The position numbers and the translations under genes are program-made. Positions 1 through 41,823 of a stretch of 41,823 nucleotides of DNA are shown here, one piece after another. Each line of letters begins with the position of its first letter. Within the stretch, counting starts at the first letter, position 1. The notes beneath the pieces are model-generated. The model was given only the letters and a program-made list of their open reading frames with translations, searched no databases and was not told the origin of the DNA. Where the stretch lies: the IMG/VR virus record IMGVR_UViG_3300048587_000211, positions 1 through 41,823 of that record; one strand, written 5' to 3'. Source of the DNA: a virus.

Positions 1-36
1 AAGACCATCGGCACGGCTGCGGAGGTGGCGCGATGA
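1..36 (+). CDS. C-terminal end of an upstream early gene (partial)
   Basis: Reading frame 1 is open from the window edge and ends with residues KTIGTAAEVAR and a TGA at 34-36. The stop overlaps the ATG of the next gene (ATGA), the coupling seen throughout this operon. The gene body lies outside the window. Because the exonuclease gene sits at the other end of the window and this is probably the same operon, the missing gene could be a RecT-type annealing protein, but eleven residues cannot show that. Confidence 0.5.
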   Translation, partial: KTIGTAAEVAR

Positions 37-308
37 GCACCGACACCATGCGCGGCACCACCGTGATCCGCGACGACCGCCGCACCGTCACGCAGCTGCT
101 GGCCGCCGCCGAAAAGGACACCGACCCAGTGAGCGTGTTTATGGCCGGCCGCACGGTGGCCGACACCGAGGCCGCGATCTTCGTCGTGAAGGGCCCGGAG
201 CGCATCGCATACCTCAAGGCCTTGTGCGAGCGCCAGGGGCTTCTGACCGACAAGCCCGTGACCGGCCCGGCCTGCAACCTGAACCGCCCATGGGAGGAAC
301 CGAAGTGA
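33..308 (+). CDS. Hypothetical early phage protein, 91 aa
   Basis: I do not recognise this family. The start overlaps the preceding stop by 4 bp and the end overlaps the GTG of the next gene, so it sits inside a translationally coupled chain. It is soluble, with no membrane segment or signal peptide. The middle (residues about 28-66) alternates short hydrophobic strands and helices. A second ATG at 48 is a possible start; the overlap favours 33. Codons are GC-rich at third positions as in its neighbours. Confidence 0.6.
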   Translation: MSTDTMRGTTVIRDDRRTVTQLLAAAEKDTDPVSVFMAGRTVADTEAAIFVVKGPERIAYLKALCERQGLLTDKPVTGPACNLNRPWEEPK

Positions 309-535
309 GCACATGGCACGAGCGCTACCACGCCCACAACGCGATGCTGGCGGCGCTGGAAGCCGGCACCGCGACACCCGACCAGCAGCGCGCCGCGTTC
401 GCGCACCTGAAGGCCGTCAAGCGCCAGCACAACAAGGACCTGCGCGATGCCGAACGCGACTCGCGCGACGCCTACCGCGAGGGCCGCTGGGATGTCGGCG
501 CCGAGGCTCGCGGCGAACCTTACGGGACGTACTGA
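305..535 (+). CDS. Small charged hypothetical protein, 76 aa
   Basis: The GTG at 305 is chosen because it overlaps the previous TGA (GTGA); the longer open frame upstream is antisense-like and unlikely. The product is helical and rich in Arg, Lys, Glu and Ala, with HERYHAHNAML near the N-terminus and an acidic-basic C-terminal half. There is no membrane segment. It ends by a 1-bp overlap (TGATG) with the next start. Role unknown; it belongs to the distal early operon, a position that commonly holds host-takeover or recombination accessory genes. Confidence 0.55.
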   Translation: MSTWHERYHAHNAMLAALEAGTATPDQQRAAFAHLKAVKRQHNKDLRDAERDSRDAYREGRWDVGAEARGEPYGTY

Positions 536-765
536 TGACCACCCTACGCACCCAACTGCAGGTAGCGCGCCTGGCGCACATCAAGAACCGCCTGCGCGTG
601 GCGATGGCCGAGCGGAAGCGCGCGGCAGAAGAAGCCGACCTCCCGGTGTGCGCCGGCTGCGGCAAGCGCCATGCGGCCGGGCCCGGTCTTGCGCGGCTGA
701 TCCACCTGATCGGCGGCGACGACGAGCCGGCCGAGCAGGTGCCTGCCGGGCCGCATTTGAACTGA
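535..765 (+). CDS. Small protein with CxxC zinc knuckle, 76 aa
   Basis: The ATG at 535 overlaps the preceding TGA. The first 35 residues form a basic helix. The middle carries CAGCGKRH, a CxxC pair followed by Lys-Arg-His that could be half of a metal site, and the tail is acidic. Function is unknown. The frame extends further upstream to 313, but that part is a shadow of the preceding genes, so the overlap start is preferred. Confidence 0.55.
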   Translation: MTTLRTQLQVARLAHIKNRLRVAMAERKRAAEEADLPVCAGCGKRHAAGPGLARLIHLIGGDDEPAEQVPAGPHLN

Positions 766-793
766 TCCACCACCACCCCAAGGAGCCCGACCA

Positions 794-1603
794 ATGTTCC
801 AGATCCCCAAGTTCACCCAGGCGCGCGTCGCCAGCATCACCAACCGCGTCGAGAAGCACGGCGACGACGAAAAGCCCGCCGTGTCGCTGTCGCTGGAGAT
901 CGAGGCCGAGAACACCATCCTCGACCAGATCGACCCGAAGATCCGCGAGGCGCTGTTCAAGCCGAAGCCGGACGAGGAGCCCGAGTTGCCGGGCGTCGAA
1001 CAGAGCACGCCCGTCCTGCGCTGCAACAGCATCGACCGCGTGACGCTGCCGACCAAGCACGAAGGCTGGACGCTGGGGATCGACGCAGGTATCGGTGGCG
1101 ATGCCGAGCCGATGAAGTTCGGCTCCGTCAAGGCCGACAAATTCAGCGTGGAGCCAAAGCAAGGCGGCAGCATCGTGCTGCGGCTGCGCGTCGGCACCAG
1201 CGACGTTGATGCCGAGCGCCTGGGATGGCTCGGCATGCACAACGGCGAGGACATCTGGATCACGTTGTTGCCGCCAGAGCCCAAGCCCGAGGCCATCGAC
1301 GGCACCGTCGGCCACCCGGGCGCGCAGCCGGGGTCCGACGCGGGCGAGCTGTTTGCGGCCGAGCACGGCGGGCCGGATGATGAGCCGAGCGAGGGCGGCG
1401 ACCCTGATGCCAGCGGCCAAGCGTCGAAGGATGCGCTCGATGCCAGCGGGCACAACCCGTTTGGCGGCGGTGGTGGACCGGTTTCGGGTACTGTCGGTGG
1501 CCCAGCAACCACCACCTCCACCCGCACCGCCCGAGGCCGCGAGGCCACGCGGAAGGCGCTCGCCGAAGGTGCCGCGGCGCATGCGGCTGCGGGGGCAGCG
1601 TGA
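794..1603 (+). CDS. Conserved-looking early protein, 269 aa, disordered C-terminus
   Basis: A good Shine-Dalgarno (AAGGAG, 780-785) precedes the ATG. Residues 1-160 look like a folded beta-rich domain with regularly spaced hydrophobic strands (SLSLEIEAEN, SIVLRLRVG, IWITLLPPEP). The last 100 residues are Gly/Ala/Asp-rich and probably disordered, including a GGGGGP run. A compact beta domain plus acidic flexible tail beside exonuclease-type recombination genes would suit a ssDNA-binding or recombination accessory protein, but this is inference and I do not recognise the family. Confidence 0.7.
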   Translation: MFQIPKFTQARVASITNRVEKHGDDEKPAVSLSLEIEAENTILDQIDPKIREALFKPKPDEEPELPGVEQSTPVLRCNSIDRVTLPTKHEGWTLGIDAGIGGDAEPMKFGSVKADKFSVEPKQGGSIVLRLRVGTSDVDAERLGWLGMHNGEDIWITLLPPEPKPEAIDGTVGHPGAQPGSDAGELFAAEHGGPDDEPSEGGDPDASGQASKDALDASGHNPFGGGGGPVSGTVGGPATTTSTRTARGREATRKALAEGAAAHAAAGAA

Positions 1604-1716
1604 GCCCCTGGCCGGCGTTCTTCGTGGGTGTGCTCGTGGGCGTCATCGCGGCCTGCGTGCTGTTCTTGTCGATGGCCCGCTGGCTCGACAACAGGGAGCG
1701 TGAGCACCATGAATGA
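1600..1716 (+). CDS. Single-span membrane peptide, 38 aa
   Basis: The GTG at 1600 overlaps the stop of the preceding gene (GTGA), and the end overlaps the next ATG at 1709. The peptide is almost entirely one hydrophobic helix (FFVGVLVGVIAACVLFL, about residues 7-23) followed by a charged tail (RWLDNREREHHE). This fits an inner-membrane micropeptide with a cytoplasmic C-terminus. Function unknown. The overlaps on both sides and GC3-rich codons are the evidence for coding. Confidence 0.55.
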   Translation: MSPWPAFFVGVLVGVIAACVLFLSMARWLDNREREHHE

Positions 1717-2458
1717 CACCACCAAGCCGGCGCTGCCGGAGCCCGATGGATACGCGACCGAAGTTGGCCCGGACGGCGCAGCCTACGACGAAGCGTTCTG
1801 GTACGAAGAAACCGTACACGCCTACGCCGACCAATGCACAGCAGCTGCCCAGGCGCGGATAGCGGAGTTGGATGGCCTGCTGAGTTGCGCCGCAGAATGG
1901 ATTCGATCTTCGGACCACGGCGACAACTGCTTCGTCTCCGATCACTACGAAGGCGACCCAGGCAACCGCTGCAACTGCGGCAAGGACAGCCTGCTCAACC
2001 ACCTCGAAAGTCTTGACGCAGCCATCGCGTCCACCAGCGGGGCAGAGCCGACTGCACTGGAGGATACGCCGTGCCCCGGCTGCAATGGGCCTAGGTCGGC
2101 GGGCCCCTGCTGCGAGGATTGCAGTTGGCAGGACAAGCCGCGCGCCGCATCCCCGCCTGTTGTGCAGCCCGAGGCGGTGGCGCACTGCGCCCTGACGGCA
2201 TCTGGAAAGATCGCGCACTTCGACGGTAAGCCGATGGTGATGGTCGGCCCTGTAGGCAATGAGCATCACCCGGTGCCGTTGTTCGCCTCCCCTCCATCCG
2301 CAGAGCTGAAGACGCTGAGCGATGAGGAAATCAAACAGATCGGGCGCGAGTCTGTCGCTCGCTGGATCGAAATCGAAGCTGGAACGCAACTGCACGACTT
2401 CGCCCGCGCCATCGAGCGCGCCCTGGCCGAGAAGAATGGAGCCTCCAATGATTCCTGA
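1709..2458 (+). CDS. Ea22/Ead-like accessory protein, 249 aa
   Basis: The ATG at 1709 overlaps the end of the membrane peptide gene. The architecture resembles the loosely related Ead/Ea22-type proteins found between recombination genes and integrase in lambdoid phages: an N-terminal region with helix about 28-58, a Cys-rich middle (NRCNCG, CPGCN, CCEDCSW, residues about 90-145), and a C-terminal helical segment beginning PLFASPPSAELKTLSDEEI. No catalytic motif is visible. The Cys clusters may bind zinc. Function of this family is not established. Confidence 0.6.
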   Translation: MNDTTKPALPEPDGYATEVGPDGAAYDEAFWYEETVHAYADQCTAAAQARIAELDGLLSCAAEWIRSSDHGDNCFVSDHYEGDPGNRCNCGKDSLLNHLESLDAAIASTSGAEPTALEDTPCPGCNGPRSAGPCCEDCSWQDKPRAASPPVVQPEAVAHCALTASGKIAHFDGKPMVMVGPVGNEHHPVPLFASPPSAELKTLSDEEIKQIGRESVARWIEIEAGTQLHDFARAIERALAEKNGASNDS

Positions 2459-2579
2459 TCTCAAAGGGTTCTTTATCGCGCTGATCGTGGTCGGCGGCAT
2501 CGTAGGCGCGGCACTGGCCTACGGCATCCCGTGGCTGTGGTCGCTGATCAAGCCGCTGATTCACGCACTGACCGCGTAG
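2448..2579 (+). CDS. Single-span membrane peptide, 43 aa
   Basis: The ATG at 2448 overlaps the end of the preceding gene by 11 bp. The sequence has one strong hydrophobic helix (FFIALIVVGGIVGAALAYGI, residues about 8-27) followed by a second, weaker amphipathic stretch. No lipobox. It is one of several tiny membrane proteins encoded in the early operon. Its role is unknown; superinfection or host-membrane effects would be guesses. Confidence 0.55.
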   Translation: MIPDLKGFFIALIVVGGIVGAALAYGIPWLWSLIKPLIHALTA

Positions 2580-2588
2580 GAGCCCCCA

Positions 2589-3284
2589 ATGCCTGACACC
2601 CCCAACATCAAAGAGCTGGTGGAGCGGTTGCGCACTCGCCCGACTGGCGACCCGTATCTGCACATGATGGTGCACGAAGCCGCCGACGCCCTCGACGCCC
2701 AGGCCGCCGAGCTTGCCGAACTGCGCGAGCAGCTACAGGCAGCACGCGATGAGTTGCGTTACGTTTACACCCATTCCAGAACCTTGAGGGCTCAGGAAGA
2801 ACACGACGCGCTGAAGGCAGAGCTTGCGCGCGTCAGGGCAGAGCGGGTGCCGGCCCTGGAGTTCGCCGAGTACATGGCGAAGGGCGCAGAGCAGTTGCTC
2901 GAAGCTCTAAACGCAGAGGACGCCGCTCGCATTCACATTGACGATGGCGACTTCGACAACGATGAAGAACGCAGCCTGAAAGACGATCTTGAAAGGCGCA
3001 TCGAAACGCGCTGTGAGTTCGTCACTGGCCTGCGTTCAGACATCTACGAGTTCCGCAAGCGCGTCCCTGCCCCACCACCCCCAGCACAGCCGGCGCCACC
3101 GGCAGCGGATGCGCGTTATCGGCAGGCGCTTGTGTGGGCGCTCGGCGCTGGCGATGACTTCAGGCTGCGCGGGGATACGGACGGCCCTTACTGGTGGCGC
3201 CGAGAACTTGCGCAGCGCGCCGGGCTTGAGTGGGACGGCGAAAAGTTCATCGACGCCGCAGCCGGCAAGGGGGATGCGTCGTGA
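2589..3284 (+). CDS. Coiled-coil Ea22-like protein, 231 aa
   Basis: TAGGAG (2577-2582) provides a ribosome site before the ATG. Residues about 28-100 form a coiled coil rich in Ala, Glu, Leu and Arg (DALDAQAAELAELREQLQAA). Then come an acidic patch (HIDDGDFDNDEERS), a Pro-rich linker near 165-180, and a C-terminal domain with WALGAGDDFRLRGD and a Trp pair. This is typical of Ea22/Ead-like mosaic proteins in phage early regions, which have no defined function. It overlaps the next GTG start by 4 bp. Confidence 0.6.
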   Translation: MPDTPNIKELVERLRTRPTGDPYLHMMVHEAADALDAQAAELAELREQLQAARDELRYVYTHSRTLRAQEEHDALKAELARVRAERVPALEFAEYMAKGAEQLLEALNAEDAARIHIDDGDFDNDEERSLKDDLERRIETRCEFVTGLRSDIYEFRKRVPAPPPPAQPAPPAADARYRQALVWALGAGDDFRLRGDTDGPYWWRRELAQRAGLEWDGEKFIDAAAGKGDAS

Positions 3285-3526
3285 GCCCGAAGATGCAGGT
3301 TGCCATGCAGATCGTCAGCCGCCACCTTGACGCAATCCAGCGCGAGGTGTTCGTGAAGGACGCCGGAATGCGGCTGACATTCATTGCGCGCGACCCGAGC
3401 AACCCGGAGGCAGACTTTCTGATGTCCGAGGACGACTTGAGCGAGGTGGCCGAGGTGCTGATCCGCAGCAGCCGGCGTGAAGACGCCAGGTTGCCGCCAC
3501 CCGCCGTCCCGGCGCAGGAGGGGTGA
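3281..3526 (+). CDS. Hypothetical early protein, 81 aa
   Basis: The GTG at 3281 overlaps the stop of the previous gene. The protein has an N-terminal amphipathic helix (MQVAMQIVSRHLDAIQREV), a short beta strand (GMRLTFIARD), an acidic helix (SEDDLSEVAEVLIRS) and a flexible tail. No membrane segment or recognised motif. It is part of the coupled early operon; function unknown. Confidence 0.55.
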   Translation: MSPKMQVAMQIVSRHLDAIQREVFVKDAGMRLTFIARDPSNPEADFLMSEDDLSEVAEVLIRSSRREDARLPPPAVPAQEG

Positions 3527-3528
3527 GG

Positions 3529-3825
3529 ATGGCCGACCATCACGGAACGCCAACGCACCCGAAGGCCAGGAAGGAGCACCGATGCATCTACTGCGGTGGG
3601 CCGATCTTGGCTGGCGAGCAATACGTGCAGCAAGAAGGCTTCTATGACGGAGAGCCCTACCGCAACCGCTACCACGCTGAGTGCTACGACACTTGCGCGG
3701 ATGAGTGCAGACACTACAACGAATGGGAGTTCTCGCCTTACAACGGGGAGTATCCGGAGCGCGTGAAGGCAATCGTCGAAGCGCGTCGTCAGCCTCCCGC
3801 CACACCACAGGAGAAGCAGGGATGA
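3529..3825 (+). CDS. Zinc-finger-like early protein, 98 aa
   Basis: Two starts are possible: GTG at 3523, overlapping the previous stop, and ATG at 3529. AGGAGG at 3516-3521 lies 7 nt before the ATG, so ATG is chosen. The sequence has RCIYCGGPI (CxxC) and, about 30 residues later, YHAECYDTCADEC. That spacing resembles a short treble-clef or PARP-type zinc finger known from small phage proteins. The rest is polar. A nucleic-acid-binding or structural zinc role is plausible but not shown. Confidence 0.6.
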   Translation: MADHHGTPTHPKARKEHRCIYCGGPILAGEQYVQQEGFYDGEPYRNRYHAECYDTCADECRHYNEWEFSPYNGEYPERVKAIVEARRQPPATPQEKQG

Positions 3826-4088
3826 GCCGCAGACACATGCACCAGCCGATGCGCGTGCAGAGCCATAGTCATATCGGCATGCTCGCTTTCGTCGAAATAC
3901 ACCGCCGAGTGCTGGGCGGAAAGTTCGGGCGCATTCCTGACCCGCTGTCTGACGACGCCTTTTCGATGGGCGGCTACTGCATCGACGCGCATGAAACGCT
4001 GCCCGCAGGGTCTACCGAGTTTCACTCGTTTGGCCCTGGCGCCGATGAGTGGATAGCCAGCCCGACAACCGTGGCCAGGGACGAATGA
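3822..4088 (+). CDS. Hypothetical early protein, 88 aa
   Basis: The ATG at 3822 overlaps the previous stop and is preceded by a purine-rich GGAGAAGCAGGG ribosome site. It starts basic and His/Met-rich (MSRRHMHQPMRVQSHSH), followed by a mixed alpha/beta region. No recognised motif or membrane segment. Function unknown; it belongs to the accessory early cluster before excisionase. Confidence 0.5.
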   Translation: MSRRHMHQPMRVQSHSHIGMLAFVEIHRRVLGGKFGRIPDPLSDDAFSMGGYCIDAHETLPAGSTEFHSFGPGADEWIASPTTVARDE

Positions 4089-4276
4089 TGGCCTCGCGCA
4101 GAAGCCGCAACCGCAGGGACAAGCGCGCCGAGGCCGAAGAGATGCAGCGCACCGGCTGGCCGGTCAACGAATGCGCCGACAACGATTCGCCGTGGCTGGT
4201 GTGCAAGCCATGCAACGCTGCCGGCCAGTGCCAACGCATGGCAGAGGCGCGCACCAAGCTCGCGCGGAAGCCATAG
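4088..4276 (+). CDS. Small basic Cys-containing protein, 62 aa
   Basis: The ATG at 4088 overlaps the TGA of the previous gene. The N-terminal 20 residues are strongly basic (RRSRNRRDKRAEAEE). The C-terminal half has CKPCNAAGQC, a CxxC plus a third Cys that could form a metal knuckle with the upstream Cys of NECAD. Likely nucleic-acid binding by charge, but no family is recognised. It ends 1 bp before the excisionase start. Confidence 0.5.
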   Translation: MASRRSRNRRDKRAEAEEMQRTGWPVNECADNDSPWLVCKPCNAAGQCQRMAEARTKLARKP

Positions 4277-4277
4277 C

Positions 4278-4664
4278 ATGCTGACAGCCGCAGCCGCCGC
4301 GACATTGCTGGGCCTGAGCGCCCGCAAGGTCTACGCCATGGCGGCTGAGGGTATCCTGCCGTGCTACCGTTTCGGCTCAGCCGTCCGTTTCGACCCCGCA
4401 GACCTGGAGGCGTACAGGGCATCATGCCGATCTACAGGCACAAGCCATCCGGCTGCTGGATGTTCGAATTCTCCCGCCGCGTTGATGGCCGGCGTGTTCG
4501 AAAGCGCCAGCTTCTCCCGGCAGGGTGGACGCGCGCCCAAGCCGACGCCTACGACCGCGCGCAAAGCGCGGCCCTGTACGCGGTCGCGTCCGGCACCTCA
4601 CGGCCCCGCCATCGTATCGACGAGGCTGTCACTCGTTACACCCGCGAGCGAGCCCCCGCGCTGA
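4278..4664 (+). CDS. xis: Excisionase-like winged HTH protein
   Basis: Residues 1-50 are a clear MerR/AlpA-type helix-turn-helix of the excisionase family (AAATLLGLSARKVYAMAAEG, then FGSAVRFDPADLEAYRAS). Such proteins bind att sites and steer the tyrosine integrase towards excision. The adjoining integrase gene supports this. The frame stays open to 4664, giving 128 aa, but residues beyond about 52 look like a shadow of the integrase frame. Either the protein carries a long uninformative tail or it is longer than typical for lack of an earlier stop. It overlaps the integrase start by 241 bp. Confidence 0.7.
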   Translation: MLTAAAAATLLGLSARKVYAMAAEGILPCYRFGSAVRFDPADLEAYRASCRSTGTSHPAAGCSNSPAALMAGVFESASFSRQGGRAPKPTPTTARKARPCTRSRPAPHGPAIVSTRLSLVTPASEPPR

Positions 4665-5386
4665 AGCACGGCGAGAACGTGAAGCGGGAACTCGAAGGCA
4701 TGCGCGACTGGTGGGCCGGCCGCGCCATCGATGACCTGGCCGTCGTGTGCCAGGAGTACGCCGAGGATCAGCATGGCGCGCTGGCGCCGGCCACCATCAA
4801 GAACCGCATTGCCTACCTGCGCGCGGCCTGCCGTTACGCATGGAAGCGGCACGGCATGGCCGAGTCAGACCCCGGCGCCCGCGTGCAGTCGCCGACCGTG
4901 CGCAACGCCCGCGACATCGTGGTCAGCCGGGCGGACATGCTCACGATAGCCCGCGCGTGCCAGCACAGGCCCACCAGGGCGCTTATCCGGGTGCTCTGGT
5001 ACTCAGGACTTCGGCTAGGCGAAGCGCGCATCGCTGTGCGCGTTCCTGGAGCCTTCGTGATCCCGGCCGTGGACTCGAAGAACGACTCGCCGCGCATCGT
5101 GCCGGTGCACGCGCGCATCCGGTCGGCGGCAGCGCTGCCGATGCCCGACCGCGGGACGCTGTACTACTGGTGGGAGAAGGCGCGCGACGCGGCCGGCTTC
5201 GGGCATGTGCACCTGCACGATCTGCGGCACGCCGCTGCAACCGAGATGGTCAGTGCCGGGATCGACCTCGGCACGGTGGCCGCCGTGCTGGGACACAAGA
5301 CCATGCAGACCACGAAGCGATACAGCCATCACGCGGTGTCGCGCCTGGCCGAAGCCGTGGGGACGATTGGGAAACGCAGGGGCTAA
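4424..5386 (+). CDS. int: Tyrosine recombinase (phage integrase), 320 aa
   Basis: Catalyses site-specific recombination between attP and the bacterial attachment site. Numbered from the ATG at 4424, the catalytic set is visible: R197 (SGLRLGEA), K219 (VDSKNDSPR), H265 and R268 (HLHDLRHA), H291 (LGHKTM) and nucleophile Y300 (KRYSHH). Residues 1-60 form the arm-type binding region and about 65-150 the core-binding SAM-like domain. Length matches small phage integrases. The frame is open upstream to 4361, but GGAGG at 4406-4410 and the sequence MPIYRHKPSGCW, a common integrase N-terminus, favour 4424. attP lies 77 bp downstream. Confidence 0.95.
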   Translation: MPIYRHKPSGCWMFEFSRRVDGRRVRKRQLLPAGWTRAQADAYDRAQSAALYAVASGTSRPRHRIDEAVTRYTRERAPALKHGENVKRELEGMRDWWAGRAIDDLAVVCQEYAEDQHGALAPATIKNRIAYLRAACRYAWKRHGMAESDPGARVQSPTVRNARDIVVSRADMLTIARACQHRPTRALIRVLWYSGLRLGEARIAVRVPGAFVIPAVDSKNDSPRIVPVHARIRSAAALPMPDRGTLYYWWEKARDAAGFGHVHLHDLRHAAATEMVSAGIDLGTVAAVLGHKTMQTTKRYSHHAVSRLAEAVGTIGKRRG

Positions 5387-5462
5387 ACGGATCGGCGATG
5401 TCCAAGAATTCACCCAACGGCCTGCGCCACATACCCCTCGACAGGACACCGATTTTCATAGG

Positions 5463-5510
5463 TGGAGGCGCGACCCGGAGTCGAACCGGGCTGAACGGAT
5501 TTGCAATCCC
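5463..5510 (-). other. attP: attP core: 3' half of tRNA-Cys(GCA)
   Basis: Read on the minus strand, this stretch is the 3' part of a tRNA-Cys: anticodon loop TTGCAAA with GCA at 5502-5504, right anticodon stem, variable loop, a perfect T-arm (5474-5490, loop TTCGACT), acceptor strand TCGCGCC, discriminator T and encoded CCA (5463-5465). The D-arm side does not match a tRNA. A 3' tRNA fragment beside an integrase gene is the classic phage core that restores the host tRNA after integration. Phage genes flank it on both sides, so it is attP rather than attL or attR. Confidence 0.8.
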
Positions 5511-5512
5511 TC

Positions 5513-5540
5513 GGTGCGCTCTAGGCAGACGGCGCGCACC
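5513..5540. repeat. Perfect 7-bp inverted repeat next to the att core
   Basis: GGTGCGC (5513-5519) and GCGCACC (5534-5540) are perfect complements around a 14-nt loop. There is no T-run, so it is a poor intrinsic terminator. Its place immediately beside the tRNA-like core could mark an integrase or excisionase arm site. On the minus strand the outer arm can also pair 6/7 with the tRNA acceptor strand, which gives a tRNA-like outline without a proper D-arm. Confidence 0.5.
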
Positions 5541-5662
5541 TATGGGAGAAGTCGCGCATGCAGCGCCCTGGACGCCTGAAATGCCCCCAGTTGTCCAATT
5601 TATTACCCAACGCCGCGGCAATGTCATGACGACATGCTAGCCGCGCCACAAAGGAGATCCCC

Positions 5663-5758
5663 ATGAAACAACCCTGGCACAAGCCCGATCGCCACTGGTG
5701 GCTGTGGTGCGTGGTATTCGTCGCCCTGCTGGCGCTGGGCGCTTGGTTCTGGCCTTGA
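5663..5758 (+). CDS. Trp-rich membrane micropeptide, 31 aa
   Basis: A near-perfect ribosome site (AAAGGAGATCCCC, 5650-5662) precedes the ATG. The peptide is MKQPWHKPDRHWWLWC followed by a hydrophobic helix (VVFVALLALGAWFWP). It is a single-span membrane peptide rich in Trp. It sits between attP and the lysis genes, at what would be the prophage edge, a position typical of independently transcribed accessory genes. Function unknown; the strong ribosome site is the best evidence that it is made. Confidence 0.55.
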   Translation: MKQPWHKPDRHWWLWCVVFVALLALGAWFWP

Positions 5759-5776
5759 TGACTGCGAGAATCGACC

Positions 5777-5992
5777 ATGGCAACGCACATCGACACCTTC
5801 GACAGCAGCTCGGCGATGCCGGACGCGTGGAGCAACGACGCGCCGCTGAAGATCAAAGACATGCCGTTAGGCGTGACCTTGGTCTTCGTGCCGCCGTTTC
5901 CGAAGCGCGCACGGAAGCTCCGCGTGGAGCCCGTAAACCCGCCCGCCGATACCCTGCCATCACCGCCGGCCCGATCGCGGCGCCTGCGTTGA
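5777..5992 (+). CDS. Hypothetical protein, 71 aa
   Basis: The ATG at 5777 follows the micropeptide gene by 18 bp with only a weak purine stretch before it. The first 48 residues look folded (THIDTFDSSSAMPDAW, GVTLVFVPPFP), while the last 20 are Pro/Arg-rich. No recognised domain. Coding potential is moderate; it may belong to a small plus-strand unit with its neighbours. Confidence 0.45.
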   Translation: MATHIDTFDSSSAMPDAWSNDAPLKIKDMPLGVTLVFVPPFPKRARKLRVEPVNPPADTLPSPPARSRRLR

Positions 5993-6023
5993 TCTGGTGG
6001 CGCTGTAGCGGGAGAATGAGCCG

Positions 6024-6239
6024 ATGAGCAAGCCCGATCCGACGATCACATTCCCGACACCCTCGACCGACTGGGGCACAGTCACCCATTGCTGGATGCC
6101 GAACCCGGCCTGGCGCTGGTGGGCGTTCTGGCGCCCGCGGGCCATCGTGATCGACATGCCTCCGACACGCATCGAAGGCAAGCTGTTCGGCCCAGGTGAC
6201 ACGGTGCTGCCACAGCAGATCACCATTCACGAAGCATGA
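6024..6239 (+). CDS. Small protein with a WGTVTH tail-protein motif, 71 aa
   Basis: GGGAGAATGAGCCG gives a ribosome site before the ATG. The sequence ITFPTPSTDWGTVTHCW closely resembles INFATPSAGWGTVTHWG in the Tat-tagged protein encoded at 27185-27712, and the ending GDTVLPQQITIH parallels that protein's GDAVSFAGGALTVQI. It therefore looks like a shortened relative of the same phage beta-strand domain, interrupted by a Trp/Arg-rich insert. It is convergent with the lysis genes. Role unknown; it could be a remnant or a small structural protein. Confidence 0.5.
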   Translation: MSKPDPTITFPTPSTDWGTVTHCWMPNPAWRWWAFWRPRAIVIDMPPTRIEGKLFGPGDTVLPQQITIHEA

Positions 6240-6241
6240 AA

Positions 6242-6258
6242 GCCGGCCCTACGCCGGC
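6242..6258. terminator. GC-rich hairpin between convergent genes
   Basis: GCCGGC (6242-6247), loop CCTAC, GCCGGC (6253-6258) lies exactly between the end of the plus-strand gene at 6239 and the stop codon of the minus-strand gene (6249-6251, inside the loop). The hairpin is strong and symmetric but lacks a U-run on either strand, so it may act as a weak bidirectional or Rho-assisted terminator. Position is the main argument. Confidence 0.4.
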
Positions 6259-6449
6259 CGGCGCACGAACATAGGCTCTATCGTCGCGTGACTCTTGGCC
6301 GCGTACAACTCGGCCCGGGTCTTGTCGGGTGCCAGGCGGGCCTCGAAGCCGTCGGCATGCGTCACCAGATAGCCGACCAGCACCAGCACCGTGCCGGTGT
6401 GCGGCTCGGCCCCAGACTGCAAGCCGGTGGCGGTGTCGATCGGAATCAC
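6249..6449 (-). CDS. Small hypothetical protein after endolysin, 66 aa
   Basis: The GTG start at 6449 overlaps the endolysin stop (GTGA), so translation is coupled. The sequence begins VIPIDTATGLQSGAEP and is a small mixed alpha/beta protein without a membrane segment. It is the last gene of the minus-strand late transcript. The open frame runs further upstream, but that part is a shadow of the endolysin gene. Function unknown; not obviously a spanin. Confidence 0.5.
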   Translation of the reverse strand: MIPIDTATGLQSGAEPHTGTVLVLVGYLVTHADGFEARLAPDKTRAELYAAKSHATIEPMFVRRPA

Positions 6450-6946
6450 GCCAGCCCCAGCGCAGCCCGAGCTGCGGCGTGATTCGGCCCCCAGGTGGCT
6501 GGCTTCTGCTTGCCCGGCCGCCACACCCTCAAGTACAACTCCCACGCGGCCCCAGGGTCGCGCACTGACGGCAGCGACTTCGGATCGGTCCACAGCAGCA
6601 GCCGGCCGGCGGCGAACGCAAGCGTGTCGTCATACTGGATGGCCTGCCACAGCGCGCCGGGCATGGGCTTGATCTTGCAGACCCGGCACACCCAGCGCAT
6701 CAGATCGCGGCTGTCCTCGTGGTTCAGCACGCCAGTGCAGCCGCCGCCCTTCTCGAACTGCAGCAGCCCAGCAGCAGGCCCGGTGGGCTTCGGCGGGCTG
6801 CCGACGAGTTGCCGGCGGTGCAGCAGGCGGGATTCCTGAAGGCCGATCGCCAGCAGCATCACGCGGGCGCGGTCGCTGTCCATGCCGCGCGGCAGCAGGT
6901 CGAGCGCTGGGCTCAGGACTGCGCCGACGAAGCCGGGCTGGATCAC
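6446..6946 (-). CDS. Endolysin, lysozyme-fold, 166 aa
   Basis: A muralytic enzyme expected to cleave peptidoglycan at lysis. GTG at 6946 overlaps the preceding stop (GTGA). Around residue 38 the motif LLAIGLQESRLL, followed by PTGPAAGLLQFE, matches the lysozyme-like/lytic transglycosylase pattern: a catalytic Glu after a helix, then a G-x-GLxQF strand. No signal peptide is seen, so export would depend on a holin, consistent with two small membrane proteins just upstream. Length suits a single-domain phage endolysin. Confidence 0.75.
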   Translation of the reverse strand: MIQPGFVGAVLSPALDLLPRGMDSDRARVMLLAIGLQESRLLHRRQLVGSPPKPTGPAAGLLQFEKGGGCTGVLNHEDSRDLMRWVCRVCKIKPMPGALWQAIQYDDTLAFAAGRLLLWTDPKSLPSVRDPGAAWELYLRVWRPGKQKPATWGPNHAAARAALGLA

Positions 6947-7176
6947 TTGCGCGTCACCTTGATAGAGCAGTCGCCGCCGGTCTCGACGGTCCCAGCAGGC
7001 GCATCGGCGCCGACCTGCAGCAACACGGTTCGCACGGTGGCGGTGAACGTGGACACCAGCGTGCACATGACGCTGGTGCCGCCAGGTGGCGCGGCCAGAT
7101 CCGGCGGCGCGGGCTGCGTGGGCACGGTTGAGCAGCCGGCCAGGAGCGCGGCGGCGATGAGCGACAGCAGCCTCAT
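6943..7176 (-). CDS. Small lipoprotein, possible outer-membrane spanin, 77 aa
   Basis: The sequence MRLLSLIAAALLAGC is a textbook lipoprotein signal with Cys15 as the lipidated residue, followed by Ser-Thr (outer-membrane retention) and a Pro-rich stretch. Size, Pro content and location between holin-like genes and endolysin fit an o-spanin (Rz1-like). No partner i-spanin with a single span and coiled coil is visible nearby, so the assignment is tentative. Confidence 0.6.
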   Translation of the reverse strand: MRLLSLIAAALLAGCSTVPTQPAPPDLAAPPGGTSVMCTLVSTFTATVRTVLLQVGADAPAGTVETGGDCSIKVTRK

Positions 7177-7478
7177 ATCCCAACTCCCATGCCGCGCCGG
7201 TCATGATGCGTCGCGCGGCGCGACCGGCGAATGATCTTCACCGCCGTCCCTATGCCATAGATGCACAGCCCGATCTGGGCCATCAGAATCTCGGGCGGTG
7301 TGTACGGGTGCGCGATCTTCTCGGGGATGCGCAGGATGCACGCGATGGCCACCACCGACAGGCCGACGCATTGCATCAGGCTGTCGTCGAAGTGCTTTGA
7401 GAACACGCCCCAGGTCGCAAGGCCGCCCGTGACGATCAGGCAGACCAGCGACAGGATGCCCAGCGGGTAGTCCATCAT
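7173..7478 (-). CDS. Holin-like membrane protein, 101 aa
   Basis: ATG at 7478 overlaps the previous stop (ATGA). Three hydrophobic segments are visible: LGILSLVCLIVTGGLATWGVF (about 6-26), MQCVGLSVVAIACIL (about 35-49) and ILMAQIGLCIYGIGTAVKII (about 64-83), followed by a basic tail (RRSRRATHHDRR). A small protein with three spans and a charged C-terminus beside the endolysin fits a class I holin or its antiholin partner. Which of the two 101-residue proteins here makes the lesion cannot be told from sequence. Confidence 0.6.
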   Translation of the reverse strand: MMDYPLGILSLVCLIVTGGLATWGVFSKHFDDSLMQCVGLSVVAIACILRIPEKIAHPYTPPEILMAQIGLCIYGIGTAVKIIRRSRRATHHDRRGMGVGI

Positions 7479-7780
7479 GGCAGCCACCTCGACATCAGTT
7501 TGTCCAGCACCTTCGCCGGGTCGATCAGCTGCAGGACCTCGAAGCACTTGGCGGCCACAGCCATGCCGAACAGGCCGATCAGGAACCCGGTCAACCCCGC
7601 GTCGGTGCCCATCATGCCGGCCAGATACCCGGTGCCGTAGTAGCTCGCGCCAGCACCGCCAATCAGGGCAGTGATCCGCTGCGGCCATGTGCCCTTGATC
7701 CAGCCGAGCGCCACAAGCGCGCCGACCGTGCCGGGGATGACCTTCAGCACCTCTGGGTGCATTTGATTTGGCTCGGTCAC
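7475..7780 (-). CDS. Holin-like membrane protein, 101 aa
   Basis: GTG at 7780 is chosen: AGGAG lies about 7 nt upstream, and the stretch further upstream is a shadow of the preceding gene. The protein has Gly/Ala-rich hydrophobic segments (VIPGTVGALVALGWI, ITALIGGAGASYYGTGYLAG, GLTGFLIGLFGMAVAA) and ends with a charged helix (DPAKVLDKLMSR). It resembles phage holins and sits first in the lysis block. It overlaps the next membrane-protein gene by 4 bp, as holin/antiholin pairs often do. Confidence 0.65.
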   Translation of the reverse strand: MTEPNQMHPEVLKVIPGTVGALVALGWIKGTWPQRITALIGGAGASYYGTGYLAGMMGTDAGLTGFLIGLFGMAVAAKCFEVLQLIDPAKVLDKLMSRWLP

Positions 7781-7793
7781 GGTGCGGCTCCTG

Positions 7794-8342
7794 TCATCGC
7801 TTCGTGGTCGGGAATTCGGTTTCGCTGCGAGCGGCATCGATGACGCGCAGTTCCTCGCGCAGCGCGGCCTTGCGCTCCTCGATCTGTTCGAGCGCGGCCT
7901 TCGCCTCTTGCGTCGGCTGCTGGCCATCCGCCAGCGCCACCAGCAGTTCGGACATCGGGCGGATCGAACGCGCATCCTCCACGGCCAGCGCCTGCGCAAT
8001 GGCGGCGGTCTGCGCGAGCTTCAGCGCGGCCAGCGTCGGCTGCGACACCCAGCGCCGCGCCTCTTTGTCCCAGGCCCAGGTGCGCAGCTCATCGTCGGCC
8101 GGCGCCGGGGGCTGGTAGTCCACTACCTGCTGGGCCTTGCCGTCCCAGCGGGCCGACAGCGGATCGTGCCGGCCCTCCACGGCCGTGCAGCCTTCCGGGG
8201 TGTTCAGCGCCAGGAACTCCTCGCTGCCGGCGTAGATGCGGCCGATGAACAGGCCTTGCGCGTCGGCGAAGCTCCAGGCTGAGATGCGCCATGCGGGGGC
8301 CGCCAGGACCGGCGGGCGCGCGATGCCCAGATCGGCGCTCAT
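7794..8342 (-). CDS. Tail-fibre-assembly-like protein, 182 aa
   Basis: ATG at 8342 overlaps the end of the tail-hub gene by 4 bp. The N-terminal half is beta-rich (GLFIGRIYAGSEEFLALNTPEG, WDGKAQQVVDYQPPAP), with the WDKEARRWV pattern typical of phage tail fibre assembly or fibre-associated proteins. The C-terminal half is a helical coiled coil (KAALEQIEERKAALREELRVID). Position immediately after the hub gene supports a tail-tip role. The exact partner fibre is not evident. Confidence 0.6.
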   Translation of the reverse strand: MSADLGIARPPVLAAPAWRISAWSFADAQGLFIGRIYAGSEEFLALNTPEGCTAVEGRHDPLSARWDGKAQQVVDYQPPAPADDELRTWAWDKEARRWVSQPTLAALKLAQTAAIAQALAVEDARSIRPMSELLVALADGQQPTQEAKAALEQIEERKAALREELRVIDAARSETEFPTTKR

Positions 8343-10693
8343 GCCTTCAGCTCAATGGCCGTTACCTCGCCAGAGAACGCGAGCGCCGTGATGTTGGAAG
8401 CGTAGCCGGTGGCGTCTTCGCAACCAACAGACAAAATTCTCAAGCGGACCTTATACGAAGTTGCAGCCACTGCGTCGAAGACCAGCGACACGTTGAGCGC
8501 TATCTGTGTGGTTGAATTGCCGAGCGGCGTGTACGGGTGGGCATAGATGTCGGCCGCCGCTTGCCCAGATTCATCGACCACAACGCCATCTGACGTTCTG
8601 ACCAACTGCAGCGTGTAGACAATCGCATGCCACCTGGCCGCGGTGGTGTTGGTGCCTACAACGCATTTGCCGGTCACGCAGCCCTGAACTCTGCCGTTGG
8701 CCGTCGTGCTCAGGGTTGGCCCGTCGATGTTGTATGGCCCTACGCTTAATGTGGCAGCGCCGCTGTACAAGATCGATGATGTGTAGTCCGTCCGGGCCTT
8801 TGCTGAAGCGGCGTCTATCGCCAGCTGCGGCGTGTCCACCGAGCGGGAAAGAATGTCGTCTTCGCGCGGCGCGTGCCCGGTCAGCACCGTGCCGGGCTGG
8901 AACTGCGCGGCGTCGATGTCCATCGTAGCCGTCGTCACCGAGCCGTTGTCTGCCATCCAGAAGTAGGCGCGGGCGTAGGCGGCGGTGGCCGGGGCATCAG
9001 CGCTGAGCGAAACTCTCGTGAGCGTCGCGCCAGGCGTGAACACGGCCGATGTGCCGCTGATGAATGAAACGCTGGCGTCATACCAGTCGATGTACAGGCG
9101 CAGCTTCGGCGTGCCGGCAGAGATTGCGCACCACACCGACAGAATGTAGGGCTGCCCGCCGGAAACCACGGCGGCTTGGTACACACCAATGCGGTCGCCG
9201 GTTCCAGTGCCGAGCCCGCTGCCGCTGAAGCGTTGCCTGTAGGTGCCGTGGATCGCGCCGCCGCTGATTTGCGAGTAGGTGACGGTGCCCGTAGTGCCGG
9301 CACTGTAGGCCGTCCAGTTGTCGGCCAGGCCGTCGGCGTCGATGTCGGCCTCGAAGCTGCTGTTGCGCAGCAGGTTCCCGCCGGCATCCAGTTCGTCGGG
9401 GCCGATGACTGCCCCGCTGTTGCTGTAGGTCGGGCCCGTCGCCACGCTGGTGCTGTACACCGCCGGGTCATACTCGGCCAGGCCCAGCCGCCAGCGCCCA
9501 GGGCTCACCTGCACGGGCGCGTCGGCGATGCGGAACAGCTTGCTGACCAGGCCCACCGGGTGGCTCACGGTCACCACGTCGCCGATCTCGTGCTGGATGC
9601 CGATGTCGAACACCTCGATGGTGGTCTGCAGGTCGCTCAGGTACAGCTTGTTCAGCCGCTCGGTGGCCTCGCGCAGCGCCTGGCTGTAGCGCTGGATGCC
9701 CGGCAGCCGCACGGTGCTCTGCCGCCACGGCAGCGTGGTCCCGGCGCCGCTGCGCTCGGCGATGGCGCTGCCGTCGCGCCAGGGGATCCCCGTGGTGTCG
9801 GTGTAGACCACCTCCACCGCCGTGGGGCTGTTGCCCAGGTCGCGCAGCTGCAGCGCATCGATGGCGGCGATCTGCCCGCTGGCGTGCGCATAGGTGGCCA
9901 CGCTGGATGCGGTGGCGTCGGGCAGCAGCTTGACGCCACCCGACGTTGGCACCAGCCACACGCCCGCATACGCGCGCAGCGCCTCGGCCATGTCGGGCGC
10001 AGCCACCGCCTGCAGAAAGGTCGCGCCGATCTTGCGGTGCGTTTCGCTCGGGCTGCCTATGCTGGCATCGTTGGCATTTGCCGCCGTGATGACGCTACTC
10101 CACAGCACCGTCAGGCCGCAGCCGTAGGTGCTGCTGTAGAGCCAGTCTGCCAGGGCCAAGCTTGGATTGGTGCTGTAGGCCCAGGTACTGGGCGTGGCCA
10201 GTCGATGGCTTCCGCTGCCGCCGTTGGTGCTGTCCAGCCGCGGGTCGTACAGCTTTCGGCCCTGCACGCGCGCGCTGAAATTCAGTTGGCCGTCGAAGTC
10301 GCGGATCTTGACGGCGAACACCGTGTACGCAAAGCCGGTCAGCGCGTCGGTGTAGGTGATGCTCTGCGCCGAGAATGCCGCCACCAGTGTGGAATCGGCC
10401 GTCACCTGGCTGCCGGTGTACGTGGTGGTGCTTGCTGTTCCGGGCAGCGTCTGGTCATTCCAGCGGAAGGTGTCCACCTGGTTGCAGGCATGCCCCCACA
10501 GCACCTGCACAAGCAGCAGCGTCGGGTCAGTTGCATGCACCAGCGCGTTCAGCACCCGGCCCTGCACGCGGTCTTCACCGTAGGTCAACGGCACCAGATC
10601 ACGCGCTCCGGCCAACTGCAGCGCGCGCGGGCTGGCCGCGGCATTGATGGACGCCGCCGCGGGGATGGTCAGACCGGCATACTTCAGAGCCAC
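8339..10693 (-). CDS. Tail tip/central hub protein, gpJ-like, 784 aa
   Basis: The distal tail protein that contacts the host. Residues 1-400 contain the hub-like domains, including the family-typical region EALRAYAGVWLVPTSGGVKLLPD and IEVFDIGIQHEIGDVVTVSHP. Residues about 425-590 look like a carbohydrate-binding-module-type jelly roll (NLLRNSSFEAD, then alternating strands). The C-terminal 180 residues are beta-rich. It follows the tape measure and two minor tail genes, the lambda order H-M-L-J. The carbohydrate-module-like insertion suggests surface glycan recognition; that part is inference. Confidence 0.8.
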   Translation of the reverse strand: MALKYAGLTIPAAASINAAASPRALQLAGARDLVPLTYGEDRVQGRVLNALVHATDPTLLLVQVLWGHACNQVDTFRWNDQTLPGTASTTTYTGSQVTADSTLVAAFSAQSITYTDALTGFAYTVFAVKIRDFDGQLNFSARVQGRKLYDPRLDSTNGGSGSHRLATPSTWAYSTNPSLALADWLYSSTYGCGLTVLWSSVITAANANDASIGSPSETHRKIGATFLQAVAAPDMAEALRAYAGVWLVPTSGGVKLLPDATASSVATYAHASGQIAAIDALQLRDLGNSPTAVEVVYTDTTGIPWRDGSAIAERSGAGTTLPWRQSTVRLPGIQRYSQALREATERLNKLYLSDLQTTIEVFDIGIQHEIGDVVTVSHPVGLVSKLFRIADAPVQVSPGRWRLGLAEYDPAVYSTSVATGPTYSNSGAVIGPDELDAGGNLLRNSSFEADIDADGLADNWTAYSAGTTGTVTYSQISGGAIHGTYRQRFSGSGLGTGTGDRIGVYQAAVVSGGQPYILSVWCAISAGTPKLRLYIDWYDASVSFISGTSAVFTPGATLTRVSLSADAPATAAYARAYFWMADNGSVTTATMDIDAAQFQPGTVLTGHAPREDDILSRSVDTPQLAIDAASAKARTDYTSSILYSGAATLSVGPYNIDGPTLSTTANGRVQGCVTGKCVVGTNTTAARWHAIVYTLQLVRTSDGVVVDESGQAAADIYAHPYTPLGNSTTQIALNVSLVFDAVAATSYKVRLRILSVGCEDATGYASNITALAFSGEVTAIELKA

Positions 10694-10696
10694 GGC

Positions 10697-11020
10697 CTAG
10701 ACCTCCTCAAGCCGGACCTGAATGCGCCAGCCCCAGGCCGTCCACGTAGGCTGAGGCGGGCCGACGAAGCGCACCGTGTAGCTCGATCCGGTGCCCGGCC
10801 AGGTGTAGGTAACGTCCAGGTCCTTGTTCGTCGTGTAGAAGCTGTCCAGCGTGGTCTTCTGCGCGCCGGTCAAGTCATGCACAAGGGAGAAGCTGGCCTT
10901 CTCGGCGCTGAACAGGCGACGCACCTTCAGCGCCCCGTTGGTGGCTCGGCGCGGGTCGTGGCCGCTGGCCACCGTCATGCGCGACACCTCGTTGGTGTTG
11001 AGCGTGGGATATGCAGCCAT
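10697..11020 (-). CDS. Minor tail protein, 107 aa
   Basis: A small beta-rich protein between tape-measure and hub genes, the position of lambda M/L-type tail-tip proteins. Recognisable features are KVRRLFSAEKASFSLVHDL, an aromatic strand DVTYTWPG, YTVRFVGPP, and the terminal WGWRIQVRLEEV. These recur in phage distal-tail proteins that join tube to hub. Start at 11020 is directly after the upstream stop. Conserved by context rather than by catalytic motif. Confidence 0.65.
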   Translation of the reverse strand: MAAYPTLNTNEVSRMTVASGHDPRRATNGALKVRRLFSAEKASFSLVHDLTGAQKTTLDSFYTTNKDLDVTYTWPGTGSSYTVRFVGPPQPTWTAWGWRIQVRLEEV

Positions 11021-11527
11021 TCAGCGCCCCAGCCTGTAGTCGATCCCGTTGATCTTGAGCACGCTGCCGGCGGCCATGACCTGCGTGAAGTTGGCAGCCT
11101 GGTTGACGTAGGTGCGCGGGCTGGCCGTGAATTCGCACTTGTGGCGCAGCGCGATGCGCACTTCGTCGGCCAAAATCTGCGCGCTCGCACCCACCGCAGA
11201 TGCCAGCCATTGCACGTCGCCCGACGCGGTGGCGGCTGCGTCATAGCCGTAGATGGTGATGGCTCGATCTTGGATGCCCTCGCTGAGCACCAGGCCGCCA
11301 ATCACGTCATCCTGATTCCCAATGATCAGCGTGCCACTGACGCGCAGCGCCTCGACCTCCAGACCTTCGACGCGCACGTCATAGCCGGTCCATGTCTGGC
11401 TGCTCCATGACACGGTGGCCATCGAAGACCAGCGGCGCACGGTCCCGAAGTCGATCTGCACCAGCACGGCCGGGCGCGTGACGGCAGCACCGGCGGCGGT
11501 GGTGTGGGGGCCCGACAGGGTGCGCAT
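11021..11527 (-). CDS. Minor tail tip protein, 168 aa
   Basis: Lies between the tape-measure gene and the other minor tail gene. The sequence AVLVQIDFGTVRRWSS followed by EALRVSGTLIIGNQDD resembles tail proteins of the DUF2163/minor-tail-L type, which form part of the tail tip and in some phages carry an iron-sulfur site. Only one Cys is visible here, so no such site is predicted. The C-terminus VLKINGIDYRLGR suggests a beta strand closing the fold. Confidence 0.6.
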   Translation of the reverse strand: MRTLSGPHTTAAGAAVTRPAVLVQIDFGTVRRWSSMATVSWSSQTWTGYDVRVEGLEVEALRVSGTLIIGNQDDVIGGLVLSEGIQDRAITIYGYDAAATASGDVQWLASAVGASAQILADEVRIALRHKCEFTASPRTYVNQAANFTQVMAAGSVLKINGIDYRLGR

Positions 11528-14341
11528 TCAGGTGGACTCCCACGCCTGAGACCCGCCGTTGACTTCGGGCCTGCGCGGCGCCGCGCTGGTCTGCGTGCTG
11601 CTGCCGCCGGCCACTACGCCGGTCAGTTCCTTGACGGCGTTGTAGACCAGCTCGGTCCAGTAGCTGACGTTGTTGATGGCCATGATCTGCTGCTCGCCCT
11701 GCCCGCCTGGCCCGAACAGCGCCGCGGCTGCGCCGGTGCTGGGCGACTGGCCAGCCACGCCCGACAGCGTGCCGCCAATCTCGGCGATGTAGTCGGCCAC
11801 CTGGGTGAAGCCGGCCGCCATGTCCAGAAGCGCCGCCAGTTGTTCTTGGCCGCGCTGGGTGCTCACGTCCAGGCCGTCGACCAGCTTGCGGAAGTCGTCG
11901 CGGCTGTTCACGTCCTGCGTGATGCCCACCGCTTCCAATGCCTGCTTGATCTCGGCGGCCTTGATGCCGGCGATCTCGTCGCGGTTGTAGTACTCCTGGA
12001 CGAAGGCCAGCGCCTTCTGGCCCAGCGCATCCATTCCGCCGGCCATGGCGATGAAGCCTTCGCGCGCGTCGACCGACAGCCCGGCCACGCGCTGGAACAC
12101 GCCGCCCAGGTCGGCCAGCGTGTCGCTGAAGGTCTGGAGCCCGGCCAGGCGCTGCAGGGTGTCGCCAACGCTTTCGCCGACCTTCTGGAACTGCTTCAGC
12201 GCCGGGGCGTAGGCACTGGCCAGCGTCTCGGCGTACTTGCCGACGAAGCGCTCGATCTCGGCCGCGGTTTCCTCGGCGCTTTGGCCCTTGGTGCTGAACT
12301 TGATCTTCTGCGTGATTCCTTCGATGGCCTTGACCGGCAGGCCCAGCGCGTCGGCGTATGCCTTGACCGACTCGCGCGCCGCCAGTGCGCCGGCATCGAA
12401 CACGGCATCCAGTTCGGTGGACAGCGCCTTCTTGGTGCTGCTGTCGCTGCCGATGATCCGGCTGTAGTTCTCGAAGCTCTGCCCCGAGAAGCCGCTGCCG
12501 CTGAAGGTGCCGGTGATGCCGGCGTCGTCCAGCTTCTTGCTGAAGAGCTTCTTGCCGAGCTGGTACAGGCCGTAGGCCGCGGCGGCGTAGGGCGCGATGG
12601 CCCCCAGCCCAAGCCCCAGCCCGCCCGCGATCGAGCCGCCTTGCATCAGCGCGCCGGCCGCGCCCATCGTCGTGCCCAAGCCGGTGCCGGTAAGCGTGGA
12701 CATCGCGCCCGTGGCGGCGAAGTCGCCGAAGGCACCAACGCCGCCGAGCGCAGAGCCGATGCCGCTCATCAGGCCGCCAGCGCCACCAGTTGAGGCCGCG
12801 GCAGGCCCGGAGATGAGCGACGCCACGCCGGTCGCTGCAGGCATCAGGATCGGACGCAGCACCAGCGTGCGGAACAGGTCGCGCAGGTAGTCGGCCACGT
12901 TCCTGCCGCCGTTCATCAGGGCGTCGGTGAAGCTCTGCCCCATCTGGTCGACGCCCTTCTGCCATTCGGCCTGAATGTCGGCCTGCGCCTTCTTGGCGGC
13001 CTCAACCTCCGCCTTGTACCTGTCGTTGGCCGCCTGCTCGGCCTCGTCATAGCGCCGCTTCTCCTGCAGGTCGCGCTGCGACATCCAGTCCTGCTCAGCC
13101 TTGATGCGCGCCTGCGTGGCCTTCTCGGCCTCGGCCTCGGCTTCGTCCTGGCGCTTCAGCTCGCCCAGGCCGCGCCGGCTGATGCGCTCCTTCTCGGCGT
13201 CGGCGAGCTTCTTGGCTTCGGCTGCGGCTTTCTTCAGCAGCGCGGCGCGTTCGTCGGTGGCATTGTTCGAGGCGTCGAAGGCGCGCTTCGTTTCCTCGAT
13301 CGCACGCTTGAATCGCGGCTCGTCAAGATCGGCCGCGTTGCGCGTCAGCTCGGACAGCGCGCGCGCCGACAGAATCTTCTTCTGGAAAGCGTCCAGCCGC
13401 TCGCGGTCGGCCTGCGCCTCGGCGCGCGCGTCGGCGTATACCTTCGCCTCGCCGGCAAGGTCGAAAGTGGCCAGCGCCTTAGCCTGGCCGGCAAGCATCT
13501 TCACCTCTCGGACAATGCCGCGGAAGACGAAGGCCACATCCGATCCCAGCACCACCAGCGCCTCAAGGCCGACAGATAGCGCTTGACCAACGCCGGCGAA
13601 GGCGCCGGCGTTCTTGTTGGCTTCGGCCAGCTCCTTCGACAACTGCGCCAGCGCCGGCATCAGTTCCCCGGCGATGCCGAGCGCCGCGCCGCGCGCACCC
13701 TCGCGCACCAGGTCCATGTTGTCGTTGAACGATTCGGCAGCCGCGCCGAACTCGGCATCGATGGACAGGCCCAGGTCGCGCGCGGCCTTGTCCATCTCGT
13801 CGAGCCCCTTGCGGCCGGCGTTCAGCAGCGGGATCATGTTCGCGCCGATGCGCTCGCCGAACACGCCGGCAGCAGCGGCGCTCTTGTCGATGCCCTCGGG
13901 CATCTTCTGGAAGCGGTCAGCAAGCTGAGCCAGGGCATCGCGCGAGTCCCGCGTCGTGATGCCCAGCGCCGCCAGCGTCTTGTTGCCGTTGACCAACTCG
14001 ACGCTGAGCTTGCTCATCGCCTTCTGCATGACCTCTGGGCCACCGGCGCCGGACTGCTCGAAGGCCAGCTGCAGGCCCGCCACCTTGTCGGTGGTGACGC
14101 CGATCTTCTGCGCCATCTTGTTGGCCTCGTCGGCTGCGTCGACGGCGCCCTTGATCCAGCCGGTGAAGGCGGCACCGGACAGGCCAATGCCGAGCAGCCC
14201 CAGCGCCTTGCCAGCGGTGCTGAAGGCGCCTTGCATGCTCGCGGCGGCCTCGCCGACGATGCCCTTCGCCTGCTGCATGTCCTGACGCAGCCGCGCCAGG
14301 TCGGCAAGCATCTGGATCTCGATCGCGCCCAATACGACCAT
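11528..14341 (-). CDS. Tail tape measure protein, 937 aa
   Basis: Determines tail length and helps DNA entry. ATG at 14341 begins MVVLGAIEIQMLADLARLRQ, a typical tape-measure N-terminus, and follows the tail-chaperone stop by 2 bp; the longer upstream frame is a shadow. Residues about 60-260 are alpha-helical (FERIGANMIPLLNAGRKG), about 370-500 a highly charged Ala/Lys/Glu coiled coil, and about 530-640 Gly/Ala-rich and hydrophobic as in membrane-inserting parts of such proteins. At about 1.5 A per residue, 937 residues suggest a tail near 140 nm. Confidence 0.9.
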   Translation of the reverse strand: MVVLGAIEIQMLADLARLRQDMQQAKGIVGEAAASMQGAFSTAGKALGLLGIGLSGAAFTGWIKGAVDAADEANKMAQKIGVTTDKVAGLQLAFEQSGAGGPEVMQKAMSKLSVELVNGNKTLAALGITTRDSRDALAQLADRFQKMPEGIDKSAAAAGVFGERIGANMIPLLNAGRKGLDEMDKAARDLGLSIDAEFGAAAESFNDNMDLVREGARGAALGIAGELMPALAQLSKELAEANKNAGAFAGVGQALSVGLEALVVLGSDVAFVFRGIVREVKMLAGQAKALATFDLAGEAKVYADARAEAQADRERLDAFQKKILSARALSELTRNAADLDEPRFKRAIEETKRAFDASNNATDERAALLKKAAAEAKKLADAEKERISRRGLGELKRQDEAEAEAEKATQARIKAEQDWMSQRDLQEKRRYDEAEQAANDRYKAEVEAAKKAQADIQAEWQKGVDQMGQSFTDALMNGGRNVADYLRDLFRTLVLRPILMPAATGVASLISGPAAASTGGAGGLMSGIGSALGGVGAFGDFAATGAMSTLTGTGLGTTMGAAGALMQGGSIAGGLGLGLGAIAPYAAAAYGLYQLGKKLFSKKLDDAGITGTFSGSGFSGQSFENYSRIIGSDSSTKKALSTELDAVFDAGALAARESVKAYADALGLPVKAIEGITQKIKFSTKGQSAEETAAEIERFVGKYAETLASAYAPALKQFQKVGESVGDTLQRLAGLQTFSDTLADLGGVFQRVAGLSVDAREGFIAMAGGMDALGQKALAFVQEYYNRDEIAGIKAAEIKQALEAVGITQDVNSRDDFRKLVDGLDVSTQRGQEQLAALLDMAAGFTQVADYIAEIGGTLSGVAGQSPSTGAAAALFGPGGQGEQQIMAINNVSYWTELVYNAVKELTGVVAGGSSTQTSAAPRRPEVNGGSQAWEST

Positions 14342-14343
14342 CG

Positions 14344-14703
14344 TCAGTGCCCCTTGTTGTTCTCGGCCGCCACGCCAAGCGCGGCCTGATCCATCGCCCG
14401 CAGCGTGTCCACTTCCCACGCCGACAGCCGCACGCCTTGCAGCTGCTGCCACGCCAGCAGTTCGCTGGAGGGAATACCGCTTGCGCCCATGCCGGACGGC
14501 CGCGATGCGTGCAGCGTCAGAAACGCCTCCCACAGCGCGGCAGCAGCGCGCGGGACCTGACTGAACAGTCGAGGGTCTGGGCGTTCGCCACCGCGCGCCG
14601 CCACCTGCAGGTGCTGGCGCAGCGGACTGCCGTCTTGCTGTTTGGCGGCAAGCTGCATGGTTGCCTGCGTGTGCTCAATCAGCGCGTCGCGCAGGCCCGC
14701 GTA
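14344..14703 (-). CDS. Tail assembly chaperone, T-part made by -1 frameshift
   Basis: This frame continues the upstream chaperone gene after a -1 shift at the T-run (14703-14707 on this strand). The shift gives YAGLRDALIEHTQ leading into the later in-frame Met at 14658 and ends at 14344, about 119 residues. The first Met at 14658 lacks a convincing ribosome site, supporting expression as a G-T fusion, as in lambda. The GT-type extension recruits tape measure during tail-tube assembly. The fusion would be about 246 aa. Confidence 0.7.
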   Translation of the reverse strand, partial: YAGLRDALIEHTQATMQLAAKQQDGSPLRQHLQVAARGGERPDPRLFSQVPRAAAALWEAFLTLHASRPSGMGASGIPSSELLAWQQLQGVRLSAWEVDTLRAMDQAALGVAAENNKGH

Positions 14704-15083
14704 AAAAGCTCGCGCTCCTGCAGTGCCGCGGCCACCTGATCACGCAGCCAGCGGCGTTTCGGGTCGCTGTACACGCGCCGGGCCTCGGCGGTGCTGAACG
14801 CGACGCTGGCGCCGGCCCAGCCCAGAGTGCAGGCCACCAGCATGTCCAGTTCGTCGGCGTCGTCTTCCTCGGGGTCGCTCACCGGCACGCGGCCTGTCTT
14901 GGCGAGCGCGGCGCGCATGCGGCGCTGGCGCGTGAAAGTCAGCCGCTTGCGGTCGGCATGCTCCGGCCCGGCCAGCGTGACCACCATCCCGGTGGGCGCC
15001 CCGGTGACGGGGTTCTTGATGCGCACGTCGGCGCTCGTCACGTCCTCGAAGTCGTCGAGGTTGAATGCTTCGGTCTTGTCCAT
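14679..15083 (-). CDS. Tail assembly chaperone, G-part, 134 aa
   Basis: Acts in tail assembly between the major tail protein and tape-measure genes. ATG at 15083 (MDKTEAFNLDDFEDV) is preferred over an upstream TTG at 15128, which lies inside a hairpin and has no ribosome site. The sequence VVTLAGPEHADRKRLTFTRQRR and the Trp near DPKRRWLRDQ are typical of these chaperones. Its last codons include CTT TTT ACG, where ribosomes can slip -1 into the T-frame. Confidence 0.75.
   Translation of the reverse strand: MDKTEAFNLDDFEDVTSADVRIKNPVTGAPTGMVVTLAGPEHADRKRLTFTRQRRMRAALAKTGRVPVSDPEEDDADELDMLVACTLGWAGASVAFSTAEARRVYSDPKRRWLRDQVAAALQERELFTRACATR
14701..14709 (-). promoter_or_regulatory. Putative -1 frameshift site (GCTTTTTAC)
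   Basis: On the minus strand the zero-frame codons are CTT (14708-14706), TTT (14705-14703) and ACG. tRNA-Phe at TTT can re-pair on the overlapping TTT one base back; the next codon becomes TAC, and the downstream frame is then open for about 119 codons. It is not a perfect X-XXY-YYZ heptamer, since only the second codon can re-pair fully. The G/T gene context is what makes it convincing. Confidence 0.6.
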
Positions 15084-15089
15084 GGGTCT

Positions 15090-15135
15090 TTCGCAGTTGT
15101 GCCCTTGCCTGGCCACCGCCGCGCCCAACTGCGAA
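15090..15135 (-). repeat. 10-bp inverted repeat just upstream of chaperone start
   Basis: TTCGCAGTTG (15090-15099) and CAACTGCGAA (15126-15135) are perfectly complementary. In the minus-strand mRNA the hairpin ends 6 nt before the ATG at 15083, where the ribosome site would lie, and no good Shine-Dalgarno is visible. Inner GC-rich segments can form competing stems. It could tune chaperone translation or mark the 3' end of the tail-tube message. Confidence 0.45.
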
Positions 15136-15175
15136 GGAGGAAACCCAACGCAGCGGCGGCCAGGTAGGTGCTGGG

Positions 15176-16390
15176 TTACGCCGCCGCGCTGTCGTGGATT
15201 GCCAGGGTCGTCAGCTCGTTGGCGATGCCGCTGCCGCCCGTCGTTGGCAGCAGCGCTTGGAAGGGAATCGTTGCGACGAGGCCGCCTTCGCCGTCGTTCA
15301 GCGTGTGGCCGTTGACCTTCACTCGCGGCAGCGCCAGCCCGATGAAGTCGGACGCGGCGGTGTTGTCGGCCGACAGCGCGAAGAGGATTTCGACTTCGGT
15401 CTCGTCGACGAAAGCGTCGCGCAGCGTGACGCTGTCGAAGTAGGCCGTCGCCTGGCCGCTCAGCAAGATGCGGCCAGGGAACAGCGTGGGCACCACGTTG
15501 CTGCCGACCACCGGGTCGCCAGAGCGGTTGCTCTGCAGGTTGAGCGTCAGCCCGGTCAGCACCGCCACCGCCGTGCCGGCCACGAGCAGCACGCCGTTGA
15601 CGGCGGCCAGCAGCCCGGTCGATGTCGCCGCCGTTGGGCTGGTGAAGTATTGCGACGTTGCGCGGTTGATGCCCTGCCCGACGACGCCGATGCCGATGGT
15701 GGCCAGGCCGCTGGCCGGCAGCTGCAGGTCCAGCGTGCTCGGCTGGCAGCCGGTGTAGACCTCGCTCTGCACCAGGTCGCTGAACCAGTGCTCGATGGAG
15801 AAGGACTTGTTGGTGTGGCCGGTGGTCGGCGCCCAGGTCTTCTTGCCGGGCATGCTGACGGTGCAGCTTGCGATCGGGCCTTCAGCCACCAGCGCGCTGC
15901 CGTTCAACACGCGAACCGTGAGCGTGAGCGCGACAATGTTGACCACCAGCAGGTTCTTGTTCAGGTTGCTGGCGTTCACCGAGCCGGCGGTGATGCGCAC
16001 CACGTCGCCCTTTTTGATGCCGCTGGTCAGCCAAGTGCCGGTGGAGCGCGCCAGGGTGTACGTCGGCCCCGAGCCGGCGATGGTGAGCGACAGAGACGAC
16101 ACTGCGGACACGGCCACGAAGTCCTTGCGCAGCGCGGCAGCGAAGAAGTCGGCGTAGGTGCCGGGGGACAGCTCGCCACTGATCGTGCCCTGCACGCGCC
16201 GCACGCCGTGGCGCATGTCCTGCATCTGCTGGTCGGTGCGGATTTCGTTGGACTGGTAGCTGTCCTTGACCAGATTCAGGTCACTGGTCACGCGTCGCAG
16301 CGACTGCGCTGCCGATGCGGCAGGCGCGGTGCCGTAGACGGACTCAGCCTTGTAGGCGAGCTGCTTGAATACGCCGGATGCTGCGGGCAT
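15176..16390 (-). CDS. Phage tail tube protein (major tail protein), 404 aa
   Basis: Forms the tail tube. The N-terminus GVFKQLAYKAESVYGT and the motif GTISGELSPGTYADFFAAALRKDF are characteristic of tail tube proteins of this siphovirus group. Two further beta-rich halves follow, with GLATIGIGVVGQG and LDLQLPASG. At 404 residues it is longer than lambda V, consistent with an added surface domain. It lies between the tail terminator and chaperone genes, the expected place. Confidence 0.85.
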   Translation of the reverse strand: MPAASGVFKQLAYKAESVYGTAPAASAAQSLRRVTSDLNLVKDSYQSNEIRTDQQMQDMRHGVRRVQGTISGELSPGTYADFFAAALRKDFVAVSAVSSLSLTIAGSGPTYTLARSTGTWLTSGIKKGDVVRITAGSVNASNLNKNLLVVNIVALTLTVRVLNGSALVAEGPIASCTVSMPGKKTWAPTTGHTNKSFSIEHWFSDLVQSEVYTGCQPSTLDLQLPASGLATIGIGVVGQGINRATSQYFTSPTAATSTGLLAAVNGVLLVAGTAVAVLTGLTLNLQSNRSGDPVVGSNVVPTLFPGRILLSGQATAYFDSVTLRDAFVDETEVEILFALSADNTAASDFIGLALPRVKVNGHTLNDGEGGLVATIPFQALLPTTGGSGIANELTTLAIHDSAAA

Positions 16391-16403
16391 GGTTGGCTCC
16401 GAT

Positions 16404-16841
16404 TCAGGTGGTGGTGCTGGGGGCGCCCTGCGTGGTGTAGTAGGTCACCTCGAAGAGCTGGCGCCCGACCGCGATGGGCCGTTCGCCGATGGACAGATCG
16501 GGCTGGTAGCCCGCGGGGACGATTGACTTCACGCCTGGCAGCACCGCGTTGACCGCGATGACCTCGACATCGGCGATGAGCGAATCGCGGTCGGCGGCGT
16601 AGTTGGCCGCCTGATGCAGCTCAGCAGAAACCTGAACCCTGAAGCGCCGTTCGATGGTGCGGCCGGGGCCGCCGGGCAGCGTCGTGGCTTGCTGGTACTC
16701 GCCAGCGTCTTCGACCGTCAGGGACGGGAACGCGGTGCGGGTATCGCTGGGCGTGTCGAACACGCGCGCGCCTGCCGCAGTGCCGCCGGCGGCGAGTGCC
16801 GCGACGAGCGCCTGGCGGATGGCGGTGCGCGCATGGATCAC
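16404..16841 (-). CDS. Tail terminator, gpU-like, 145 aa
   Basis: ATG at 16841 overlaps the end of the head-tail joining gene. The N-terminus IHARTAIRQALVAALAA is typical of gpU-type terminators, which cap the tail tube and set the interface to the head. The strand pattern ERRFRVQVSAELHQ and ELFEVTYYTTQG-like ending fits the alpha/beta fold. It precedes the tail tube gene, matching lambda U-V order. No catalytic function expected. Confidence 0.75.
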   Translation of the reverse strand: MIHARTAIRQALVAALAAGGTAAGARVFDTPSDTRTAFPSLTVEDAGEYQQATTLPGGPGRTIERRFRVQVSAELHQAANYAADRDSLIADVEVIAVNAVLPGVKSIVPAGYQPDLSIGERPIAVGRQLFEVTYYTTQGAPSTTT

Positions 16842-17110
16842 GAACGCTCCAGCATGAGCACGGTCACGCCGGTGCCGTCCGGCTGCACCGAGGTGACGCG
16901 GTAGTTCACGCCGTCGACCACCAGCACCGATGCCTGATTGGCCGCGGACGCGCTGGCCGTGGGCAGCGTGAACATCGGGATGCGCGTGGCCACCCCCAGG
17001 GACTCTGCGTAGGCGTTGTCGAAGATGCCCGTCACCGGAGCGCCGTCGAGCGTGGCCGAGCTTGCGAACTCGGCCACCTTGAAGAACGGCGACAGGTCTT
17101 CGGCGAACAT
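16838..17110 (-). CDS. Head-tail joining protein, gpFII-like, 90 aa
   Basis: A small beta-rich connector protein. MFAEDLSPFFKVAEFASSAT and the ending VNYRVTSVQPDGTGVTVLMLER match the pattern of FII-type head completion proteins that attach tails to DNA-filled heads. It lies just before the gpU-like gene and overlaps it by 4 bp. Length and position agree with the family; no catalytic residues expected. Confidence 0.7.
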   Translation of the reverse strand: MFAEDLSPFFKVAEFASSATLDGAPVTGIFDNAYAESLGVATRIPMFTLPTASASAANQASVLVVDGVNYRVTSVQPDGTGVTVLMLERS

Positions 17111-17117
17111 GGCCGCG

Positions 17118-17540
17118 TCAGACGTACTTCTTCTTGCCGTGCACCGTCACCGCCAGCAGCGCCGCAGTGATGCCGGTCATGGTGCCCACGTAGCCGATGA
17201 AGCCGCCGATGACCTTTTTGGGGTCGACGGCGATGCTTTCGGTGGCGCGGCCGACCGAGCCGACGGTGATGGCGTTGGTGTCCAGCGTCACGGTCGGGAA
17301 GGTCGCGCCGGTGATGTCGGTGGCGCCGGTGCCGTTGGCGTCGCTGGCGTACTGCAGCTTGCCGGCCAGGGTGCCGGTGCCAGTGAAGGCGCCGGTCACT
17401 TGCGTGACAAGCAGCTCGCCGTCATAGGCGCGCACGTCGACCCATTGGGCGCTGCCCGAGGTGGCTGCTGCGGTGTTCGCGCAGGACTTGGGCGGCAGGA
17501 TCTGGTTCGGGGTAGCGGCCGAAGCTTGGCTGTTCAGCAT
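17118..17540 (-). CDS. Head-module protein, possible decoration protein, 140 aa
   Basis: Beta-rich, with Thr/Gly/Ala repeats (VTQVTGAFTGTGTLAGKLQY) and a hydrophobic C-terminal stretch (GGFIGYVGTMTGITAALLAVTV). It lies between capsid genes and the FII-like connector. In other phages this slot holds small capsid-associated or decoration proteins, which is the likely role. The C-terminal hydrophobic stretch could be a buried strand rather than a membrane span. Confidence 0.6.
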   Translation of the reverse strand: MLNSQASAATPNQILPPKSCANTAAATSGSAQWVDVRAYDGELLVTQVTGAFTGTGTLAGKLQYASDANGTGATDITGATFPTVTLDTNAITVGSVGRATESIAVDPKKVIGGFIGYVGTMTGITAALLAVTVHGKKKYV

Positions 17541-17543
17541 GAC

Positions 17544-17741
17544 TCATTTCTCCTTTTTGCCGGGCTTGGCCGGCGACTCGGTGACGGGCTCGCTCTGCGC
17601 GGGCGGCGCGTCGACGACGCGCTCGGCTGCACCGATCGAGGCCAGGAAGTTGGCGAGAGGGGCGTCTACTTCGGCGGTCTCGCCCGGCTTGAGGTGCCGG
17701 TCGACTCCGATGCAGACGCCACGCAGGGCGCGGACTTGCAT
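17544..17741 (-). CDS. Small head-module protein, 65 aa
   Basis: Starts at ATG 17741 directly after the capsid gene. It begins MQVRALRGVCIGVDRHLKPG followed by ETAEVDAPLANFLASIGAAERV, a pattern common in short phage proteins encoded after the capsid gene and often annotated as head-tail or hypothetical proteins. The tail is Pro/Lys-rich. It ends 3 bp before the next gene. Structural role inferred from position only. Confidence 0.6.
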   Translation of the reverse strand: MQVRALRGVCIGVDRHLKPGETAEVDAPLANFLASIGAAERVVDAPPAQSEPVTESPAKPGKKEK

Positions 17742-17748
17742 GTCAGCC

Positions 17749-19680
17749 TCAGGCGCTGAGGTTCGTCGAGACGACGAACGCTTGCGGATAGCGCACCAGC
17801 ACGTCGACCATCCACATGGCGCGGATGCCGACCGTGGCGGTGTTGAAGCGCGTGCCGCCGTTGTCGGTGGCCAGCTCCAGCACGCCCCACTCGCCGATGA
17901 CCATCTCATCCCACGAGCCGAAGATCAGGTTGCCCGAGGCCATCTGTTCCGACGACATGGCGTTGAAGCCGACGCACTGGCCGTCGAGCATGTTGCCAGT
18001 CCACAGCGGCGTGTCGGTGCCGCTGAAGCGCTGCTTCTGCATCAGCACGCTGGCACCCGCGGTGTTGGTGACGAAGCCCGGGTTGCCGCGGATGGCATTG
18101 GCCGCGCCCGCCGTCGACACGAACGCAAGGATCTTGGCGTAGGTGGCTGCGGCTGCATCCTGGCCGGACGCCACCCCAGGGGTGTTCTTGATGCCCATGG
18201 GCTGGGCACCGCCGACGCCGTTGATGGCTGTGTAGTCCACGCCGTCGATGGCGATGTCGGCGGCCAGGTCGGCCATCACGAACGCCTCCATGGCGCCCGA
18301 TGTCTGGCGCAGCGCCTGCTCGGACACATCGGTGATGGCGATGGCCGTCTTTGGCGTCATCGACAGCTGGCCCAGCGCCTGGTCGGCAGCGGTGATGGTG
18401 GCATGCTCGCCGGCCTGCCACGACACCGAGCCTTTGCCCGTCTGGCGCGTCAGGGTGACGTTGCCGACCAGGCCCGGCAGGCGGCGCGCACCCATGCGCA
18501 TGGACACGGATCGGGCGCGCAGGATGTCCAGGAAGCCCATGTTGGTCGTGTCGACCATGTAGCCGCCCTTACCGCCCGGCACCACCGCCATGGCGCGCGT
18601 CGCGGCTTCGCCGAGCGGGCGCTGCAGCACTTCACCCGGGATGAAGATGTTGCCACTGCCTTCGCGCTGCAGGCGCTTGGCCAGCTCGCGCGAGCATTCC
18701 AGCTCGTAGGCGGCGGCGTTGATGTTCTCGGCGGTCGGCGTCTTCATCGCGCGGATCGCGCGGAACAAGCTGAAGCGCTGGGTTTCAGACCGGCTCAGGC
18801 CCAGGTCCGACATCGCGGTCGGGCGGGACTTGCCGCGCTCTTCGATGATCTCCAGGATCTTGCCGGAGACTTCTTCGAGGCGCACGCCGTCACGGCACCA
18901 TTGCTCCTCAATGCGCGAGTCGATCTTGTTCGCGCGGCACAGGTTCGCAATGGCCTGGCGGCGGTCGCGCTCGATCTGCAGCGGGTCCAGCGTGACAGGC
19001 TTCTGTTCCGCGTTGGGCACGCCCGCGGCAGCGTTTACTTGATCGCTCACGGCGATGCTCCTATGAAGAGCCGCAGGTGCGGCGGGGGTGGTAACTTCTG
19101 CGGCGCGCGTTGCGGCCGGCTTGGGTTCGGTGGGTGGCGCTTCGGCATCCGCGGCGCGCACCACGCGCACAGGCTTTGCTGAGTCGTCGGCCTGGCGGCC
19201 AATGCCTACGCCCGCATCGGCGGGAACGGTGCAGACGGAGCCCTCCAGCGGGAGCCAGCGAGTGGCCGTGAAGGTTTCGGTCTTCTTGTCTTCGGTAAGC
19301 TCTTCGATCTCGTAGCCGACTGAGACATTGCGCAGACCGCCGCGGATCATTGCTTCGACCTCTTTGGCGCGCGCCGTATCGAACAGGTGCGCGTCCACGT
19401 ACAGGCGGCCGTCCTTGACGCGGCCACCGTCGATCATTCCGATGGGGTCGTTCCAGTTGTGGTTGAACAGCAGCGGCGCGGCGCCGCCCTTGATGCGGTC
19501 CAGCATCACAGCGCCGTCGCCATGCGACAGCACCTCGCGGCCGAACCAGCGCTCTACCGGCGTCTCGCTGCTCAGCGGGAACGACAGGCGAACAGTGGCG
19601 TCTTCGGTGGTGGCGGCGCGAATCTCGATCTGCGCCGGCTCCATGTCGCGGGACAGGCGCCCAATCTTGATCTCGCTCAT
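17749..19680 (-). CDS. Prohead protease-major capsid fusion, 643 aa
   Basis: One reading frame carries both functions. Residues 1-165 form an HK97-family prohead serine protease: catalytic His74 (LLFNHNW), Ser120 (RNVSVGY) and the family strand WLPLEGSVCTVPADAGV. Residues about 200-320 are charged and helical, as expected for a scaffolding delta domain. From about 330 to the end it is an HK97-fold major capsid protein (GSVSWQAGEHATIT, AITDVSEQALRQ, and the C-terminal NTATVGIRAMWMVDVLVRYPQAF). The protease would cleave itself and the scaffold region free. Overlaps the portal stop by 4 bp. Confidence 0.9.
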   Translation of the reverse strand: MSEIKIGRLSRDMEPAQIEIRAATTEDATVRLSFPLSSETPVERWFGREVLSHGDGAVMLDRIKGGAAPLLFNHNWNDPIGMIDGGRVKDGRLYVDAHLFDTARAKEVEAMIRGGLRNVSVGYEIEELTEDKKTETFTATRWLPLEGSVCTVPADAGVGIGRQADDSAKPVRVVRAADAEAPPTEPKPAATRAAEVTTPAAPAALHRSIAVSDQVNAAAGVPNAEQKPVTLDPLQIERDRRQAIANLCRANKIDSRIEEQWCRDGVRLEEVSGKILEIIEERGKSRPTAMSDLGLSRSETQRFSLFRAIRAMKTPTAENINAAAYELECSRELAKRLQREGSGNIFIPGEVLQRPLGEAATRAMAVVPGGKGGYMVDTTNMGFLDILRARSVSMRMGARRLPGLVGNVTLTRQTGKGSVSWQAGEHATITAADQALGQLSMTPKTAIAITDVSEQALRQTSGAMEAFVMADLAADIAIDGVDYTAINGVGGAQPMGIKNTPGVASGQDAAAATYAKILAFVSTAGAANAIRGNPGFVTNTAGASVLMQKQRFSGTDTPLWTGNMLDGQCVGFNAMSSEQMASGNLIFGSWDEMVIGEWGVLELATDNGGTRFNTATVGIRAMWMVDVLVRYPQAFVVSTNLSA

Positions 19681-21254
19681 GCGTTGTTCCTCAGTGGGAA
19701 GACGCGCGCGGGCCTTGCAGGCACTTCGTCGTCATCGGGTTCTTCGAGCGCAGCAGGCGCAGCAGTCACAGGCGCCACCGGCTCGGCATAGGTGGTGTCC
19801 ACCTCGATGCCGGCCTCGTCGAGCATCTGCAGCTCGCGCTTGCGCGTGGTGATCACGTCTTCGATGTCGCGGCCATCGGCGGTCTGCGCGATGACATCGG
19901 TGACGGTGGTGAAGCCGGCCTTCACCGCCTCCTTGAAGGCGTTGACTTCCTTGGTCGGGTCCACCCAGGACCAGCCGCGCGGCTTGAACAGCACGGCCTC
20001 GTAGCGCGCGCGGTCCAGCGCGTAGGCTTCAACCGGAATCGCACTGACGGCACGCGCCATCACGGCTTGCTGCAGCCAGATGCGATACAGCGGCTCGCGG
20101 AAGCTGCGAATCCACCACTGCTGCAGCGCCTTGTAGCCGTCGCGGTCGTCCAGCAAGGCCAAGCGGCTGCTGCTGTAGTTGGACTGGCTGTAGTCGCGGC
20201 TCAGGCTTTCGTAGCTGGTGCCGATGCCCGCCGCGATCTCGCGCAGCATGGCGCGCATGAAGCCGTCGAAGGCGCTGTTGGGCCGGTTCGGCGCGTGGAA
20301 GTTGAGCTTCTCGCCGGGCCGCAGTTCCTGAATCGTCAGGGGGTCGATGTTCATCATCCCCTGGCCGTCGTCGCCTTCCTCGTCTTGCAACGGGTTGCTG
20401 TATTCAGGCGTTTCGATGGTGGCGAAGTACGCAGCAGAAGCACGAGCCGCGCTGATTTCGTGCTGGCTGTACTCGTTGACATCGTCCAGCTTGCGCACCG
20501 CCGTGTGAAACCACGGCTCGCCACGTGTCTGCGGCCAGCGGGTGGTCAGCTTCAGATGCAGGATCTGCTCGGCCGGTACGCGCTCTACCTTGTCGGGCGC
20601 GTACATCGTGCCGGGCAGCATGTCGCCGGCATTACGCATGCGCAGCCAGTAGGCGGCCGGGCGCTGGAAGCTATCGACCTCGACGCCCATGCGCACTTCG
20701 TGACCCGGCGCCAGCGGTCCCGGCGCAGCGATGCCATCGGCGATCCGCTCGGGCTCGATGACCTCAAGCGACAGCGGCACCTGACTGGAGCCGAAGCGGC
20801 GGAAGTGCAGGCGCACCAGCACGTCACCGGCCTCGACAACGGTGCCGAGAAGCGCGCGCTCCATGTCGCCGAAGTGCAGCGTGCCGCCGGTGTGGCAGTT
20901 GTCGGCGCGGCACCATTCGCGGTGCGCGGCCTCAATGCCGTCATTGACGCGAGCGTTCAGCTCCCCGCGAGTGCCCAGCACTTGAGCTTGCAGGCCGACA
21001 CCGCTGCCGATGATGTTGTTGACGATGACGGCCTTCGCCCGCTTGGCGTAGCCGCTGTCACGCACCATTTGCCGGCTGCGATTGCGCAGCAGCGTCAGCG
21101 AGGTGTTCAGCTCGGCGTCAGCCGATGTGCTGGACCCGCCGAAGTAGCCGGTGGTGTTGGTGTGGCGGGCGCCGCCGTACATGCGCACGGCATGACGAGA
21201 CGGCGCCGAAGTGGCGATCCATCGTGCAATGCGGGCGCGAAGTCCAGGGAGCAT
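19677..21254 (-). CDS. Portal protein, lambda gpB family, 525 aa
   Basis: Forms the dodecameric DNA channel. Recognisable motifs are ARHTNTTGYFGGSSTSADAEL and RNRSRQMVRDSGYAKRA near the N-terminus, LEVIEPERI, and the strongly conserved IGTSYESLSRDYSQSNYSSSR. The C-terminal part PRGWSWVDPTKEVNAFKEAV is also typical. Length suits the family. It lies between the gpW-like connector and the protease-capsid gene, the lambda order. Confidence 0.95.
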   Translation of the reverse strand: MLPGLRARIARWIATSAPSRHAVRMYGGARHTNTTGYFGGSSTSADAELNTSLTLLRNRSRQMVRDSGYAKRAKAVIVNNIIGSGVGLQAQVLGTRGELNARVNDGIEAAHREWCRADNCHTGGTLHFGDMERALLGTVVEAGDVLVRLHFRRFGSSQVPLSLEVIEPERIADGIAAPGPLAPGHEVRMGVEVDSFQRPAAYWLRMRNAGDMLPGTMYAPDKVERVPAEQILHLKLTTRWPQTRGEPWFHTAVRKLDDVNEYSQHEISAARASAAYFATIETPEYSNPLQDEEGDDGQGMMNIDPLTIQELRPGEKLNFHAPNRPNSAFDGFMRAMLREIAAGIGTSYESLSRDYSQSNYSSSRLALLDDRDGYKALQQWWIRSFREPLYRIWLQQAVMARAVSAIPVEAYALDRARYEAVLFKPRGWSWVDPTKEVNAFKEAVKAGFTTVTDVIAQTADGRDIEDVITTRKRELQMLDEAGIEVDTTYAEPVAPVTAAPAALEEPDDDEVPARPARVFPLRNNA

Positions 21255-21306
21255 GGACCCGGATATTTCCGGGTCTCGGCGGGACAGTTCATGCCCAAAC
21301 GTCCCG

Positions 21307-21852
21307 CTATGCGCGGCCCATGCGCACCAGAAGCTTGCGCGGGTTCGGCCGGCCAGCAGCCATCGCGGCAGCGGCCTGTTCGCGCTTCACCGCGGCTGTC
21401 CAATGGCTGATCACCGCGATGATGTCGGCGGGGCTGTTGAATTCCATTTCGCGGCCGGCGATCTTGTAGCGCTTCTGGGTCGGCACCCAGGCGGCCAGCG
21501 CGGCGTTGGCATCGTCCAGCGCCTTCTGCGCTTGGCTGCGCGTGTCCACGCCGCCAGAAGCCCCCACCAGGCCGGGGCGCACTTCGACTTGACCCGACTC
21601 GACGGTGTAGCGCTCGCCGCCCTTCACGGCCCACAGGTGGAAGCCATAGGCTCCGGTGGCCCATGTGGTCGTTGCCGCCGCCGACACCTGTACCAGATGG
21701 TCGTCGCCGCTGGCCGTGCTGTTGATGGATTGGGCTGTGCCACCAGAACGCGGGTTGAGCAGCAGCTGCAGCGACCAGCCATCGCCCGCCGGGTAGTCGC
21801 CAGCCTCGGCGATGTAGTTGAGCGTTTCGCCTTGAATGATGATGTTCTGCAT
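21307..21852 (-). CDS. gpW-like head-tail connector with N-terminal beta domain, 181 aa
   Basis: Residues about 105-181 resemble lambda gpW: ALAAWVPTQKRYKIAGREME, then NSPADIIAVISHWTAAVKRE and a basic tail. gpW-type proteins complete the portal vertex, and this gene directly precedes the portal gene. Residues 1-100 are an added beta-sandwich-like domain (GDGWSLQLLLNPRSGG, WATGAYGFHLWAVKGGERYT). I recall this two-part arrangement beside portal genes in other proteobacterial phages, so it is probably a family feature rather than a local fusion. Confidence 0.7.
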   Translation of the reverse strand: MQNIIIQGETLNYIAEAGDYPAGDGWSLQLLLNPRSGGTAQSINSTASGDDHLVQVSAAATTTWATGAYGFHLWAVKGGERYTVESGQVEVRPGLVGASGGVDTRSQAQKALDDANAALAAWVPTQKRYKIAGREMEFNSPADIIAVISHWTAAVKREQAAAAMAAGRPNPRKLLVRMGRA

Positions 21853-21854
21853 GG

Positions 21855-23465
21855 TCAGCTCCTGAGCGTGTTTCCGATGCGGCGCCGGATACGCTGCAGC
21901 CTGATGCGCAGCGGCGTGCGCGTGAACTCGGCGGGTTCTGTGACCGACAGTTGCCCGGCAGCCGAGCCCTCCCCTTGTGCATCGCCATCCAGCGCAACGC
22001 CACTCGACATCGATCCGCCGGCCGTCGCTTCCGCCGCAGCGCTGCCGACAAGGCCGATCGTCAGGGACAGCGCACCAGTACCGGATGCCGCGCCAGCACC
22101 AGCGCCGGCCAGCTGCACCACGCCGTCGAAGCTCGCGCCGGCCGTCGCCTGGGCCACCGCGGCGCCGGACAGGTTGACCGTGATCGACAGCCCGCCGGCA
22201 GCTGCAGCGACAGCCTGCGCGGCAGCGCTGATCGGGATGGCGATGCTGAGCGCAGCCGCCGCCGATGCAGAGCCCGCCGCGGCGCCGGAAAGGGGCACGC
22301 CGTGGGTCATGGTGGCGGACGCCGCGGCCTGCCCAGCAGCCGAACCCGACAGGCTGACCGTACCGCTGAAATCGGCCGATGCCGTGGCCTGCCCGACCGC
22401 GCTGCCGGCCAGCGGAACCTGCAGGCTCAGGCCGCCAGCAGCGGCAGCTTGGGCAGCAGCATCAGCCGACAGCGTGACCGACACCGAAAGCCCGCCGCCG
22501 GCCGTCGATACACCCACTGCGGCGCCGGCCAGCGGCACGCCATGCGACAGGCTGCCGGAAGCGGTTGCAGCGCCCGCCGCGGTGCCGTCCAGCGCCACCG
22601 CGAGGCCAGAACGAGCGGCCACGCTCATGCCGTAGGCCCACGGGTAGTAGATCCCCGCGAAGCCTTGATCGGCGAACCAGTGCGGCGGCTCGACGCGCGG
22701 CATGGACAGCGCCATCTCCGGGTTGCTGGCTGCCGTCAGGTCGCCGGTGGCCGTCGCTTGCCCGGCAGCAGCGCCCGCAACGGGCACGCCATGAGACAGG
22801 GCGCCCGTTGCGGTGGCCGCCGCCGTCGCGGCGCCGGCAAGATCTACGGGAGTGCTGCCTCCGATGTCGCCGAATGCGAACTTGGTGAACTGCACCTGAT
22901 TGGCCGTGCCCTGCGAGGCGCCAATGCACGCATAGGGGCCGCTGTTGACGGCCGTCCCGGGGTTGTTGGTCAGCGTCGCATCGGGTCCGCGGCCATCCCA
23001 GGTGCTCGCGTCCGTGGGCGCGTCCGCAGTGATGTTCGACCACAGACGCACCTCGGTCGCCGAGCCGGTGCCGTCAACGATGATCCCGACGCTTTCGCCC
23101 GAATAGAAAGGAGCGCCGGGCAGACCCCCCGATGTCTGGATGCCGGTGGAGCTGGTGCCGACGTTGGGCTTGTAGCCCCACTCCACGGTGCCGGCGTTGC
23201 CGTCCACGTAGAAGACGTAATAGCCGGACGATGAATTGGTGTAGCGCAGGCACCCGAGCGGGTATTGAAAGTCCGTCGTGCCTGAAACCATCTTCAGGTA
23301 CTGCGTGGCGCCAGAAAGCGAGGTCGAGTGCTTGAGGACAGTCTCGACCCAGCCGCCCGCGGTGATGCGCAGCTTGTCGGACGACACATCAGCCGACCCC
23401 TGCTCGGCGCTGAACGCGCCCGGCAGAGCGCCGGTGCCGGAGAATGTGACGACTACGTCGGTCAT
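21855..23465 (-). CDS. Jelly-roll protein with 13 Ala-rich 20-residue repeats, 536 aa
   Basis: Residues 1-200 look like a concanavalin/laminin-G type beta sandwich (GGWVETVLKHSTSLSGATQY, GYYVFYVDGNAGTVEWGY, ESVGIIVDGTGSATEVRLWS). From residue 207 a strict 20-residue repeat begins each unit with V-x-L-x-G (for example VPLAGAAVGVSTAGGGLS): two copies at 207-246, a 43-residue insert, then eleven copies at 290-509. A basic tail follows. Such regular small-residue repeats suit a fibrous or solenoid stalk. It stands between the gpW-like and beta-helix genes, an unusual place for a surface fibre. Function unknown. Confidence 0.65.
   Translation of the reverse strand: MTDVVVTFSGTGALPGAFSAEQGSADVSSDKLRITAGGWVETVLKHSTSLSGATQYLKMVSGTTDFQYPLGCLRYTNSSSGYYVFYVDGNAGTVEWGYKPNVGTSSTGIQTSGGLPGAPFYSGESVGIIVDGTGSATEVRLWSNITADAPTDASTWDGRGPDATLTNNPGTAVNSGPYACIGASQGTANQVQFTKFAFGDIGGSTPVDLAGAATAAATATGALSHGVPVAGAAAGQATATGDLTAASNPEMALSMPRVEPPHWFADQGFAGIYYPWAYGMSVAARSGLAVALDGTAAGAATASGSLSHGVPLAGAAVGVSTAGGGLSVSVTLSADAAAQAAAAGGLSLQVPLAGSAVGQATASADFSGTVSLSGSAAGQAAASATMTHGVPLSGAAAGSASAAAALSIAIPISAAAQAVAAAAGGLSITVNLSGAAVAQATAGASFDGVVQLAGAGAGAASGTGALSLTIGLVGSAAAEATAGGSMSSGVALDGDAQGEGSAAGQLSVTEPAEFTRTPLRIRLQRIRRRIGNTLRS
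21939..22598 (-). repeat. Eleven 60-bp coding repeats
   Basis: Encodes residues 290-509 of the preceding gene as eleven in-register 20-codon units with anchors (V/I)-x-L/I-x-(G/A) every 20 residues, beginning at residues 290, 310, 330 and so on to 490. Units differ in the middle six to eight residues, so the array is old or selected for variation rather than freshly duplicated. Confidence 0.75.
22728..22847 (-). repeat. Two further 60-bp repeats of the same family
   Basis: Encodes residues 207-246 (VDLAGAATAAATATGALSHG and VPVAGAAAGQATATGDLTAA). They share phase and consensus with the eleven-unit array, and a 43-residue Trp/Tyr/Pro-rich insert separates them from it. Confidence 0.7.
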
Positions 23466-23468
23466 CGC

Positions 23469-24824
23469 TCAGGCCACCTCAAAGGCCCCAGCGGACCACT
23501 TGCCTTCGCGGCTCGTGCCGTCTGGATCGACGTTGTATGGGCTGTTGCCGACATCGATCCCCGCGCCATCGGCCTGGCTGCCGCCGACAATGCGGAAGTC
23601 CTTGTTGGCGCGATCAACGAACGGGTCAACCGTCGCGGTCAGGTTGTTCGACGCGGTGTTGGCGCTGACACCTGTAGACGCCGAGTTGTAGAACAGGTTG
23701 TTCCTCGCCTCGTTGCCCGACCCGCCGCTGAGCAGGATCATCGAATAGACCGACGAGTCTGCGATGTCCACGAAGGTGTTGTTGAACACCTTGCAGTTCT
23801 GCGCGGAATCGGACCAGCCGCCGCCGCCGAAGAAGATGCAGGAGTTGCGCCCGCCGGACTTGCTGTTCAGAAAGACGTTGCCGTAGATCAGGTTGCCGGT
23901 CGGGTCGCTGCCGCCGAAGGCGCCGATCTCCGCGGTGAGCCCCGATGTGCCGTCGTTCGGGTCCGTCTGCGTGGAGTCCCAGAATCGGCAGTACCGGACG
24001 GTCATGTTGTTGATGCCGACGTTGGGACCAGCGATAGCTTCCTTGCCCCAGCCCATCGAGAAGTGGCAGTGCTCGAACACCAGGCCATTCGAGCCGTGCG
24101 CGTACACCAGGGCGCCGACACCGTTGTGGATCGCACACCGAGAGAACGTGATGTTGGTCTGGTTGTAGACCAGATAGAGCACGCTGCCGTATGTGGCGAT
24201 TGTCCCTGAGCTTGGATTCGTCGCCCATGTCGCGCCAATATCGATGTACTTGAACAGGCTGTTGGCCGCGCTTTCGCTCGCGCTGCTGTTCGATGAAATC
24301 GAAGTCGCCCGCATGCCGTAGCCGGCCGGCGCACCCCAGATGTACGACTCGGTGCGCTCGGAGCCGTCCATCACGAAGTAACCGCGCGCCACCGTGATGC
24401 TGCCGAACACCACCTGCGTCGAGGCGTATGAATCGCTCCAGCCGGTGTCGGTGCCGTGAATGGCCGGGGTTGCCTTCTTGAACCGCACCACCTGCGTGCC
24501 GCTGGTGTTGTCGTCGAAGGTGTAGCCGCCGTAGGAGCCACCCGCGAACCAGTAAGTGGTGTCTCGACTCAGTGTGGCCGGGATCGACGTGTAGGCGTTC
24601 GTCCAGTCGTTGCCGCTGCCCGAGCCAGAGGCCCCGGCGCGCACGTACTTCTGGTTCGTGGTCGGGGCGTCGTCAGTCTCCCCGGCGTCTACGGTAAGCG
24701 CGCCGGCTACCGTCGCGGCTGCCTGAGAGACACCGGCCAGCGCGACGAATTGCGGCGACCCTGAAACTTGCCGGCCGCGTGTACGCGTGCGGGAGACCGA
24801 AGCCCGCAGCGGCCGGCGCAACAT
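23469..24824 (-). CDS. Right-handed beta-helix protein, 451 aa
   Basis: ATG at 24824 overlaps the preceding stop by one base (TGATG). Residues 60-451 show the pectate-lyase-like parallel beta-helix pattern with repeated Asn/Ser turns: NQTNITFSRCAIHNGVGALV, NNMTVRYCRFWDS, NLIYGNVFLNSKS, NCKVFNNTFVDIAD, NEARNNLFYNSAS. It ends DPDGTSREGKWSAGAFE, a typical closing motif of these folds. Many phage proteins of this type are glycan-binding or depolymerising tailspikes. Residues 27-46 contain one copy of the 20-residue Ala-rich unit found in the neighbouring protein. Catalytic residues cannot be assigned. Confidence 0.75.
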   Translation of the reverse strand: MLRRPLRASVSRTRTRGRQVSGSPQFVALAGVSQAAATVAGALTVDAGETDDAPTTNQKYVRAGASGSGSGNDWTNAYTSIPATLSRDTTYWFAGGSYGGYTFDDNTSGTQVVRFKKATPAIHGTDTGWSDSYASTQVVFGSITVARGYFVMDGSERTESYIWGAPAGYGMRATSISSNSSASESAANSLFKYIDIGATWATNPSSGTIATYGSVLYLVYNQTNITFSRCAIHNGVGALVYAHGSNGLVFEHCHFSMGWGKEAIAGPNVGINNMTVRYCRFWDSTQTDPNDGTSGLTAEIGAFGGSDPTGNLIYGNVFLNSKSGGRNSCIFFGGGGWSDSAQNCKVFNNTFVDIADSSVYSMILLSGGSGNEARNNLFYNSASTGVSANTASNNLTATVDPFVDRANKDFRIVGGSQADGAGIDVGNSPYNVDPDGTSREGKWSAGAFEVA

Positions 24825-25264
24825 CAGCCCACCACTTCTTCGACGGTCATGTTCAGCACCACGTTGGACGTGCCCGCCGCGCTGCGGATGCTGATCTGCC
24901 CACCGACCGGGACAGAGATTTCCGCGCCGGGGATGGCAATCCAGGGGTCGATGCCGCCATTTGCGTTCGGGGCGAAGCGGTGCAGCACAACCCCAGCGGT
25001 CGGCTGCGCGCTCCATGTCGTGTAGACGAGGAAGGACGCCGCGCCGTCGCCGGAGTTGACCGGCGTTGGCGTGATTGCGCCGCCGCCAGTGGTGCCACCG
25101 CTTGAGCGCATCAGCATCACTTCGTTGGCGGCGCTGGCCGTGCCCATGCCGGCCAGCTTGGCGAACAGGATGCGCAGCGGCTTGTTCGAGGAAGCGACGA
25201 TCGTCACCAGGTCATTGCTGGTGGACAGCGCCGCAGAGGTTCGGGTGATGTTGTAGACGGGCAT
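24824..25264 (-). CDS. Small beta-rich virion-like protein, 146 aa
   Basis: Begins MPVYNITRTSAALSTSNDLV and continues with alternating strands (RILFAKLAGMG, ANEVMLMRSSGG, SFLVYTTWSAQPTAGVVLHRF, DPWIAIPGAEISVPVGGQIS) to NVVLNMTVEEVVG. No membrane segment or signal. The compact beta fold and position among putative surface proteins suggest a decoration or trimer-forming virion protein. I recall similar proteins in other phage genomes without a known role. Confidence 0.6.
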   Translation of the reverse strand: MPVYNITRTSAALSTSNDLVTIVASSNKPLRILFAKLAGMGTASAANEVMLMRSSGGTTGGGAITPTPVNSGDGAASFLVYTTWSAQPTAGVVLHRFAPNANGGIDPWIAIPGAEISVPVGGQISIRSAAGTSNVVLNMTVEEVVG

Positions 25265-25274
25265 GAGGCGTCCT

Positions 25275-27176
25275 TCAGGTAGTCAGAATCCGGGCAGGCC
25301 CGATGTAGCGGCGCGAGACAACCAGGTTGCGCAGCCACCAGTACATGTCGTGATCGGCCGGCTTGGTGCCGCCGTGGTAGGCCATCGTCCACAGGCCGCG
25401 AATGCCCATCAGCGGATGCCGGAAGAAGGCCAGGTCATCGCGGCCACCAATGGGCACGCCGTCGAGCCAGGACCACAGCCGGCCGTCGTTGTTGGCGGTG
25501 CCGTTGCCCGCCGCGTCCGGGTTGCTCAGGTCGATGCTGTTGATGCGGCAGTAGCTCTCGAAGGTCACCCACCGGCCCGCCGGAATGCAGCGGTCCTGCC
25601 CGCGCGTGCCGACGCGCACGTTCTGTTCGTTGCCGTACAGGCCGCCATCGCGCAGCGTGTCGTAAGGGCCAAGGTGCGACGGCGCATAGCCCACAGCGAT
25701 GGCGCCGGGGTAGGCGTTAAATTCCGGGTGCGGCATGCCAAGCGTGTGGCCGCGGATCGACTGGCCTTCGCAGATGTACTGCGTGCCGTCCCACCAGGCT
25801 CCGCCGCTGGACTTGATCTGGCCGGCACCGTAGCCGTAGGTGGAGTCAATCAGCCAGCCGCCGTCTGGCAGGCCCTTGCCGTAGCGCAATTCAAAGCCGA
25901 TGGGCGAGAACTTGAACCCGTAGGTGCGCGACCAGAAGCTGTCGGGCTCCAGGAAGATCTCGCAGCGCAGGTACAGCTCTTTTTCAAGGCCCACCGGCGA
26001 CGGCAGGAACCCGTTGTCCGGGTCGGCGCGCTGCCATGACTTCTTCCACTCTCCGCCGCCCGACAGCTTGGGCTGCTTGGCGATGCAGGTGCGCATCATG
26101 TAGCGCCCAGGGTGGTCAGGGTCCGGGTGCACCGAGGTGCGCTCGTACTGCGCCGGGATCATAGACACGTAGTCGAACAGGCCAGCCTCGCGGCCCTTCT
26201 TGACCAGGATGTTGTCGGGCTGCGATTTGCCGGGCGTGCCGTTCCAGTTCGATTCGCGCAGGTCTCCGGCCAGCAGCACGTCGGGATGGCCTGGCAGGTT
26301 TTCCTCGCCGACTTCCATCGCCAGGCCGTACACCGGCGCCTGCCCTGCCCCGCCCAGCAGCAGCGGCGGTGCGTCGGTCTCGAACACCGACAGCACCAGC
26401 GGGTATTGATCGTCGCTGCTGTTCGCGTGCAGCCGCATCACGGCGCGTTCGACGGTCGGCAGATCCTGCAGGCCGTGGAAGTGGATCAACTGGCGGTAGC
26501 GCCGGTCCATCAGGGCCGACACATCACAGCTCATCGCGGCTGGCGGGTTCTTGGCGCTGGCGGTGGCCGGCGTGAACACGGCCAGGTCGCCGCGCAGCAC
26601 GTGTTCCGCGCCGTCGCTGGTCACCACCAACTGCGGCGGGTTGTCGCCGTGCGTGCCGCACCATGTGACCTTCGCGTTGGCGTGCGTCTTGGGCGTGGTC
26701 ATGAAGAACGCGCCGCGGTTCTCGCCGGCATGCCAGCGCTGGGCCAGCTCGGTGATGTCCAGGTCCACGTAGCCAGCAGTCCCGGCAGGCACGGCCAGCG
26801 TGTACCAGGGGTCGGCGCCTTGCTCGATGCCGGCGCGGTCCAGCCAGTCGCCGTTGACGCGCTTCCAGCGCAGTTGAACCGCGCCGTTGAAAACGATGGC
26901 GCTCGGGCCGCTCTTGACCACATGGTTCGGCCAGATGCGGTACGAGCCCGGCGCGGGTACGGGCACAGGCGAGTAGCCGCCGGCCGGGGCGGGGGCTGGT
27001 GCTGGCGGCGGCACGGGGGTCGGCGCTGGCGCAGGAGCTGGCGGCTCAGGCTCCGGGGCGGGTGCGGGTGCGGGGGTAGGCGCCGGCACTTCCAGCGACG
27101 CAGCAATCCCCTGCAGCTCGGCCGCAGCGCCCTGCAGGCCGGCCGCCAGCGCGCGCAGGCGATCCGGGGCGGCCAT
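25275..27176 (-). CDS. Polysaccharide-lyase-like jelly-roll protein with Pro linker, 633 aa
   Basis: Residues 1-28 form a helix, 30-78 a Pro/Ala linker (PAPAPAPEPEPPAPAPAP), and about 80-200 a beta domain (YVDLDITELAQRWHAG). Residues about 300-633 resemble the concanavalin-like fold of alginate/heparin-lyase-type proteins: ELYLRCEIFLEPDSFWSRTY, RYGKGLPDGGWLIDSTYGYG, GRWVTFESYCRIN, and the closing WWLRNLVVSRRYIGP characteristic of such folds. It could be a depolymerase or glycan-binding protein; active-site residues are not assignable. No export signal, so probably virion-borne. Confidence 0.65.
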   Translation of the reverse strand: MAAPDRLRALAAGLQGAAAELQGIAASLEVPAPTPAPAPAPEPEPPAPAPAPTPVPPPAPAPAPAGGYSPVPVPAPGSYRIWPNHVVKSGPSAIVFNGAVQLRWKRVNGDWLDRAGIEQGADPWYTLAVPAGTAGYVDLDITELAQRWHAGENRGAFFMTTPKTHANAKVTWCGTHGDNPPQLVVTSDGAEHVLRGDLAVFTPATASAKNPPAAMSCDVSALMDRRYRQLIHFHGLQDLPTVERAVMRLHANSSDDQYPLVLSVFETDAPPLLLGGAGQAPVYGLAMEVGEENLPGHPDVLLAGDLRESNWNGTPGKSQPDNILVKKGREAGLFDYVSMIPAQYERTSVHPDPDHPGRYMMRTCIAKQPKLSGGGEWKKSWQRADPDNGFLPSPVGLEKELYLRCEIFLEPDSFWSRTYGFKFSPIGFELRYGKGLPDGGWLIDSTYGYGAGQIKSSGGAWWDGTQYICEGQSIRGHTLGMPHPEFNAYPGAIAVGYAPSHLGPYDTLRDGGLYGNEQNVRVGTRGQDRCIPAGRWVTFESYCRINSIDLSNPDAAGNGTANNDGRLWSWLDGVPIGGRDDLAFFRHPLMGIRGLWTMAYHGGTKPADHDMYWWLRNLVVSRRYIGPARILTT

Positions 27177-27184
27177 GACCTCGC

Positions 27185-27712
27185 CTAGTTGTCAATTTGT
27201 ACGGTAAGCGCGCCGCCGGCAAAGCTTACGGCGTCGCCGCTGTTGATCGTCTTGCTGGCGGTCAGCACAGCGCAGATCAGCAGGTTGCCGCTTGAGCTGG
27301 CGTCATACAGCCCCCAGTGCGTGACGGTGCCCCAGCCGGCGCTCGGCGTGGCGAAGTTGATCGCACTGCTGTTGCTAGTGGTGCCGCCGGTGCCGCTTGA
27401 CGCGCCGGTGCCGCTGGATTGGGTATTCGCCCAGTTGGTGCCGTTGCTGGTGATGCTGGGGCGCGCGTAGCTGCCGCCGGAGACCTCGGTGCCACCGGCC
27501 GAGTCGCTGCACGAACTGGTGAACAGCGCAACGTAGATGGTGCCCGGCGCGGTGTAGGCCGTGCCGCGAAACACATGGTCGATGAGCTTGTTTTCGAGGT
27601 AGTCGCTCAGCGCGGCGGCTTGCGCTTGCGGCGCGAGCGGCGCAAGGGCGACGCCGGCCGCAACCGAGGCGAGGCCGCGGAGGAACCAACGGCGGGAGGT
27701 ACTGAAGTTCAT
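27185..27712 (-). CDS. Tail-fibre-like domain with Tat signal peptide, 175 aa
   Basis: ATG at 27712 has a good ribosome site (GGAAGGA). Residues 1-32 form a complete twin-arginine signal: TSRRWFLRG with R7-R8, the hydrophobic stretch LASVAAGVALAPLA, and AQA before a likely cleavage after residue 32. The rest is a known phage-type domain (YLENKLIDHVFRGTAYTAPG, IYVALFTSS, GWGTVTHWGLYDASSSGNLL, ALTVQI) normally without a signal. A Tat leader predicts export of the folded protein from the lysogen or infected cell, odd for a virion protein. Whether it is secreted or the leader is only an N-terminal extension cannot be told here. Confidence 0.75.
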   Translation of the reverse strand: MNFSTSRRWFLRGLASVAAGVALAPLAPQAQAAALSDYLENKLIDHVFRGTAYTAPGTIYVALFTSSCSDSAGGTEVSGGSYARPSITSNGTNWANTQSSGTGASSGTGGTTSNSSAINFATPSAGWGTVTHWGLYDASSSGNLLICAVLTASKTINSGDAVSFAGGALTVQIDN

Positions 27713-27726
27713 GGCATTCCTTCCTG

Positions 27727-27747
27727 AAAAGGGTCTTGGGTAGACCC
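27727..27747 (-). terminator. Intrinsic terminator between regulator and surface cassette
   Basis: On the minus strand GGGTCT-ACCCA-AGACCC forms a 6-bp stem with 5-nt loop followed by TTTT. It lies between the Mor-like gene and the Tat-tagged gene, 15 bp before that ATG. It could stop or attenuate transcription coming from the terminase genes, making the downstream cassette dependent on readthrough or antitermination. Confidence 0.6.
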
Positions 27748-27776
27748 GGCAAGGGTGCCGACGCTGTGCGTGACAG

Positions 27777-28085
27777 TTAAGGCCCAATCGTCCCGCGTCG
27801 CCTCATGCGGCGTACTAGGCTGGGGTCTACGCCCTCTCGCTTGGCGATGGCCGCCGCAGGCTCCCCAGCATCAAGCGCCACCGTGATGCGCTTTCTGGAC
27901 TCGGCCCGTTCTACTATGTTCCCCTGCGGGACATAGACCCATTCGCCGCCGCACACCGAGGCCGCAATCGAATAGATCGTGCCCACCATCGCCATGTAGG
28001 CGACATCCGGCTCCGGGCTGTCGCGCGTCAAGTGCTCGGCCAGCCGATGGGCGAAGGCGTGGAATAGCGACTTGGCGAGATTCAT
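27777..28085 (-). CDS. Mor-like transcription activator, 102 aa
   Basis: ATG at 28085 overlaps the terminase stop by one base. The C-terminal half resembles the Mor/C activator family of Mu-like phages: GGEWVYVPQGNIVERAESRK, then an HTH at about 70-95 (VALDAGEPAAAIAKREGVDPS). Mor-type proteins activate phage promoters as dimers. The N-terminal half has a dimerisation-like helix (KSLFHAFAHRLAEHL). Its placement after terminase and before a terminator is unusual; control of the neighbouring cassette or late genes is inference. Confidence 0.65.
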   Translation of the reverse strand: MNLAKSLFHAFAHRLAEHLTRDSPEPDVAYMAMVGTIYSIAASVCGGEWVYVPQGNIVERAESRKRITVALDAGEPAAAIAKREGVDPSLVRRMRRRGTIGP

Positions 28086-29893
28086 CACATCATCCGACCG
28101 CGGACGCGGCGGCGGGGGGGTGCTTTGGGCGGCGGCGGCTGTTCCGCAACTTCGTCCGAAACGGCCGCCGACTTCGCGCGCCGCGCCCGGTCTACGCCCA
28201 GCATCCTGGCCGCTGCCGCAGCGTAGGCGTCGCAGTCGAGCGCGTGGTTTTCCCGGTCGTGGCGCTTCCAGATGGTCTTCCCGCTGGGCAACGTGATCTT
28301 CGATTCGGCGATGACTTGTTTCGCGTAGTCGTCGCTGATGTCTGTTGGCAGGTGCCACGCGCCCGGCTGATCCTGTGGCCAGTCGATTCGGGAATGCACC
28401 AACCCCTTGAAGTAGCCGCTGTCAACGTGCCACAACTGCTGCCCGTTCTTGATGACGGCCCCGCGGTGGGTCACATCGACGCGGGACATACGAACCGGGG
28501 ATGAAAGCGATTCCTGACCCTTCGACGGCGCGGCGCGCAGGTCTGGATTTGCCCGGCAGAAGGCATAGACCGCTTCAGGTCGGTAGCCAGAATCGATGAA
28601 CGTCTGCCGGATGCTCTTCCCGCCGTACTCGGTGGCCAGCACATCGCCGAGCCGCGCCCACACTTCGGGCTTATCGGTTTCGCCGAACAGCACTCCGAAC
28701 TCAATGAGCCATGAGGCCATCTCGTAGCCCCATCCCCGGACAACGTAGTAGATGCGATCCTTCTGCACGTCGCAGCCGGCGGTCAGCACCAGCGCGCCGT
28801 CGGGGACTTCGCCGGAGCTGTATTCAGAGCGGAGTTGCAGGACTCGGTCATGCGTTGGGACTTCGCCGCGTTCGACCCACGTTTCACCAAGCGCCGTGTT
28901 GACCCAGGTCTGCAGGGTCTCAGGCGAGCGCTTGGCATCGACAAACGCGGCGGCCGTGTCGCCGAAGCTCACCCACGGCGAATACAACTCGTTGATGTGG
29001 AACCCTGCGACGCCGTCTGAATCGGCCGATGCCGTCCACTCGCCACGAGCCAGCATCTGCTGCTTATGTCTGTCCAAGATGATGCCGCCGCAGTGCGGGC
29101 AAGCGTAGTAGGCGCCACGCGGGTTGCCATCTGGCCATCGCACGTTCGGCCACTGCAGGCGGTCCATCTCTTCGCAGTGCGGGCACGGCACGAGGTAGTA
29201 CCGCTGATCGCTGACATCGAACGCGGCTTCAATCCGACTCGCCCCCTTTACGGTCGGCGTCGACCCCATCAAGAGCTTGCGATTCCAGAACGTGGTGGAC
29301 CGCTTTCGCGCGAGTCCAATCGGGTCGCCCTCGGTGCCGGCGCTGGCCGGGTAGCGGTCCACCTCATCGAACAGTACGATGCGGATCGGGCGCGAAGCAA
29401 GCCCGGCCGGCGAATTGGCGCCAGCGATGGTGATGTGCCCGCCGGCAAAGGACTTGTGCAGCAGCGTGTTCCCGCTGTCCCTCGATCGCGCATCCTTGAT
29501 GCGACCACGCAGCGCAGGCGTGTCTCGGATCATCGGGGCAAGCCTGTCCTTCGACCAGGCTTCTGCCATCTCCAGCGTGGGCTGCACCAGCAGGATCGGC
29601 GCCGGATCGCGGTCGACGTGGAAGCCGACGACGTTGCCCAGAATCTCTGTCCACCCGATCTGCGCGGATTTCATGACCACGATTTCGCGCACCAGCAGGT
29701 CGCTGATCGCGTCCATGATCCCGCGCTGATATGGCGCGCGCGCAGTGACCCATCGGCCCGGCTCGGCCGCGCTTTCAGGCGACAGGCGTCTTTCGATGTC
29801 TGCCCACTCGCTTACTGTCAGGCGCGGTGGCGGCCTTGTCGCTTGCCGCGCCACGCTCACGACGCGCGCGAGTGCGACTGTCGAGTCCATCAT
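28085..29893 (-). CDS. Terminase large subunit, GpA family, 602 aa
   Basis: ATPase and nuclease that packages DNA. Walker A-like KSAQIGWT (75-82) and Walker B IVLFDEVD (172-179, with Asp176-Glu177) are clear. TTFWNRKLLMGSTPT and two CPHC pairs (PCPHCEEMD, ACPHCGG) match the GpA family, and the nuclease half includes LTAGCDVQKDRIYYVV and ENHALDCDAYAAAA near the C-terminus. It overlaps the small subunit gene by 119 bp. Length fits the family. Confidence 0.95.
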   Translation of the reverse strand: MMDSTVALARVVSVARQATRPPPRLTVSEWADIERRLSPESAAEPGRWVTARAPYQRGIMDAISDLLVREIVVMKSAQIGWTEILGNVVGFHVDRDPAPILLVQPTLEMAEAWSKDRLAPMIRDTPALRGRIKDARSRDSGNTLLHKSFAGGHITIAGANSPAGLASRPIRIVLFDEVDRYPASAGTEGDPIGLARKRSTTFWNRKLLMGSTPTVKGASRIEAAFDVSDQRYYLVPCPHCEEMDRLQWPNVRWPDGNPRGAYYACPHCGGIILDRHKQQMLARGEWTASADSDGVAGFHINELYSPWVSFGDTAAAFVDAKRSPETLQTWVNTALGETWVERGEVPTHDRVLQLRSEYSSGEVPDGALVLTAGCDVQKDRIYYVVRGWGYEMASWLIEFGVLFGETDKPEVWARLGDVLATEYGGKSIRQTFIDSGYRPEAVYAFCRANPDLRAAPSKGQESLSSPVRMSRVDVTHRGAVIKNGQQLWHVDSGYFKGLVHSRIDWPQDQPGAWHLPTDISDDYAKQVIAESKITLPSGKTIWKRHDRENHALDCDAYAAAAARMLGVDRARRAKSAAVSDEVAEQPPPPKAPPRRRVRGRMM

Positions 29894-30374
29894 CAGACAA
29901 CTCCCCCAACGCTTCGATAATTTCCGCCTCTATGAGCGCCGCTGCCTGCACGTCAGATGCTGCGCCGCGCACCCTTGGCGCTGATTTCGTGGGGATCGCC
30001 AGCAGCCGCTGCCGCATCGCGCCCAACATGCGCGCCCACTCCGCAGAGATGACCTCCACCAGCACCATTTCGCCCTGAAGCTCCATCGTTTCCAGGCGTG
30101 TTTTGATCTTCTCTAGCGCCGTCCGGTCAGCCTGCTCTTTTGTCAGCCTCGCGCGCTCCGTCTCATAGTCATAGCGCTGCCCCTCTGCGTCGACACCAAC
30201 GCCTTTCAGATGCCGACGCTTAAGCCATTCCCCATACTCCTTTGGTGGGTAGCCGTTAGCCCCTTTGGGCGGCGGGTCGGCCGACTTCACCAGCGACTGC
30301 ACGCCCTGGACGGTCAATCCAGCCAGGTCTGCGGCCTGCGCCTGATTAAGTGCTGCGACTATCTTCCCTGACAT
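29775..30374 (-). CDS. Terminase small subunit, Nu1-like, 199 aa
   Basis: Recognises the packaging site and recruits the large subunit. The N-terminus carries an HTH-like segment (LNQAQAADLAGLTVQGVQSLV, PKEYGEWLKRR) as in Nu1-type proteins, followed by a long charged helix (ETERARLTKEQADRTALEKI) and a region AEWARMLGAMRQRLLAIPTK common in these subunits. The basic C-terminal tail is encoded in the overlap with the large subunit gene. No ribosome site is obvious upstream of 30374. Confidence 0.8.
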   Translation of the reverse strand: MSGKIVAALNQAQAADLAGLTVQGVQSLVKSADPPPKGANGYPPKEYGEWLKRRHLKGVGVDAEGQRYDYETERARLTKEQADRTALEKIKTRLETMELQGEMVLVEVISAEWARMLGAMRQRLLAIPTKSAPRVRGAASDVQAAALIEAEIIEALGELSDDGLDSRTRARRERGAASDKAATAPDSKRVGRHRKTPVA

Positions 30375-30494
30375 ACCAAATTGTTAGTAAGCGCTATCGC
30401 TAGGAGAATGTCGCGCCGCAATGGACCGGCGATGGGTGCCGCCATGTAAGGACCCGCTAACTTAATGGCGCGCATGTCGCTTGAGGCCGCGCCG

Positions 30495-30695
30495 TCACGC
30501 CTTGTCATCGCGCAAGAACTCGATCTCCGCGGGCTGGTTGAGCAGTTCGTAGTAGGCAACCTGTACCTTCGCGGACTGGATCATCTTCCCGGCGATGTTC
30601 GCGAGCTCCGCGGCCTCGTCGACGGTTATTTCGCCTTTGCGCAGCTGCTGGAACACGTTCGACAACTCATTTCTCATCAGCTTGCAGTTCTTCAT
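30495..30695 (-). CDS. Small helical protein, 66 aa
   Basis: A strong ribosome site (TAGGAGAG) precedes the ATG at 30695, inside the 3' end of the previous gene. The sequence is two helices (NELSNVFQQLRKGEITVDEA and AELANIAGKMIQSAKVQVAYYELL). I recall similar short proteins upstream of terminase in other phages, usually annotated hypothetical. It begins a patch of noticeably lower GC. Function unknown. Confidence 0.65.
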   Translation of the reverse strand: MKNCKLMRNELSNVFQQLRKGEITVDEAAELANIAGKMIQSAKVQVAYYELLNQPAEIEFLRDDKA

Positions 30696-31179
30696 CTCTC
30701 CTAACCTTTCTGACCTCTCTGAAAATCATCAGCCGAGTTCGTTCGAGGTCGATCAACTCCTTCGGCAACTTCACACCCTTTAGCAGCGGCGCGTTCTTCT
30801 TGAGACGCTTGCTCACGTATCCATCACTCAACTCTCGCGTCAACCGGTTGTACATGGCCAGCTGCCGCTGCCTGCTTTCCTCTTGGCTCAGGCTTTTCAC
30901 AAGCCGGCTGTCTGCAGCGCGCGCTAAGGCTGCAGCTCTTGCTTCCGATCTTGCTTTGGCCCTTTTGTGCAATGCCCATGCAATGACGTGCGCCTGGTGC
31001 TTGGCCGGCTTGAATCCACTCAATCCCAACACCCTTCCCATTCGCTTCCTGGCGGACGCCTTCGCCTTGGCTTCCTCGGTCCACTCGGCGTATGGCTTGC
31101 TGTTCTTCTTTGAGTTGGCGATGCACATCGCGCGCATGCGCTCATCGTTCGCGTACCGCTCGCGCTTCTTCGCGTTCAT
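30667..31179 (-). CDS. C-terminal part of a split zinc-ribbon protein, 170 aa
   Basis: Read alone this frame begins MNAKKRERYANDERMRAM. Extending it upstream through the A7 run gives NRGGRPKHHCKECMNAKKRE, which supplies the second CxxC of a zinc ribbon begun in the previous frame. The rest is basic and helical (KASARKRMGRVLGLSGFKPA; LSDGYVSKRLKKNAPLLKG; LPKELIDLERTRLMIFREV). The fused protein would have about 295 aa. Basic charge and zinc ribbon suggest nucleic-acid binding. Independent translation from Met 31179 is possible through its overlap with the upstream stop. Confidence 0.65.
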   Translation of the reverse strand: MNAKKRERYANDERMRAMCIANSKKNSKPYAEWTEEAKAKASARKRMGRVLGLSGFKPAKHQAHVIAWALHKRAKARSEARAAALARAADSRLVKSLSQEESRQRQLAMYNRLTRELSDGYVSKRLKKNAPLLKGVKLPKELIDLERTRLMIFREVRKVRRDEELQADEK

Positions 31180-31553
31180 GCACTCCTTGCAGTGGTGCTT
31201 TGGCCTCCCGCCTCGATTTTTTTCGGAAAGCCAGACAGAGCCTTACGAGTAAGGCACTTGCTGCAGACCTTGCCATTCATTTGGAGGTCCAACAAAACAG
31301 CTTTGTTCTTCGCCGCCGCCAAGCCTTCGCAGCCGCAATGGGGCTTAAGCTCTCCATCCCGATACCTCGGTCGGTCCATGTAGCGCATCGGACCGCCATC
31401 GCACCGAGGGCATGTCCACAGGCGGCGCTGCCACCCAGTGAGCGCGTGATATGCGACTACGTGCCCGTCGAATATCACGCCTCGCCCAACTAGCGACCTG
31501 TACGCCGCCTCGTGCTTGCGCCGTTTGGTGTCGTATGACTTCCGCTTTGTCAC
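31176..31553 (-). CDS. N-terminal part of a split zinc-ribbon protein, 125 aa as read
   Basis: ATG at 31553 overlaps the upstream gene by 4 bp. Cys pairs are seen at 48/51 (CPRC), 73/75 (CGC) and 97/100 (CSKC). After Pro110-Lys-Lys the read frame continues with low-complexity residues (IEAGGQSTTARSA) and stops. A -1 shift at the A7 run (31217-31223) instead gives NRGGRPKHHCKEC, completing the fourth Cys pair and joining the downstream frame. Either a programmed frameshift, a real mutation or a homopolymer sequencing error explains this. Confidence 0.65.
   Translation of the reverse strand: MTKRKSYDTKRRKHEAAYRSLVGRGVIFDGHVVAYHALTGWQRRLWTCPRCDGGPMRYMDRPRYRDGELKPHCGCEGLAAAKNKAVLLDLQMNGKVCSKCLTRKALSGFPKKIEAGGQSTTARSA
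31217..31223 (-). promoter_or_regulatory. A7 run: putative frameshift site
   Basis: Minus-strand codons read CCG AAA AAA ATC. Slipping back one base on the second AAA makes the next codon AAT and opens the downstream frame to 30667. The preceding base is G, so a tandem slip tolerates one first-position G-U pair. The completed CxxC pattern is the strongest evidence that both frames form one protein. Confidence 0.55.
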
Positions 31554-32311
31554 CGACCACCCCTCTGCGCCAGCCTAGCCACATGCTCATCAAACGAGCG
31601 CTTGATCTCTCTCTGCAGGATCTGCGGCACAGTGCTGCGGGCGCGATCTGCAAGTGACGTAGTCCGCCGGTAGCGCACGCTGCGCTCGTAAGAGAAGATC
31701 ATCTTCACGGTCCCGTCGCGCTGCTTAGCGTAGATGCCTGGGGTGAGCTTCTCCGTTGGCCTAAGCACAGCGATGAACTCGCGCCCTGCCTTGATCGCCG
31801 ACTGAGCCCGGCGCTGCGCCGAAGCCGAGATGACGCGCCGATACCCAGCGTTGACTACGCCGCCCGCAAGCTGGGTCAGCACCTGCACAAGCACTTGACG
31901 GCGCACGTTGCCGAATGAGTCTCGCGCAGCGTTGTCGGTGGGCAGCGCATACATGCCAGGCGGCATCGACCCTTGAGCAATCAGCGCCCGCTCAAACTTC
32001 TTGTGCTCCCGCCCGCCACCGAACTCAAGCGGCTTCAGGTATTCCGATGGCGGCGTGCCGTTTGGAACATCGTCGCGCATCGAAACCGTGACAACCAGAT
32101 CATTAGCCGTCGCCATCTTGACGCTCGGCGCGTTGGTGGTGAGCGCTGTTGGGCGGTCAACCTTCGCTTGCAGCTCGGCCCTCCATTCCTGCCGAACGGC
32201 GTATCCACTGCGCGTCAGTGCCGTAGCCAATGCCGCCGCGAACCGCCTATCGCTGAAGGACGCGAACTGCTGGCGCAGTTGGTCCATGCCGTTGACCTTG
32301 ACTTGAATCAT
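31550..32311 (-). CDS. Minor tail protein Z-like, 253 aa
   Basis: Starts MIQVKVNGMDQLRQQFASFS, with RFAAALATALTRSGYAVRQEW, a pattern shared by lambda gpZ/HK97 gp10-type tail completion proteins. The C-terminal half (SFGNVRRQVLVQVLTQLAGG, TVKMIFSYERSVRYRR) fits that family. Such genes normally sit beside tail terminator or connector genes; here it lies upstream of terminase, coupled to a lipoprotein gene. The tail role is inferred from similarity of the N-terminal pattern. Confidence 0.6.
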   Translation of the reverse strand: MIQVKVNGMDQLRQQFASFSDRRFAAALATALTRSGYAVRQEWRAELQAKVDRPTALTTNAPSVKMATANDLVVTVSMRDDVPNGTPPSEYLKPLEFGGGREHKKFERALIAQGSMPPGMYALPTDNAARDSFGNVRRQVLVQVLTQLAGGVVNAGYRRVISASAQRRAQSAIKAGREFIAVLRPTEKLTPGIYAKQRDGTVKMIFSYERSVRYRRTTSLADRARSTVPQILQREIKRSFDEHVARLAQRGGR

Positions 32312-32793
32312 GGCCGGTCCTCAGTCACATCCCACTCCACCGCCGCCTCGGCATGCCCCATCGCCCCGGTTGGCAGGCCCTGCAGGTCGGTGGTGCGCAG
32401 CACGGCGCGGGCCATGAGCGCTGTCTCGCCGGCCGGCAGCGTGATGACGACGGTGTAGCGCAGCGGCAGCTCGGTGCTGCCCTGCGCCAGCGTGCGCGCG
32501 TCCTGGGTGGTCCCTGTAGGCGCAGGCGCTGTCAGATCGACGGCCAGCGTGCCGTGCGCCGGGTAGTGCACGCCAAGCCGCACGCTGCCCTCCAGCCGCA
32601 CGCGCACGGCGGTCTGCCGGTCGAGATTGACCGTAGGCCCCTGCAGCGGCAGCACCAGCAGCACGGCTCCCGTCGATGCGTCTCCGGCCTGGGTGGTGCT
32701 GGTGCCGGAGGCCAGTTGCTGCGGCTCGTTGCTGCTGCCACCGCAGGCGGCAATCAGCATCGATGCGGTCACGGTGAGGATGGTTCGGATCAT
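32308..32793 (-). CDS. Phage-encoded lipoprotein, 161 aa
   Basis: ATG at 32793 overlaps the upstream stop (ATGA). MIRTILTVTASMLIAAC is a lipoprotein signal with Cys17 lipidated, followed by Gly-Gly-Ser (outer-membrane type). The mature part is beta-rich (GAVLLVLPLQGPTVNLD, TAVRVRLEGSVRLGVHYP, LRYTVVITLPAGE). Phage lipoproteins of this kind can mask receptors and block superinfection, but expression from an operon with replication and tail genes leaves other roles open. Function unknown. Confidence 0.65.
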   Translation of the reverse strand: MIRTILTVTASMLIAACGGSSNEPQQLASGTSTTQAGDASTGAVLLVLPLQGPTVNLDRQTAVRVRLEGSVRLGVHYPAHGTLAVDLTAPAPTGTTQDARTLAQGSTELPLRYTVVITLPAGETALMARAVLRTTDLQGLPTGAMGHAEAAVEWDVTEDRP

Positions 32794-32981
32794 GCGGAAA
32801 TCTCCAGTTGGTCGGACAGCGCGCTTTCCTGCCACCAAGCCTCGACCGCACGACCGTCTGCGGCCTTGTATCGCAGCAGGTAGTTGTTTTCCGCAGCGGC
32901 GTACTCGGCGCGGCCCTGGATGGTCCCGCGCTCGCCGCTTTCCTCGATCTTCACCACTTGCTTAATGCCGAACTTGAACAT
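32790..32981 (-). CDS. Small conserved-looking protein, 63 aa
   Basis: MFKFGIKQVVKIEESGERGT, then RAEYAAAENNYLLRYKAADG and AWWQESALS, suggests a small SH3-like beta barrel, a pattern I recall in short phage proteins annotated hypothetical. The ATG at 32981 has a purine-rich GGAGAG upstream. It overlaps the lipoprotein start by 4 bp. Function unknown. Confidence 0.6.
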   Translation of the reverse strand: MFKFGIKQVVKIEESGERGTIQGRAEYAAAENNYLLRYKAADGRAVEAWWQESALSDQLEISA

Positions 32982-33018
32982 TGCTTCTCTCCTGAATGCC
33001 GGCGTCAGGGGTGCCGGC

Positions 33019-33231
33019 TTACCCGTTGATCTCCATCTGCCCCGACTCCCGCCGGGCGCGCCTGCGCGACACCACCCGCCTGCGGCTGAACAGCGACGGC
33101 GGCAGAAGCCCGGCCTTGCGCGCGCAGCTCGGGCCCATGGCGCCGGCGGGGTGCGGCGTCGGGCCGGTTTCGACGGCCGGGATGGTGGCCGCGGCGCGGG
33201 TTAGGCGACGGCCGCAGTTGTAACAGCGCAT
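33019..33231 (-). CDS. Small CxxC protein, 70 aa
   Basis: The ATG at 33231 overlaps the preceding stop (TGATG) and gives MRCYNCGRRLTRAAAT. A second Cys near residue 37 (GPSCARKAG) could complete a zinc site, and the C-terminus is strongly basic (RRRVVSRRRARRE). It resembles short nin-region zinc proteins of lambdoid phages in size and placement. Frame is supported by the overlap; function unknown. Confidence 0.5.
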   Translation of the reverse strand: MRCYNCGRRLTRAAATIPAVETGPTPHPAGAMGPSCARKAGLLPPSLFSRRRVVSRRRARRESGQMEING

Positions 33232-33755
33232 CACGCGGTGATCTCCCACAACTGCCGCGGCACGCCACCATTGCCGACCGGGTCGCGGATGTCGCGCAGC
33301 GCAACTGACGATTCAGCCCAAGAGCCGCGCGCCGGCAGATCCTTGACCTTGCGCCAGCCCGCCGCCTTCAGTGAAGCGCCAGTCTCATCGCCTTGGATGT
33401 AGGTGATCGCCCGCGTGTAGCCAAGCGCCTTGGCGGCCCGCCAGATCGCGCCATAGAGCATGCTGTTCGCGTTGCGTGTGCCGTCAGTGCATGTGCGGTT
33501 GACCTCGATGGTCAGCGGCTCGCGCTGCTGCGTCTCGCGCGACACCGGCCGGCCAGCGGTGACGACGCCGACGACGGCGCCGCCAAAGCGAACCGATGTG
33601 CCGAACTTCCAGCCGCGCGGCGGCTTGTTGTGCCGGTGGTGCTGCGCGATGAACGCGCCGGCCTCGCGCAGCGTAATGGGCGCGACGCGCAGCCTAACCA
33701 CAGGCGCGAGCGACAGGCGTTCAATCGCCGCGAAGGCACTGGACAGTTCGCTCAA
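33231..33755 (-). CDS. XF1762-family GNAT-like protein, 174 aa
   Basis: I recognise the XF1762-type pattern: RLRVAPITLREAGAFIAQHH, KFGTSVRFGGAVVGVVTAGR, then EVNRTCTDGTRNANSMLYGA, AAKALGYTRAITYIQGDE and SLKAAGWRKV. The fold is acetyltransferase-like, but no substrate is established for these phage proteins. It overlaps rusA by 4 bp and belongs to the nin-like segment of the replication operon. Confidence 0.8.
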   Translation of the reverse strand: MSELSSAFAAIERLSLAPVVRLRVAPITLREAGAFIAQHHRHNKPPRGWKFGTSVRFGGAVVGVVTAGRPVSRETQQREPLTIEVNRTCTDGTRNANSMLYGAIWRAAKALGYTRAITYIQGDETGASLKAAGWRKVKDLPARGSWAESSVALRDIRDPVGNGGVPRQLWEITA

Positions 33756-34207
33756 GCCGCCACCCCCAGCAGTTCCGCCTGCACGATGCGCTCAGCCAGC
33801 GCCCAGGCCTTGACGTACACGCCCGGCGTGGCCGCGTAGCGCTTGCGCACGGCCAGTTCCACCACCAGCACGTCATCGCGCCACAGCACGCCGTTGCAGC
33901 CGTCGAAGATGGCCTTGACCACGTTGTCGATGTCCGGCTTCGATGTCGGCAGGATCTCGCTGGCCAGGGCCGAGCGCTGCTTCTTGCCGGACCAGCTCTG
34001 CGGCACCGCGCAGTGAATCGTCAGCTCGCAGCCGACCGGGCCCTCGAACAGCGGGGCGCCGGCCATCGCGGCGTGCGCGGCGTGGGCGACCAGGCCCTCG
34101 TAGGCGACCGTCTTGGCCGGCGTGAACAGCCGGGCGTGCGTGCCGATCTTGCCCACGCGCGGGCGGCCTTTGCCTTGCGGCTGACCGGGGACGGAGAATC
34201 GGATCAT
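33752..34207 (-). CDS. rusA: RusA-family Holliday junction resolvase, 151 aa
   Basis: Resolves four-way DNA junctions made during phage recombination. ATG at 34207 gives MIRFSVPGQPQGKGRPRVGK, the typical RusA N-terminus; the longer upstream frame is a shadow. The catalytic set is visible: Asp92 and Asp94 in KPDIDN, Lys98, and the Asp pair 111-112 in VLWRDDVLV, with the same spacing as E. coli RusA. Overlaps on both sides place it in the coupled operon. Confidence 0.92.
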   Translation of the reverse strand: MIRFSVPGQPQGKGRPRVGKIGTHARLFTPAKTVAYEGLVAHAAHAAMAGAPLFEGPVGCELTIHCAVPQSWSGKKQRSALASEILPTSKPDIDNVVKAIFDGCNGVLWRDDVLVVELAVRKRYAATPGVYVKAWALAERIVQAELLGVAA

Positions 34208-34485
34208 GCGTCGGCTCCTTCGTTGACCGGCACCGAATGCCGATCCACCCGATTCGCGCACTGCCAAACCCCGTCGACGCGCTCGGCCGCAGGCTGCATG
34301 CCCTCGCCCTCCCAGGCCCAGTGCGCGCAGTTCGAGCACATCCGCGCCACGCCGCAGGGGTGCAGCTTGGACTTCACGCCGGGACACGAAGGATGCGCAG
34401 GGCAGGCGGTGCAAAGCCTGGTGTCGCGTAGGCTCCCGCTCATCGCTGAAGCGGGCGCCTGCCCTGCGCAATCGGTTGTGTTCAC
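34204..34485 (-). CDS. Cys-rich small protein, 93 aa
   Basis: GTG at 34485 overlaps the preceding stop (GTGA); an internal ATG after residue 14 is an alternative. The sequence contains LCTACPAHPSCPG, HPCG, MCSNCAHWAWEG and WQCANR, seven or more Cys arranged in CxxC pairs, so it probably binds one or two zinc ions. Similar Cys-rich proteins occur in the nin-like region of phages. Function unknown. Confidence 0.6.
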   Translation of the reverse strand: MNTTDCAGQAPASAMSGSLRDTRLCTACPAHPSCPGVKSKLHPCGVARMCSNCAHWAWEGEGMQPAAERVDGVWQCANRVDRHSVPVNEGADA

Positions 34486-35075
34486 GCCGCAGCCCTCGCC
34501 CATTCGCGGCAGTCCGCCGAGTCCACTACGCGCGGCACCGGGCCGGCCGGCGCGAACCGCCGATCGACGAACGCCGGCGCGATGGTCACGCGCGTTGCGC
34601 TGGTGATGCGCGCCTCGCCCTGCAGCGGCTGTGGCTCGGGCTTCTGCTTCACCGCCTTGCGCAGCACCGTCGGTGCCGGGACTCGCGGCGACCGTTCCTT
34701 GCGCTGAACCGGCCGGGCTGCGCGCACCTTCAGCCGCGACGCCCTGGCCCGCACTGCGCCAGGCGTGCGCCCGACCATCGCGGCCACCGCTGCTGCACCA
34801 GCGCTCGGCAGATGCTGGCGGATCAGCTCGTCTTGCTCCGACGTCCAGTCTGAGCGCGCCGACAGTCCCATCGCGCTTGCATGCTGGTGGATCGCATTCA
34901 TGGTCCGACCCGGCAGCAGCGCGGCCAGAAACACGGCGCCGCGCTCGCGGTAGTGCTGCCGCATCAGCGCATCTTCGGCATCGGTCCAGCCGTTCGGCTT
35001 GTCGCCCTGCGCGCCGACCTTGCGGCCGGTCAGGTCCATCTTTGCGACGGCGGCGGATAGGATTGCGCGCGTCAT
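34482..35075 (-). CDS. Two-repeat SANT/GcrA-like DNA-binding protein, 197 aa
   Basis: Two related helical repeats: residues 30-71 (GWTDAEDALMRQHY...GRTMNAIHQHASAMGL) and 77-117 (WTSEQDELIRQHLP...VGRTPGAVRARASRLKV). Each starts with a Trp and ends in a recognition-like helix, the pattern of Myb/SANT or GcrA-type DNA-binding modules. The C-terminal 80 residues are basic and Pro-rich. It could be a phage transcription factor or replication accessory. The target is unknown. Overlaps the helicase stop by 4 bp. Confidence 0.65.
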   Translation of the reverse strand: MTRAILSAAVAKMDLTGRKVGAQGDKPNGWTDAEDALMRQHYRERGAVFLAALLPGRTMNAIHQHASAMGLSARSDWTSEQDELIRQHLPSAGAAAVAAMVGRTPGAVRARASRLKVRAARPVQRKERSPRVPAPTVLRKAVKQKPEPQPLQGEARITSATRVTIAPAFVDRRFAPAGPVPRVVDSADCREWARAAA

Positions 35076-36007
35076 GCTGCCTCCCGCATTCCGCCGTCAT
35101 GCGGGTACTGGCGCATCAGCATCGCGTGTGTGCCGCGCTCCAGGTACTGCATCGAGCGGCCGTGATAGCTCAGGTTCTGCAGCCCTTCCCAGCCGGTGCC
35201 GTGGCGCTGCTTGTCGCAGATCAGCACCGCGTCGGGTTGGTTGTGGTCGACCTCGGCCTTCTCGTACTTTGCCTTGTTGCGCCAGACGATGAACACGTTG
35301 TCGACCAGGTTGGTGATCGCGCTCGCGCCCAGCGCGTCCATCTTCCGCGGTGGCCGGGTTTCGTCGCGGTCCTTGCGGGCGTGGTGCACCAGGTGGATGT
35401 GGATATTCAGGCCCTGCGCCAGCGCCGTCAGCTTGTCGACCACCGCCTTCTGGCCGGCATAGTCGTCGTCCGCTGCCACGCACTTCGTCAGGTTGTCCAC
35501 GACGAAGTGCTGCACCTTGAGTTTGTCGGCGCAGTAGCGGATGACCGCATAGACCCGCTCGGGCTCGACCGTGCTGGTCTGGTCGTACAGCCACAGGCTG
35601 CCCTGCGCCCATGTCACGAAGTCGCGCACCTGGCGCGGGCTCAGCTGGTCGCTGTCGGCGAACTGCCGGGCCATGCGCGCCAGCGTCTTGCGCGGGCGCA
35701 TCTCGAAGCTGGTAACGCAGGTGCGCTGGCCCTGCGCGCACAGCGACAGCACGGCCTGGCCGAGCAGCAGGCTCTTGCCGTGGCCGTTGTACCCGAACCA
35801 GAGCGACACCTCACCGGGCCGCAGCGCCACGCGGTTCGACAGCCGCGCCCACGGCAGCCGCGGGTGCACGATGCCGTCGCCCTGGTCGGCGAACTCGGCC
35901 ACAAGGTCATCCTCCCAGTGCTCCGGCGGGCGCACCTTGTGCTGCGCGTCGGAATCCTCCATGTACGCGGACCAGTCGATGTCGTCGGCCTGCAGCGTGA
36001 TGCTCAC
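35072..36007 (-). CDS. DnaB-type replicative helicase domain protein, 311 aa
   Basis: GTG at 36007 overlaps the upstream stop (GTGA). Walker A is GYNGHGKS (72-79), the family Glu is in SFEM (102), and Walker B is HFVVDN (167-172), with downstream HIHLVHHARK and GASAITNLVDNVFIVWRNK typical of RecA-fold DnaB helicases. It lacks the N-terminal DnaB domain and any primase, so it may act as a stand-alone helicase core or loader with the DUF1376 protein encoded upstream. Confidence 0.88.
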   Translation of the reverse strand: MSITLQADDIDWSAYMEDSDAQHKVRPPEHWEDDLVAEFADQGDGIVHPRLPWARLSNRVALRPGEVSLWFGYNGHGKSLLLGQAVLSLCAQGQRTCVTSFEMRPRKTLARMARQFADSDQLSPRQVRDFVTWAQGSLWLYDQTSTVEPERVYAVIRYCADKLKVQHFVVDNLTKCVAADDDYAGQKAVVDKLTALAQGLNIHIHLVHHARKDRDETRPPRKMDALGASAITNLVDNVFIVWRNKAKYEKAEVDHNQPDAVLICDKQRHGTGWEGLQNLSYHGRSMQYLERGTHAMLMRQYPHDGGMREAA

Positions 36008-36354
36008 AGCGCGCTCCTGTCGGTTCTGCCATCCGCCCAGCGGCGGTGCATGGTCAAGCTGTCGCCGCGCTCGATGAACACGGCCAGCATGTGCGGGTTG
36101 ACCTCGGCCGCCAGCTTCGCCACGCGGCGCAGCCGGGCCTCGTTGCCGCTGCGGTCGCCGAGCTGCACGCTCAGCCCCACCAGCGGGCGGAAGTCGATGT
36201 CGCTCAGGCTCTCGGCCGCGCCGATCTCGGCATGCACGGCACCGGTCGACGTGCACCACGCCGGCAGCGGATGGCCGGGCACCAGGTCGAGCATGACGTG
36301 CGTCGGCTTGGCGCCCTTGCGGCGCAGCGTGGCGATGATGTCGAGGCCGCTCAC
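36004..36354 (-). CDS. Hypothetical replication-operon protein, 116 aa
   Basis: GTG at 36354 overlaps the DUF1376 stop and the gene ends overlapping the helicase start. Sequence features include LDIIATLRRKGAKPTHVMLD, PLVGLSVQLGDRSGNEARLR and VNPHMLAVFIERGDSLT. No known motif is recognised. Tight coupling between initiator-like and helicase genes suggests a replication accessory role, which is inference. Confidence 0.6.
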   Translation of the reverse strand: MSGLDIIATLRRKGAKPTHVMLDLVPGHPLPAWCTSTGAVHAEIGAAESLSDIDFRPLVGLSVQLGDRSGNEARLRRVAKLAAEVNPHMLAVFIERGDSLTMHRRWADGRTDRSAL

Positions 36355-37076
36355 CCTTGCCCCCTGCGGAACAGGTCGGCCAGGTCGGTGACGGCCGGCT
36401 GCCCCTGCTTCGGCGGCGCGGACTCTGCCGCCTTGCGGGCCCAGTTGCGCCATGTCGCCTGCCAGTCGGCCTTGCGGCCCTTCGCCCCAGGCTGGGAGGC
36501 CCAGTAGTCGCGGAACTTCGCCAGCTCGGTCTGGGCCCTTCCGTTGCGCAGTCCCTGCTGCTCGGCAAAGGCCATGCCGCCGGCTCCCGGCTCCCAGCCA
36601 TCCGGCAAGCGAAGCCCCCGAGCCGTTTCGGCCGCGCCAGCGGCGGGGGCCCCCGAAGGGGGGGTGTCTTTGTATTTCTGGAGTCTGGAGTCTGGAGTCT
36701 GGCTAGGGTTACGGTTCGCAACCGAATCGGTTTTGTCGTCAGAAACCGAATCGGTTTTCTTTGGCCTTCCGCCTCGCTTTCCAAGTTCCTGATTCACGGA
36801 CCGCTGGTGCGAGGCTTTGGCTATCTCTTCCTCGGCCCGTCGGTTCAGGAATGACACGCCGTCGGTGATGAAGAACTCGGCCAGCACAGCGTCGACGGCA
36901 GCCTTCTCGACGCCGCTGCGAGCTCGGCACACGCGGTAGGCCTCAGCGCTGCTGGGAATGGGCTTCTCGGTCGTGTAGTAGCGGTCGAGCAGCAGCGTGT
37001 ATGCGCCGTGCTCAAGCATGGTCAGGTGCCCGGCGTCCTTGGCGTAGTCGCCGAGATGGCGCTTGTAGAAGTTCAA
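36351..37076 (-). CDS. DUF1376/YdaU-like replication protein, 241 aa
   Basis: The N-terminus MNFYKRHLGDYAKDAGHLTM with EHGAYTLLLDRYY matches the DUF1376 (YdaU) family, phage proteins that take the place of an initiator or helicase partner and have a winged-helix fold. Residues 95-150 are a low-complexity linker containing two KTDSV units. The C-terminus (RDYWASQPGAKGRKADWQAT) is the usual DnaT/primosome-like tail. The gene contains repeats that could form an origin. Confidence 0.85.
   Translation of the reverse strand: MNFYKRHLGDYAKDAGHLTMLEHGAYTLLLDRYYTTEKPIPSSAEAYRVCRARSGVEKAAVDAVLAEFFITDGVSFLNRRAEEEIAKASHQRSVNQELGKRGGRPKKTDSVSDDKTDSVANRNPSQTPDSRLQKYKDTPPSGAPAAGAAETARGLRLPDGWEPGAGGMAFAEQQGLRNGRAQTELAKFRDYWASQPGAKGRKADWQATWRNWARKAAESAPPKQGQPAVTDLADLFRRGQG
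36650..36755. repeat. Hairpin, 7-bp tandem repeats and twin palindromes: candidate origin
   Basis: Inside the DUF1376 gene: CCCCC-GAA-GGGGG (36650-36662); TCTGGAG three times in tandem plus a partial copy (36677-36704); and the perfect palindrome ACCGAATCGGT twice (36721-36731 and 36745-36755, 24 bp apart). The flanks are locally AT-richer than the surroundings. Lambda keeps iterons inside its initiator gene, so an origin is a reasonable guess. Confidence 0.5.
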
Positions 37077-37246
37077 GGTGCAAAGCGCTCCGCGTTCTCA
37101 GATCCAGGACGACCATCCAGCCAGGACAAGTGCTCGTCCCACAGCAGGCACACGCGGCATGGCTTGCCGTCGCGCATGCAGGTGCAGGGGTCGAGTAGAT
37201 CCACCTCAGCCGGCACCATCGGCGGCGGGAGCGTCGGCTCGCTCAT
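37073..37246 (-). CDS. Small Cys-rich protein, 57 aa
   Basis: ATG at 37246 overlaps the preceding stop and the gene ends overlapping the DUF1376 start. MSEPTLPPPMVPAEVDLLDP is followed by CTCMRDGKPCRVCLLWD, with four Cys in a CxC...CxxC arrangement able to bind zinc. It is small, soluble and coupled to the replication genes. Function unknown. Confidence 0.55.
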   Translation of the reverse strand: MSEPTLPPPMVPAEVDLLDPCTCMRDGKPCRVCLLWDEHLSWLDGRPGSENAERFAP

Positions 37247-37644
37247 GCGGCCCTTCCCTGCAGCAGCTGCCGCATCAGCTTGTTCTCCGCCTCGGCCTGC
37301 GCGGCCCGGGCTTCTGCCGCTTCTGCGCGGCGCTCGGCCTCGCTCTTGATCATGGTGAGCGTGCAGCCGACCTGATACGCGGTCCACTCTGGCAGGATCG
37401 TGTTGCCGACCAGCTCGCAGAACTTGGCAACCAGGTCGCCCTGCAGCGTTGCCCTGCCCTTCTTGATGTTCGAGAAGTAGCCGGCGTCGATGTCGATCGC
37501 AAGGTAAATCTCTTTGTCCTCAAGCCCGGACACGCTGCAGGCCAGCGTGAACGCGCCGGCATAGGTCTTCTGCGCGCGGATCGTTTCGATGGGCACCACG
37601 CTGCGCGCCGGCTCACGAACGAGGGGCAGCTCAACCTGGCTCAT
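37243..37644 (-). CDS. HTH-like phage regulator, first gene of replication operon, 133 aa
   Basis: ATG at 37644 gives MSQVELPLVREPARSV. Residues 40-90 read CSVSGLEDKEIYLAIDIDAG then YFSNIKKGRATLQGDLVAKF, a Cro/C1-type helix-turn-helix pattern I recall in phage regulators in the cII position. The C-terminal 50 residues form an Ala/Glu coiled coil (SEAERRAEAAEARAAQAE), likely for oligomerisation. A CII-like role is possible but not demonstrated. Confidence 0.65.
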   Translation of the reverse strand: MSQVELPLVREPARSVVPIETIRAQKTYAGAFTLACSVSGLEDKEIYLAIDIDAGYFSNIKKGRATLQGDLVAKFCELVGNTILPEWTAYQVGCTLTMIKSEAERRAEAAEARAAQAEAENKLMRQLLQGRAA

Positions 37645-38225
37645 GCTTCTTGAACCGGGTTGAAGACCCAATTCGGCGACAGTGCTGGCCATGGACGACA
37701 ACACCCCGAATCAGGAAAGCGCCGACGCCAGCCGGCGCAATTTGGACTGGGCCCGGCTTGCGCTGCTGCGCATGCTGGTGGTGCTGGCCGAGGGCATCAG
37801 GCTGAAGCGCCCGATCCCGCCGGAGCCGTGGGGAGACGGCGACACGCGGCCCGGTGTGCGGCGGGGCGACCAATGAGCGCTCAGGCCCCAGCGCCGTGCC
37901 GCAGGTCCCAAGACTTCAACCTTGTTCGCCATACCGTGCACAGGGCGAACGCACGCAGGGTTGCGAAGCGTGGCGGGGCAGTTCTCGCCCCCCGCGTCCA
38001 TAGGCAGCGTCATCATTGCGGGGCTCCGCTCAGGATCACGCGCGGCCGCGCAGCCGGGCACTGCCGCCCATGCTTTGCAGCCACGCGATGCGGGCCTGAG
38101 CTTCGACGCCCCTTCGGGGGTGGTATTGGAAATGCCCGAGGCCGAAGCCCCGGGCGAAGGGCTCGCGGCGCTGGGGAAGCGCCCCCGGATAGGCCGGGGC
38201 CAGTGCGAACCTGGAGACAAGCTGT
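37645..38225 (-). other. Long leader between cro-like gene and replication operon
   Basis: Transcripts from the promoter at 38484-38512 would cross these 581 bp before the next minus-strand gene. I see no convincing minus-strand gene, although one frame stays open. Hairpins are present: CCCC-TTC-GGGG near 38110, and GTTCGCC/GGCGAAC at 37924-37930 and 37944-37950 with a 13-nt loop. It may hold an antitermination or regulatory RNA element. A small plus-strand gene (37691-37876) lies within it. Confidence 0.35.
37691..37876 (+). CDS. Hypothetical protein, 61 aa, antisense to the leader
   Basis: ATG at 37691 is divergent from the minus-strand regulator. The peptide has a polar N-terminus (MDDNTPNQESADASRRNLDW), one amphipathic helix (ARLALLRMLVVLAEGIRL) and a charged tail. 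Third codon positions are GC-rich as in real genes here. No ribosome site is obvious and no family is recognised, so coding is only moderately supported. Confidence 0.4.
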   Translation: MDDNTPNQESADASRRNLDWARLALLRMLVVLAEGIRLKRPIPPEPWGDGDTRPGVRRGDQ

Positions 38226-38477
38226 TCACGCTGCGGCCTTCTGGTCGGCGGGGTCGGCCTTCGACGGCGCGGGCGCGGAGAACTCTGCCGCCATGTCCTC
38301 AAGCGTCAACTTCTCATCGACTTGCGACAGCCTCACCATCAACGCAATGGAAGGCTTCCTGCCATTCCAGCGATTGGCGATCTGCCACAGATACCCGGCA
38401 TCGCTGATGCCTGCCGCCTTTGCCAGCGCAAGCCGCTGCGGCTGCGTCATCTGCTCGTACCGTTCCTTGAGTCGCAT
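38226..38477 (-). CDS. cro: Cro-like repressor, 83 aa
   Basis: Occupies the Cro position: first gene on the rightward-type transcript leading to replication genes, divergent from the CI-position repressor. Residues 12-40 hold the HTH (QPQRLALAKAAGISDAGYLW, with the recognition helix and NRWNGRKPS loop), then a dimerisation-like segment. The start at 38477 is chosen because it coincides with the predicted transcription start and no ribosome site precedes it, suggesting a leaderless message. Longer upstream starts would cross the operators. Confidence 0.75.
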   Translation of the reverse strand: MRLKERYEQMTQPQRLALAKAAGISDAGYLWQIANRWNGRKPSIALMVRLSQVDEKLTLEDMAAEFSAPAPSKADPADQKAAA

Positions 38478-38483
38478 GCCAAT

Positions 38484-38512
38484 ACGATAGCAGGCTGCTA
38501 AGGTGTTTGCAA
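38484..38512 (-). promoter_or_regulatory. P_R-like promoter with operator in spacer
   Basis: On the minus strand -35 TTGCAA (38512-38507), 17-bp spacer and -10 TATCGT (38489-38484) are well placed. The spacer holds the operator CTTAGCAGCCTGCTA (38502-38488, minus strand), whose core TAGCAG-G-CTGCTA is a perfect palindrome. A bound repressor would block the promoter. The predicted start is about 38477, the first base of the cro-like ATG. Confidence 0.75.
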
Positions 38513-38529
38513 GCACTGTCGAATCGAAA

Positions 38530-38544
38530 CTTAGCAGCGGGTTT
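38530..38544 (+). promoter_or_regulatory. Second, degenerate operator near the repressor gene
   Basis: CTTAGCAGCGGGTTT matches the left half of the operator consensus (CTTAGC then AGC) but not the right half. It lies between P_R and the repressor start, where a lambda-like P_RM would be controlled. Probably a weak site used for autoregulation. Confidence 0.45.
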
Positions 38545-38577
38545 ACCCGTCCCGTTTTTGAGGGGGTAGCGTGCGGC

Positions 38578-39000
38578 ATGGCCACCAATCAGGAAACTAG
38601 GCGCGCTAACCTAGCCCTGCTCCTAGAAGAGTGCGCTCAGGAGCTAGGCGATACACGCGGAGCGGCGGCCGAACTGGCAAGGCGCACGGGGGTTGCAGCC
38701 CCCATGATTTCGCAGACGCTCAACCAGAAGCCGCATCAGGGAGGCGCAGCACGCAAGATCGGCGACAAGACAGCGCGCAGGCTTGAACGTGGAATGAACA
38801 AAGACCCTGGATGGCTCGATATAGATCGCGGACCGGCGCTCCTCAGCGTCTCGGATCACACCATGCTGGCGACGTACCGGAAGCTGACCATTGACCAGCA
38901 GGAGGTGCTGCTAACGATGGCGGCAGAGTTCGCCAGGCTCAATCACGGCGGCGGCAGCGATCCAGAGCCGCAGCACCCACCGCCGATCATCAGGCAATAA
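38578..39000 (+). CDS. CI-position repressor, HTH protein without peptidase domain, 140 aa
   Basis: Maintains lysogeny by binding the operators at P_R and P_L (inference from position). ATG at 38578 gives MATNQETRRANLALLLEECA; the upstream extension crosses the operator region and is rejected. HTH at about 27-50 (TRGAAAELARRTGVAAPMIS). The C-terminus (LATYRKLTIDQQEVLLTMAA) is a helical dimerisation-like segment. No LexA-type Ser/Lys peptidase domain is present, so induction cannot be by RecA-stimulated self-cleavage. Confidence 0.75.
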   Translation: MATNQETRRANLALLLEECAQELGDTRGAAAELARRTGVAAPMISQTLNQKPHQGGAARKIGDKTARRLERGMNKDPGWLDIDRGPALLSVSDHTMLATYRKLTIDQQEVLLTMAAEFARLNHGGGSDPEPQHPPPIIRQ

Positions 39001-39414
39001 GCCCCCCAAGGGTGACAGCAGACCTGTCACGCCTCGCCCGGCCTGCATGGCCCAGCGCACCCATGGGGCAGCGATTCCGTCCGCGCGCCTGCTGGTCGTC
39101 ACCCCTGTACAGGCACACATCCGCGGTCCCTCGCTGAAAGGCCGCACGGCGCGCACCGGGGAGAACGGCGGCCGGTCTTTGTCTGGTGCCCCGATGCAAG
39201 GGCATGCCCGCTTGCGCCGACCCCGCGCGCCAGTCTGCGGGAGAAACGACAAAGCCCTCAAGGCCATGCAGTTCCGTGTGTGACGCCACGGCCCCTTTCG
39301 GGCTGGACTGCATGAGCTTGAGGGCTCAACTGCATTTTCCGCGACGGCGTCACCCATCGACAATGGTGTGATTGTATCCAGTACGGGATTCCCCTGTGCA
39401 AAATTCTCGAAAAA
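39001..39414 (+). ncRNA. Structured region between repressor and P_L, C4/Ash-like
   Basis: No convincing gene in 414 bp. A short open frame (39047-39283, 78 codons) encodes IRGPSLKGRTARTGENGG and related residues that recall the Ash/Icd-like leader ORFs associated with C4-type immunity RNAs in P1, P4 and other prophages. Structures: GTGACAG-CAGAC-CTGTCAC (39012-39030), the long stem 39253-39272/39307-39326, and a crossing stem 39280-39287/39346-39353. It lies downstream of and co-directional with the repressor gene. Identity as an immunity RNA is inference. Confidence 0.45.
39253..39326 (+). repeat. 20-bp imperfect inverted repeat (18/20)
   Basis: Left arm 39253-39272 (AGCCCTCAAG, then GCCATGCAGT) and right arm 39307-39326 (ACTGCATGAG, then CTTGAGGGCT) pair at 18 of 20 positions around a 34-nt loop that holds a small GCCC-CTTTC-GGGC hairpin. 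A third copy of the ACTGCAT element at 39329-39335 can compete for the left arm. Confidence 0.7.
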
Positions 39415-39458
39415 CTTAGCCGGCTGCTATTGCATAGAACTTAGCACGCTGCTACAGT
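39415..39458 (+). promoter_or_regulatory. P_L-like promoter with two operators
   Basis: Operator C is CTTAGCCGGCTGCTA (39415-39429). Immediately after it -35 TTGCAT (39430-39435), a 17-bp spacer and -10 TACAGT (39453-39458) form a promoter whose spacer contains operator D, CTTAGCACGCTGCTA (39440-39454). This is the same geometry as the P_R promoter. The start would be near 39465, about 40 nt before the first early gene. This promoter should drive the exonuclease-to-integrase operon. Confidence 0.75.
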
Positions 39459-39504
39459 TGCCCCCATCGACACACAACCGGCGCCGCCGGGAGAGGGGAA
39501 GCAG

Positions 39505-39672
39505 ATGAGCATCGAACAAGCACTCGCCGCGAAGCTGATCGCAAAGATGCTGCGCGAAGGCTGGGGCAAGCAGGCCGCGATCGCCGCAGCCGCCAAGCAT
39601 GTGCGCAGCCAGGGTTTCGGCGCCGAGCACTCCGATCGTGTAGCGCGCGAGATGTTCGATCTGGTCGCCTAA
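39505..39672 (+). CDS. First early-operon protein, 55 aa
   Basis: A purine-rich site (GAGAGGGGAAG) precedes the ATG. The peptide MSIEQALAAKLIAKMLREGW continues with KQAAIAAAAKHVRSQGFGAE, two amphipathic helices with alternating Ala and basic residues and no membrane span. It is the first gene after the P_L-like promoter, the slot often used by antiterminators or host-takeover proteins. No family recognised. Confidence 0.55.
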   Translation: MSIEQALAAKLIAKMLREGWGKQAAIAAAAKHVRSQGFGAEHSDRVAREMFDLVA

Positions 39673-39700
39673 CCACCCACAGCCCACACAGGAGCGCCAC

Positions 39701-40051
39701 ATGCACAACCTGACCCCCAGCGAAGCCCGCGACATCGCGGCGACCGAGTACATGCACCAGCCGTACGCGCTGGCCTGGGCGCTGAACAACGACATGGGCA
39801 TCGACGACCCGGCGCTTCAGGTCGACGTGGACACGCTGTGCCGGCCCGAGCTGCTGGCCGATGAGGCGAGCAACGCGCAGCTGCTGGCGGTTGTGCTCAA
39901 CAGCATGTGCAGCACGACGGTCTACGCCGCGGCGCGCGAGCTGTCGCAGCGGGTCGAGGCCGCGATGCAGCCGGCGATCAAGGCGCGGGCTGCGGAGCTG
40001 ATGCGGGCGCAGGACCGGGCGCTGAAGCTGGCGGAAGAGGTGCTGTCGTGA
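39701..40051 (+). CDS. Helical early protein, 116 aa
   Basis: CACAGGAG gives a good ribosome site before the ATG. The sequence is almost fully helical: SEARDIAATEYMHQPYALAW, a segment with LLADEASNAQLLAVVLNSMC, and a C-terminal charged coiled coil (RVEAAMQPAIKARAAELMRA). No membrane segment or recognised motif. It overlaps the next GTG by 4 bp. Function unknown. Confidence 0.6.
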   Translation: MHNLTPSEARDIAATEYMHQPYALAWALNNDMGIDDPALQVDVDTLCRPELLADEASNAQLLAVVLNSMCSTTVYAAARELSQRVEAAMQPAIKARAAELMRAQDRALKLAEEVLS

Positions 40052-40329
40052 GCGGGCAGCGCATCTACAAGTACCCGCTCTACGTCGGCGACTGGATCAG
40101 CCTGACCATGCCTGTAGGCGCTGAGCCGCTGTGCGTCCAGGTGCAGCACGGCATTCCTTGCCTGTGGGCGCGCGTCACTGTGGGCGCGCCGCCGACGACG
40201 CACCACTTCCGCATCGCCGGCACTGGCCACGACCTCGGCAGCAATGTGGGCCGGCACATCGGCAGCTTCCAACTGGCCGGCGGGGAGTTGGTGTTCCATG
40301 TCTTTGCCGAAGCAGGAGCCGCGTCATGA
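40048..40329 (+). CDS. DUF7352-like early protein, 93 aa
   Basis: GTG at 40048 overlaps the previous stop. The pattern KYPLYVGDWISLTMPVGAEP, then CVQVQHGIPCLWARV, FRIAGTGHDL and GSFQLAGGELVFHVF matches a small beta-sandwich phage family I know as DUF7352, widespread in early regions and without known function. Sequence agreement across its whole length makes the family call fairly safe. Confidence 0.7.
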   Translation: MSGQRIYKYPLYVGDWISLTMPVGAEPLCVQVQHGIPCLWARVTVGAPPTTHHFRIAGTGHDLGSNVGRHIGSFQLAGGELVFHVFAEAGAAS

Positions 40330-40526
40330 ACTACGCCGAACACACCATGCGCGCGAGCTGCGTGACGCGCGACCGCAAGTCCATCAACCAAGGATGGGCC
40401 GGCTTCCACGCGCGGCGGCCTGCGCTGCCTGTGCGGCTGTGGCGGCGCTACTCGCGGGCGCTGGGCTGGCTCTGCACCCTCGGGCTGCTGGCTGCTATCG
40501 GGATTCTTCTGGCCTGGAGAGGCTGA
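40326..40526 (+). CDS. Basic single-span membrane protein, 66 aa
   Basis: ATG at 40326 overlaps the previous stop (ATGA). The N-terminal 44 residues are basic (TRDRKSINQGW, RRPALPVRLWRRYSRA) and a single hydrophobic helix follows (LGWLCTLGLLAAIGILLAW). It would be a C-tail-anchored inner-membrane protein. Function unknown. Confidence 0.5.
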   Translation: MNYAEHTMRASCVTRDRKSINQGWAGFHARRPALPVRLWRRYSRALGWLCTLGLLAAIGILLAWRG

Positions 40527-40528
40527 CC

Positions 40529-40798
40529 ATGAACCTGAACGACACCCCAAGCGCCGGCAAGCTGACAGGCGCCGAACTCGCGCGCCAGCGCTGGGAGAAG
40601 CGCGTCGGCTTCGTGCCGGACGGCTGCGATGAACAGGGGCGCGTCGAGGCTGCGCATGCGGCCAGTGAGATCGGCACCGAAGAGGACCGCACCGACCCGC
40701 TGGCCGTGTTCGTCGGCATGCGCAACGGTCTGCTTCTGATGCTGGCTGTCGCGCTTGTGGTGTCCGGCATCGCCGCGCTGTTCGTGAGCCTGCCATGA
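40529..40798 (+). CDS. C-tail membrane protein, 89 aa
   Basis: ATG at 40529 follows the previous stop by 2 bp. The first 65 residues are soluble and charged (TGAELARQRWEKRVGFVPDG, then an acidic helix EIGTEEDRTDP). A strong hydrophobic helix at the C-terminus (LLLMLAVALVVSGIAALFV) predicts a tail anchor. It overlaps the next micropeptide gene by 4 bp. Function unknown; together with its neighbours it forms a run of three small membrane proteins. Confidence 0.55.
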   Translation: MNLNDTPSAGKLTGAELARQRWEKRVGFVPDGCDEQGRVEAAHAASEIGTEEDRTDPLAVFVGMRNGLLLMLAVALVVSGIAALFVSLP

Positions 40799-40890
40799 GC
40801 CGCGGCCCGTCCACCGAGATGCTGATAGCGCTGGCGCCGGCCGTCGCCTGCATCGTCATTCCGCTGCTGCTGCACATGGTGCTGCGATGA
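40795..40890 (+). CDS. Membrane micropeptide, 31 aa
   Basis: ATG at 40795 overlaps the previous stop (ATGA) and its own stop overlaps the exonuclease ATG (ATGA). The peptide MSRGPSTEMLIALAPAVACI continues with VIPLLLHMVLR, a single hydrophobic helix. The double overlap is the main evidence that it is translated. Function unknown. Confidence 0.5.
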   Translation: MSRGPSTEMLIALAPAVACIVIPLLLHMVLR

Positions 40891-41744
40891 ACGCGCCCGA
40901 CCGCATCACGCTGGGCCTGCACCCCGACATGCCTTCGGAGCAGTACCACCGCATCGCCGCGATGTCGGCCGGCGGCCTGAAGCGCATGCGCCAGAGCCCG
41001 GCGCACTTCTACGGCAAGCAGCTGGACCCGAACCGGCCGCAGGGCGACAACGAGCCGACGCCCGCGATGAAGGCTGGCACGCTGTTTCACGTGGCGCTGT
41101 TCGAGCCCGAGGCAATCGCCGAGCGCTACATCGTCAAGCCGGACGGCATGAGCTTCGCCAGCAAGGACGGCAAGGCGTGGCGCGACGCGCTGCCGGCCGG
41201 GATCGAAGTCACTGATGCCGACGCACTGGCCAAGGCGCGCGCCCAGGCCCGCAACGTTCGCGCAAGCCCCGACATCGCCGCACTGATGAGCGACGGCATG
41301 GCCGAGGCATCCGCATTTTGGATCGACGAGCAGACCGGCGAGCTGTGCAAGTGCCGGCCCGATTGGTGCAGCCCGACCGGCGACGGCGTGGTGCTGATCG
41401 ACGGCAAGAGCTGCCAGGACGCATCGCCGGAAGGCTTCGCGCGCACCGCGTGGAACATGGGCTACCTGCACACCGCGGCTTGGTACATCGACGGCTACCA
41501 AGCCGCGACCGGCCAGCGCGTGCACGGCTACGTGTTCGCGGCCGTCGAGCACGAATGGCCGCACGTGGCCGCGCCGTACATGGTGCCCGACGACGTGCTC
41601 GACCTGGCGCGCGCCGACAACCGGCGGCTGCTGAACCTGTACGCCGAGTGCCGGCGCACCGGCAACTGGCCCGGCTACTCGGCCGGCATTTCCCTGATCA
41701 CCCTGCCCGTTTGGGCGCAACGCGCTCTAGAAGGATCGTCATGA
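40887..41744 (+). CDS. PD-(D/E)XK exonuclease, RecE/DUF3799-like, 285 aa
   Basis: The likely 5'-3' exonuclease of a phage recombination pair. Family features in order: YHRIAAMSAGGLKRMRQSPA, GTLFHVALFEPE (His68), Asp159 in CRPDWC, and the catalytic IDGKSC (Asp172, Lys174). The C-terminus HTAAWYIDGYQAATGQRV and FAAVEHEWPHV matches the DUF3799 pattern. It follows the small early genes and is probably succeeded, just outside the window, by an annealing protein. Confidence 0.85.
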   Translation: MNAPDRITLGLHPDMPSEQYHRIAAMSAGGLKRMRQSPAHFYGKQLDPNRPQGDNEPTPAMKAGTLFHVALFEPEAIAERYIVKPDGMSFASKDGKAWRDALPAGIEVTDADALAKARAQARNVRASPDIAALMSDGMAEASAFWIDEQTGELCKCRPDWCSPTGDGVVLIDGKSCQDASPEGFARTAWNMGYLHTAAWYIDGYQAATGQRVHGYVFAAVEHEWPHVAAPYMVPDDVLDLARADNRRLLNLYAECRRTGNWPGYSAGISLITLPVWAQRALEGSS

Positions 41745-41823
41745 GTCATGTTGGCTACGTTCGAATCAGACGAGGTCGCGGTGTGCGTGTTCGTGCGCAC
41801 GTGGAAATCGCAGAAAAGGCATT
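41741..41823 (+). CDS. N-terminus of an HNH-endonuclease-like gene (partial)
   Basis: ATG at 41741 overlaps the exonuclease stop (ATGA). The 27 codons in the window end RVRAHVEIAEKA, which matches the start of the HNH-like domain in phage nucleases (usually continuing with ALGRPLP and a HH motif). The gene leaves the window, so the catalytic residues cannot be seen. A second start at 41747 in another frame is less likely. Confidence 0.55.
   Translation, partial: MSHVGYVRIRRGRGVRVRAHVEIAEKA

Follow-up and report, generated by a model that had tools for sequence, protein, structure and literature searches.

Results

The window, that is, the whole stretch of 41,823 nucleotides analysed (IMG/VR record IMGVR_UViG_3300048587_000211), belongs to a temperate phage and carries an integrase. 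A five-gene insert was located on the minus strand at 21855-27712, inside a packed late operon, with the large terminase gene (TerL) and a small HTH gene upstream and a gpW-like/portal pair downstream. The order on the minus strand is TerS (30374-29775; phrog_57, 6e-21), TerL of the GpA type (28085..29893; PF05876 1e-95, PF20454 7e-69, phrog_15 8e-243), the small HTH gene, whose start overlaps the TerL stop (27777..28085; HTH_38 1.8e-4, under the curated cut-off), the five cassette genes, the gene of a gpW-like head-tail joining protein (21307..21852; profile matches phrog_5774 6.4e-32 and phrog_118 2.6e-7), the portal gene (19677..21254; PF05136 1.4e-94) and a fused protease-capsid gene (19680-17749). 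TerL and the gpW-like gene are about 6.2 kb apart, and this gene order confirmed an earlier note, made from the letters alone, that an insert of about 6 kb separates terminase from portal, 27712-21855 lying between TerL/HTH and the gpW-like gene. Small genes of similar size follow TerL at two other loci, L024 and L037 (compared loci are given here by L numbers). The cassette genes are co-oriented and tightly spaced with stop/start overlaps, among them TGATG at 24826-24822 and TGACCATG preceding 21852, and a search of 21200-30500 turned up no promoter-like site on the minus strand. Rfam and tRNA scans of the window gave no matches. At the tail end of the window no fibre gene was recognised between the tip gene and the lysis genes, and the phages of L002 and L003 show a similar picture.

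The first cassette gene (27185..27712), whose ATG is preceded by the ribosome binding site AGGAAGG, encodes a protein of the Gp80 family. It matched PF23140 at 158 bits against a cut-off of 27 (1.5e-46) and PDB chain 8jou_a at 1.5e-15 by sequence and 7e-26 by profile. PF23140 and PDB 8JOU represent gp80, the fibre-I protein of Ralstonia podophage GP4, to which the window protein is homologous; the fibre-like domain of the earlier note did belong to a fibre family and can be named more exactly as Gp80. The N-terminus resembles a Tat signal peptide (SRRWFLRG...AQA), although it scored under the cut-off of both Tat signal models (Pfam, 19.3 vs 22.7 bits; NCBIfam, 14.3 vs 16.7), and its RR-x-F-L motif was also found in the L004 Gp80. 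Its domain carries paired Cys residues at positions 34 and 113. No export signal was present at the start of the other cassette proteins, Gp80 being the sole carrier.

The second gene (25275..27176) encodes a 633-aa protein with an N-terminal helix, a Pro/Ala linker, a beta domain at about residues 100-186 and an uncharacterised C-terminal region. It had been described as lyase-like, which the sequence did not support: no lyase was matched by sequence in Pfam or PDB, and the beta domain scored below threshold with DNRLRE/CBM96-type models (PF06848 1.2e-7, NF033679 6.6e-7; bits against cut-off 32.0/33.9, 14.4/26 and 29.5/34). The AlphaFold model of this protein (pLDDT 27) was too poor for fold assignment. 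Homologues 78%–93% identical were found in L002-L004, and there was no match in the phage collection or among the genome contigs searched. The small beta protein proposed for the third gene (24824..25264) was borne out by the AlphaFold model, in which its 146 residues form a beta-sandwich (pLDDT 79.6) with 44 fold matches to viral proteins at E<1e-3; a 61% identical homologue adjoins a beta-helix gene in L010. Its PDB fold matches were mostly weak capsid jelly rolls, which we deemed uninformative. The fourth gene (23469..24824) encodes a right-handed beta-helix protein (PF13229 1.7e-6), as had been suggested, with its start corrected from 25016 to 24824; it is 84% identical in L003 and contains one Ala-rich repeat-like segment close to the N-terminus.

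The fifth gene (21855..23465), recognised by a repeat scan and by an N-terminal homologue in L003 (97.5% identical in that region), encodes a 536-aa protein with an N-terminal domain of about 200 aa, 13 Ala-rich repeats of 20 residues and an Arg-rich C-terminus. Eleven of the repeats run in tandem at exact 20-residue spacing on the minus strand (21933..22592, residues 292-511; consensus V-x-L-x-G-x-A-x-G-x-A-x-A-x-G-x-L-S) and two more lie at 22841-22722. The Ala-rich repeats noted earlier are thus present; the N-terminal domain is lectin-like by appearance only. No meaningful sequence match to PDB chains was obtained for this protein. The proposal that the cassette proteins are of a surface or glycan type was supported.

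Cassette proteins 78%–97% identical to those of the window were found in L002-L004, where TerL and portal of the L002 backbone are only 30% and 26% identical to those of the window and TerL/portal of L003 are of a different type. In L002, L003, L004 and L010 the cassette follows the capsid gene; in L037 and L038 it separates portal from protease/capsid, and in L020 and L022 a module of the same kind separates tail tube from TMP. Gp80 itself is encoded downstream of baseplate J in Firmicutes myophages and ahead of terminase in Mu-like prophage loci. Since highly similar cassettes occur elsewhere in unrelated backbones, the terminase-portal slot is one landing site rather than an arrangement specific to heads. 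The cassette relatives in these eight loci are not placed downstream of tail genes, in keeping with the unusual placement that the earlier note had pointed out. The nearest isolated relatives by TerL, CRP-406, CRP-811 and RcKemmy (41%–47% identical to the window), have TerL, one gene and portal and lack the insert; CRP-406 and CRP-811 keep fibre genes behind the tail tip. The lambda-type head operon of TerL, gpW, portal and fused protease-capsid, as in CRP-406 and RcKemmy (portal 28%–35% identical), corresponds to the backbone of the window, which differs in having the insert.

A signal peptide was recognised in 43 Gp80s (the window and 42 other loci), 24 of them among the 110 Gp80s of a first sample; the simple signal rule was satisfied by 5.3% of the other genes in the Gp80 loci. 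Leader lengths were bimodal (0-4 or 14-35 residues), and leaders of the exported form were mostly 23-38 residues. The n-region, h-region and AxA site are kept among the homologues at the 43 loci, so that export is predicted; there are almost no acidic residues, and the start is basic in all 43. In nearly all, an AxA-like site ends two residues ahead of the domain, and the mature N-terminus would therefore be the same as that of the cytosolic form. The Tat-like tag seen earlier in the window accordingly belongs to a widespread export signature, which was replicated in a second genome sample.

At least two Cys residues were found in 42/43 exported against 3/111 cytosolic Gp80s over both samples. 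The first sample gave 23/24 exported vs 3/86 cytosolic, with none of the 86 having Cys in the same columns, and the independent second sample 19/19 vs 0/25. Three loci (L027, L118, L013), in which no domain-start motif could be located, were left outside this count, and in L161, where two Gp80 domains lie in tandem, the second was scored as cytosolic. The pair occurs at several sets of positions (34+113/114/116, 39+101, 33+99, 36+118, 34+105/106, 26+109). Most pairings agreed with expectation in a phylogeny-controlled test, whose power was low with only 2 independent contrasts on well-supported branches.

The 20-residue-repeat protein accompanied Gp80 in 19 of 24 exported loci against 14 of 87 other loci in the first sample, the five exported loci lacking it being mostly short or cut contigs, and in 15/18 loci of the second sample. 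Lysis genes lie directly before Gp80 in L108 and L112. The cassettes of L003, L022 and L037 contain a cytosolic Gp80, and export is therefore dispensable for the module. Many homologues are encoded in bacterial genomes, the prophages with the module being mostly in Betaproteobacteria; one prophage with the exported form, L109, is in Sulfuriferula multivorans TTN. From sequence we could thus demonstrate the module, its mobility, the signal peptide as predicted, the Cys pair and the linkage to the repeat protein.

Discussion

Fibre I of GP4, whose gp80 subunit is homologous to the window Gp80, is a multi-protein fibre with an elongated partner, as in the window module. GP4 is a podophage, whereas the window has a lambda-type head operon; GP4 gp80 starts MAASTYTENN with no signal, and its aligned chain has no Cys, while the window Gp80 has both. 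Since the window repeat protein has no meaningful PDB match by sequence it can only be regarded as an analogue of the GP4 rope partner. In other podophages of the LUZ24/GP4 type (phiM5, Venkman, BcepMigl) Gp80 follows the capsid and tail-tube/adaptor genes and precedes the fibre genes, the phiM5 copy being annotated as particle-detected; Gp80s of this group are cytosolic, aligned copies have no Cys pair, and the repeat protein is missing at most loci.

The window module is not unprecedented, as a comparable one is found in the Alishewanella siphophage LSH1. There an extra structural module, gp34-36, sited downstream of the lysis module, comprises a Gp80-type dimeric fibril, a beta-helix adhesin/depolymerase whose spacer is poorly predicted, and an Ig-fold protein; the three are co-inherited and were detected in virions by mass spectrometry, although the adhesin/fibril role is still a model (PMC13243795). 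Homology of the LSH1 fibril to GP4 came from HHpred alone (E 0.0075), and 'signal peptide' is not a term in the main text of that paper (PMC13243795). The window shares this set, with fibril (Gp80), beta-helix (PF13229) and modelled small beta-sandwich encoded together; the likeness to LSH1 (record PX020959) is one of module make-up as described. Searches of open-licence papers turned up neither an account of exported Gp80 nor one of Tat signals on phage fibres.

A possible, though rather doubtful, reading is that exported Gp80 never enters the virion and, made late, goes to the periplasm or to the surface of the cell and masks host glycans or receptors, which would prevent progeny from sticking to debris or exclude superinfecting phages, the other cassette proteins being ordinary virion fibres. 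A signal peptide and Cys pair within a structural operon, the position directly behind envelope-acting lysis genes in L108 and L112 and the existence of a cytosolic Gp80 where Gp80 is a virion protein, as annotated in phiM5, would all fit. The linkage to the repeat protein and the shared mature N-terminus point instead to retained fibre contacts, and no receptor or glycan target for Gp80 is known. We consider it unlikely that Gp80 is an ordinary virion fibre assembled in the cytoplasm; on that view its hydrophobic N-terminus would serve in assembly or membrane contact, and the cassette would be a tail or neck fibre operon that has moved. GP4 gp80 and LSH1 gp35 are indeed virion proteins (LSH1: PMC13243795), and signal-like segments also occur at the start of tail-tip proteins in the phages of L002 and L003. 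However, the fixed place of the AxA site, the scarcity of acidic residues, the basic start in 43/43, the RR motif (window, L004) and the co-occurring Cys pair are traits of exported proteins.

Head attachment, raised by the earlier note and conceivable as a fibre at capsid edges by the tail vertex as in GP4 fibre I, appears less likely again. Most cassette relatives have head-module neighbours, yet L020 and L022 have the same kind of module inserted between tail tube and TMP, and Gp80 occurs after baseplate J in myophages and before terminase in Mu-like prophage loci; because the module wanders, we rejected head-specific attachment as a conclusion. Lysogenic-conversion genes, expressed from the prophage with no part in virion assembly, are very improbable: the integrase and the many homologues within bacterial genomes would suit them, while the region's lack of a promoter-like site on the minus strand and its tight stop/start overlaps with structural genes speak against them.

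The cassette is probably best explained as an exchangeable module for adhesion to the host surface, of the kind represented by GP4 fibre I and LSH1 gp34-36, in which Gp80 has been switched, here and at the 42 other loci, to a periplasmic, disulfide-bonded form. Such a module would comprise the Gp80 fibril, an elongated 20-residue-repeat protein whose N-terminal domain is of a binding type, and interchangeable glycan-type domains (the DNRLRE/CBM-like protein, the beta-helix and the small beta-sandwich), which may bind glycans, and would be able to land at several points of the late structural operon. Gp80 would be sent to the periplasm, by Tat in the window phage and by Sec elsewhere, signal peptidase cleavage leaving an N-terminus equal to that of the cytosolic form and a disulfide presumably stabilising the protein, which would most likely be stored there up to lysis. 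As Gp80 alone carries an export signal, exported and cytosolic parts would meet after lysis, when Gp80 would act at the cell surface with the virion-side repeat protein and, at a guess, may assemble with the virion. That a secreted fibre branch matures in the periplasm with its disulfide and joins virions at lysis with the repeat scaffold is a tentative proposal to which we give limited credence; if true, the assembly of tailed-phage particles would include a step in the periplasm.

Tailed-phage particles are thought to be built in the cytoplasm, and on that assumption a recurrent exported, Cys-paired fibre branch raises the question of extracytoplasmic maturation. Either a particle part matures outside the cytoplasm or a fibre subunit has been turned into a host-envelope tool, and as far as we could find either would be new. 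For annotators, exported Gp80 together with the 20-residue-repeat protein and interchangeable glycan-type domains provides a handle for recognising the module in prophages. The module moves from one phage type to another and may determine host-surface interactions.

Position of the cassette in the late operon

This IMG/VR virus record is of the temperate siphophage type, with an integrase, a RecE-like exonuclease and genes for replication. Its late operon lies on the minus strand: TerS and TerL are followed by a small HTH gene, the five cassette genes, a gpW-like joining protein and portal, and then by a fused protease-capsid, neck proteins, tail tube, tape measure, tip protein and lysis genes. 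The coordinates and order of the five genes (21855-27712) given in the earlier note were correct apart from the start of the beta-helix gene, which lies at 24824, its ATG overlapping the stop of the preceding gene. The nearest isolates by TerL were Roseobacter phages CRP-406 and CRP-811 (46%–47%) and Rhodobacter phage RcKemmy (41%), where the order is TerL, one gene, portal. Judged against these relatives, the five-gene insert is real. Fibre genes lie downstream of the tail tip in CRP-406 and CRP-811; at this place the window has a 182-aa gene, after which the lysis genes begin, so that the cassette is its sole recognised fibre-like gene set. In the phages carrying related loci L002 and L003 a large tip protein is followed by lysis-type genes. 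At 31550-32311, upstream of its terminase genes, the window encodes a minor-tail-like protein (phrog_1924, 4e-49); a 'minor tail protein' occupies the corresponding position in CRP-406.

Exchange of the cassette between phages

A search of viral contigs with the 633-aa protein identified L002, L003 and L004, which contained the same module of Gp80, 633-aa homologue, small protein, beta-helix and repeat protein (incomplete in L004, where the contig ends), with 78%–97% protein identity to the window over the best shared segments. The L002 backbone is distant from the window (TerL 30%, portal 26% identical), the L003 TerL and portal are of an altogether different type, and in both the cassette lies downstream of the capsid gene. 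Gp80 and fibre genes were also found between portal and protease/capsid (L037, L038) and between tail tube and tape measure (L020, L022), while Gp80 comes after baseplate J in Firmicutes myophages. The cassette thus moves between phage backbones. Genes in the related loci were called by a simple procedure in this analysis, and many of the viral contigs are fragments.

Two DNA blocks shared with L003 (24740-22744, 95% identical; 22537-21955, 88%) have their ends within Ala-rich repeat segments, which suggests that these repeats may serve as recombination points for domain swapping. At the swap position the cassettes of other prophages have different enzyme-like proteins, by eye a glycoside-hydrolase-like sequence in L181 (8623-9873).

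The window's lysis region and a portion of its tip gene (6302-7791 and 8808-9388) had 87%–91% DNA identity to the L003 phage (L102), the head genes being unrelated. This points to exchange between phages, perhaps ones that share a host.

Leader peptides and cysteine pairs of Gp80

The first cassette protein belongs to the Gp80 family (Pfam 1.5e-46; PDB 8jou_a 1.5e-15), of which fibre I of podophage GP4 is the founding member. Viral contigs, phages and bacterial genomes supplied 110 usable Gp80s, of which 24 had a leader of 14-35 residues, the remainder starting 0-4 residues ahead of the domain. The leaders open with basic residues, followed by a hydrophobic core and an AxA-like site. In nearly all 43 leaders of both samples such a site ends two residues ahead of the domain, so that cleavage would yield the start of the cytosolic form. 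An RR-x-F-L Tat-type motif is found in the leaders of the window and L004, which differ by 9 synonymous and 5 non-synonymous codons in 28; most others look Sec-type.

Exactly two domain cysteines were found in 23/24 leader forms of the first sample. Two were present in 3/86 cytosolic forms, and in 0/86 did they occupy the columns used by exported forms. A second sample, for which approximately 1,300 whole genomes were searched with the Pfam model and repeats of the first left out, gave at least two cysteines in 19/19 leader forms versus 0/25 others. The cysteine pair is an independent trait which agrees with the leader. Since related Gp80 sequences are not independent, p-values for this association overstate the case; on the Gp80 tree the leader label must change about 8 times, with only 2 contrasts on well-supported branches. 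The pairs fall into several sets of positions, those of the first sample all combining a residue at 33-39 with one at 99-118, and this recurrence of different pairs is the stronger argument. We infer that Gp80 of this form is exported and carries a disulfide.

In the L002 and L003 phages the large J-like proteins of the tail tip (minus strand, L101 ~2885-6340 and L102 ~2566-5952) also start with signal-like hydrophobic segments, for example MLRAAALLLALLPAAAWADP; these segments may be cleaved or may contact the membrane, which bears on the reading of the Gp80 leader. Betaproteobacterial genomes (L134, L150, L161, L169) contained tandem Gp80 domains, in one frame or adjoining genes, without signal peptides.

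The repeat protein as a partner

The 536-aa protein contains 13 copies of a 20-residue repeat and was covered by no known family in profile searches. Such a protein was present in 19/24 leader-form loci (the other five being short contigs or truncated near Gp80), in 14/87 other Gp80 loci and in 15/18 longer regions of the second sample. In GP4 a rope protein reportedly holds Gp80 units, and by analogy the repeat protein could be an elongated partner of this kind; comparison with PDB chains revealed no sequence homology to support it as the rope counterpart. In many of the repeat proteins (L182 10013-11044, L196 10827-12362, L183 9912-11321) the C-terminus consists of short Arg-Arg-aromatic-x-Val motifs, e.g. 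GRRYEV DAAGRRWEV, which may be an assembly tail.

Relation to known modules

Siphophage LSH1 offers a close parallel in the literature: its extra structural module gp34-36 comprises a Gp80-type fibril, a beta-helix adhesin whose spacer is poorly predicted and an Ig-fold protein. Mass spectrometry detected this module in virions, and its function is given as a model only (PMC13243795). The earlier note's lyase label for the 633-aa protein and head location of the products are putative. Exported Gp80 may join particles when the cell lyses, or it may act on the envelope of the host. Given the closeness to LSH1 we class the cassette as a variant of the gp34-36 kind, its new feature, as read from leader and cysteines, probably being an exported Gp80.

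Follow-up and report, generated by a model that had tools for sequence, protein, structure and literature searches.

A candidate lambda-type immunity region with matched operators in the spacers of two early promoters

Gene order and regulator genes

The window, meaning the whole 41,823-base viral record that was analysed, contains two divergent regulator genes flanked by early operons. The genes relevant to the locus are the following:

36351 to 37076, minus strand: replication/primosomal protein with DUF1376 and DnaT domains, downstream of PR
37243 to 37704, minus strand: CII-position gene, assigned from position alone (no family match); its coding sequence may begin downstream of 37704
38229 to 38477, minus strand: Cro-position gene, 83 amino acids
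38578 to 39000, plus strand: CI-position repressor gene, 140 amino acids (phrog_12107 'transcriptional repressor', 1.6e-9)
39505 to 39672, plus strand: first small ORF of the PL operon, preceded by a ribosome-binding stretch rich in G and A
40887 to 41744, plus strand: exonuclease VIII-like gene, part of the PL operon

The repressor gene sits between two outward-reading early promoters, here termed PR-like and PL-like. The Cro-position gene, the CII-position gene and the replication genes are found on the PR side, together with genes for a DnaB-like helicase and a RusA-like resolvase. This order is lambda-like, and the CI-position gene indeed lies between the promoters, as was claimed in a preliminary description of this DNA. 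Downstream of PL lie the recombination and integration genes, as the integrase (4361 to 5386) falls on the PL side once the record ends are joined. Such a join is suggested by L005, where a homologue of window positions 832 to 1327 comes after the exonuclease homologue. The remainder of the record consists of structural genes (tail, tape measure, major head, portal and terminase).

The 140-residue repressor gave no Pfam match, and an S24 peptidase domain was not found in it. Judged by its sequence, it would not belong to the lambda CI type (S24/LexA-type, self-cleaving), which is defined by a C-terminal S24 domain. By contrast, the repressor of another surveyed locus, L041, does carry an S24 domain. 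The AlphaFold model of the 140-residue repressor was too poor for use (pLDDT 42). For the 83-residue Cro-position protein no significant family match was obtained; its low-confidence model (pLDDT 60) displays a weak, non-significant resemblance to the YdaS and P22 c2 folds. No relatives of either regulator were found in viral contigs or isolated phages, and none of the repressor in genomes. A plasmid collection yielded partial repressor matches only.

The ATG of the Cro-position gene is located 6 nt past the PR −10, and a leaderless mRNA is therefore predicted. This gap (38477-38489, minus strand) is also 6 nt in L065 (5059-5071), and it measures 7 nt in L024 (3655-3668). In L033, L035 and L062, Cro-position or HTH-like genes likewise start 6 to 7 nt past a promoter −10. 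Leaderless cro mRNAs are thus predicted in several phages.

A strong hairpin with 20-nt arms is present between the repressor gene and OL (39253-39326; −50 kcal/mol for 39240-39345, z about −5). It may represent a terminator or a small RNA; no Rfam match was obtained in the switch region, this hairpin included.

Operators and early promoters

The promoters and their operator copies are arranged as follows:

38484 to 38512, minus strand: PR-like promoter TTGCAA-17-TATCGT, 8 of 12 consensus positions, reading towards the Cro-position gene
38488 to 38502, minus strand: OR1-like operator CTTAGCAGCCTGCTA, whose TA end is shared with the PR −10 (its first two bases)
38530 to 38544, minus strand: candidate half-site (CTTAGCAGC on the plus strand), 44 bp from OR1; a possible but doubtful OR3
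39415 to 39429, plus strand: OL2-like operator CTTAGCCGGCTGCTA, immediately 5' of the PL −35
39430 to 39458, plus strand: PL-like promoter TTGCAT-17-TACAGT, 7 of 12 consensus positions, reading into the early operon
39440 to 39454, plus strand: OL1-like operator CTTAGCACGCTGCTA, within the PL spacer and 25 bp from OL2

Three exact copies of the 15-mer CTTAGCNNSCTGCTA occur in the whole record, namely the OR1-, OL2- and OL1-like sites. The coordinates given earlier for three sites with one 15-bp consensus were correct, and these are its sole exact matches. Each 17-bp spacer of the PR-like and PL-like promoters is filled by one copy, and the third copy is located directly 5' of the PL-like promoter. 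The same operator is consequently found at both early promoters, where it overlaps promoter elements. Hexamers and spacers are as first described, and the equal spacing reported for the two promoters holds as well, the operator end overlapping the −10 in both. The 13-bp operator cores TAGCNNSCTGCTA are palindromic at 12/13, 10/13 and 10/13 positions, and the full operators score 21.7 to 22.5 bits.

The candidate half-site, previously put forward as a fourth half-match, is present, but it scores 11.1 bits and lies near chance level, since roughly 7% of shuffled 1.5-kb regions contain an exact 9-mer half-site by chance. It was therefore left out of the established sites, so that OR holds one full operator and a doubtful half, versus two full operators at OL. 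A small terminator-like hairpin (38537-38550), in the presumed repressor leader, overlaps this half-site. No sigma-70-like promoter that could serve as PRM for the repressor was recognised within OR by the promoter scan.

The operator repeats alone do not single out the locus. Exact 15-mer matches were absent from shuffled windows (mean 0.0 in 200), for a consensus that was chosen post hoc. In the shuffled control, about 6.9 of 68 windows hold a loose palindromic family, and by generic repeat-family counts the switch region could not be told from the coding background. Neither the number of repeats nor the presence of loose palindromic families is by itself remarkable in this G+C-rich genome. 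The two promoters are also weak by consensus: both fall below the cut-off of the standard promoter scan (9 consensus matches), which leaves them unlisted. For these reasons (post hoc consensus, sub-threshold promoters, unremarkable loose repeat counts) an unbiased scan was carried out, in which all promoter-like sites were taken without reference to the operator consensus and their spacers were compared.

Among the 11 promoter-like sites in the 41.8 kb, PR and PL form the only pair with matched spacers (12/13). A 12/13 pair occurred in none of 300 Markov control sequences, and an 11/13 pair in two. The combination of operator copies with matched promoter spacers is unusual. Applied to lambda as a positive control, the scan recovered OR1/OL1 at PR/PL. 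P22 did not reach the threshold, which shows that the sensitivity of the scan is limited.

Relatives with other operators

A relative suited to comparison is L004 (IMG/VR contig 3300048589_000533), which has the PL operon in common with the window at 89-94% DNA identity (about 93% in the largest block). Over the switch this similarity is absent, and the L004 repressor and Cro are unrelated to those of the window. Its operator also differs (ACTAGCGCCCCTAGT, family AATACTAGCGCCCCTA). The L004 promoters, TTGACA-17-TATTAT and TTGACG-17-TAGTAT, are better consensus matches and are the only promoter-like hits in the switch stretch. In both, the operator is situated in the 17-bp spacer and extends two bases into the −10. 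Four good sites are present, two at OR and two at OL, and the OL pair is 25 bp apart, as in the window.

In a survey of replication-gene loci, L024, L041 and L065 likewise display the divergent matched-spacer layout, each with an operator of its own. At the loose threshold used, three divergent matched pairs were observed in 75 loci, versus 0.6 expected. When the promoters were aligned on the −10, the operator ended on the first −10 bases in all ten. L004 (2400-3223) and L065 (4483-5319) encode homologous short repressors (48%) and Cro proteins (61%) in otherwise different phages, and their operators are similar, non-identical. Similar operators accompanying homologous regulators would be expected if repressor and Cro read them. 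No matched promoter pair was found in two Bordetella phages with a related exonuclease, nor in a Neisseria region.

Searches of viral and genome collections for the paired-operator pattern returned mainly tandem or simple repeats, plus L008. In this AT-rich viral contig a TAGCAGGTTGCTA operator pair (2615-2653), similar to that of the window, is spaced 26 bp apart, with the second copy just upstream of a TATAAT. The L008 regulators are unrelated to those of the window. Apart from the L008 promoter, the searches of other public records did not show the window's operator pair at a recognisable switch of this type, in agreement with a private specificity. Co-occurrence of operator and repressor in related phages had been suggested earlier as a check; the searches gave no second record with both. 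The distinct immunity specificity that had been proposed is supported, as far as sequence comparison goes: in relatives the operator changes with the regulators while the geometry is kept.

Proposed mechanism and alternatives

The region is very probably the immunity region of a temperate lambdoid phage, in which the 140-residue repressor would block PR and PL at the TAGCNNSCTGCTA operators. The lambda-style OR/OL switch of the preliminary description is supported by the gene order and by the operator-in-spacer geometry. The operators, their locations, the order of the genes and a geometry kept in heteroimmune relatives can be read directly from sequence; the repressor (38578-39000) is the most likely candidate for the protein that binds. 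Bound at 38488-38502, between the PR −35 and −10, it would exclude RNA polymerase, thereby turning off cro, the CII-position gene and replication. Repressor at 39440-39454 and 39415-39429 would block PL, and with it the recombination/integration operon. The paired OL sites may bind repressor cooperatively. The Cro-like 83-residue protein probably opposes the repressor at at least one of the same sites.

The lambda repressor and Cro share all operator sites. This precedent, and the near-chance level of the half-site, argue against a different division of labour, in which the repressor binds all full sites and the Cro-like protein is confined to some other or weak site, for instance 38530-38544. 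The location of the extra half-site between OR1 and the repressor gene would suit the latter scheme, which is considered possible, if somewhat doubtful. It has a counterpart in PY54 and phiKO2, where Cro binds only OR3 (PMC4488713, PMC4997575), and use of all sites by Cro should consequently not be assumed for the window.

Binding of the repeats by another factor, either a host regulator or a phage activator such as the CII-position protein, appears very unlikely. A CII-position gene is present and repressor binding at the repeats is a prediction, but the sites lie inside −35/−10 spacers, where a bound protein would exclude polymerase, and the window and L004 differ in operator as well as in repressor and Cro genes, even though the adjoining operon is conserved between them. 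An accidental resemblance in a genome rich in G+C, for which the ordinary loose repeat and palindrome counts might speak, is extremely improbable given the Markov controls and the relatives that share this anatomy with other operators.

Control of both early promoters by the 140-residue repressor remains the preferred reading. Possibly, the switch is a pared-down version of lambda's, having a single full operator on the right, two on the left, a short uncleavable repressor and a leaderless cro, in phages that swap immunity cassettes while the geometry stays fixed. The region provides a testable operator for an uncultivated temperate phage. The results further suggest that matched promoter spacers alone may be enough to identify immunity operators in the raw sequences of heteroimmune phages. 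Such operator finding would help to predict superinfection-immunity groups for metagenomic phages.

Comparison with known systems

Because relatives have the same layout with different operators, the switch belongs to a familiar kind. As in lambda (NC_001416), PR and PL are divergent, the repressor gene lies between them, and an operator in the PR/PL spacer reaches the −10. Neighbouring operators are 24 bp apart in lambda versus 25 bp at the window's OL. The operator sequences differ, and lambda has three OR and three OL sites versus one full OR and two OL in the window. Unlike lambda, the window has a short repressor in which no S24 domain was detected, its cro is predicted to be leaderless, and no rex genes were identified at that position.

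A second parallel is found in E. coli O157:H7 CP-933P, where a repressor faces a Cro of the YdaS type and the divergent promoters carry overlapping palindromic operators (PMC8630535). The resemblance of the 83-residue protein to YdaS is weak. In CP-933P the leaderless gene is the repressor gene paaR2 and the region includes a toxin-antitoxin pair, whereas in the window cro is the gene predicted to be leaderless.

The immB regions of the telomere phages N15, phiKO2 and PY54 resemble the window in having fewer operators than lambda, with three OR and two OL in N15 and phiKO2 (PMC4488713, PMC4997575). The repressor CB of N15 and phiKO2 also lacks self-cleavage residues (PMC4997575), and a leaderless cro mRNA was shown by experiment in PY54 (PMC4488713). 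In these phages OL controls the plasmid replication gene repA, whereas the OL of the window precedes an exonuclease/integrase operon.
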